In this document: piece by piece, positions 1-64,000 of the stretch
Position numbering within the stretch: position 1 is the first letter of the stretch
Layout: the number at the start of each line of letters is the position of its first letter
Source: Stomorhina lunata
Lineage: Eukaryota; Arthropoda; Insecta; Diptera; Rhiniidae
Direction: 5' to 3'
Assembly (NCBI GenBank): GCA_933228675.1
Contig: OW121740.1
Location: forward strand, 159,026,486-159,090,485
DNA length: 64,000 bases
Made by a program: the position numbers and the translations under genes
The notes under the pieces: generated by a model
What the model saw: the letters and a program-made list of their open reading frames with translations, nothing else
Told to the model about the DNA's origin: nothing
Databases searched by the model: none

Positions 1-419
1 GTTATCAGCAGTTTTTTTAAATTACCTAAAGTCTTGTATATATATTTTAAAATTTATATACAGACTTTTAATTTGACTTTTAATTTGAAATCGCTGGGTA
101 GTTTTATGTAGGTACAAACATATTTGTTTGTGTATGTAAGTATTTTTGTAATTTGTATATTAAATGCAATCATCATCAGTAATTTACTGTTACGAATTTG
201 TAACAGGAAACATTTTTCTCACACTTATACAATAAATAACTGCTATTTTTACTACAAGAAAAAACACATTTAAACATTTGCTTATAATATAAAAAGTGTC
301 ACTTTAATACAGTCTGTAGTATAATTAGATGGACCAATTTTTAAGTTTTAATTTCCGCAAGGAAAGTGTTTTTTGAGAAAATTGTTTTCTTTTTAGTTTT
401 AGAGACAAAATTAACAAAA
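1..419. other. AT-rich intronic sequence, no gene seen
   Basis: Non-repetitive AT-rich DNA downstream of Ace coding exon 6, within the intron that continues off the left edge. No reading frame resembling the AChE C-terminus was found on the minus strand. Confidence 0.6.
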
Positions 420-3190
420 ATCTTCCTATTAAAATATGAAATTTAGGGAAAAAAAATTCTATTAAAATATGAAATTTTGAAAAAATTCTTATAAAAATAT
501 GAAATTTTTGAAAAACTTCCTATAAAATTATGACATTTTTGAAACATTTTCTATAAAAATATCAAATATTTGAAAAATTTCTTTCAAGAATAAAAAAAAA
601 TTTAAAGATTTTCTATACAAATAGGAAATTATTGAAAAATTTCCTATAAAATTTGGAAATTTAAAAAAAAATTTAATTTCCTATAAAAATAGGAAATTTT
701 TGAAAAATTTCCTATAAAAATAGGAAATTTTTGAAAAATTTCCTATAAAAATAGGAAAATTTTGAAAAATTTCCTATAAAAATAAGAAATTTTTGAAAAA
801 TTTCCTATAAAAATAGGAAATTTTTGAAAAATTTCCTATAAAAATAGGAAATTTTTGAAAAATTTCCTATAAAAATAGGAAATTTTTGAAAAATTTCCTA
901 TAAAAATAGGAAATTTTTGAAAAATTTCCTATAAAAATAGGAAATTTTTGAAAAATTTCCTATAAAAATAGGAAATTTTTGAAAAATTTCCTATAAAAAT
1001 AGGAAATTTTTGAAAAATTTCCTATAAAAATAGGAAATTTTTGAAAAATTTCCTATAAAAATAGGAAATTTTTGAAAAATTTCCTATAAAAATAGGAAAT
1101 TTTTGAAAAATTTTTCTAAAAATAGGAAATTTTTGAAAAATTTCCTATAAAAATAGGAAATTTTTGAAAAATTTTCTATAAAAATAGGAAATTTTTGAAA
1201 AATTTCTTATAAAACTAGGAAATTTTTGAAAAATTTCCTATAAAAATAGGAAATTTTTGAAAAATTTCCTATAAAAATAGGAAATTTTTGAAAAATTTCC
1301 TATAAAAATAGGAAATTTTTGAAAAATTTCCTATAAAAATAGGAAAATTTTCAAAAATTTCCTATAAAAATAGGAAATTTTTGAAAATTTTCGTATAAAA
1401 ATAGGAAATTTTTGAAAAATTTCCTATAAAAATAGGAAATTTTTGAAAAAATTACTATAAAAATAGGAAAATTTTTTAAAATTTCCTATTAGATTAGGAA
1501 ATTTTTGAAAAATTTCCTATAAAAATAGGAAATTTTTGAAAAATTTCCTATAAAAATAGGAAATTTTTGAAAAATTTCCTATAAAAATAGGAAATTTTTG
1601 AAAAATTTCCTATAAAAATAGGAAATTTTTGAAAAATTTCCTATAAAAATAGGAAATTTTTGAAAAATTTCCTATAAAAATAGGAAATTTTTGAAAAATT
1701 TCCTATAAAAATAGGAAATTTTTGAAAAATTTCCTATAAAAATAGGAAATTTTTGAAAAATTTCCTATAAAAATAGGAAATTTTTGAAAAATTTCCTATA
1801 AAAATAGGAAATTTTTGAAAAATTTCCTATAAAAATAGGAAATTTTTGAAAAATTTCCTATAAAAATAGGAAATTTTTGAAAAATTTCCTATAAAAATAG
1901 GAAATTTTTGAAAAATTTCCTATAAAAATAGGAAATTTTTGAAAAATTTCCTATAAAAATAGGAAATTTTTGAAAAATTTCCTATAAAAATAGGAAATTT
2001 TTGAAAAATTTCCTATAAAAATAGGAAATTTTTGAAAAATTTCCTATAAAAATAGGAAATTTTTGAAAAATTTCCTATAAAAATAGGAAATTTTTGAAAA
2101 ATTTCCTATAAAAATAGGAAATTTTTGAAAAATTTCCTATAAAAATAGGAAATTTTTGAAAAATTTCCTATAAAAATAGGAAATTTTTGAAAAATTTCCT
2201 ATAAAAATAGGAAATTTTTGAAAAATTTCCTATAAAAATAGGAAATTTTTGAAAAATTTCCTATAAAAATAGGAAATTTTTGAAAAATTTCCTATAAAAA
2301 TAGAAAATTTTTGAAAAATTTCCTATAAAAATAGGAAATTTTTGAAAAATTTCCTATAAAAATAGGAAATTTTTGAAAAATTTCCTATAAAAATAAGAAA
2401 TTTTTGAAAAATTTCCTATAAAAATAGGAAATTTTTGAAAAATTTTCTATAAAAATAGGAAATTTTTGAAAAATTTCCTATAAAAATAGGAAATTTTTGA
2501 AAAATTTCCTATAAAAAAAGGAAATTTTTGAAAAATTTCCTATAAAATAGGAAATTTTTGAAAAATTTTCTATAAAAATAGGAAATTTTTAAAAAATTTC
2601 TAATAAAACTAGGAAATTTTTGAAAATTTTCGTATAAAAATAGGAAATTTTTGAAAAATTTCCTATAAAAATAGGAAATTTTTGAAAAATTTACTATAAA
2701 AATAGAAAAATTTTTTAAAATTTCCTATTAGATTAGGAAATTTTTGAAAAATTTCTTATAAAACTAGGAAATTTTTGAAAAATTTCCTATAAAAATAGGA
2801 TATTTTTGAAAAATTTCCTATAAAAATAGGAAATTTTTCAAAAATTTCCTATAAAAATAGGAAATTTTTGAAAATTTTCGTATAAAAATAGGAAATTTTT
2901 GAAAAATTTCCTATAAAAATAGGAAATTTTAAAAAAATTTCCTATAAAAATAGAAAAATTTTTTAAAATTTCCTATTAGATTAGGAAATTTTTGAAAAAT
3001 TTCCTATAAAAATAGGAAATTTTTGAAAAATTTCCTATAAAAATAGGAAAATTTTGAAAAATTTCCTATAAAAATAGGAAAATTTTGAAACATTTCCTAC
3101 AAAAATAGGAAATTTTTGAACATTTTTCTATAAAAATATGAAACTTTGGAAAATTTTCCTATAAAAATATGTAATTTTCATATAAAAACA
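420..3190. repeat. 31-bp satellite array, palindromic monomer
   Basis: About 80-85 head-to-tail copies of a 31-bp unit. Each unit is an odd palindrome (ATAGGAAATTTTT, central G, AAAAATTTCCTAT) followed by an AAAA spacer. Copies at 1,500-2,500 are nearly identical. Edges are degenerate: at 420-600 and 3,100-3,190 the units drift to ATATGAAATTTTTG forms. Local variant blocks (CCTATTAGATTAGG at about 1,485, 2,727 and 2,968) recur together with the same neighbours, which shows segmental duplication within the array. The array lies in the intron downstream of Ace exon 6. Confidence 0.97.
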
Positions 3191-4351
<1,161 letters not shown>

Positions 4352-5755
4352 ATTTGCCTAAAGGATGACATTTCTGTAGAAAAGTTGACGATAGGAATAC
4401 ATTTCTATAGAAAAGTTGACGATAGGAAGACATTCCTATAGAAAAGTTGACGATAGGAAGATATTTCTATAGAAAAGTTGACGATAGGAAGACATTTCTA
4501 TAGAAAAGTTGACGATAGGAAGACATTTCTATAGAAAAGTTGACGATAGGAAGACATTTCTATAGAAAAGTTGACGATAGGAAGACATTTCTATAGAAAA
4601 GTTGACGATACGAAGACATTTCTATAGAAAAGTTGACGATAGGAAGACATTTCTATAGAAAAGTTGACGATAGGAAGACATTTCTATAGAAAAGTTGACA
4701 ATAGAAAGACATTTCTATAGAAAAGTTGACGATAGGAAGACATTTCTATAGAAAAGTTGACGATAGGAAGACATTTCTACAGAAACGTTGACGATAGGTA
4801 GACATTTCTATAGAAAAGTGGACGATAGGAATACATTTCTATAGAAAAGTTGACGATAGGAATACATTTCTATAGAAAAGTTGACGATAGAAAGACATTC
4901 CTATAGAAAAGTTGACGATAGGAAGATATTTCTATAGAAAAGTTGACGATAGGAAGACATTTCTATAGAAAAGTTGACGATAGGAAGACATTTCTATAGA
5001 AAAGTTGACGATAGGAAGACATTTCTATAGAAAAGTTGACGATAGGAAGACATTTCTATAGAAAAATTGACGATAGGAAGACATTTCTATAGAAAAGTTG
5101 ACGATAGGAAGACATTTCTATAGAAAAGTTGACGATAGGAAGACATTCCTATAGAAAAGTTGACGATAGAAAGATATTTCTATAGAAAAGTTGACGATAG
5201 GAAGACATTTCTATAGAAAAGTTGACGATAGGAAGACATTTCTATAGAAAAGTTGACGATAGAAAGACATTTCTATAGAAAAGTTGACGATAGGAAGACA
5301 TTTCTATAGAAAAGTTGACGATAGGAAGACATTTCTACAGAAAAGTTGACGATAGGTAGACATTTCTATAGAAAAGTGGACGATAGGAAGAAATTTCTAT
5401 AGAAAAGTTGACGATAGAAAGACATTTCTATAGAAAAGTTGACGATAGGAAGACATTTATATAGAAAAGTTGACGATAGGAAGACATTTCTATAAAAAAG
5501 TTGACGATGGGAAGACATTTCTATAAAAAAGTTGACGACGGGAAGACATTTCTATTGAAAAGTTTACGATAGGAAGACATTTCTATAGAAAAGTTGACGA
5601 TAGGAAGACATTTCTATAGAAAAGTTGACGATAGGAAGACATTTCTATAAAAAAGTTGACGGTGGGAAGACATTTCTATTGAATAGTTTACGATAGGAAG
5701 ACATTTCTATAGAAAAGTTTACGATAGGAAGACATTTCTATAGAAAAGTTGACCA
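4352..5755. repeat. 31-bp satellite array with GTTGACGATAGGAAGACA
   Basis: About 45 tandem copies of a 31-bp unit: GTTGACGATAGGAAGACA followed by TTTCTATAGAAAA. The TTTCTATAGAAA part is a 12-bp perfect palindrome shared with other arrays in the window. Variants (ATAGAAAG, CTACAG, GTGGAC) recur in the same order along the array, indicating block duplication. It is the same family as 9,376-11,655. Confidence 0.96.
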
Positions 5756-5794
5756 ATCCAATTAAATCCAATTAAAATCAAAATTTTTTCAAAT

Positions 5795-7632
5795 TTTCAA
5801 GGAAAATTTTTGAAAAATTTCCTATAAAAATAGAAAATTTTTGAAAAATTTACTACAAAAATAAAAAAGTTTTAAAAAATTTCCTTTACAAATAGAAAAT
5901 TAAAAAAAAAATCTAAAAAATAGACTCTTTTTGTAAAATTTCCTATAAAAATGGAAAATTTTTGATAAATGTCCTAAAATAGAAAATTTTGAAAAATTTG
6001 CTATAAAAATAGAAAATTTTTGAAAAATTTCCTATAAAAATAGAAAATTTTTGAAAAATTTCCTATAAAAATAGAAAATTTTTGAAAAATTTCCTATAAA
6101 AATAGAAAATTTTTGAAATATTTCCTATAAAAATAGAAAATTTTTGAAAAATTTCCTATAAAAATAGAAAATTTTTGAAAAATTTCCTATAAAAATAGAA
6201 AATTTTTGAAAAATTTCCTATAAAAATAGAAAATTTTTGAAAAATTTGATATAAAAATAGAAAATTTTTGAAAAATTTCCTATAAAAATAGAAAACTTTT
6301 GAAAAATTTCCTATAAAAATAGGAAGTTTTTGAAAAATTTCCTATAAAAATAGAAAATTTTTGAAAAATTTCCTATAAAAATAGAAAATTTTTGAAAAAT
6401 TTTCTATAAAAATAGAAAATTTTTGAAAAATTTTCTATACAAATAGAAAATTTTTGAAAAATTTCATATAAAAATAGAAAATTTTTGAAAAATTTTCTAT
6501 AAAAATAGAAAATTTTTGAAAAATTTTCTATAAAAATAGAAAATTTTTGAAAAATTTTCTATAAAAATAGAAAATTTTTGAAAAATTTTCTATAAAAATA
6601 GAAAATTTTTGAAAAATTTTGTATAAAAATAAAAAATTTTTGAAAAATTTTGTATAAAAATAAAAAATTTTTGAAAAATTTTCTATAAAAATAGAAAATT
6701 TTTGAAAAATTTTCTATAAAAATAGAAAATTTTTGAAAAATTTTCTATAAAAATAGAAAATTTTTAAAAAAATTTTCTATAAAAATAGAAAATTTTTAAA
6801 AAAATTTTCTATAAAAATAGAAAATTTTTGAAAAATTTTGTATAAAAATAGAAAATTTTTGAAAAATTTTGTATAAAAATAGAAAATTTTTGAAAAATTT
6901 TCTATAAAAATAGAAAATTTTTGAAAAATTTTCTATAAAAATAGAAAATTTTTGAAAAATTTTCTATAAAAATAGAAAATTTTTAAAAAAAATTTTCTAT
7001 AAAAATAGAAAATTTTTGAAAAATTTTCTATAAAAATAGAAAATTTTTGAAAAATTTTCTATAAAAATAGAAAATTTTTGAAAAATTTTCTATAAAAGTA
7101 GAAAATTTTTGAAAAATTTTCTATAAAAATAGAAAATTTTTGAAAAATTTTCTATAAAAATGGAAAATTTTTGAAAAATTTTCTATAAAAATAGAAAATT
7201 TTTGAAAAATTTTCTATAAAAATAGAAAATTTTTGAAAAATTTTCTATAAAAATAGAAAATTTTTGAAAAATTTTCTATAAAAATAGAAAATTTTTGAAA
7301 AATTTTCTATAAAAATAGAAAATTTTTGAAAAATTTTCTATAAAAATAGAAAATTTTTGAAAAATTTTCTATAAAAATAGAAAATTTTTGAAAAATTTTC
7401 TATAAAAAAAGAAAATTTTTGAAAAATTTTCTATAAAAAAAGAAAATTTTTGAAAAATTTTCTATAAAAATAGAAAATTTTTGAAAAATTTTCCATAAAA
7501 ATAGAATATTTTTGAAAAATTTCCTATAAGAATAGAAAATTTTTGAAAAATTTCCTATAAGAATAGAAAATTTTTGAAAAATTTCCTATAAAAATAGAAA
7601 ATTTTTGAAAAATTTCCTATAAAAATAGAATT
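5795..7632. repeat. 31-bp satellite array, TAGAAAATTTTTG variant
   Basis: About 59 copies of a 31-bp unit, ATAGAAAATTTTTG then AAAAATTTTCTAT plus an A-rich spacer. It is the GG-to-GA sibling of the palindromic unit at 420-3,190. Units at both ends retain the CCTAT form and central units the TCTAT form, so palindromic symmetry is kept in both. It follows the unrelated 31-bp array at 4,352-5,755 after about 40 bp. Confidence 0.96.
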
Positions 7633-9375
7633 TTTTTAAATATAGAGAATTCAACAAAAAATTCTTTTAAAAATAGTGTTGCGTACTTTTAGGATGTATA
7701 AATATATAAGTTAGTTCTAGTTCTATGAGTAATGCCACATACTAAGTCAGGATTAAGAGTTAGTTAGATTGATTAAAAAGACTTCTTATACGAAATTTTT
7801 CTGTTAGAAACTCTTTCTTTAGTAAAAAAGTTTTGCCAGTACTAGAGGGCAACAAAAATTTTATACCAATTTAAATTTGAAGGTAAATACTTTACAATTC
7901 GTTAACAATTAATTATGATAATGGCATTTTTTCATATTATTCTGCATTTTTTATATGAACAAATTATTAAACTTTTTTTCGCCTGATCTTATTATTAAAA
8001 ATTATTTGCCTTTTATTCAAATTAATTGAACTATTTAAACAATTTATGAAAATACAAAAAACCCGGCAATTATTTAGCCATAATCATTGTTGTAAAACAG
8101 CAAATCTAAATTTACATATTTATCTATAACATGCAATTATTTTAATACTTATTATTAAATAAATAAAAAAATAGTACATATTTATGCAATTTACTAAATT
8201 GTATTGTATAATTATTGCTTTAGACATGGTTTTTATGGCAAAGAATGGTATTTTAAAAAATTAAAAAATACTATTTAATATAAAATTTTTCTATCTGTTT
8301 AACACATTCTTTAAATTTTTTTGCATATGACAAGATTTAATTGTGTTGGTTTTTTTTATTTTTTTATAGTATGTATTTGTGTATACAAATATTTGCAATC
8401 ATTTCATTACTTTCACCATAAATCTGTTGTTTAATTCATTTATTTAATTAAAATATTTTTAAAGAAAAAACATTTTAACAATAGAAAATGGATTTAATTT
8501 TATTATATAAACTATAAAATTTTAACTAAATTTTAGTAAAAAATTTTAAATAGTTTCTACAACATTTACAAAAGGTAATTTTTTGGGAAACACATTTATG
8601 AGATATTTTTAAAAATTCTTCAAATAGAATTATAGATTTCTTTCATTCAAATCATTGGCTTTGCTTTATCTTTTTATTCCCCCCCAAAAAGGAAGTATTT
8701 TCATACAAATATTTACTGCCTACTTGCAGGCGCTAATATATTCCGACATCTTTATCAGCTCGCAAATTTCTGTCAAACAAAATGTTGCAAATTAATCCAA
8801 ACGAACGACAACGCAAACAACTCAATTATAAAATGCCAATAACGACTCATGTATCATCATCAACGTCATTCTAAATTGAAATACAATTCTCTTTATAGTT
8901 ATTCGATTCCTGTTTTTATATTTATTTGCAAAAAAGAGGAAGTTTTTTTCTCCCCCTGTAGTCCTTTTACTCATTCTGTCACCATTATTTCCTTTTTTTT
9001 TTTTTTTTTTTGTAATAAGGGCATATGTGTATAAATATGTGTGCAATAGTTAATGTATGTATGTATAAGTAAATAAAAGAATTGTAAAATATAAAATCAC
9101 ATGAGAATTTTATTTTTTTATATTTTTATTTTTCATTTACGAGTTAAAAAAAATATTTTTATATTTCGATAAAAATTAAGTGTCAGAGACGGAAGCAATA
9201 AATTTATACGGCAACAAGATAAAGAGGAAACTATAAAAAACTGCACAAAAAAAAACCAACTAGTCTGATTTATCGGGTTAAACTCAATTCATTTAATGAT
9301 ATTGTCATTTGCATAGAATATTTAAATATTTCCTAAAAATTATTTTTAAATATCAAGTAGTAAACTTTTAATGAC
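7633..9375. other. Intronic sequence without recognised genes
   Basis: Ordinary AT-rich intronic DNA between two satellite arrays. It contains a C run (8,680), a long T run (8,992-9,011) and otherwise unique sequence. Short open frames on both strands here overlap each other and show no protein-like composition. Confidence 0.5.
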
Positions 9376-11655
9376 AAAAATTGAAAAATTTCTATAGAAA
9401 ACGAAAAGAAAAATTGACATTTCTATGAAAAGCTGAAAAAGGACAATATTTCCATAGAAAAGTTTAAGTCAGGACAATTTTTCTATAGAAAAGTTGACGA
9501 TAGGACAACATTTCTATAGAAAATTTCACGATAGGACAACATTTCTATAAAAAAGTTGACGATAGGAAGACATTTCTGTAGAAAAGTTGACGATAGGAAG
9601 ACATTTCTAGAGAAAAGTTGACGATAGAAAGATATTTCTAGAGAAAAGTTGACGATAGGAAGACATTTCTAGAGAAAAGTTGACGATAGGAAGACATTTC
9701 TATAGAAAAGTTGACGATAGGAAGACATTTCTGTAGAAAAGTTGACGATAGGAAGACATTTCTACAGAAAAGTTGACGATAGGAAGACATTTCTACAGAA
9801 AAGTTGACGATAGGAAGACATTTCTGTAGAAAAGTTGACGATAGGAAAACATTTCTAGAGAAAAGTTGACGATAGAAAGATATTTCTAGAGAAAAGTTGA
9901 CGATAGGAAGACATTTCTATAAAAAAGTTGACGATAGGAAGACATTTCTATAGAAAAGTTGACGATAGGAAGACATTTCTACCGAAAAGTTGACGATAGG
10001 AAGACATTTCTGTAGAAAAGTTGACGATAGGAAAACATTTCTAGAGAAAAGTTGACGATAGAAAGATATTTCTAGAGAAAAGTTGACGATAGGAAGACAT
10101 TTCTATAAAAAAGTTGACGATAGGAAGACATTTCTATAGAAAAGTTGACGATAGGAAGACACATCTATAGGAAAGTTGACGATAGGAAGACATTTCTATA
10201 GAAAAGTTGACGATAGGAAGACATTTCTATAGAAAAGTTGACGATAGGAAGACATTTCTATAGAAAAGTTGACGATAGGAAGACTTTTCTATAGAAAAGT
10301 TGACGATAGGAAGACATTTCTATAGAAAAGTTGACAATAGGAAGACATTTCTATAGAAAAGTTGACGATAGGAAGACATTTCTATAGAAATGTTGACGAT
10401 AGGAAGACATTTCTATAGAAAACTTGACGATAGGAAGACATTTCTATAGAAAAGTTGACGATAGGAAGACATTTCTATAGAAAAGTTGACGATAGGAAGA
10501 CATTTCTATAGAAAAGTTGACGATAGGAAGACATTTCTATAGAAAAGTTGACGATAGGAAGACATTTCTATAGAAAAGTTGACGATAGGAAGACATTTCT
10601 ACAGAAAAGTTGACGATAGGAAGACATTTCCATAGAAAAGTTGACGATATGAAGACATTTCTATAGAAAAGTTGACGATAGGAAGACATTTCTATCGAAA
10701 AGTTGACGATAGGAAGACATTTCTATAGAAAAGTTGACGATAGGAAGACACATCTATAGAAAAGTTGATGATAGGAAGACATTTCTATAGAAAAGTTGAC
10801 GATAGGAAGACATTTCTATAGAAAAGTTGACGATAGAAAGGCATTCCTATAGAAAAGTTGACTATAGGAAGACATTTTTATAGAAAAGTTGACGATAGGA
10901 AGACATTTCTATAGAAAAGTTGACGATAGGAAGACATTTCTATACAAAAGTTGACGATAGGAAGACATTTCTATAGAAAAGTTGACGATAGGAAGACATT
11001 TCTATAGAAAAGTTGACGATAGAAAGGCATTCCTATAGAAAAGTTGACTATAGGAAGACATTTTTATAGAAAAGTTGACGATAGGAAGACATTTCTATAG
11101 AAAAGTTGACGATAGAAAGGCATTCCTATAGAAAAGTGTACTATAGGAAGACATTTTTATAGAAAAGTTGACGATAGGAAGACATTTCTATAGAAAAGTT
11201 GACGATAGGAAGACATTTCTATAGAAAAGTTGACGATAGGAAGACATTTCTATAGAAAAGTTGACGATAGGAAGACATTTCTATAGAAAAGTTGACGATA
11301 GGAAGACATATCTATAGAAAAGCTGACGATAGGAAGACATTTCTATAAAAAAGTTGATGATAGTTGGCGATAGGAAGACTTTTCTTTAGAAAAGTTGACG
11401 ATAGGAAGATTTTTCTATAGAAAAGTTGTCGATAGGAAGATTTTTCTATAGAAAGGTTGTCGATAGGAAAATTTTTCTATAGAAAAGTTTTCGATAGGAA
11501 GATTTTTCTATAGAAAAGTTGTCGATAGGAGGACTAGTCTTAAGAAAAGTTGACAATAGGAAAACTTTTCTTTAGAAAAGACAATAGAAAGACTTTTCTT
11601 AGGAAAAGTTGACAATAGGAAGACTTTTCTTCAGAAAAGTTTATAATAGGAACCC
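9376..11655. repeat. 31-bp satellite array, second block of the GTTGACGATAGGAAGACA family
   Basis: About 73 copies of the same 31-bp unit as 4,352-5,755. Short runs with CTAGAG or CTACAG in place of CTATAG, and with GGCATTCCTATAG (about 10,840, 11,025, 11,117), are repeated as blocks. Toward 11,350-11,650 the unit degrades to GATTTTTCTATAGAAAAGTTGTCGATAGGA and then fades out. Confidence 0.96.
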
Positions 11656-12606
<951 letters not shown>

Positions 12607-12662
12607 TTATATAATTAAGTAAAATAATGTTATCATTAGGGAAGGAAAGAATAATGTAAATA

Positions 12663-13392
12663 CACTCAGAATATTATGTAAGTAAAATTAACTTAAAATG
12701 TAATTTGAAATGAATGAATATTCATTTAAAAACCGGTCAACTGATTTTTCATTCAAATTCAATAAATATTTCATTTCAATTTAACTGACAAATATTTAAA
12801 CTACATTTTCAGTTTTAAAAACGGAATATTCAGTTGTTTTCAAAAAAATTACTGACAAAAATGTAAACTACATTTTTAGTATAAAAAACGGAAATTTTCA
12901 TTTATTTTTAAAAAATTGAATGGTAAAAAACTACGTAAAATTTCCATAAAACGGACAATTATCATTTGTTTTTGTAATTAACGTAATATAAAAGACTAAA
13001 CCATAAAAAGGTTATATCCTTTAAGGCATCAAAAAACCAAACAGACAAAACAAAGTTTGTTGTTTGCTTAGGCCATACCCCGTGATAGGCGGCCAGTATT
13101 ATAAAAAGTTTCTTCAGTAAGCAAACCTAAGATACTTAAGGAAAAACAATAATTAAACAAATACGAATTATATTTGATACAATAATTGAAAAAATATATA
13201 AAAACTAAACAACTGATATTTTCAAATGTTACGGATTTTCAGTATTTTTTTGTAGGTTGTTTTTTAAACAAATGTATAAATATGTTAAAAATCAATTTTC
13301 ATGTAAATTTAAATGAATATTCATTTGAAAACAACATAACCGAAAATTTCCTAAACAACATACAATCAGTTACTGTAATAATTTCCTGAGTG
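12663..13392. mobile_element. Probable MITE, CACTCAG termini, TA target duplication
   Basis: The left end CACTCAGAATATTAT and the right end (read inverted) CACTCAGGAAATTATTA form imperfect terminal inverted repeats. Both ends are flanked by TA, as in Tc1/mariner-type insertion. Subterminal segments around 12,710 and 13,310 share AATGAATATTCATTT in inverted order. There is no transposase, so the element is non-autonomous. An open frame inside (13,186-13,389) lacks protein character. It lies in the 18.6-kb Ace intron, 69 bp from exon 5. Confidence 0.5.
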
Positions 13393-13770
13393 TAATAATG
13401 ATTTTACGAGTATGTACTAATATGTATTAAAATAAATGTTGTTTTTGTTACTTTTATAAATTAAATTTTCTTATTACTTTTTTCTGTTTACGTATGAGTA
13501 TTTTTTAACTCATGTTGAATTTCATATTACGTATACGTCACATATGTTAAATTATGGAGGAATATAGAAAATAGAATCCAGTACCTGGTTGACCGAGCCT
13601 TGCTCGGAGCTTTATGATAAGCATTTTGAGCTAATTTGAAAGTTTTTATATATTTTATTTTATAAAGTTAATTTTGAATTATTTTATTTATTTTGTCCGA
13701 CCAACACATAGTTTGCATAGTTTACAGTTTAACTCATTTTAATAATTTTGGAAATTGGTCATACCAACAG

Positions 13771-14400
13771 AAACCTCCGTCGACTCATGCGCAACAACTT
13801 TGCTAAAGATTATAGTCTGATCAAATGCACAGTTTATGATTTATTTCATTTTAAGTAGTTTTCAGTGGCGCCACCTGAAGTTGTTCAGGTGGCGCCAACT
13901 AAGAAACCTTCGTTTGCTTATGCGTAACAACTTTGCTTATGATTATAACATGATCAAATGCACAGTTTACGATTTAATTCACTTTGAGTAATTTTCTGTG
14001 GCGCCACCTGTCATACGTTGCTCATTCCAATTCATAAACCTTCGTCGGCTTATCCGCAACAACTTTGCTGAAGATTATAGCATGATTAAATGTACAGCTT
14101 ACGATTAAATTGACTTTGAGTAAATTTCAGTAGCGCCACCTGTCGAAATTTCTTCATACCAACTAAGAAACCTTCGTCGGCTCATGTGCCACAACTTTGC
14201 TAAAGATTGTAGCATGATCAAATGTACAGTTTACGATTTAATTAATGTTTAGTAATTTTCAGTGACGCCATCTATCGGAAATTAGTCTTATCAACTTTAA
14301 AACCTTCGCCGGCATATCCGCAACATCTTCGCTAAAGAGCATAATATGATCAAATGCACAGTTTACTATTCTATAAAGAACATACATACAGACAAACATT
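13771..14400. repeat. 132-bp tandem units in left foldback arm
   Basis: Units begin AAACCTTCGTCGGCTCATG-like at 13,771, 13,903, 14,036, 14,168 and 14,300. Each carries ACAACTTTGCTAAAGATTAT, GATCAAATGCACAGTTTACG and a GTGGCGCCACCTG box. Divergence among units is modest. The inverted counterparts occupy about 16,580-17,240. Confidence 0.85.
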
Positions 14401-14815
14401 CATTTGTTTAAAAGGTATAACATTACTAATTTTTTCCCCTTTTTATCCCCTAATTTCAAAAAAGTTCCATATGCATATTTGGTACTTCTGTGGTACCAAT
14501 TGAATTCGGTACATTTTAATAAAACGTAGTTCCTATTCATATTACTTTTTGAGATGTTAAGTTATCATTTTATCCCTTTTTTACCCATTTTGACCCCAAA
14601 ATCAAAAAAGCACCAAATACGTGTTTAAAGTTTCTTTCACATCTATTGATTGCAGTACAAAGTTTCTTTCTATATTCCTTAGTTTAAAATATAAGAGTAA
14701 ATATAAGAGTGGGTTAAAAAGGTACCAAAAAAAACTATTTTCACCCTTTTTTACCCCTTTATCTAACATAGTTTCAAAAAAGTACCAAACACCTGTCCGT
14801 TTATTTTCATAGCTG

Positions 14816-14820
<5 letters not shown>

Positions 14821-14870
<50 letters not shown>
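14821..14870. repeat. TA microsatellite, left foldback arm
   Basis: Twenty-five TA dinucleotides. A similar tract at about 15,933-15,979 sits at the matching inner end of the right arm. Confidence 0.98.
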
Positions 14871-14874
<4 letters not shown>

Positions 14875-14976
14875 CAATTATTGCTCGTTTAAGAATATAA
14901 GATAAACATTTTTTCTTAACATAAAATATACAACTTTTTAATAAATTTCTAATTCTCTTAAGAAGTCTTAAGAATT

Positions 14977-15835
14977 TAACCTTCATCTGCTCCTAAAAAA
15001 AATCACGTTGTCTACCTTTGCGTAGTTTTCTACGCATGCAATATTATTTATAGTTTTTGGTACAAAATTTTAAAAACTCTGGGAGGAAACAGTTAGAAAA
15101 AGTAATTTATATTTATTTGGTAGACGAAAAAGTTTTTTTTTTGCATTTCGAAGTCTTAAATTAGCTTTCCACCGAGAAAGACTATATGAGGAAAAACCAT
15201 TGTCATGAACTTAGTTTAAAACAATACGTTGGTACTGATTTTGTTAACATAAGCATATACTCAATAGTACGCTGGCCGAAAGGTGGGAAATAGTAGTGGT
15301 CAGCGATGGACAGCACCCTATAATAAAGCCTCGAATTTCGGAAAAAAAAACGACAGAAGTAAAGTTGTAAACCTAACATTTTGAAGGTTTGAAGGGTAAA
15401 AAGGTAGCAAGTACCTTTTATATAACTAACAGATGTATCACTTTACTAGATTATGAAGATTCTGTCACTAATTCTTCTTCATCTTCTTTTTAGTTTTTCT
15501 TGTAAATGGTGTAAAAATAATAATCAAAAAGAACTTTTCCATGTGTTAAAATCATAATGATTGACAAAAATGAACCATGACATCAAAAATTCCCACCAAA
15601 AACGTATGTTTTTTCCCATATGCGTAGAAAACTACACAAGGGTAGACAACGTAACTTTTTTGATCCAGTCCATAAAAAAGAAAATTTCGGAGTAAAAAAT
15701 GCCTTAAACTATGCAAGATCATGTTACTTACAAAGTCAATAAATTTTGTTAACTTAAAGCTAGTACTTCCAGAAAAAACAGAGAAATTGTGTAGCGTTTG
15801 CGTAGTTTTCTACGCAAAGAGCAGATGAAGGTTAA
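14977..15835. mobile_element. piggyBac-like non-autonomous element nested in the foldback
   Basis: TTAA followed by CCTTCATCTGCTC on the left (14,977-14,993), and GAGCAGATGAAGG followed by TTAA on the right (15,819-15,835): 13-bp exact inverted termini with a TTAA target site, the hallmark of piggyBac-superfamily insertion. Subterminal segments with GCGTAGTTTTCTACGC occur near both ends (about 15,021 and 15,799). A longer inverted pair (ACGTTGTCTACC... at about 15,004-15,038 against ...GGTAGACAACGT at about 15,620-15,652) is internal. Length 859 bp, no transposase. Confidence 0.75.
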
Positions 15836-15930
15836 ATTCATATATTTGGCCATGTCGGCTTAAGGTCATTAGAGAGTTAAAAAAAATCCAACAACAAGAA
15901 ACTTAACAAAAAAATCTTAAATCTTATATT

Positions 15931-15932
<2 letters not shown>

Positions 15933-15979
<47 letters not shown>
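15933..15979. repeat. TA microsatellite, right foldback arm
   Basis: About 23 TA dinucleotides, mirror counterpart of the tract at 14,821. The right arm keeps about 200 bp (15,985-16,190) between this tract and the shared arm sequence that the left arm lacks. Confidence 0.97.
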
Positions 15980-15981
<2 letters not shown>

Positions 15982-16579
15982 ATATAGAATGGCTATCTCG
16001 AAAACGGCTCTAACGATTTTGATAAAATTTGGACAGTGGGTATCCTTGTTGATGTATAGGTCGAAGAAGCAGGGACTTTTGGAACTTTTGCCTCTAAGAG
16101 GGTAAAAACGGGTAAAAAGTGGGAAAAATCGAAAACACTATATCTCCTAAAGTAATAGGTATAGAAACAAAATTAAAATTACGTTTTAAACAGCTATAAA
16201 AATAAGCGGACAGGTGTTTGGTACTTTTTTGAAACTATGTCCGATAGGGGGTAAAAAAGGGTGAAAATAGTTTTTTTGGTACCTTTTGAACCCACTCTTA
16301 TATTTTAAACTAAAGAATATAGAAAAAAACTTGGTGCTGCAATCAAAAGATGTAAAAGAAACATGAAACACGTATTTGGTACTTTTTTGATTTTGGAGCC
16401 AAAATGGGTAAAAAAGGGATAAAATGATAACTTAACATCTCCAAAGTAATATGAATAGTAACATTATACATTATATTAAATGCGTTTTAATAAAATGTAC
16501 CGAATTCATATGTAACTTTTAGAAATTAGGGAATAAAAAGGGGGAAAAATTAGTATTTTTTTAAACAAATGAATGTTTG

Positions 16580-17240
16580 TCTGTATGTATGTTCTTTATA
16601 GAATAGTAAACTGTGAATTTGATCATGTTATGCTCTTTAGCGAAGATGTTGCGGATAAACCGGCGAAGGTTTTTAAGCTGATAAGACTAATTTCCGACTG
16701 ATGGCGCCACTGAAAATTACTAAAAATTAATTAAATCGTAAACTGTACATTTGATCATGCTATGATCTTTAGCAAAGTTGTAGCGCATGAGCCGGCGAAG
16801 GCTTTTTAGTTGCTATGAAGAAATTTCGACAGGTGGCGCCACTGAAATTTATTCAAAGTCAATTTAATCGTAAGCTGTACATTTAATCATGCTATAATCT
16901 TCAGCAAAGTTGTTACGGATAAGCCGAAGAAGGTTTATGAATTGGAATGAGCAAAGTCCGACAGGTGGCGCCACGGAAAATTACTCAAAGTGATCATGTT
17001 ATAATCATAAGCAAATTTGTTACGAATAAGCAGACAAAGTTTTCTTATATGTTATGAACAACTTCAGGTGGCGCCACTGCAAACTACTCAAAATGAATTA
17101 AATCGTAAACTGTGCATTCGATCAGACTATAATCTTTAGTAATGTTGTTGCGCATGAGTCGACGGAGGCTTCTGTTGGTATGAATAATTTCCAAAATTAT
17201 TCAAAATGAGTTAAACTGTAAACTATGCAAACTATGTGTT
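16580..17240. repeat. 132-bp tandem units in right foldback arm (inverted)
   Basis: Five inverted copies of the left-arm unit, with GCCGGCGAAGG-like boxes near 16,655, 16,787, 16,920, 17,027 and 17,158. One unit is about 25 bp shorter, near 16,990. Confidence 0.8.
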
Positions 17241-17405
17241 GGTCGGACAAAATAAATAAAATAATTCAAAATTAACTGAATATTTGTACAATGTCTTTCC
17301 TCTAAATTTATTTTAGCACTTTATAATATAAAATATATAAAAACTATAAAATTTGCCTCAAAATGCTTATCATAAAATTCCGAGCAAGGCTCGGTCAACC
17401 AGGTA

Positions 17406-18597
17406 TTAAAGTTTAGGTCTTTAAAAATTTTCTTTAAAATATCTTATACGTTTTAAAAGCTGTAAAATCTCAATAATTAAATTCAAACATCCAACGGTTG
17501 CAAAATTCAATCATTACCAGCATATGCAATCGGAACTAGGATAATAGGTCATGACTTTTGATCTGTATATTTCAATCAGCAAGAAAAACTCTTAAAGGTA
17601 ATTCCAGATATGAGTTTTACAGCTATAGCATAAATTTTCTCTAATACGTATTGTACGGTCTAACGGTTAGATAACCTCACAAATAGCCATGTAAGAAAGT
17701 TCAAGTTTCGAGTAGAATTTGCCTGCTTTCGTTAGAATAAGTTCCAAATTAGTAATGATAAAATAGATGAGATACATCACATTGCGACATAGATCCAGTA
17801 AGTCAACAGAGTTAAAAACTTAAATGAACCCGATGATCAAAATTACAGCCTTCCTATAAAATTGACTTTGAATAAACTGTCCATACATGGGAGCATCAAA
17901 CTTACTTCAGTCGAATATAGGATTTCTAAATAGTAAGAATATCAGTTTGAGTAAAGTATCTTTTACTTCCTTTTAGAAAACCGAAACATTTGAAATATTT
18001 GATTAGTCTAAAGAACAAAAATTCTTATGTCCAGAAAATCAAAAGCAAATGATTCTTAAGTATTTATACCACTCATGTATACAGATGAGGATGTTGGATA
18101 CCAAGTAAAGGTTCTGATTGATCTTAATTTGACAAGCCTAGACTTATCTTGATCTATCCCTCATCTCAAGCGTGGACACTGATCTTCTCGTGGTATCACC
18201 CGCTAAACTAAGTTAACACGTATTAATGTAGTGAGCTAACATGTGCTGCCAGTTTTCCCCTCAGAACGATAAAATATGGGTAAAGACGTCGTTCTAGTAA
18301 CCCACTCCTGGAAGAAAGCAATTACTATAAAAAAACTAAAATTTGAATGTAAACACTTAAGTAAGAAGAGAATGTCCGAAACTTTGATGAAAAGACCATG
18401 TAGAGAAAAGTTTTTTAAAGCTTGACCTACGAAATTGGTGAATATATGAGCAAGATCGAAGCGCATGGAATTTTAAAATATGCTCGACCTTTAACCTTAA
18501 CAGGTTGTAAATGTAGGCCATTTAAGTAAGTAAATAAATAAGTACTATTCAGTCAAACTTTAGAGACTAGGATTGGAAGGGTATTTCATATTATGAG
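17406..18597. other. Unique intronic sequence, no gene recognised
   Basis: More balanced base composition than the satellites. Several short open frames exist on the minus strand (for example 18,236-18,466), but none resembles a known family or shows splice context. It may be old transposon-derived DNA. Confidence 0.4.
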
Positions 18598-19053
18598 CTA
18601 TAGAAATCGGGTTAGAAAATCATAAAAAATCTGTAGCAAAGACAATTGATTTGTTAAAAGACCATTATCTTCCATCATGACAACAAACGGCCACATGTTG
18701 CAAGACCGGCCAAAAACTTTTGAATAAACAGTGTATGGGAAGTTTCGGCTCATTCTCCTTATGTTATCTATTTGTTTTGATCGACGCAGAACTGCTTTAC
18801 TGAAATACGTTTCAAAGATTTTCGGAAATTGTCTTGACTCATTTTTTTCCATAAAATCGATGTCATTGCTTTTGCGAAGAATCCATATGTTAACAGGAAG
18901 TAACGATCTGAAATAAGCAACGGTTATTGCAATCTTAAGCAGGAGCTTGCAAATCTTCATAAAACCAAAGAGTTTATAATATAAAGATGTTGCACTTCTA
19001 TACATTGATTTGCGGTTTGGTCCCTTTGAAAAGTCCCATAAAAAAGAGAGCAT
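18598..19053 (-). CDS. Uncharacterised 151-codon open frame, repeat-associated
   Basis: The frame starts at a true ATG with an in-frame stop two codons upstream and ends at TAG. I do not recognise the predicted product. It starts MLSFLWDFSKGPNRKSMYRS, has a hydrophobic stretch near residues 31-57 (KLFGFMKICKLLLKIAITVA), is basic in the middle and ends hydrophobic (LLQIFYDFLTRFL). Its first ~32 codons and about 200 bp upstream recur, inverted, in the tandem repeat at 28,138-29,800 (MLSFLWDFSKRPYGKSMYGS). The initiating ATG is kept in two of those three copies. It lies inside the 18.6-kb Ace intron on the same strand. It could be a nested gene, a transposon or gene-fragment relic, or chance; an average AT-rich intron would rarely hold a frame this long. 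Confidence 0.3.
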   Translation of the reverse strand: MLSFLWDFSKGPNRKSMYRSATSLYYKLFGFMKICKLLLKIAITVAYFRSLLPVNIWILRKSNDIDFMEKNESRQFPKIFETYFSKAVLRRSKQIDNIRRMSRNFPYTVYSKVFGRSCNMWPFVVMMEDNGLLTNQLSLLQIFYDFLTRFL

Positions 19054-19215
19054 ACTCTAAGTCGAAAACAACAAATGGGAACAATTATCCAATGAGAGAA
19101 AGCTAAGGCACACACATGTGCTCATGAAATGTATGTTTGTTTGTTGGTTTATGTGTTTTTCATTGTTCTTTATCCACTTTAATTTCACTTTTGACAGAGT
19201 GCAATATCTTTATAT
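18955..19215 (-). repeat. Dispersed repeat segment, inverted relative to the 28-30 kb tandem copies
   Basis: About 250 bp matches the tandem unit at 28.4-29.8 kb in opposite orientation. It includes GTGTGTGCCTTAGCTTTCTC, ATGGGACTTTTCAAA and AGTGCAACATCTTTATATTA. The match stops after TTTGGT, so the flanking parts differ. Confidence 0.8.
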
Positions 19216-19589
19216 TATTGAGTCTGTGATAAAACTCAGCCTAAGAAGTATCTTACTAAAAATTATATTGGAGATAATAATATATCGAAGAAAACCCTTC
19301 GATAAAATCCTTTAAAAACTAGTGGTAAAAAGAAAAGATTACTTGGCGACTTTATACAGAAGCCGATTTGAGATTCTAATATTGTAAATAGAATGTACTT
19401 AGGAATTCAGCCTTGAATTCTGTAAGATGGTGAACAGCTATAGTAGGTACCATATACTCCAGTAGAAGTCAAAGCTGTTAATTCTCAATTATTAACTGAA
19501 CTTTGAGACAGTGCAGATGTTTTGTGGACTTTTTCTTAGTTTGTCAATCCGTCTGTAATGTTTTCATTATTTATCCCATATGGGGAAAG

Positions 19590-22336
19590 TCTTCGATAAA
19601 AATATATTTCTATAGGGAAATCTTCGTTAAAAATATTTTTATCGAAAATTTTTTTATAATAATATTTTAAAATAATTTACCTTCAACAAAAAAATTTTTC
19701 TTTAGAAAAAAAAATTCATAAAAATTTTCCTTGAAAAAAATTTCCTAGAAAATTTTTTGATAATAAAATTTTCTATTGAAAAATTTTTAATAAAAAAAAT
19801 TTTTTATAGAAAAATGTTTGATAAAAAAATTTTCTATTGAAAAATTTTTTTCTATGGAAAATTTTTTTATCAAAAATTTTATTAAGATAACTTTTTGATA
19901 AAAAATTTTATTAAGATAAATTTTTGATAAAAAAATTTTCCATAGAAAAATGTTTGATAAAAAAATTTTCTATAGAAAAATTTTCGGTAAAAAAAATATT
20001 CTATGGATTTTTGATAAAAAAAAATTTTCTAGAAAAAAATGTTAGATAAAAAATGTTTTACATAAAAATTATCGATAAAAAAGGTTTTATTAAAAAACTT
20101 ATCAAAAAATAGTCTATAGAAAAAATGTTAATAAAATAATTTTGGATGTAAAAAATGTCTCTATCAAATTTATGATAAACAAATTTTTTATAGAAAACTT
20201 TTTTGACAAAAAAAATTTTCAATAGAAAGATTTTTGATAAACAAATTTTCTGTAGAAAAATTTTTGATAGAAAAAAATTTTTGAATATAAAATTTTCTAT
20301 AGATTTTTGATAAAAAATTTTTCTAGAGAAAAATGTTAGATAAAAAAATATTTTATAGAAAAGTTCTCGATAAAAAACTGTTCTATGAAAAAACTTTTTA
20401 TCAAAAATTTTTCTATAGAAAAAATGTTAATAAAAAAATTTTTGATAAAAAAAAATTCTATATAAAAATTTTTGATAAACAAATTTCTATAGAAAACTTT
20501 TTTGTTAAAAAAAAAAAAATTCTATAGAAATATTTTTGATAATAAAATTTTCTGTAGAAAAATTTTTGATAAAAAAATGTATATAGAAAAAAAAATCTAT
20601 AGATTTTTGATAAAAAAAATTTCTATAGAAAAATGTTCGATAAAAAAATGTTTTATAGAAAAGTTCACGATAAAAAACTGTTCTATGAAAAAGCTTTTTA
20701 TCAAAAAATTTTCTATAGAAAAAATGTTAATAAAGAAATTTTTGATAAAAAAAATTTCTATATAAAAATTTATGATAAACAAATTTTCTATAGAAAACTT
20801 TTTTGATAAAAAAATTTTCTATAGAAAGATTTTAAAAAACAAATTTTCTGTAGCAAAATTTTTGATAAAAAAAATTTTATATAGGCCAATTTTTCATTAA
20901 AAAATGTTCTATAGATTTTTGATAAAAAAATTTTCTATTGAAAAATGTTCAATAAAAAAATGTTTTATAGAAAAGTTCTCGATAAAAAACTGTTCTATGA
21001 AAAAACTTTTTATCCAAAAATTTTCTATAGAAAAAATGTTAATAAAAAAATTTTTGATAAAAAAAAATTATATATAAAAATTTTTGATAAACAAATTTTC
21101 TATAGAAAACTTTTGTGATAAAAAAAATTCTTTGAGAACAAATTTTCTGTGGAAAAATTTTCTATATTAAAAAAAAAAATTGATAAAAAAATTTTCTATA
21201 CAAATATTTTTGATAAAAAAATTTTCCATAGAAAAAATTTTGATAATAAAATTTTATTTAGAACAATTTTTGATAAAAAAAAATTTCTACAGAAAAATTT
21301 TCGATAAAAAAAATTTTCTATAGATTTTTGATAAAAAAAAAGTTTCTATAGAAAAATGTTCGATAAAAAAATGTTTTATAGAAAAATTCTCGATAAAAAA
21401 AATGTTCCATGGAAAAACTTTTTGTCAAAAAATTAAAAGAAAAACTTTTCGATGTAAAAACCTTTTATCAAAAAATTTTCTATAGAAAAAATGTTAATAA
21501 AAAAATTGTTGATAAAAAAAATATATATATAAAAATTTTTGATAAACAAATTTTCTATAGAAAACTTTTGTGATAAAAAAAATTCTTTAGAAAGATTTTT
21601 AAGAACAAATTTTCTGTAGAAAAATTTTCTATATTTAAAAAAAAAAATTGATAAAAAAATTTTCTATAGAAATATTTTTGATAAAAAAATTTTCCATATA
21701 AAAATTTTTGATCAAAAAATTTCCATAGAAAAATTTTTGATAATAAAATTTTATTTAGAACAATTTTTGATAAAAAAAAATTTCTACAGAAAAATTTTCG
21801 ATAAAAAAAAGTGTTCTATAGATTTTTGATAAAAAAAAAGTTTTTATAGAAAAATGTTCGATAAAAAAATGTTTTATAGAAAAATTTTCGATAAAAAAAA
21901 ATGTTCCAGGGAAAAACTTTTTGTCAAAAAATTAAAAAAAAAAAAATAACTTTTCTATGGAAAAAGTTTTTATCAAAAAATTTTCTATAAAAAAATTTTT
22001 GATAAAAAAAAATTCTATATAAAAATTTATGATAAACAAATTTTCTATATAGAAAACTTTTTTGATAAAAAAAAATTTCTATAGAAAGATTTTTTATAAA
22101 TAAATTTTCTGTAGAAAAATTGTTGATAAAATAATTTTATATAGAAAGATTTTTAATAAACACATTTTCTATAGAAAACTTTTTTGATAAGAAAAATTTC
22201 TATAGAAAAATTTTTGATTAAAAAATTTTCGATTGAAAAATTTTTGATTAAAAAATTTTCGATTGAAAAATTTTTGATTAAAAAATTTTCGATAGAAAAA
22301 TTTTTGATGAAAAAATTTTCTATAGAAAAATTTTGA
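19590..22336. repeat. 30-31 bp satellite array with higher-order structure
   Basis: Degenerate units of about 30-31 bp built from TTTTCTATAGAAAA and TTTTTGATAAAAAA. A multi-monomer block starting AAAAATGTTCGATAAAAAA recurs at about 20,330, 20,632, 20,941, 21,353 and 21,853. The first spacings are near 305 bp (about ten monomers), later ones longer through insertions. The right end (22,190-22,330) becomes a clean 30-bp GATTAAAAAATTTTCGATT form. The Ile/Phe/Lys-rich open frames here are translations of the repeat, not genes. Confidence 0.93.
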
Positions 22337-23744
22337 AAGAACAAAAGGAAGATAGAACTCAGACGACCACTTTTTGGCTCTAATAACCAGGAATACATTC
22401 ATAAAACGTAAGCAAGTAAAAATTCACAATATACAACCAAAAATTATTTTAATAGGGTGTTCAAAAAAAACACCAAGTCACAATTGCTGCATATTTCGGC
22501 ACATTTAAAAAAATTTACATTATCATATTTTCTAAAAAAAGAGCTAAAACAAATCCCTTTCTTTTAAGAAAAATATGGATTTTGTAAAGTATCTAAATTC
22601 ATTAAAATATTTCATATAAATTTGATCCCACCTAATATTCAAGCGACAAGTGCCCAGAGTAATTGTGAACAATTATTCATTTGTTGTATGTTGTACAATA
22701 CAATAAAATTGTCTCTAATATTGTCTAAGGTCAACCGTGTAAAAACAAATGATAACACCAACAATCAGCAACAACATGACGCAGTTAACAACTCGAACAC
22801 AATAACAATAGCCAACATGTTTCACTGCAATGTTCGAAAGTGGCGGCAATTTTACTAAAGAATTAAAAGTTAAGAGAGCTCAGTGGATCCTGTGGAATAA
22901 TGAGGTTTCACGAACAATATGAAAAACATAACAATAAATGCAACAAAAGAAAAAAGTAGTTATATAAAAATCTAAATTGGTTAATAACGGAGAGAATAGA
23001 AGAGGGCCTATCATAATTTTTGTTTAGGATTGGCATTTAAATTAATCGTCATGAAATTTTTCATAAGCCATTTAGTTTTATACATGACTAAGTTGGCTAC
23101 TATTTCGGTTATAGGGTTTTAATATGAAAAACAAAAAAAAACTTTAAATGTAAACTTTTTGTCTAAGATACGCTACTATACATTATATGTAAACAAGCAA
23201 AAAAAAACGCTTTTAGCTTAAAGGACTAAAACACACACAAACACATAAACATTTAAGTATTTATTATAAAAATCCACAAAAGTACTTGTACTTTTGTTAA
23301 GTTAAAGGTAAATACGCTAACATTACGGTTTGCTACCACAAAACAACAGCCGACAAACATTGTCATCTGGTAATTGTGCTCGCTCACATTTAAGTTTTAA
23401 TCCTTAGGGTAAAATAAAATATAAAGAAACAACAACAACAAAAATAAGAAAAAAAAAGTTAAAATAAACTAAAACAAAATAACATATCGAAAAGTAAAAA
23501 AAAAAGTTAAAACAATACAAGTAAATACTAGATATACCAACATATAGGAGATGTGTCAAGGGCAAAAGAAGCCAACAGTAGAGAAGTGTAGAAAAGCTTG
23601 TAGTACTGGAGTTAAATTATAGCAAACCAATTATGCACAATGGGCTAAAATTAACAATTTATAGATATAAATTGATTTAAAGAAATAAACCGTTTAAACA
23701 TAAGTTTAATTTATTTAAAACTTTGGGTTCACTACAAAACGAAA
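22337..23744. other. Unique intronic sequence, no gene recognised
   Basis: Non-repetitive DNA between two satellite arrays, with higher complexity at 22,620-22,860 (CAACAATCAGCAACAACATG-like) and 23,320-23,400. No splice-compatible exon of Ace fits here, since exons 4 and 5 join directly. Confidence 0.45.
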
Positions 23745-26072
23745 AATATTTTGATTGAAAATTTTTCTATAGAAAAATATTTTTATCGAAAAATTTTCTA
23801 AAGAAAAAATAGCTTTATCGAAAATTTTTCTATAGAAAAATATTTTTATCGAAAAATTTTCTATAGAAAAATATTTTTATCGAAAATTTTTCTATAGAAA
23901 AATATTTCTGTCGATTTTTCTATAGAAAAATATTTTTATCCAAAAATTTTCAATAGAAAAATATTTTGATCGAACATTTTTCTATAGAAAAATATTTTGA
24001 TCGAACATTTTTCTATAGAAAAATATTTTTATCGAAAATTTTTCTATAGAAAAATATTTATATCAAAAATTTTTCTATAGAAAAATATTTTTATCGAAAA
24101 ATTTTCTAAAGAAAAATTTTTTTGGAGAACATTTTTATATTGGAAAATAGCTTTATCGAAAATTTTTCTACAGAAAAATATTTTTATCGAAAATTTTTCT
24201 ATAGAAAAATATTTTTTATCGAAAAGTTTCTTATATAAAATTATTTTTATTGAAAAATATTTTTATCGAAAATTTTTCTATAGAAAAATATTTTTATCGA
24301 AAATTTTTCTATAGAAAAATATTTTTATCGAAAAATTTTCTATAGAAAAATATTTTTATCGAAAAAATTTCAACAGAAAAATATTTTGATTGAAAATTTT
24401 TCTATAGAAAAATATTTTTATCGAAAATGTTTCTATAGAAAAATATTTTTATCGAAAAATTTTCTAAAGAAAAATACTTTTATTGAAAAATATTTTGATT
24501 CAAAATTTTTCTATAGAAAAATATTTTTATCGAAAAATTTTCTAAAGAAAAATAGCTTTATCGAAAAGTTTTCTATAGAAAAATGTTTTTATCGAAAAAT
24601 TTTCAACAGAAAAATATTTTGATTGAAAATTTTTCTATAGAAAAATATTTTGATCAAAAATTTTTCTATAAAAAAATATTTTTATCAAAAATTTTTCTAT
24701 AGAAAAATATTTTTATCGAAAATTTTTCTATAGAAAAATATTTTTATCGAAAAATTTTCTATAGAAAATATTTTTATCGAAAAAATTTCAACAGAAAAAT
24801 ATTTTGATTGAAAATTTTTCTATAAAAAAATATTTTTATCGAAAATGTTTCTATAGAAAAATATTTTTATCGAAAAATTTTCTAAAGAAAAATTTTTTTG
24901 GAGAACATTTTTATATTGGAAAATAGCTTTATCGAAAATTTTTCTACAGAAAAATATTTTTATCGAAAATTTTTCTATAGAAAAATATTTTTTATCGAAA
25001 AGTTTCTTATATAAAATTATTTTTATTGAAAAATATTTTTATCGAAAATTTTTCTATAGAAAAATATTTTTATCGAAAATTTTTCTATAGAAAAATATTT
25101 TTATCGAAAAATTTTCTATAGAAAAATATTTTTATCGAAAAAATTTCAACAGAAAAATATTTTGATTGAAAATTTTTCTATAGAAAAATATTTTTATCGA
25201 AAATGTTTCTATAGAAAAATATTTTTATTGAAAAATTTTCTAAAGAAAAATACTTTTATTGAAAAATATTTTGATTCAAAATTTTTCTATAGAAAAATAT
25301 TTTTATCGAAAAATTTTCTAAAGAAAAATAGCTTTATCGAAAAGTTTTCTATAGAAAAATGTTTTTATCGAAAAATTTTCAACAGAAAAATATTTTGATT
25401 GAAAATTTTTCTATAGAAAAATATTTTGATCAAAAATTTTTCTATAAAAAAAAAATTTTATTAAAAATTTTTCTATAGAAAAATATTTTTATAGAAAATT
25501 TTTCTATAGAAAAATATTTTTATCGAAAAATTTTCTAAAGAAAAATTTTTTTGGAGAACATTTTTATATTGGAAAATAGCTTTATCGAAAATTTTTCTAC
25601 AGAAAAATATTTTTATCGAAAATTTTTCTATAGAAAAATATTTTTTATCGAAAAGTTTCTTATATAAAATTATTTTTATTGAAAAATATTTTTATCGAAA
25701 ATTTTTCTATAGAAAAATATTTTTATCGAAAATTTTTCTATAGAAAAATATTTTTATCGAAAAATTTTCTATAGAAAAATATTTTTATCGAAAAAATTTC
25801 AACAGAAAAATATTTTGATTGAAAATTTTTCTATAGAAAAATATTTTTATCGAAAATGTTTCTATAGAAAAATATTTTTATCGAAAAAGAAAAATATTTT
25901 TATCGAAAATTTTTCTATAGAAAAATATTTTTATCGAAAAATTTTCTAAAGAAAAATTTTTTTGGAGAACATTTTTATATTGTAAAATAGCTTTATCGAA
26001 AATTTTTCTATATAAATATAATTTTATCGAAAATTTTTCCATGGAAAAATATTTTTATCGAAAATTTTTCTA
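23745..26072. repeat. 31-bp satellite array with 776-bp higher-order repeat
   Basis: The monomer is 31 bp: GAAAAATTTTCTATAGAAAA plus ATATTTTTATC. A marker block (TTTTTTTGGAGAACATTTT with TATTGGAAAATAGC) appears near 24,113, 24,890, 25,545 and 25,963. Segments starting at 24,386 and 25,162 are almost identical over about 237 bp and lie 776 bp apart, equal to 25 monomers. That shows duplication of a long multi-monomer unit, with shortened copies to the right. Confidence 0.95.
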
Positions 26073-26470
26073 TATCTTAATTTGAATTAATAATTCGTTC
26101 AAAATAGGCTTTAAAACAAATTAAACGGTGTTACATATGAACAACTTCTTCAAAAACTTGGAAAGCGACCTGGTGGGGGTTATAGATCTAGGTGAGGACA
26201 TACAAAAACAATTTTCAAAGATTTCGAAACAAGTGCAAAATTTTGAGATATTCACGAAAAACTTTTTTCGGATAGGTCGTAGTATTTAAGTACTCATATA
26301 GTCATTAAGTACTCATATTTTATTCGAAGTTATCGATACTTTAGAAACAACCTCCTACAAGTATGCTATATAAATCGAAAACTAATGGATATTTATGAAT
26401 TGCTTTCTTTAAGAGGTTTACGAAACGTATTTGTAATTAAATTTAATTTTGTTTCAAGTTAAATAAGAAC
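26073..26470. other. Unique intronic spacer between arrays
   Basis: About 400 bp of non-repetitive sequence including GACCTGGTGGGGG. No feature recognised. Confidence 0.45.
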
Positions 26471-27185
26471 AATTTTCGATAAAAATATTTTTCTTTAGAA
26501 AAATTTTCGAAAAAACTATTTTTCTTCAGAAAAATTTTCGACAAAAATATTTTTCTAAAAAAAATTTTAGAGAAATATATTTTTTATAGAGAAATTTTCG
26601 ATACAAAAATTTTCTGTAAATAAATTTTTGTGTCATAAATTTTCTGCAAAAAAATGTTTGGTACAAAAATTTTCTGTAAAAAAATTTTTGATATAAAAAT
26701 TTTTGACACAAAATTTTCTGTAAAAAAAAAAAAATTTGTGTCATAAATTTTCTGTCAAAAAATTTTTGATACAAAAAAATTCTGTAAAAAAATTTTTGAT
26801 ATAAACATTTTTGACACAAAAGCTTTCTATAGAACAATTTTTAATATAAAAATTTTCTATAGAACAATTTTTGATACAAAAATTATCTATAGAAAAATTT
26901 CTGATGCAAAATTTTTTGGTAAAAATTTTTTTTATATAAAAATTTTTCATAAAAAAATTTTCTATAGAAACAAATTTGATAAAAAAAATTTTGTATCGAA
27001 AAATAATTGATCAAAAATTTTTAATAGATGAAAACAATATTTGCAGTAAAATTATTGATAAAAAAAGTTCTACAGAAAAATGTTTTTATCAAATTTTTTT
27101 AAGTAAAAAATTTTCTATAGCAAAATTTTTGATACAAAAATTTTCTATAGAAAAACTTTCAATACAAAAATTTTCAGTCGATAAT
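26471..27185. repeat. 30-bp satellite array, GATACAAAAATTTTCTATAG type
   Basis: Units of about 30 bp, TTTTCTATAGAAAAATTTTT plus GATACAAAAA, rather diverged. The array resumes at 27,432-27,592 after a 250-bp interruption that contains the ribozyme-bearing repeat. Confidence 0.9.
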
Positions 27186-27244
27186 CTACGCTTTTACTTT
27201 TGGTTTATGAACATAATTCTGAAAAGTTTTGTTTGTAAATATAG

Positions 27245-27432
27245 TAATAATGCGATGTTTTCTATCTGTCTAAATTAGGGATAATCCTCCTGAAGAGATG
27301 GCTTAACCAACCATCGAAAGGCGTCGAGGAATTTGGTTTCTCCGCAAACATTTTTTGTCTTTTTATCAATAAATTGGTCTGTTACATTAATAAATAAATG
27401 TAACAGATTTGGGATCAAATGCGAATACTCTT
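27245..27432 (+). repeat. Dispersed ribozyme-bearing repeat, copy 1
   Basis: Shares with 61,303-61,480 the run ATTAGGGATAATCCTCCTGA, then the hammerhead-like core, CAAACATTTTTTG-type sequence, a loop-AATAAATA hairpin (27,378-27,407) and GGGATCAAATGCGAATACTC against GGGATTCTTAGTGCAATACAC. It interrupts a 30-bp satellite array. Likely a fragment of a Penelope-like element or retrozyme (inference). Confidence 0.8.
27278..27330 (+). ncRNA. Hammerhead ribozyme-like motif, copy 1 (probably weak or decayed)
   Basis: Stem I TCCTC (27,285-27,289) pairs with GAGGA (27,326-27,330). The core CTGAAGA fits the consensus CUGANGA. Stem II GATGG/CCATC has 5 bp, then GAAA and GTC before the predicted cut after C27,325. 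Stem III is damaged: the segment reads AGGCGT where the other copy has self-pairing ACGCGT. Cleavage would therefore be slower or absent. Confidence 0.55.
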
Positions 27433-27592
27433 CTTTTTGAACAAAAATTTTCTATAGAAAAATTTTTGATACAAAAATTTTCTATAGAAAAATTTTTGAT
27501 ACAAAAATTTTCTGTAGAACAATTTTTGATACAAAAATTTTCTATAAAAAAAATTTTGATACAAAAATTTTTAATAGAAAAATGTTTGTTTC
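27432..27592. repeat. 30-bp satellite array, continuation
   Basis: About five copies of the same 30-bp unit as 26,471-27,185 (GATACAAAAATTTTCTATAG), starting right after the ribozyme-bearing repeat. Confidence 0.9.
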
Positions 27593-28137
27593 GCACATTT
27601 GCAGCACGATTTTAAAATTTAAAACGCACAGGGTTTTTGTTTTAAGAAATTAGGTAAGTTTTTATCAAAAGTTTCGCTATTTTTTTTAATTTTTCGTAAT
27701 CTTTTAAATTCAACTTTTTTCTATAAAAACCTATTTCGTTTTATGCATTATTTTAAAAGTAGTTCTATATAGAAAAAAACGAGATATTACAAATTGGCAT
27801 CGGTTTATATTTACAAAAGTAAACTTTTTAAACTTTTTCCAAAGTTAAAATTTTTTGATTGCGAACAAAATAAGGTCAATGTTAGTTTATTCAAAACTTA
27901 ATAACTTTTAGGTTTTTTGTCTAATTTAAAAAAATTGAAACCACGTTTTATTAGAAACAAAATTCTCTCATTATATTGATATAAACTTTTATGAGCTTTC
28001 ATATTAAAATGAGCAATAAAAAGCTACTAAAGTCAAAAAAGTGTACAAATTTTGTTTTTATTTTAGATAATCTTAACAAAAAGGCACTTTTGATTTGACA
28101 AATGTATCAAAAATTATATACCATTCAAAAGCGCAAT
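27593..28137. other. Intronic spacer, nothing recognised
   Basis: AT-rich non-repetitive DNA leading into the triplicated unit. Confidence 0.45.
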
Positions 28138-29800
28138 TTCTTTTCTTTTATTTGCCTGTAAGAAAAGTAAAATCGGAAACAAACTGGCAGTGCTATGGAT
28201 CGATATATTGATGAACCTCGTTAAAATCGGTTATTTGTCATATACTCAATGAGTCCTACAACCGAAGCTAGGTCGTTACACGAGTTTTTTTTTAGTGTAA
28301 CCGAGTGTTATTTTAGACATTAAAAAAGTAAATAAAAAAAATCTAAAGATTGGTCCTGGAAAAGACAATATTATATAAAGATATTATATTTCATACATTT
28401 TTTTCTGTCAAATGTGAAATTAAAGTGGATAAAAAGCTATGAAAAACCTATAAACGCACAATTAAATATACATTTCATGAGCACGTGTGTGTGCCTTAGC
28501 TTTCTCTGATTGGATAATCGTCCCCATTAGTTGTTTTCTAATTAGATTAAAAGCCGTATGCTCTCTTTTTTATGGGACTTTTCAAAACGACCATACGGCA
28601 AATCAATGTATGGAAGTGCAACATCTTTAAATTATAGAGTCTTTGGTCCAGGCACTATTTTCTTTTATTTGCCTCTAAGAAAAGTAAAATCGGATACAAA
28701 CTGGCAGAGCTATGGATCGATATGTTGATGAACCTTGTTGAAATCGGTTATTTGCGTATAACTTTTAAATTTGGACGTATTTCTGAAATCTTTTTGCACG
28801 ATTTGTCATGTACTGAATAAGGCCTACAACCGAAGCTAGGTCGTTACCCGAGTTTTTTTTAGTGTGTAACCGAGTGTTATTTTAGACATTAAAAAAGTAA
28901 ATAAAAAAATCTAAAGATTGGTCCTGGAAAAGACAATATTATATAAAGATATTATACTTCATAAATTAGTTTTCTGTCAAATGTGAAATTAAAGTGGATA
29001 AAAAGCTATGAAAAACCTATAAACGCGCAATTAAATATACATTTCATGAGCACGTGTGTGTGCCTTAGCTTTCTCTTATTGGATAATCGTCCCCATTAGT
29101 TGTTTTCTAATTAGATTAAAAGCCGTGTGCTCTCTTTTTTATGGGACTTTTCAAAACGACCATACGGCAAATCAATGTATGGAAGTGCAACATCTTTATA
29201 TTATAGAGTCTTTGGTCCAGGCACTATTTTCTTTTATTTGCCTCTAAGAAAAGTAAAATCGGATACAAACTGGCAGAGCTATGGATCGATATGTTGATGA
29301 ACCTTGTTAAAATCGGTTATTTGCGTATAACTTTTAAATTTGGACGTATTTCTGAAATCTTTTTGCACGATTTGTCATGTACTGAATAAGGCCTACAACC
29401 GAAGCTAGGTCGTTACCCGAGTTTTTTTTTTAGTGAAACCGAGTGTTATTTTAGACATTAAAAAAGTAAATAAAAAAAATCTTAAGATTGGTCCTGGAAA
29501 AGACAATATTATATAAAGATATTATACTTCATAAATTAGTTTTCTGTCAAATGTGAAATTAAAGTGGATAAAAAGCTATGAAAAACCTATAAACGCGCAA
29601 TTAAATATACATTTCATGAGCACGTGTGTGTGCCTTAGCTTTCTCTTATTGGATAATCGTCCCCATTAGTTGTTTTCTAATTAGATTAAAAGCCGTATGC
29701 TCTCTTTTTTATGGGACTTTTCAAAACGACCATACGGCAAATCAATGTATGGAAGTGCAACATCTTAATATTATAGAGTCTTTGGTCCAGGCACTATTTC
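28138..29800 (+). repeat. Three tandem copies of a roughly 570-bp unit
   Basis: Copies start near 28,138, 28,661 and 29,227 at TTTCTTTTATTTGCCT. Copy 1 is about 45 bp shorter, lacking the TTGGACGTATTTCTGAAATC segment. Copies 2 and 3 are almost identical. Each contains TGAGCACGTGTGTGTGCC and then a start-like ATGCTCTCTTTTTTATGGG (28,558 and 29,697; GTG in copy 2 at about 29,127) that opens about 32 codons related to the frame at 18,598-19,053. No copy keeps a long frame. A tandem duplication of a dispersed repeat. Confidence 0.93.
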
Positions 29801-31416
<1,616 letters not shown>

Positions 31417-31679
31417 CTAAAGAAAAAGACAATCAAGAGGAGTCAAAAAATGTTATAAATGAGGGGAATTAAAAAATGTAAATTAAAAACATTTAATATA
31501 AATAAAAACTAATCCCCTGATTCAGAAACGAAAAATAAAGTTATGACAAACTTATAAATCAAATTTTTCTTACAAAATTACTACTACAACAAGCCTTTGA
31601 TAAATTTTATAATTCGTTTATGAATTAGGGGTAAACACTTAAGTTGCCAACAAATGTTGGGACTAAATCGAAGCATGTA

Positions 31680-32240
31680 CAGTGGTGAGCATATTTATTT
31701 TGACATAGCATTTATTTTTCTTGTTTTATTACTTCTGGTGCAATGTTATTAAAAAAATAAGTAAAAACAGTTAAAATTGCAACAAATGTTGTAATTTATT
31801 AGAACACAAACACTTTTCACATTTTTAATTTTTTTTTTGTAATTATTCACAAAAGCTTGGAAATAGATTTCTATGAAGTTTTTTCAACCATTGATGAATT
31901 CCGTTCCAAATCGCCTCCAAAAAGTATAAAATACTAAAGGTGGATACATTTTATATTAATCCAAATAATTATTCTTAATTTTTGTTGACCTTGAAGTTCC
32001 CAATTTGTTGATATGCAATGCAAAAACATGTCAAAATACTTATGCCTTATACTGAATCTTCGACTTTTTAGTTTCAATTAAATAAAAAAATATTACAAAA
32101 ACGTTAAAAATGTGAAAAGTGTTTTGTGTTCTAATAAATAACAATATTTGTTGCAATTTAACCTATTTTTAATTGCAATGGACCAAAAATAAAAAAGAAG
32201 AAAAACAAATAATATGTCAAAATAAATATGCCGACCACTG
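31680..32240. mobile_element. Tc1-like MITE, 561 bp
   Basis: The left end CAGTGGTGAGCATATTTATT and the right end, read inverted, CAGTGGTCGGCATATTTATT form terminal inverted repeats that continue (TTTGACATA) for about 60-70 bp. TA flanks both sides. A CAGTGG-type terminus and TA duplication are standard for Tc1/mariner elements. A second inverted pair inside (GTGTTCTAATAAA-type near 32,140 against TTTATTAGAACAC near 31,800) makes most of the element foldback. No transposase. It sits in the 1.25-kb intron between Ace exons 3 and 4. Confidence 0.85.
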
Positions 32241-32243
32241 TAT

Positions 32244-32593
32244 ATTAGAGTGCCAGTAATTTTTCAAAGTTGGAATTTGTGTGCGGCCAACCCCCAAATT
32301 TGTTCGAAATGCTAAAACAAATAATCCCTTAAAAATTTGAGGTCAATCGGATGGGGGGAAAGCGTGCCCATGGCCCGACCAAAATTGCAATTGTAAATCA
32401 TATCTTACTTTGGAATTTTTTTATGCTACAGTATAAATAAGGTTATTTACAATAAAATTAATAAAATCAGGTATTTTGCAATTTTGGGCGGGCCATGGGT
32501 ACTCTTTCCTCCCATCCGATTGCCCTCAAATTTTCAAGGAATTATATTTATATCATTTCAAAACTTCTCCATATACACTATTGGCACTCTAAT
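32244..32593. mobile_element. Foldback MITE, ATTAGAGTGCCA termini, 350 bp
   Basis: Exact termini ATTAGAGTGCCA/TGGCACTCTAAT. The arms stay complementary for about 150 bp; AATTTGAGGTCAATCGGATG at left matches AATTTGAGGGCAATCGGATG from the inverted right arm, and CCCATGGCCCG is present in both. GTAT occurs immediately outside both ends, a possible 4-bp target duplication. It starts 3 bp from the end of the Tc1-like MITE. The superfamily cannot be told from the termini alone. Confidence 0.8.
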
Positions 32594-32644
32594 GTATATA
32601 AATAAATAAAAAATAATTTTGATATTTATGCCCTTTTCCACTTA

Positions 32645-33226
<582 letters not shown>

Positions 33227-33283
33227 TTAAATAATGTAGTGATATTTAAATGCGTTTTTAGAAATAATAACCGCATTATAGGG

Positions 33284-36920
<3,637 letters not shown>

Positions 36921-36935
36921 TTGAACAAAATTTTC

Positions 36936-36963
36936 TATCATTAAAATGTACATTTTAATGATA
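36936..36963. repeat. 28-bp perfect palindrome
   Basis: TATCATTAAAATGT followed by its exact reverse complement, with no spacer, at the left edge of the 28-bp satellite array. It could form a 14-bp stem. Confidence 0.85.
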
Positions 36964-36964
36964 A

Positions 36965-39900
36965 AAATCTTATTTTTTTGTCCGCTGAAAAATTTTATAT
37001 ACCAAATTTTTGATAAAAGGTCTTTAAGTTCAAAAATTTTTGTCGAAAATTTTTGATGAAAAATTTTTTAAAGACAATTTTTCATGAAAAACTTTTTATA
37101 GAAAATTTTTGATGAACAATTTTTTATATGACAAAAATTTTTTATAGAAAAATTACGATGATAAATTTTTTATAAAAAATTTTGGTAATACACTTTTTAT
37201 ACAAAATTTCGATGATAAATTTTATATAAAATTTTTGATGAGAAATTCTTAATAAAAAACTGTCGATGATAAATTTTTTATAGAAAATTTTGGATGGTAA
37301 ATTTTTTATAGAAAATTCTCGATTACAAATTTATTATAGGAAATTGTCGATGATAATTTTTTGTAGAAAATTTTCGAAAAAACCTTTTTTATAAAAAATT
37401 TTCGATGAAAAATTTTCAATAGAAAATTTTTGACAAAAAATTTGTTATAGAAAATTTTCGATGAAAAATTTTTTGTAAACAATTTTTAATGAAAAGTTTT
37501 TTAAACAAATTTTAAATGAAAAGTTTTTTATAGAAAATTTTCGATAAAAAATTTTTTAATAGAAAATTTTCGATGCAAAACTCTTTATAGAATTTTTCGA
37601 TAAACTATTTTCGATGAAAAATTTTTATAAAAAATTTTCAATGAAAAATTTTTCATTGAAAAATTTCTATAGAAAATTATCGATGATAAATTTTTTATAG
37701 AAAATTTCGATGATAAATTTTTTATAAACAAATTTCGATGATACATTTTTTATATAAAATTTTGGATGAGAAATTTTTTATAAAAAATTTATGATAAATT
37801 TTTAATAAATTTTTTGTAGAAAAATTTCGATGATAATTTTTTTATAAAAATTTTCGATGATTAATTTTTTATATAAAATTTTTGATGAGAAATTTTTTAT
37901 AAAAAAATTTTTAATGAAAAATTTTTTATAGAAAATTTTTAATAAAAAATTTTTTATAGAAAATTTTTAATAAAAAATTTTTTAATAAAATGTTCGATGA
38001 TAAATTTTTTAAAGAAATTTGTTGATGATATTTTTTTAATAGAAAATTTTCGATAAAAAGTTTTTACTGAAAATGTTCGATTTTAAATTTTTAAATAAAA
38101 CTTTTGATGATAAATTTTTTATAGAAAATTTACCGTAAAAATTGTTTTATAGAAAATTTTTGATGATAAATTTGCATAGACAATTTTCGATTACAAATTT
38201 ATTATAGAAAATTGTCGATGATAATTTTTTATGAAAAATTTTCGATAAAAACCTTTTTTATAGAAAATTTTCCATTAAAAATTTTTAATAGAAAATTTTT
38301 GATAAAAAAATTTTTAATAGAAAATTTTTGATAAAAAAATTTTTTATAGAAAATTTTCGATGAAAAATTTAAAAAATTGGATTAAAAGTTTTTTATAGAA
38401 AAATTTCGATGAAAAGTTTTTTAGAAAAATTTCGATGAAAAATTTTTTTATAGAAAATTTTGATGAAAAAATTTTTATTGAAATTTTTCGATGAAAAATT
38501 TTTTTATAGAAAATTTTCGAAGAAAAAATTTTTATAGAATTTTTATAGAAAATTTTTGAAGAACATTTTATGATAGAAAAATTAATTTTTTTTTTTTTGT
38601 TAATTTTTATGAAACATTTAATAAAAAAAAATTTATAGAAAATTTCGATGATAAATTTTTTATATAAAATTTTCGGTAAAAAACTTTTTATAAAAAAATT
38701 TCGTTAAAAAATTTTTTATAGAAAATTTTTGATGATAAATTTTTTATAGAAAATTTCCCATAAAAAATTTTTTATAGAAAATTTTTGATAATAAATTTTT
38801 ATAGACAATTTTCGATTAAAAATTTATTATGGAAAATTGTCGATGATAATTTTTTATGAAAAATTTTCGATAAAAACCTTTTTTATAAAAAGTTTTCCAT
38901 TAAAAATTTTTAATAAAAAATTTTTGATAAAAAATTTTTTTACAGAAAATTTTCGATGGAAAATTTATTATAAAAAAATTTGATAAAAAGTTTTTTATAG
39001 AAAAATTTCGATGAAAAGTTTTTATAGAAAAATTTCGATGAAAAGTTTTTATAGAAAAATTTCGATGAAAAATTTTTTTATAGAAAATTTTCTAAAAAAT
39101 TTTTTTTTATAGAAAATTTTCTATGAAAAATTTTTTTATAGAAAATTTTTGATGAAAAAATTTTTATAGAAAATTTTCGACGAACATTTTATGATAGCAA
39201 AATTATTTTTTTTTTTTTTTTTGTTAATTAATAAAAAATTATCTATAGAAAATTTATAATAAACAATTTTTTATAGAAAATTCTAAATGAAGAATTTTTT
39301 ATAGAAAGTTTTTGATGATAAATTTTTTATAAAAAATTTATCATCGATAATAAATTTTTTATATAAAATTTTCGGTAAAAAATTTTTTATAGAAAATTTA
39401 CGAAAAATTTTTTATAGAAAATTTTGGGTAAAAAATTTTTTATAGAAAATTTTCGGTAAAAAATTTTTTATAGAAAATTTTCGGTAAAAAAATGTTTATA
39501 GAAAATTAAAAAAATAAAATTTTCGGTAAAAAATTTTTATAGAAAATTTACGAAAAATTTTTTATAGAAAATTTTGGGTAAAAAATTTTTTATAGAAAGT
39601 TTTCGATAAAAATATGTTTATAGAAAATTTTCAATGAAAATTTTTTTATAGAAAATGTTCGATTAGAAAATTTCAGGAAAAAAAATATTTATAGAAAATT
39701 CCGTTAAAAAATTGTTTATAGAAAATTTTCGATGAAAAATTCTTTATATAAAATTTTCGATGAAAAATTTTTTATAGAAAATTTTCGATAAAAAATTTGT
39801 TATAGAAAATTTTCGATAAAAAAATTTTTCAGTGAAATATCTTTTATAGAAAAATTTGTTATCAAAAATTTTCGATTTAAATTTTTTTATAAAAAATTTT

Positions 39901-40540
39901 CATTTAAAATTTTTTATAAAAAATTTTCGATTTAAAATTTTTTATATAAAATTTTCGATTTAAAATTTTTTATATAAAATTTTCGATTTAAAATTTTTTA
40001 TATAAAATTTTCGATTTAAAATTTTTTATATAAAATTTTCGATGAAAAATTTTTATAGAAAATTTTCGATGAACAATTTTTTATAGAAAATTTTCGATGA
40101 ACAATTTTTTATAGAAAACTTTCGATAAATCATTTTTTATAGAAATTGTAGTTAAAACATTTTTTATAAAAAATTGTCGTTGTAAACATTTTTTTGTAGA
40201 AATTTTTTTATTAAAAATTTGGAAAAAAAAATTTTATAAAAAATTGTTGATCAAAATTTTTTATAGAAAATTTTCGATGGAAATTTTTTTATAAAAAATT
40301 GTCGATGAAATATTTTCTACAGAAAAATTTCAATGAACAATTTTTAGTAACAAATTTTTTTGTAAAAAAAATTTGTTTTAAAAAAAATTTTGTAGAAAAA
40401 TTTAGAAGAAAAATTTGAATAGAAAAATTTCGATGCAAAATTTTTTTATAGAAAGTTTTTGGAAAAAAATTTTGACAGAAAATTTTTGATAAAATAGATG
40501 AAATATTTTTTATAGAAAATTTTAAATGAACAATTTTTAA
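36965..40540. repeat. 28-bp satellite array
   Basis: Diverged units of about 28 bp: TTTTTTATAGAAAATTTTCG plus ATGAAAAA. A clean run of about five 28-bp copies (AAAATTTTCGATTTAAAATT) occurs at 39,895-40,040. Segments around 38,200-38,560 and 38,815-39,190 are near copies of each other, ending in ACATTTTATGATAG and a long T run, so block duplication of about 620 bp has occurred. Confidence 0.92.
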
Positions 40541-41477
40541 TAGATTTATGACATTTTTTGATATTATAATTTAAGATAATTTTGTAAATGTTCGTCATTT
40601 TCCATCATTCTTGTACCAATTTTATACAGGGGAATGACGAAATATTTTTAAATCTCTTATAATTCGTTTAAATGTCAAGATTTTAATGGGTACCTGCGAT
40701 TATTGGTTAGTTATTATAGAAGTATTAAAGTTAAAGATTTAAATGAAAACCTTAAGTGGTAGCGAATATTCTAAATTATGCTCGAAAATTGTTTCCTGTA
40801 AACCACTGTGCATCGTTTATATACTCTAAATTAAATAATTTTCCTGAAAATTTGCTGCTTTACTGTAATAGACAAAAAGTTTAAGACATTAATATGTGTG
40901 AGTGTAAGGATGTGGTAATTTTGTCTTATTTTTATAATATGAGTGTATGTGTGTATGTTTTAGGCCTGATACTCATAATAATCAAGTTAATTAACTTATT
41001 GATAATATTAACAAATAAAATTATTTTATTGTTTAGTAAATATAAGCACTATTAGGTATTAAAACCAATACTTACATAAAAGTTAAATATTTGTAAATAT
41101 TTAAGAATGTGTATAAATTTGAGAAATTATTATCCTTAACACAAAAAATTTCAAGTATAATTAAGAACTTTCTAAATATTTCAGAAAACTATGACTTTAA
41201 TTGAATTAGTCTTTGTCAAATTTAAATTCATAGCATATGCACTTTAACCAAAGCCTATTATTAGAATAGAAAATAAAAAGCCTCAATTCAATTGCCCCAA
41301 ACCAAAGGAGAACAATTACCCCTTAAACTAAACAGAAAATTCGGAAAACTGAGAAAACAAACCAAATGCATAATCAGTTTTGGCAATATACCAAAAATTT
41401 TACTCGGCTTAAACCCCAAACAAAATTCAGAGCTAGGGCAACAGCAGCAACAAACGAGTAGATGGCTCTGCACCAGA

Positions 41478-41499
41478 TGACGTCATTGAATTGACGTCA
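41478..41499. promoter_or_regulatory. Two perfect CRE palindromes
   Basis: TGACGTCA at 41,478-41,485 and again at 41,492-41,499, with 6 bp between. This octamer is the classical CREB/ATF full site. Two so close in very AT-rich DNA are unlikely by chance and suggest an intronic enhancer of Ace. A third copy lies at 45,529-45,536. Confidence 0.4.
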
Positions 41500-42294
41500 C
41501 AACGAAATCTGTTATAAAGGAAATCTTCTGTGTAAAAAATAAATGAAAACATATAAAAAATATTTGTTTGTTTTAATTTATTTCTTGCAAGTTTTTGTTA
41601 AAAAAGAAAAAAAAATAAAATCATAAAAAAAAACCAAAACGAACAGAAGAGAACAGAACATGTATAAACAATAAAATTTATGTTAAATGCTGCAAAATAT
41701 AAATTTCTAGGGGTAGAATTTTAAAAAGTAGGTTAAACTATACTAGAGCTACGAACTGAAGAAGAACAACGATGGAAACATGAATGCCTTAGTCGCAGTC
41801 GTAGCTCTTTTCAGAAGTTTATGTAAGTTAAATATTTATGAGAATATCATACGAATAGTCGTCATACAAACACACAGATAAGACTTAAGATTTATGTGTG
41901 TACGAGTATATGTGCTTGCATACACATACATCTTAACAAAAGTATTTGATGAACGATTGTTTAAGGATCAGTTGAAGATTAATGACTTGACAATAAATTT
42001 TAATATTTTTTATTTCCTATAAATGTATAAATTATTTTTTTTTCTTAAGAAAAAATTGTATAAGCAAATTTTTCTAAAAAAAAAAGCATATAAAAGGTTT
42101 TAAAAAACTTTTCTATAGAAAATATGTGTTTTTTTTAACTTTTCTGTGGGATACATTTTATACCAAAATTTTCTAAATAGATAAATTTTATCTTAAAAAT
42201 TTTGATATTGGAAAAATTGTAGACCAAAAATTGTGGTATAGTAAAAATTATGTATCAAAAATGTATCTTTCTGAAATCTTTTTCCATGCAATCG

Positions 42295-42385
42295 TGAAAA
42301 GGTTGGTTTATCAAAAAAAAAAACTATTTATCAGAATAATAACCAATTGTATAAAATTTGGATCCTAGTGCAATACTCTTATCTT
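42295..42385 (+). repeat. Dispersed ribozyme-bearing repeat, partial copy 3
   Basis: Resembles the downstream half of the repeat at 61,385-61,480: TGGTTTATCAAAAAA, CTATTTAT, then GGATCCTAGTGCAATACTC. The hammerhead core is absent. Confidence 0.5.
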
Positions 42386-42439
42386 AAACTTCGAATTAAA
42401 TGTTTGATATCCCATAATATTTAAAATGAAACATTTTCC

Positions 42440-44810
42440 TTCAAAAAATTTTCTATATCAAAAAATTTTCTACACAAAAAATTTCTACATTTTCTGTTGA
42501 AAAAATATAATCTACATCAAAAGGAAAAATCTTATTAAATTCTCTAGGAAAGAGTTGAAATTTTTTATAAGAAAAATCAAAAGATTTTTTACAAGAAAAA
42601 ATCAAAAGATTTTTTACAAGAAAAAATTAAAAATTTTTCCATAAGAAAAAATCAAAATTTTTTCTATAAGAAAAAATCAAATCAAAATTTTTTATAAAAA
42701 AAAAAATATTATTTTTTATAAGAAAAAAACAAAATTTTTTCTATAATAAAATATCAAAATTTTTTCTATTAGAAAAAATTAAAATTATTTCTGTAAGACA
42801 AAATCTATATTTTTATAAGAAAAAGTCTAATTTTTTTTACAAGAAAAAATCAAAATTTTTTCTATAAGAAAAACTCAAAATTTTTTCTGTAAGAAAAACT
42901 CAAAATTTTTTCTGTAAGAAAAAATCAAAACTTTTTCTTTAAGAAAAAATCTCAATTTTTTATATAAGAAAAAACCAAAAACTGTCTATAAGAAAAATCA
43001 AAATTTTTTTCTTTAAGAAAAAATCAAAAATTTTTTATAAGAAAAAATCAAAATTTTTTCTATAAGAAAAAATTAAAATTTTTTCTATAAGAAAAAATCA
43101 ATTCTTTTTCTTTAAGAGAAAATCAAAATGTTTTCTATAGGAAATAATCATTCTCTCTACAAGAGAAAATTATAATATTTTCTATTTGAGAAAAAATCAT
43201 TATTTTTTCAAAATTTTTTTTATAAGAAAAAATAAATTTTTTCTATAAGAAAAAATCTAATTATTTTCTATAAGAAAAAATCTAAATTTTTTTATAGAAA
43301 AAAATCAAAATTATTTTCTATAAGAAAAAGTCAAAAGTTTTTCTTTAAGAAAAAATCAAAATTTTTTCTTTAAGAAAAAATTAAAATTTTTTCTATAAGG
43401 AAAAATCTAAGTTTTTTTAAGAAAAAATTTAAATCCTTTTTATAAAAAAATTTAAATATTTTCTATGAGAAAAAATTAAAATATTTTTTATATTATGATT
43501 TTTTTTAGAAGAAGAAATCAAAATCTTTCCTATAAGCAAAAATTAAAATTTTTTGTATAAGAAAAAACAAAATTTTTTTTCTTTAAGAAAAAGGAAAAAT
43601 GAAAATGTTTGCTTTAAGAAAAAATTAAAATTTTTTCTTTAAGAAAAAATCAAAAGTTTTTCTTTAAGAAAAAATCAAAAGCTTTTTCTCTAAAAGAAAT
43701 AAAAAATTTTTCTAAATGAAAAATTTTTACTTTGAGAACAAATCAAAATATTTTCTTTAAAAAAAATCAAAAGCTTTTCTTTAAGAAAAAATCAAAATAA
43801 AAATTTTTTAATTAAGAAAAATTCAAATTTTTTTCTCTAAGGAAAAATCAAAATTTTGTGCTTTAAGAAAAAATTAAAATTTTTTCTTTAAGAAAAATTC
43901 AACATTTTTTCTTTGAGAGAAAATCAAAATTTTTTCATTAAGAAAAAATCAAAATTTTTACTTTGAGAAAAAATCAAAATATTTTCTTAAGGAAAAATCA
44001 AAAGTTTTTCTTTAAGAAAAAATCAAAAGCTTTTTCTCTAAAAGAAATAAAAAATTTTTCTAAATGAAAAATTTTTACTTTGAGAACAAACCAAAATATT
44101 TTCTTTAAGAAAAAATCAAAAGTTTTTCTTTAGGAAAAAATCAATATAAAAATTTTTTAATTAAGAAAAATTCAAAATTTTTTCTCTAAGGAAAAAGAAA
44201 AAATTAAAATTTTTTCTTTAAGAAAAATTCAACATTTTTTCTTTAAGAAAAAATCAAAATTTTTTCTTTAAGAAAAAATCAAAATTTTTACTTTGAGAAA
44301 ACATCAAAATATTTGCTTTAAGAAAAAATCAAAAGTTTTTCTTTAAGAAAAAATCAAAAGCTTTTTCTTTAAAAAAAATAAAAAAATTTTCTAAATGAAA
44401 AATAAAATTTTTTTCTATAAGAAAAAATCGAATTCTTTCTATAACAAAAACTAAAATTTTTTCTATACGAAAAAATCAAAATTTTTTCTATTAGAAAAAA
44501 ATAAAATTATTTCTATACAACAAAATCTAAATTTTTTATAAGAAAAAGTCTAATTTTTTCTACAATAAAAAATCAAAATTTTTTCTACAATAAAAAATCA
44601 AAATTTTTTCTTTAAGAAAAATCAAAATTTTTTCTTTAAGAAAAAATCAAAATTTTTTCCATGAGAAAAAATCAAAATTTTTTTCTATGAGAAAAAATCA
44701 AAATTTTTTATATAAGAAAAAAACAAAAATTTTCTAAAAGAAAAAATCAACATTTTTTCTTTAAGAAAAAATCAAATCAAATCTATTTGATCAAATCAAA
44801 TCTATTTGAT
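42440..44810. repeat. 25-bp satellite array (AAGAAAAAATCAAAATTTTT)
   Basis: Tandem units of about 25 bp, CTTTAAGAAAAAATCAAAAT plus TTTTT, with CTATAAG variants. Block duplication is visible: the stretch with CTTTTTCTCTAAAAGAAATA near 43,680 recurs near 44,030. At 44,770-44,812 it ends in two copies of AAATCAAATCTATTTGAT. Confidence 0.92.
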
Positions 44811-44923
44811 TTATTTTTTTTTTAAATTTGGTGTTAAATATTTTTAGAAAAATCTCGTTCTAAATTTTTTTATATAATTTTTTGAGTAAAATATTTCTTT
44901 AAAATGCCATTATATAAGACTCA

Positions 44924-45475
<552 letters not shown>

Positions 45476-45528
45476 TCAAAAAGAATTTTTTTTTTTTTAT
45501 AAATTTTTAAAGGGATTTATTATTATAT

Positions 45529-45536
45529 TGACGTCA
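45529..45536. promoter_or_regulatory. CRE palindrome in the Ace leader region
   Basis: TGACGTCA about 100 bp upstream of the Ace start codon, within the putative 5' leader exon. A DNA site inside an exon is possible but of uncertain function. Confidence 0.25.
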
Positions 45537-45768
45537 CACTTTATTCGGTTGATAAGACAAAAACCTTGTTTTGATTTATAGCAAATTCATTTATTAAAAT
45601 GACAACTGCAGTATAAACGTGTCTCTTTTTCTAGGCAGTTGATTTCACATAAACTTATCATAAACAATTATTGAATACACCAGAGAACCAGAGACCTCTG
45701 CCACTTTTTTTTTATTTTTTGCACACACACCAGCTGCACGCACACACTTGGAGCGGGTACTGACTGTA

Positions 45769-45810
45769 TCAGTGTACGTGTGTTAGAGTGTTAATGTTTA
45801 AAATATGCAT
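45769..45810 (-). promoter_or_regulatory. Upstream open reading frame in the Ace leader
   Basis: ATG at 45,810 is followed by 12 further sense codons and TGA at 45,769-45,771, about 340 bp upstream of the Ace start. It is one of several upstream ATGs in the putative leader. Short upstream frames in a long leader usually reduce translation of the main frame. Whether this one is translated cannot be seen from sequence. Confidence 0.35.
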
Positions 45811-46733
45811 TCAAACACTTGCGAAGGGATGTGCCGGATACGGAAACCGCCGTTTCTGTTCTCTTGACTCTTGTTCAAACACGTTAATACATGAACTGAT
45901 AAAATATTCTTATGTTCTTTATTTCTTTCTCGTTACAAAGTTCTAGTGGTTCCAACAAGTTGGGGTTGGTTGTTCGGTTGTGTGTGTGTGGATGTTTGCG
46001 GTTTAAACTTTTCTGTTTTCTATTTTCTGTTTTAAGCTTAATGTCAACAGTCTTGATTCTTTGATTTCATTCAAATACTGTTGAGTTACGCTGAGTTGAG
46101 TTTAGCTGTGGAAGTTGTGTGTTGTGACAAGGAGTGAGTGTATTGTTGTTGTTTTTTTTCTGTTGTTGTATAAATTTATTGTATTTTATTAGAACACGTT
46201 GTGGAAACCCCTCGTTTTTGTGTCATACTCATACACTCAACGCTTAACTGTAATAGACATTGGAAACAGTTACTTTGCTCCTTTTGCTTTAGTATTCAAT
46301 GGCGTTGACTTGTTCTGTAGAAAGGATCCTTGTTGCTGCCCTGGCAATGTTGACTCCTTTTTGCTTCTGTTGTTGTTGTTATATTTAAAATGCATATAAA
46401 TTTATTTATTTTAGGGGAGCATAAATAAAACTACATGTTAAAGTTATTTAAAACTATAACAATATTTCCTTCACTTTATGCTGTTCCAGCGATGTTTTGC
46501 TCCTGGCTTTGATGAGCTTTGAAGGGTTTTGTGTTATATTTATCCTGTTTCTAGATATTAAAAGTTGTCTGGTTGTGCGTAAAATGCATTAAGGTTTCCT
46601 TCATAAATATACCCTTATCGTAATGATGTTTTCGTATTTATATTTTTTTATGACTTTTCTATTTGTGAATCCTTTTAACTTTTGTCATGTTTGTTTGAGT
46701 TAAAATTTTCCATTAGTTGTTTGATGTCCTCAA

Positions 46734-46879
46734 CTGCAAAGAGAAAAAATATAGATAAAAGGTATAAAGAGATTTGCATAAATTATATAAATGTTAGTAG
46801 ATGTAAATTGTTAAAAATTTTTTTTATAAAAAACTCAAAGAAAAACTATGGGAACATTTAAGAATTAATTCAAATATTT
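46734..46879. other. Start of 5' intron upstream of the Ace leader exon
   Basis: Contains the pyrimidine tract of the proposed acceptor and then merges into AT-rich repeats. Confidence 0.45.
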
Positions 46880-49800
46880 CTTAATTTAGAAAAAAAATGT
46901 TTGACTTTTTTCTTTCAGAAACAATTTAGATTTTTTCTGATAAAAATATTTTCTTAACAAATAATGAAATTTTGTCATATAGAAAAATATTTAAATCTTT
47001 TCTAGAATATATTGATTTTCTAAGTTTTTGTAAGAATAACTTAAAATTTTTTCGAAAAGAAAAAATCAAAATTTTTTCTATAAGAAAACATCAAAACTTT
47101 TTGTTATCCTATAACAAAAAGTCTTAATTTTTTCTAAAAAAAAGTCTTTATTTTTTTCTATAGACAAAAAATCTTATTTTTGTCTATAGAAAAAAAAAAT
47201 TTATATTTTTCTATAAGAAAAATCTTATTTTTTTTATAAGAAAAAATTTTATTTTTTCTATAAGAAAAAATGATATTTTTTTCTATTAGAAAAAATCTTA
47301 ATTTTTTCTATTAGCAAAAATCTTTATTTTTCTATAAAAAAATCTTAAGTTTTTCTTTGAGAAAAAACTTTATTTTTTCTATAGGAAAAAATCTTAATTT
47401 TTTTCTTAAGAAAAAATTTAAATTTTTTCCATAAGAAAAATTAAAATTTTTTTCGACAAGACAAAATTAAGATCTTTTCCATAAAAAATATCCTTATATT
47501 TTCTATTAGAAACTAACAAAATTGTTCTATAAGAAAAAAAATAATAATATTTTTTCTTAAAGAAAAAATAAAACATCAAAAAATCAAATTTTTTTCAAAG
47601 GGAAAAATCAAAATCATTCTATAAAAAAAATCTAAATATTTTCTATAAGAAAAAAACTAAATTTTTTCTATAAGATAAAATCTAAATTTTTTCTATAAGA
47701 AAAAATCCAAAATTTTTCTATAAGAAAAAATCCAAATTGTTTCTATAAGAAAAAATCAAAAATTTTTCTTTAACGATAAAACAAATTTTTTCCATAAGAA
47801 AAAACCAACATTTTTTCTATATAAAAAAATCAAAATTATTTCTGTAAGAAATAATCCAAAATTTTTCTTAAGAAAATATTAAAATTTTTTTTATAAGAAA
47901 AAATTTAAATTTAAAAAAAGAAAAATCTAAATTTTTTCTTTAAGAAAAAATCTAAATTTTTTCTATAAGAAAAAATCAAAATTTTTTCTATAAAAAAAAA
48001 TCAATATTATTTCTATAAGAAAAAAACAAATTTTTGTTCTTAAGAAATAATTCAAAATTTTTCTTTAAGAAAATATTAAAATTTTTACTATAAGAAAATA
48101 TTAAAATTTTTTTGATGAGAAAAAATCTAAATTTTTTCTATAAAAAAATCTAAAAATTTTTTTATCTAGGAAAAATCTAAATTTTTTCTATAACAAAAAA
48201 CCTACATTTTGTCTATGAGAAAAAATTAAGAATTTTTCTTATGGAAAAAATTAAGATTTTTTTCTTTTAGAAAAAATTACAAAAAAAAATCAAAATTTTT
48301 TCTATAAAAAAAACAAAATTTTTTCTATAAAAAAATCCAAAATTTTTTCTAAAAAAAAATATCCAACATTTTTCTATAAGAAAAAATCCAAATTTTTTAT
48401 ATAAGAAAAAATTTCATTTTTTTCTATAAGGAAAAAACAAAATTTTTTCAATAAAAAATAATCAAAATTGTTTCTATCAGAAAAATTTTAAATTTTTTCT
48501 ATTAGAAAAAATGTAAATTTTTTCTATAAGAAAAAATCAAAATTTTTTCTATAAGAAAAAATAAATTTTTGTTTTTACATGAAGAAATAAAACTTTTTCT
48601 ATAAGAAAAAAATCAAAATCTATAAGAAAAACTCTAAATTTTTTCTATAAGAAAACAAATCGAGTTTTTTCCTACCAGAAAAAATAAAAATTTTTTACAA
48701 GAAAAAATCAAAAGTTTTTTCATAAGAAAAAATTAAATTTTTTTCTATAAGAAAAAAGCAAAATTTTTTCTATAAGAAAATATTTGAATTTTTTCTTTAA
48801 GAAAAATTCAAAATTTTTTCTATAAAAAAAACTCCAAATTTTTTGCTTAAAAAAAATTCAAAATTTCTTCTATAAAAAAATCAAAATTTTTTCTATAAGA
48901 AAAAATCAAAATTTTTTATATAATAAAAAATTAAAATTTTTTTCTATAAGAAAAAATCTAAATTTTTTCTATAAGAAAATATGAAATTTTTTTTATAAGA
49001 AAAATCACAATTTTTTATATTTAAAAAAATAACAATTTTTTTTCTTTAGGAAAAAATCAAAGATGTTTCTATAAAAGAAGATCGACCTTTTGTTCTAAAA
49101 GAAAAAATCTTAATTTTTTCTTTAAGAAAAAATCTTAATTTTTTTTAATAAAAAAAAAAATTAATTTTATTGTATAAGAAAAAATCCTAACTTTTTCTAT
49201 AAGAAAAAATCCTAACTTTTTCTATAAGAAAAAATCCTAACTTTATCTATAAGAAAAAATCCTAACTTTTTCTATAAGAAAAAATCTTAACTTTTTCTAT
49301 AAGAAAAAATCTTAATTTTTTCTATAAGAAAAGAACAAAATTTTTTCTATAAAAAAAAATCTAAATTTTTTCTTAAAGAAAAAATCTAAATTTATTCTAT
49401 AAGAAAAAAATCTTATTTTTTTTTTTTATAAAAAAGATATTCATTTTATTGTATAAGAAAATATCAAAATTTTTCTATAATAAGAAATCAAAATTGTTTC
49501 TACATGAAAAAATTAAATTTTCCATAAGAAAAAATTCAAATTTTTTCCATAAGAAAAAATTCAAATTTTTTCCATAAAAAAAATCAAATTTTTTCTTTAA
49601 GAAAAAATCAAACCTTTTGTATAGGAAAAAAGCCTGAACTTTTTCTAAAAGAAAAAATCAAAATTTTTCTCTAGAAAGAAAAACTGTTTGAATAAATGTT
49701 TTCTATGAAGAAAAATTAAAAAAAAAAAATGTTTCTATATAAAAAATTTTATTTAATGGGAAAAAATCGATGTTCTCATTCTAAAATTTAAAATCAAAAT

Positions 49801-50480
49801 TTTCTCTATGAGAAATAATAAAAAATTATTTTTTGAAGAAAAAATCAAAATTTTTTCTATAAAAAAAATAATTTTTTTTCTTAAGAAAAAAATCAAAATT
49901 TTTTCTATATGAAAAAAATAAAAATGTTTTCTATAAGAAAAAATCAATATTTTTTCTATAAGAAAAAATCAAAATTTTTTATAAAGGCAAAAAATGTTGT
50001 TTATGAGAAAATCCAAATTTTTTCTGTGAGAAAAAATCAAAATTTTTTCTATAAGAAAAAATCAAAATTTTCTTCTGCAAAGAAAAACTTTTTCAAAAAA
50101 AGTTTTCTATACCAAAAATAAGTTTGTACATAAAAAAAATTTTAATTATTTCTATAGGAAAATGTCAATTTTTTTTTGGCATAAGAAAAAAATTGTAAAT
50201 TATATATTTTTAAAATTTTTTCTATAAGAAAAATTCAAATTTATTTTATTAGAAAAAATCGAAATTCTCATCCTAACATTTAGAAATCAACATTTTTTTC
50301 CATATGAAAATATCAAAGTTTTTCTACAAGAAAAAATCTAAATTTTTTTTTTTAGAAAAAATCAAAATTTTTCTATTTTATAGCAAAAAATTCTCAAACA
50401 AAAAAATTTTTTTTTTTGTTTGAGAATTTTTTGCTATAAATAATCCAAATATTTTCAAAAAGAAAAATCCAATTTTTTTC
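46880..50480. repeat. 25-bp satellite array, second block
   Basis: Same family as 42,440-44,810: CTATAAGAAAAAATC followed by AAAATTTTTT or CTAACTTTTT. The cleanest run, six copies of 25 bp with CCTAACTTTTTCTATAAG, is at 49,180-49,330. Two blocks of this family therefore flank Ace exon 1 and its leader on either side. Confidence 0.92.
50377..50440. repeat. Perfect inverted repeat, 30-bp arms, 4-bp loop
   Basis: Left arm 50,377-50,406 begins TTTATAGCAAAAAATTCTC; the right arm 50,411-50,440 is its exact reverse complement. The only separation is TTTT. It sits inside the 25-bp array near its right edge. Confidence 0.9.
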
Positions 50481-53130
50481 TAAAAGTAAATATACATTTT
50501 GTTTTTTCAGTTATTTCCAAAATTTTTAAATGAAATTTGATATGTCCGAATAAATTTATTAAAATGTTATTTCATGTTGAAAAGAACTTTTTCAAGAAAT
50601 TTTACGCTTAAATGAATTTTGTTTCTAAAACTTCATGTTAGAATAGATACAAAAAAATTAAATCGCTTTTTTCCCTTCAAAAATAAATATTTCGCTTTAA
50701 AAGTACTTTTTAAATTTTTTGTATTTTATATTTTTATTTCTCTTTTAATCCATTTTTTATTGTTTTTTTTTTACTAAAACACTTTATGGTTTCAAAATAA
50801 TGTTTCTATTTATTATTTTCTTTTGTAAATCCAAAAAAAATTCTCTTTGCGGTTTTGTCTGGAAAAGTGTTGCTGGAAAACCGCAAATACACAGGCCGCT
50901 CTGGCATAGACAGACAGACAGACACAACTTAACACAACTCAAACTTGTAAGACTAACAAAACTATAATACATACATGCAACTGCATTAAATGTAAAATCA
51001 ACTGGATACACGTGTATGTAAATATAGAAAAGTGTAAAAGAAATATTTGTCTATGAAACAGAAAAAATTATTTTATGAAAAATCTTAAAAAAAAAATTCA
51101 AAAATAAATTTTTAATGTTTGAAATTTTCAAAAAAAAAATATGTTCAAACTGAATTTTTTTTAGAAAAAAATTTATTTTCGAGTGAATTTTGTGTAGAAA
51201 ATTTCAAATTTGACTAAATTTTCTATAAGCAATATTTTGTTTTAATAAACTTTCCACCTAATGCATAATCAGAAACTAAGACTATGACGAGCTTGTAATT
51301 CAAATTTTGTATTCAAAATTTCTACAATAAGCCTTTGATAATTTTGTATTTTTTTATGAATTAAGGCGAAGATATATAAAATGTATTGCTTGAATTAGTT
51401 TTCTTTAGAATAGAATAATGATCGAAAAAATGTTTGTGTTTCAGTGAAATTTTTATTCGGTATTGTTTTTTTTTTTTTCATTCAAAACTTTTTTAGATAT
51501 TCAACGTAAAATATCTGTGACAGAGATGGTAAGGTATAAAAAAGTCAAGGTTATTACGTTTATTGTTAAGTATATCCAAATATTGGTGTAACGTATGGAT
51601 GAGATAGACCATGCATGTGACTGTATAAAGGGAAGGTCTTAATCTATCCTTTTTAAGGATAATACTAATACTTAAACATCTAAAAACAACAAAAAAAAAT
51701 ACTTAATAATATAACATAAAACGAAGTCATTTTATTACAAGAGTGATTACAACTGCAATTTCAAAGCAAAAACATTTTTCAGGTATTTTTATGATTAAAG
51801 GTAATAAAATAGAAAAAATACAAAACAATTTTTCTGCACTTAAATAAAAACATTTAAACAAAGAAATTAAATTATTCAAACAATCATTAATGTCAGCAAA
51901 ATTAAACAAAAATTTCATAATATATTTTTAATTGTTGTAAATAGTTCAGGTTCTTTTAAATGCAAACAACATTTCGAATGCCGTTTTCATTTAACAAAAT
52001 AAAATTTACTTCAATTTTATTAAGAAAAAAAATGAAACGAGAAAACAGAAATAAATTATAGAAAGAAAACTCAATCTTTTAAAAGAAAATCTTATAAAGT
52101 CTGGCAAAGAGTTGTTTAAAGTTAAGGTCGTTTAAGGGGAAAACGAAGAAGGACTAGAAGAAAATATATGAAAACTATTAAAAAAAAATAAAACAGAACT
52201 ACAGCACGTGAAGAAAGAAATTATTATGCACGAAAGTGTCAACTAATGGGCTTCCGTCATGCAAATCATGCCAACAAAATCGTCATCGACGTGCCACTTC
52301 AAATCCCCCAAAGGCTTATGGCAAGCGCAAAAATATTTAACAACAAAAATTCATTTCAAGTCTTATTTACATACAACCAACCAACCAACCAACTTAACTC
52401 AATACAACTCAACACAACTTAACTGAGCAGAGAAAAACAGAAAACAGAACAAAACAACTGAAATGAACTGAAGTAAAATCAAAAGCTAACGGATTCGAAA
52501 TGAAATGACTATGAAGAAATGAAATGATGATGAAGGCACACAAATTTCGAATGCACAATAAAAAAGACTTATGGCATCGGTACAAATGAAAAATAATAAA
52601 AAAAAGATTTGCATTTCCTTTTTTATTTATTTATTTATTTTATTTATTTATATATTTATTTTATTTGGTTAAAGTCATAAAGTTAAAGGAGAAAACCAAG
52701 GTCCTTCTTAATACTTGTACAAAATGCAATAACTTAATACAATAGCGAAATAAACATTTTAATTTCGTTTCTCTTCTTTTTTTTCTGGCAAAGAAAAGTT
52801 CAATGCAATCTCTTTTTTTTTAATTTCAATTATTACTTTTGGTTCTTTTATTTTAACCTTAGATTTGGCAAAGGATATCGTTTTTTTAGAAAGCACGAAA
52901 ATAATTTCGTTTAAGAAATTTATGTAATTTGGTTGTTTTTTTATGCCTTTGAAAAAATTTACTAAGGACTTGTTATTTAAAGTCAAGATATGAAAACATC
53001 GAACGTATGATTGACATTTATCTTGAACGACATGAAAAATATTACTTATCCGCCACATATGACAAATTAAGCAAAATTTTTTTAAATTAAGGGAAAAATT
53101 ATTTAAACAGGAAATTTTGTAAAAAACACG
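50481..53130. other. Non-repetitive upstream or intronic sequence
   Basis: Mixed AT-rich DNA without satellites. 52,180-52,600 has noticeably higher complexity (GTGCCACTTCAAATCCCC, a CAAC tetranucleotide run near 52,375) and could hold conserved regulatory sequence. No exon or gene is recognised. The open frame at 52,759-53,232 on the minus strand shows no protein-like features beyond length. Confidence 0.4.
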
Positions 53131-53520
53131 TAAGAAAGTGCTATAGTCGGTCAAGCCCGACCATACGACACCCTTCACGGTCAAAGGTGTTCTTTTTCCT
53201 GTATAAAGACAAATATTTGCAAATTTTGCCATCAGACAAACATTTTCTCAAAACTTATATATTTAAACCGTTTTCGTCATTTGGACTGATAGGAGAGCTA
53301 GAATCAAACATAGACCGATTATCTCGAAATTTTGCAAATTGATATATCAATTCCGAGAAGTAGGGCCTATGGGAGGTACCATAACTAATGGACCGATTTT
53401 GACGAATTTCAATATCAAAAACATGATCTGTGCCAAATTTTATCAAATTATCTTTAGAATTGCGACCTGTACTTCGATATATTGTTTACATTAGGGTCTA
53501 GCCAGCCTCCAGACGGACGG
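53130..53520. repeat. Probable dispersed-repeat fragment (GTCGG...CCCGAC hairpin)
   Basis: Contains AGTCGGTCAAGCCCGACCAT (53,145-53,164), a GTCGG/CCGAC hairpin, followed by TACGACACCC, CCGATTTTGACGAATTTCAA and an end in GACGGACGG. Sequence of this style is common in dispersed repeats of muscid and calliphorid genomes; this is recalled, not searched. The open frames across it on the minus strand are probably by-products. Confidence 0.4.
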
Positions 53521-54790
53521 AAAAAAATTCGATAAAAAAATTTTTCTATACAAAAATTTTTTTATCGGAAAAAAATTTCGATAAAAAAATTTTTCTATAG
53601 AAAATTTTTCTATACAAAACTTTTCTTATCGGAAAAAAATTTTCGATAAAAAAAATTTTTCTATAGAAAAATTTTCGATAAAAAATTTTTCTATAGAAAA
53701 TTTTTCGATAAAAAAATTTTTCTATAGAAAAATTTTCGATAAAAAAATTTTTCTATAGAAAAATTTTCGATAAAAAAATTTTCGATTAAAAAATTTTTCT
53801 ATAGAAAAATTTTCGATAAAAAAATTATTCTCAAAAAATGTTTCTATACAAAAATTTTCGATAAAAAAATTATTCTATAGAAAAATTTTGATAAAAATAT
53901 TTTTCTATAGAACAATTTTTGATAAAAAAATTTTTCTATAGAAAAATTTTCGATCAAAAAATTTTTCTATAGAAAAATTTTAGATAAAAAAATTTTTCTA
54001 TAGAAAAATTTTCGATAAAAAATTTTTTCTATAGAAAAATTTTCAATAAAAAATTTTTTCTATAGAAAAATTTTCGATAAAAAAATTTTTAAATAGAAAA
54101 ATTTTCGATAAAAAAATTTTTCTAAAGAAAAATTTTCGATAAAAAATTTTTTTTATAGAAAAATTTTTGATAAAAAATGTTTTCTATAGAAAAATTTTTG
54201 ATCAAAAAGTTTTTCTATAGAAAAATTTTCGATAAAAAGATTTTTCTATGGAAAAATTTTCGATAAAAAAGTTTTTCTATAGAAAAATTGTCTATAAAAA
54301 TATTTTTTTATAGAAAAATTTTTAATAAAAATAATTTTCTATACAAAAATTTTTCATAAAAACATTTTTGAAAAAAATATTTTTCTATAGAAAAATTTTT
54401 GATAAAATTATTGTTCTATAGAAAAATGTTTGATAAAAATATTTTTCTACAGCAAAATTTTTGATAAAAATATTTTTCTATAAAAAATTTTTTGAGAAAA
54501 ATATTTTTTTTACATAAAAATTTTTAATAAAAATATTTTTCTATAGAAAAATTTTTGATAAAAATATTTTTCTATAGAAAAATTTTTGAAAAAATATTTT
54601 TCTATAGAAAAATTTTTGAAAAAATATTTTTCTATAGAAAAATTTTTGATAAAAGTATTTTTCTCTAGTAATAATATTTTCTGCAGAAATTTTTTTCTAT
54701 AGAAAATTTTTCGAAAAAAAATTTTTTCTACAGAAAAGTTTTTATAAAAATATTTTCTATGGAATTTTTTTTTTTAATATTTTGCTATAG
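53521..54790. repeat. 31-bp satellite array (GATAAAAAAATTTTTCTATA type)
   Basis: About 40 copies of a 31-bp unit: GAAAAATTTTCGATAAAAAA plus ATTTTTCTATA. The left part is uniform; the right part (54,300 on) shifts to GATAAAAATATTTTTCTATA. It is close to the array at 23,745-26,072 but in a different phase and variant. Confidence 0.95.
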
Positions 54791-54829
54791 AAACATTTCC
54801 TTTAAATTATGAATTTTTTAAATTGTTTA

Positions 54830-55335
54830 CAAAAATTTTTTAAATTTCCTACAAAAATAAGAAATTTTGAAAATTTCCTATTAAAATATGAAACTTTTAA
54901 AATTTCCTTCAAAAATAAGAAATTTTTAAAATTTCCTAAAAAGTATGAAATTTTAAAAATTTTCTATAAAAATATTAAATTTTGAAAATTTTCTATAAAA
55001 ATATAAAATTATGAAGATTTCTATAATAATGAAATTTTGAAAATTTCTTAAAAAAATGAAATTTTTAAAATTTACTATATAAATATGAAATTTTGAAAAT
55101 TTCCTATAAAAGTATGAAATTTTGAAAATTTCCTATAAAAATATGAAATTTTGAAAATTTCCTATAAAAATATGAAATTTTGAAAATTTCCTATAAAAAT
55201 ATAAAATTTTGAAAATTTCCTATAAAAATATGAAATTTTGAAAATTTCCTTTAAAAATAAGAAATGTTGAAAATTTCCTTTAAAAATAAGAAGTTTTTAA
55301 AATTTCCTATAAAAATATGGAATTTTAAAAGTTTT
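54830..55335. repeat. 29-bp satellite array (TATGAAATTTTG type)
   Basis: About 17 copies of a 28-29 bp unit, GAAATTTTGAAAATTTCCTA plus TAAAAATAT. The unit is a shortened form of the palindromic 31-bp monomer at 420-3,190, as in the degenerate edge of that array. Confidence 0.9.
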
Positions 55336-55572
55336 CTTTTAAGTCAAAAAATTGAGTTATAGTAAAATGGCTTGTGCATTATCATTAAAAATTACTGCAA
55401 TCGATGTAAAAATAATTGCATCGATTATATACCCCTGGGCGTATGAAATTTACGTGTATAGAACAAAATTCTTTATTATATTTAAAAACAAGTTGAAAGT
55501 AATTATTAACTTTAAGTTATATATTATGAGAATGTAAACATTACCGATGAATGTTTACATACTAAAATATTG

Positions 55573-55796
<224 letters not shown>

Positions 55797-55799
<3 letters not shown>

Positions 55800-56794
55800 A
55801 TCTGCCAAAAAATATTCTTGTTCTTTTTTCTCAAAGATTTGTATCAGTTTAATTGGTCTGTGTAAAATTAATTGACTGGCTAATTAAATAAAAAACTCTT
55901 ACTTGTATCATTCCTTAGTTTTTGCCTGCCCCTATCTACTCATAGATAGATACAGATTGATGGCGACAATTAATGATGAGATACAATTTAAAGTGTAATT
56001 ATACAATTTATTTTTATTGCTTCATTATATGCGAATTATTGTAATCAGTTTTAATTAAATCTGATTTTTATTTAAATAGTTATAATGTTGTTTTTGTTTT
56101 AAATGCTATAAATTGTTAAATATTGTAAAAAAAATATTCAATAAATATTTCTTAAATTAGCGAATATGGTCCATATAGAATAATTATATAGGGACCTTAT
56201 AAATTATCTTTAATATGTTCTCTATATTATTAAAGATCCTTTTCTTTCTACTTTGTTATTGTCTATATATAATAAATATTTTAATTTTATATTACCTCAT
56301 TTAATCTGCTAATAACTTTTGTTGCGCCATTTTAAAAATGTTTGCCTAGTTCTTGTCTTTAATAACCAGAATTTATGTTTCAGTATTTTTCTTTTTTTCC
56401 TAAAAACTTTTCGCTGTATCCATATTTTTTCTAAAATATAACTAAGTATAAAATCAATGAGAAATATTAAAAGAAAACCACACTCTAATTTCAAACAACA
56501 TAAAAACTGAAATTGGAAAACTTAGAGAATAAAGTCTTAAATAATGACCACAAAATAACATAATAAAACTTTTGTTATTATGAAGTATTAACACAAGCAC
56601 ATACACGAACACTGACACAAACATACACTTATCAAATACTGACTGCAAAAAAATATGAAATATAAGTATTAGAGGGGTTCAGAAAAGTAAAATAAAATTA
56701 AGTAGAACAATATTTATGATACACTATTAATAGCGAAAAAACTCATGCTTTAAAAAAATTGGGTTTTTTTCGATTTTTTTAATAGAATTACAAT
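55797..56794. other. Non-repetitive AT-rich sequence
   Basis: Between the microsatellite and the diverged 200-bp array. No gene recognised; open frames at 56,309-56,648 are short and overlap. Confidence 0.45.
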
Positions 56795-57377
56795 ATTTAA
56801 TGGAGATAAGTTTTTTGCGAAATATGCTAAGATGTGCAGATGATTTATAAACCATTACAAAGCTTATATTAGATACTTTAATTTGTCATAAATCTAAATT
56901 TGTATTTTTCCAACAAAAAAAGTTATATCATAACAAACTAAACTGTTAAAGGTTTATTACAAAATTATGTCTAAAATAGATGATTACAATTAATATTGTT
57001 TTTAAGCTAAATATGCAAAGATATGCAGATAATTTATACATCATTATAAAGCTGAGATTACACCCTTTAATAAATCATTAATCTATTATTTCATTCATAT
57101 TCCAAACATCTATGAATTAAGAAATTCTTTTTATTGACAGAAGAAAAACACTACAAATGTTGACAAAATTGAATGATATGATTTTAGTTTAATATGCCCA
57201 GATATGCAGATGATTTATAAACTATTACAAAGCTAAGATAAGGAACTCTGACTTGTCGTTTAATTGATTTTATTGGTTTAATACGAAATTATTCTTATAG
57301 TAGGTCATTAGACTTAATATACCTCTTTAGCTGAAAATGCAAAGATATGCAGATGATTTATAAACCATTATAAAGCT

Positions 57378-57674
57378 GAACCGCCGTGGTGTAGCAGGTT
57401 AGTCATCCGCCTAGCATACCAGAGGTCCCAAGTTCAATCCCTGTTAGACCCACTTGAAAAAAATTAATTTTCAAAAAAGCGGCAGTTCACCTCATAACTC
57501 AGCTAGCCACTGGTTATTGAGTATTAGGCTATGAAAAACTTCTCTAACTAATGCATTTGCCGTTCGGAGCCGGCGTTAAAACGTAGGTCCCTTTCAATGA
57601 GTCTAAAAATAGAATCGGATGCAGCTCATTGTCTGAGAGAAGTACCCCTTGTTCCAATTGGAATGTTGTCGGGG

Positions 57675-57717
<43 letters not shown>
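57378..57717 (+). mobile_element. tRNA-derived SINE with TA-repeat tail
   Basis: The head carries RNA polymerase III promoter boxes: A box TGGTGTAGCAGG (57,387-57,398) and B box GTTCAATCC (57,432-57,440), spaced as in tRNA genes. An anticodon-loop-like CCTAGCATACC suggests a tRNA-Ala-type ancestor (tentative). A non-tRNA body of about 230 bp follows (GTTCGGAGCCGGCGTTAAAA, CGTAGGTCCC, GGAATGTTGTCGGGG), then a TA tail to 57,716. TATAAAGCT at 57,369-57,377 and again at 57,718-57,726 is the target-site duplication, taken from the host 200-bp unit. Confidence 0.85.
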
Positions 57718-57720
<3 letters not shown>

Positions 57721-60700
57721 AAAGCTAAGAATATAAGGTTTTCTTTGCATAAATCTAAAATTTGTACTTTTTTAATCAAATAAGTTATATCCTAATAAAC
57801 TAACTAATTATTGGTTTAATACAAAATTATTCTAATATTAAATCATTAGACTCAATATAGCTTTTTAGCTAAATATGCAGAGATATGCAGAGGATTTATA
57901 TACTATTATAAAGCTAAGATTCGACGCTTTAATTCGTCATTAATCTCAATTTATATATTTTCAACAAAAAAAGTTATAGTATATCAAATATCTATGAATT
58001 AAGAAACTTTTTTCATTGATAAGCTCAAATGATGAAAAATACCACAAATGTTAACAAAATTCAATGATATGCTTTTAGCTTAATATGCCAAGATATACAG
58101 ATGATCTATGAACTATAACAAAGCTGAGATTTGAAACTATTATTTGGCATAAATCTAAATTTGTACTTTTTTAATTAAAAAAGTTATATCCTAATAAACT
58201 AAGCTCTTATAGGTTTAATACAAAATTATACTTAAAATAGATCATTATACTTATTATAAATTTTTAGCTAAATATGCAATGATATGCAGGTGATTTATAT
58301 ACCAATATTAAGTAGAGATTAGAGACTTTAATTCGTCATTAATCTAAAGTTGTATGTTTTCAAAAAAAAAAGTTATAGTATACCAAACTTCTATGAATTA
58401 AGAAATTCTTTTCATTAAATAGTTTAAAAGAATAAAAACACTACAAACGTTAACAAAATTGAATGATATGTTTTTAGCTTAATATGCAAAGATATTCAGA
58501 TGATCTATAAACTATAATAAAGCTGAGATTAGAACTTCCGATTTGTCATAAATCTAAATTTGTACTTTTTTAATCAAAAAAGTTATAACTAAGCTATTAT
58601 GGGTTTATTACAAAATTATATTTATAATAATAGGTCGTTATACTAATTTTAGCTTTTTAGCTAAATATGCAAAGATATGCAGATGATTTATATATCATAG
58701 TAAAGCTGAGATTTCAGACTTTAATTCATCATTTACCTAAGCTTGTACGTTCTTAACAAAACAAGTTATAGTATATTAAACATCTATGAATTAAGAAATT
58801 CTTTTTATTAATTAGTTTAAAAGAAGATAAACACTACAAACGTTAACAAAATTGAATGATATGTTTTTAGCTTAATATGAAAAGATATGTAGATGATCGA
58901 TCAACTATAATAAAGCTAAGATTAGATACTTTGATTAGTCATAAATCTTAATTTGTACTTTTTTAAATCTAAAAAGTTATATCCTTCCAAATTAAGCTAT
59001 TATAGGTTTCATACAAAATTCTATTTATAATAGAACATTAAAATCATTTTAGCTTTTTAGCTAAATATGCAAAGATATGCAGATGATTTATATATCATAG
59101 TAAAGCCGAGATTTCAGACTTTAATTCATCATTTACCTAGGCTTGTACGTTCTTAACAAAACAAGTTATAGTATATCAAACATCTATGAATTAAGAAATT
59201 CTTTTTATTAATTAGTTTAAAAGAAGATAAACACTACAAACGTTAACAAAATTGAATGATATGTTTTAATCTTTGTATGCAGGTGATTTATAAACTATTA
59301 TTATAAGGAACTCGGACTTGTCGTTTCATTTAATTTAGTAGGTCATTAGACTTAATATAGCCTTTCAACTAAATATGCAAAGATATGCAGATAATTTATA
59401 TACTATTATAAAGCTAAGACTTGAGGCTTTAATTCGTCATTAGTCTACATTTACATATTTTCAACGAAAAAAGTTATACTACACCAAATATCTATGAAAT
59501 AAGAAATTCTTTTCATTGATCAGTTTAAAAGAAAAAAAAAACACTACAAACATTAAAAAAATTGATTGATATGTTTTTAGCTTAATATGAGAAGATATGT
59601 AGATGATCGATCAACTATAATAAAGCTAAGATTAGATACTTTGATTAGTCATAAATCTTAATTTGTACTTTTTTAAATCTAAAAAGTTATATCCTACTAA
59701 ATTAAGCTATTATAGGTTTAATACAAAATTCTATTTATAATAGATCATTACAATCATTTTAGCTAAATATGCAAAAATATGCAGATGATTTATATATCAT
59801 TATAAAGCTCAGATTTGAGACTTTACTTCATCGATAATTAAAATTTGAACATTTCTGACAAAAAAAGTTATAGTTTACTAAATATCTATGAATTAAGTAA
59901 TTTTTTTTATGTTGATTAGTTCAATTGCAAAAAAACACTACAAACAAACTTTGATTTATCTTAAATCTTAAATTATATTTTTCCAATTAAACAAACTTTA
60001 CATAAGCTATTGTAGGTTAAACATTTTAACTTGACAGTCTAATATGCAAAGATATGCAGAGGATTTATATACCATTATAAAGATAAGACTTATATCTTTC
60101 ATTTTTTATAATTATAAAATTTGTATATTTCCAACGAAAAAAGTTATAGTATACCAAACTTCTATAAACTAAGTAATTACAACATTTCTGCAAAATATTT
60201 CTTCGCTATGATAATTTTCACTTCTTTATTGTGAAATTATTAATTTAGAAATTATTTTTATAGTTTTTTTGACGCACCCTAATCCTTTTTTTTCTTTCAA
60301 TGTCTGTATTCATGTTTATACTTAGGTCAGTCAGCGCTGAATGGATGACAGAAAACACACACATATTGACAAATATAAAACAAAAAAACATTTGAACAAG
60401 GACTCTATATCTTTATTAGACAGAAAACAAGAGTGATAGCAAACTGGAAAGGAAACCAAGGTGACAAATAACTTTTTTCTTCATAATTCTTTTACGAGTG
60501 AAAGATACACCAGTTTTTCTTGCTTTGGCTTGGGTTTGATATAAACCAATGAAATGTTTTATAAGAAAATTTAAGTAAAAATAAATAAATTTAATTGTAT
60601 TTTATAAAGATATCACTATGATCAAACCTATATCTTCCACTTCTAAAAAAGCTTTAATTCTTAGTCATATTTTTTTTTTTTTTTTATTTTAAATTCTTTG

Positions 60701-61302
60701 CTGGGTCTTCATTTCATTGCATTAGCTTCCAACATTTCTTTATAGATTTCTTTGATACTGATAAAAACAAAAACTTAAAATAAAAGAACTTTGGTTACTG
60801 TTGTCATGTTATGGACTTTAATTGCTGAAATATAGAGGACAGGGGACAAATACATAAAAAAAAAGATAAACTAAATTAATTGATATAATTCAAAAGAAAA
60901 GAACTTATATTGAAGAACGATGTAAACACAACTAATTACTTTATGGGAAATTTAATGTATATTAAAAAAAAGACGTGATCAATATTTTGGCATCATCTTT
61001 AATACGGAGAACATTTCATATTTTAAATGTGAGTTATTTAAGATTTAATTCAAACTTACATTTATATGGAACCTTTTTCCCAATTATTGATTTTTGGCCT
61101 TATAGGCAAATATATTCAGATGATTTATGAACTTTTACAAAGCTAAGACCTTGGACCTTGATTTGGCTTAAATTAAACTTCACACATTACTAACAAAAAA
61201 ATGTTTGTGTGTTTATGTTCGGATGATAATCTTCGCTTTATATTGATATTTGTTGGACACAATAATAATAATTCGTATTTATTCAGTCCCTCAAATTATA
61301 CA

Positions 61303-61480
61303 TAATGTGAGGTTTTCGCTCTGTCTAGAATTAGGGATAATCCTCCTGATGAGATGGTCTAACCAACCATCGAAACGCGTCGAGGAAAGGTTTCCCCACC
61401 AACATTTTTTGGTTTTATCAAAAAACTATTTATTACAATAATAAATAATTGTAATAAATTGGGATTCTTAGTGCAATACA
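61303..61480 (+). repeat. Dispersed ribozyme-bearing repeat, copy 2
   Basis: Same family and orientation as 27,245-27,432. It includes CTGTCTAGAATTAGGGATAA, an intact hammerhead core, AACATTTTTTGGTTTTATCA, a 12-bp-stem hairpin at 61,428-61,459 and GTGCAATACACCCC. It interrupts the diverged 200-bp array. Confidence 0.85.
61334..61396 (+). ncRNA. Type I hammerhead ribozyme motif, copy 2 (intact core)
   Basis: All invariant parts are present in order. Stem I: TCCTC (61,341-61,345) with GAGGA (61,382-61,386), extended by GGGA (61,334-61,337) with TCCC (61,393-61,396) across an internal loop. Core: CTGATGA (61,346-61,352). Stem II: GATGGT/ACCATC with loop CTAACCA. Then GAAA (61,372-61,375), a minimal stem III in ACGCGT, and the GTC cleavage triplet; the cut is predicted after C61,381. 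Very short stem III and type I topology are features of hammerheads in Penelope-like elements and retrozymes. Activity is inferred, not shown. Confidence 0.85.
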
Positions 61481-63500
61481 CCCCTTTTTTTAAAAAAAAA
61501 TATATTCGATCAAACTAAGTTATCAAATGTTTAAATCAAAATTTTACTTATATAAGGTCATTCCTTCAATTATTGTTTACTGCCTTTGTTTGCAAAGATA
61601 TGCAGATGATTTATTTACTGCTACAAAGATAAGATATGGTACTTAAACTTGTTATAAATCTAAATTTGTACGTTTTGAACAGAAAAAGTTATAGCCCAAC
61701 AAACTTAGTTATTTTAAGTTTACTTCAAAATTTTGCTGTTATTAAATCTACTAACTCATTAACAATTTAAGTCTTAGAATATAATAAACTTCGGATTATA
61801 TTTAAAATATTATAAAGCGTATTTTTTAGACTTTGATATGTTTAACTAAGCAAAGATATGCATATAATTTATACACTATTTTAAAGTTAAGCTTTTTGAT
61901 TTTGATTAGTCGTAAATCTAAATTTTTACATTTTAAATTAAGAAAGTTATATCGTAATAGACAGAGTTATTTTAAGTTTAAATAAAAATTTTGATAATAG
62001 AATATATTTGGCTTAATATGTCAAGATGTGCAAATATATGCATATGATTTATACACTATTATAAAGCTAAGACTTTGGACTTTGATTTGCTATAAATCTA
62101 ACTTAACACGTTACCAGCAATAAAATTTGTATTCGAAGAACCTGAATTATTAAAGGTTTAATGCAAAGTTTAACTTATATTAGATCATTGCCCCAATTAT
62201 TGATTTTTGCCTTTGTATGCAAAGATATGCAGATGACTTATGTACTGCTATAAAGATGAGATACGGTACTTAGAATTGTCATATATCTTATAAAGCGTAG
62301 ATTTAAGACTTGGATATAAAAGGATATGCATATAATTTATACGCTATTATAAAGCTGAGCTTTGTGACTTTTACAAGTCATAAATCTTAACTTCAAATTG
62401 AAAACTTATATTCGAGTATACTGAGTTCTTTTCAGTAAAAATAAAAATTTTGATTAAATAGCATATTTGTTTTACTACCACTTTTAGGCTTAATATGCCA
62501 ATATACGCAAATATATGCATATGATTTATATACTATTTTAACGCTAAGACTTTAGACTTTGATGTGCAATAAATCTAACTTTACACTTTACCAATAAAAA
62601 ATTTTATATTCAGACAAACTAAAGATTTAATGCACAATTTTACTTATATAAGGTCATACCTTCAATTATCCTTTTTTGATTTTATATGCAAAAATATGCA
62701 TATGATTTATGCACTGTCATAAAGATGACATATAGTTCTTAGATTTGTCATAAACCTAAGCTTGTAGGTTTCGAATGAAAAAAGCTATAGCCCAAGAAAC
62801 GGAGTTATTTTAAGTTTGCTTTAAAATAATACTTATATTAAGTCTATTACCTCATTTATGATTTAATTGACAGAGTTATTTTGATATAAACGAAAGTTTT
62901 AATAAAAATAATAATAGAATATCTTTCTTATAACTACTTTTGACTTAATACGCCAAATGTGCAAATATATGCAAATGATTTATACACTATTATAAAGATG
63001 ACCTCTTGGACTTTGATTTATCATAAACTCAAACTTGTATTCTTACAATAGAAAAAGTTATATTCTGATAAACTAAGTTATTCTTCATTTTATTAAAAAT
63101 TGTTTTTTTAATAAAATATCTTGCTTTTACTGTTTTTGGCTTAATAGGCTAGGATATGCAGATGACTCACAAACATTATTAAAGCCAAGACTATGGACTT
63201 TGATCTGTCATAAAACAAAATTTATACTTTTCCAATAAAAGAAGTAATATCCTTGCAACCTAAGCTATTATAGGTTTAATACAAAATTATACTTAAATTA
63301 GATCATTACACTAATAATAGATTTTTCCCTTAATATGCAATAAAATGCAGATGATTTATATATCGCAACAAGGCCAAGATTTATGACTTTCTTTCTTCAT
63401 AAATTGAAGTTCATAAGTTTTCAACAAAAAAAGTGATGGTATAACAAACTTCCATAAATTAAGTAATTACAAAATTTCTACAAAATATTTGTGAAAACTC

Positions 63501-64000
63501 CCTCTGAATATGTTTATGAGTGTTTGCCTGAACTTAAGTGGTATATGTAAACCAAAAAGCAAACAATTATTACAATTTTTTTCGTATTCCTACCCCATCC
63601 TTTATATTAACAAAGAAACTAAGTAGATATGTATCTAAAGACAACTCAAACACTTGATATTTATAACATGACAATGTCATTTACTTCTTATAAAGTTTGT
63701 TTGCTCTCCCAAAAAAAAAGTTGCAAAAAACAAAGACTAAACTTAACAACTTAACAAACTTTTTTTTTGGATATGAATGAGGTTTCTCCATTTGACCAAC
63801 AAAAAAAAAACAAAAAAATTCCATGAAACATGAGCTCTTCAATGTTTTATTTCTTAATAAAAGAATATAAACAATTTAATATCTAGAAATAAAAATAAAA
63901 GACAAAAAAAAAACAAAACCTATAAAAAATAAAAGTATAATATTAGAAAATATCCAACTAATTGAGTTCTAAAATAAAGTTTAATATTTAGGCTTGGTTT
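63501..64000. other. AT-rich sequence, nothing recognised
   Basis: Right edge of the window. A/T homopolymer runs, no repeats of the families above and no gene. Confidence 0.45.

Follow-up and report, generated by a model that had tools for sequence, protein, structure and literature searches.

A hammerhead motif in a retrozyme-like mobile element of Stomorhina lunata with Penelope-type copy ends

The hammerhead motif and its surroundings

The window, by which we mean the whole 64,000-nucleotide stretch analysed (C1:159026486-159090485), contains an acetylcholinesterase exon, in keeping with the first-pass annotation, which had placed the repeat described here beside Ace. The exon frame lies at about 32642-33223/33226 and has as its best match the acetylcholinesterase chain 6xys_A (361.5 bits), which we take to be from Drosophila. 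Much of the window consists of minisatellite arrays with partly palindromic units of 30-31 bp (416-3178, 4362-5753, 5802-7637, 9416-11652, 19720-22334, 23741-26074 and 53528-54647), some of which equal the hammerhead's score in a covariance model, and a long array of TTATAATGCA-like units (33318-35666) is found near the exon frame. A 399-bp tandem repeat of 3.9 copies occupies 57744-59281, with related diverged pieces extending to about 63.4 kb, around the element considered below.

On the forward strand at 61334-61396 lies a motif with the attributes of a type I hammerhead, namely CTGANGA, GAAA and an NUH triplet in order, three helices and an open stem I. Read from its 5' side, the outer arm GGGA (61334-61337) precedes TCCTC (61341-61345), one strand of a 5-bp stem I, followed by the catalytic core CTGATGA (61346-61352) and a 6-bp stem II (61353-61371) composed of GATGGT (61353-61358), the loop CTAACCA (61359-61365) and ACCATC (61366-61371). 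GAAA (61372-61375) and CGCGTC (61376-61381) together supply the palindrome ACGCGT, within which stem III has 2 bp in the monomer, and the GTC triplet, with cleavage expected after 61381. GAGGA (61382-61386) completes stem I, and TCCC (61393-61396) pairs with GGGA as an outer extension of that stem beyond an internal loop. A strict scan requiring the core, stems I and II and one closing pair of stem III found this site and no other in the whole window, and the same motif appeared in none of 300 simulated first-order Markov windows searched on both strands. Every part named in the first-pass annotation, from the correctly ordered core, GAAA and GTC triplet to the three pairing helices and the outer GGGA/TCCC, can be read in the sequence, and its view that chance would hardly unite core and helices agrees with the simulation, so the hammerhead motif is confirmed as real.

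Rfam, proposed at the outset as a check, gave no match above gathering scores in the window, a result that is uninformative for a hammerhead of the minimal class. At E values up to 10, six weak matches were obtained at 61000-61800, the sole hammerhead among them being of type III, at 15.6 bits and in a different register. The negative says little because Rfam equally misses eight hammerheads in this genome's Penelope-like elements (PLEs): with the E limit raised to 5, it returned nothing in nine loci, comprising these eight and the tandem units of the element itself at locus L009. Rfam models therefore do not cover the minimal hammerhead class, and we dropped them as a judge of the motif. A covariance model made from the eight PLE hammerheads was also rejected as support, since it found the window motif at noise level (17.7 bits, with a rough E value of 0.064), below the 18.6 bits reached by minisatellites of the window.

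Folded without constraint, the lone 63-mer favours other partners, with a minimum free energy of -18.4 kcal/mol against -15.6 for the hammerhead (a gap of 2.8), and the pair probability is 0.06 for the outermost pair of stem I and 0.92 for the first pair of stem II. For the dimer, a double hammerhead formed through the six-base palindrome has -39.7 kcal/mol, compared with a dimer minimum of -42.6. Since the monomer prefers another fold and the palindrome permits a double hammerhead, activity as a dimer or with protein help seems likelier than activity as a monomer. Dimer-active hammerheads of the newt and of small PLE variants (Forster 1988 and Lunse 2017, as cited in PMC7761336) share the weak stem III that may pair between molecules. 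In PAc, a PLE of the anole, the hammerhead cuts only with protein present (PMC11167929; this and the other PMC articles are cited throughout from excerpts).

The 488-bp element and its copies

The window motif sits in a 5'-truncated copy (61197-61481, forward strand) of a repeated element, covering unit positions u386-488 and then u1-u182 at 98.6% identity by blastn to the unit L009:6607-7094. This unit is 488 bp long and non-coding, with no ORF of note seen, and its hammerhead cut site falls at u82/83. Two further relatives lie on the forward strand of the window. The first (27237-27415, 82% identity) is a diverged copy of a second subfamily, also present in L025 and L029, which has the core CTGAAGA and a damaged stem III in which pair 15.2-16.2 is G-G, and scores 18.7 bits with the PLE-hammerhead model. 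The second (42318-42422, 80.6% identity) is a diverged fragment corresponding to u121-225, which lies downstream of the hammerhead. The ATG in the core was considered as a sign of a PLE ORF, as in PAc, and rejected: it opens a frame of just 30 codons, and the PLE locus L045 has a likewise short frame there. In this the unit, which has no PLE ORF, differs from PAc-type PLEs.

The repeat had been described as dispersed, and genome searches indeed found many copies, the exact 41-nt hammerhead occurring 748 times in the 728-Mb genome (366 and 382 by strand; reversed control 0). With the 141 bases around the motif as query, the best 40 of 1006 candidates scored were all identical to it, and the loci for end mapping were picked by this identity and so represent young copies. 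The downstream part of the hammerhead, u83-104, has 1483 copies and u76-104 has 1142, leaving 341 of the 1483 without the seven bases that precede the cut, a step that might mark an accumulation of 5' ends there. At C1:9582565-9583505, u83-104 recurs at a spacing of 185 bp (one gap of 364), in no case with the exact 41-nt hammerhead, and this is perhaps a shorter unit. Pairs of exact hammerheads 1-6 kb apart were tried as candidate autonomous elements and discarded, the copies in three of four such pairs (L042-L044) sitting in duplicated flanks with no PLE frame; open frames in L042 look like a Helitron.

Several loci hold more than one lap of the unit. In L009, identical 488-bp laps form head-to-tail series, first on one strand and then on the opposite one, with mismatches at 0 of 953 and 0 of 620 overlapping bases in the two arrays. 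L010, L011, L012 and L029 also exceed one lap: L012 has one mismatch in 257 bases and one lap of 489 bp, and L010 and L011 give no clean overlap at one fixed shift, indicating an indel between their laps. From locus to locus, 3-5 mismatches and 1-5 gaps per about 750 bases distinguish the arrays. Near-identical laps within an array, together with differences between loci, would fit one template per insertion and nothing beyond that.

Animal retrozymes with type I hammerheads have been published, insects being named without detail (PMC7229834), as have minimal PLE hammerheads (Cervera 2014 and Lunse 2017, as cited in PMC7229834). The window motif was initially assigned to the minimal stem III kind known from Penelope elements and retrozymes, which the 2-bp stem III and the dispersed copies bear out. 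Like the metazoan non-LTR retrozymes (Cervera and de la Pena; PMC7229834, PMC7761336), the element consists of non-coding tandem units with one type I hammerhead per unit and a weak helix III, and is of low GC content with many copies and no LTR seen. Its 488-bp unit lies slightly above the 150-450 bp given in the excerpted part of PMC7229834, a matter of degree. The nonautonomous Penelope elements of heliconiine butterflies (PMC6685494) are likewise short, nonautonomous, of Penelope kind and from insects, but the word hammerhead is absent from the main text of that article, to which this comparison is confined. A full-text literature search covering few subscription papers returned, among the papers listed, neither a fly retrozyme nor PLE-type ends of a retrozyme.

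Penelope-like elements of the same genome

When 144 of 192 candidates for a PLE reverse transcriptase (RT) seed were scored, at least 138 matched with E values of 0.001 or lower, the best of them with 60% identity. Of the 138 matches listed, 12 have an open frame of 830-864 aa, and in one of these 12 a stop lies within the match. Searches with WxRYVDD patterns for the PLE RT returned 0 and 2 matches, neither of which looked like a PLE on visual inspection. L045 and L046 are situated between tandem PLE copies; the C-terminal frame of L045 contains a Pfam GIY-YIG domain (25.7 bits, cut-off 22.6), and that of L046 has no Pfam GIY-YIG match, yet aligns with the L045 frame at 39.5% over 248 residues. 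Among 11 more PLE ORF-start regions, a hammerhead region is recognisable in six (L047, L048, L050, L052, L053 and L054) and in none of the other five (L049, L051, L055, L056 and L057).

All eight PLE loci with a hammerhead have the same order of parts: a minimal hammerhead, a stretch with distant pairing arms, an AT-rich stretch, a CGG..CG block and the ORF. The distant arms read GACCT..AGGTC or have other letters, single-sequence folding forms the long-range stem in part of the loci, and the 488-bp unit has at most an analogous counterpart of this stem. Although the letters of the stems vary, all 80 of the 80 pair cells in the hammerheads keep their pairing and 29 two-sided changes are counted, the equivalent of stem I likewise keeping its pairing with different letters, from which we conclude that the motif is evidently kept in the PLEs. 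Paired percentage and covariation score were reached by none of 500 shuffles, and two weaker measures by 9 and 51 of the 500; the segments had been picked by pairing, which biases the result towards pairing, and slid controls drop to 29-48% paired. Three of the eight loci have TTGAAAA cores (L046:1259-1303, L048:188-232 and L050:147-191), in which C3-G8 is replaced by U3-A8 while all stems pair, a change that would bear on the working of the ribozyme. L046 and L048 are close relatives.

The first-pass annotation had taken the repeat to be probably the processed end of a Penelope-like element or retrozyme and had suggested looking for a linked RT and GIY-YIG domain. PLEs with an RT and, in L045, a GIY-YIG domain do exist in this genome, but the idea of a processed end finds no support: the repeat is a non-coding 488-bp unit that stands by itself and has copies and arrays of its own. 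A tblastn search at E 1e-3 that took both the N- and the C-terminal PLE frames from L045 and L046 as queries found nothing in 34 element-bearing loci or the window, the positive control having worked, and the ORFs with RT and GIY-YIG that characterise an autonomous PLE sit in separate PLE loci. No autonomous PLE carrying the hammerhead of the element itself emerged: a comparison by eye for C1 below 107 Mb showed none of the 31 PLE match rows there to be within 5 kb of any exact hammerhead among the matches listed. Nor did any of the 8 usable PLE starts from 13 PLE regions qualify as an autonomous partner sharing the element's sequence: by blastn, the best hit between the unit and the PLE starts had an E value of 0.005 and lay on the opposite strand, and the same-strand comparison, with E allowed up to 1, retrieved the unit alone. 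At the DNA level, the unit thus shows no convincing similarity to the PLE starts.

Copy ends and the probable mover of the element

End mapping covered 32 loci (31 fetched loci and the window) and gave 48 rows, 44 of which were used for 3' ends; one row cut by the end of L025, two diverged rows in L029 and a 34-bp piece in L034 were left out, and L022, L026 and L028, which share one 5' flank, are probably a single insertion. Two clusters about 40 nt apart, u195-210 (18 ends) and u239-248 (19 ends), account for 37 of the 44 mapped 3' ends, corresponding to about 113-128 and 157-166 nt after the cut (binomial probability 1e-19 against a uniform spread over u142-271). The other seven ends are elsewhere, among them that of the window copy (u182), outside both clusters. 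The 5' ends of element copies are variable. A single truncated copy is present in 18 of the 32 loci, and head-to-head pairs with their 3' ends outward in 11 (L009, L011, L013, L014, L019, L021, L024, L025, L030, L034 and L039). The mapped copies, which had been chosen for holding the hammerhead, run past it into the upstream part, suggesting that their template was uncut across the hammerhead, as a multimer or a circle would be; were the template a linear monomer, cleaved at u82/83 and reverse-transcribed from u205 or u245, the hammerhead would be missing from the copies.

PLE copies of this genome end at similar landmarks. In family A (query L047:1-421:-), with 40 of 209 candidates scored, 11 short 5' pieces set aside and a few rows being pieces of one locus, 39 of 44 rows end at matching positions, 17 at q267-285 and 22 at q313-321, that is 70-88 and 116-124 nt after the cut; four of the remainder reach or approach the query end and one ends early. 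Family B comprises 8 rows at 98-100% identity, of which four end at q303, one at 266 and one at 255 (144, 107 and 96 nt after the cut, respectively), and two reach the query end. In a diverged PLE family (81-83%), the alignments of ten rows end without exception at q221 (62 nt past the cut), which counts somewhat against a PLE origin of the ends although we tentatively read it as an alignment break, and one row at 73% runs nearly through. The far end sites, with a slash at the end point, are ..TTTTTAATAAA/TATACGG in the element, ..GTAATAAAA/TATAGAATCGG in family B and ..AATTATAAA/TCACGG in family A, in each case within an AT-rich stretch and at most 10 bases before a CGG. In families A and B the near site precedes the 3' arm of the stem, and in the element it precedes a TCCCAA able to pair with TTGGGA. 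Copies of the element end at two sites resembling PLE start sites, with 37 of 44 ends at them and comparable landmarks in both PLE families.

A comparable arrangement is known from PAc, in which cDNA starts 111-118 nt into the ORF and the cut lies 26 nt into it, placing the start about 85-92 nt after the cut, a distance of the same order of size as those found here; an optional tail of 30-40 bp spans two start sites, and the enzyme cleaves and extends both strands of its target (PMC11167929). The end clusters of the element and of the PLEs resemble this internal initiation and tail. Element and PAc-type PLEs have in common a hammerhead and, after it, internal sites of cDNA initiation separated by a 30-40 bp tail, genomic copies ending at these sites, and the use of both target strands. 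PMC7761336 considers PLEs probable, though unproven, movers of animal retrozymes and, in the excerpted text, describes retrozyme repeats as having no conserved motif that tells which element moves them. The copy ends of the present element differ in pointing to a particular RT, and give a sign of the mover where that article sees no telling motif. Because copies end at the same kinds of places, there is good evidence, from position rather than sequence identity, that PLE machinery may make the element copies.

We consider it likely that the element is a non-autonomous animal-type retrozyme with a 488-bp unit and PLE-like cDNA start sites, probably moved by a PLE reverse transcriptase acting in trans. 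Unit RNA would carry the dimer-type hammerhead and, downstream of the cut, two cDNA start sites placed as in PLEs. A PLE protein would bind a transcript of tandem units, or an RNA circle formed by cleavage and ligation, and, priming at target DNA, would initiate cDNA at an internal point of the RNA some 120 or 163 nt past the cut; synthesis would then run back through the hammerhead into the previous lap, and head-to-head pairs could arise because both target strands are usable. We infer each of cleavage, the circular or multimeric template and the role of PLE protein in trans.

The strongest competing account, which we hold to be possible though not probable, makes the element a miniature PLE, that is a deletion derivative of one PLE family that kept the pLTR and ORF start and lost the ORF, and no independent retrozyme. 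Its order of parts (hammerhead, stem, end sites and a CGG-containing block) is indeed similar, and family A has such a short derivative: q1-43 abuts q160 onward, 10 rows begin exactly at q160, and the 3' ends fall in the same two ranges, apparently making it a second hammerhead-bearing non-autonomous family. Against this origin, no autonomous family with the element's sequence appeared among the usable PLE starts, the blastn comparison with them was unconvincing, and the hammerhead details are unlike those of all eight PLE loci, in each of which one additional base, A or T, separates A9 from stem II, unlike in the element, and the stem III palindrome has four bases rather than six.

Whichever its ancestry, the hammerhead might be an unused relic that is carried along, a reading we think unlikely. 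PAc hammerhead mutants still insert in vitro (PMC11167929), and the monomer hammerhead fold of the window motif is not the one of minimum free energy, but the complete pairing of the PLE hammerheads, with their two-sided changes, shows the motif to be kept in the PLEs. The 748 exact copies weigh little here because they are young.

Movement by a fly LINE instead of a PLE, as for a SINE-like element, is quite improbable. LINE-driven elements show 5' truncation, as do the copies here, but two end sites about 40 nt apart, the lack of a common A-tail among the element 3' flanks listed, the many pairs in head-to-head arrangement and the similarity of the ends to those of PLEs all speak against it. 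Spread as a satellite-like repeat, through unequal exchange or by way of DNA circles and with the hammerhead carried along, is very improbable, since despite the short tandem arrays and a window rich in minisatellites, the single truncated copies in 18 of 32 loci and the two preferred 3' ends with variable 5' ends give the picture of target-primed reverse transcription.

Both the hammerhead motif of the window and the mobile element that carries it are real, and the element is a relative of the retrozymes whose copies have ends of PLE type; its parts are known, and their combination makes the question of the mover testable. A fly genome with long-frame PLEs and many element copies allows that question to be addressed directly with one protein and one RNA. 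More broadly, animal retrozymes may be parasites of PLEs, a generalization we entertain seriously while placing it somewhat short of an even chance: each would offer, as a circular or multimeric RNA, a start site of PLE type at which the RT starts inside the unit and copies more than one lap through the hammerhead. If true, this would name the machinery that moves animal retrozymes and explain their tandem copies.
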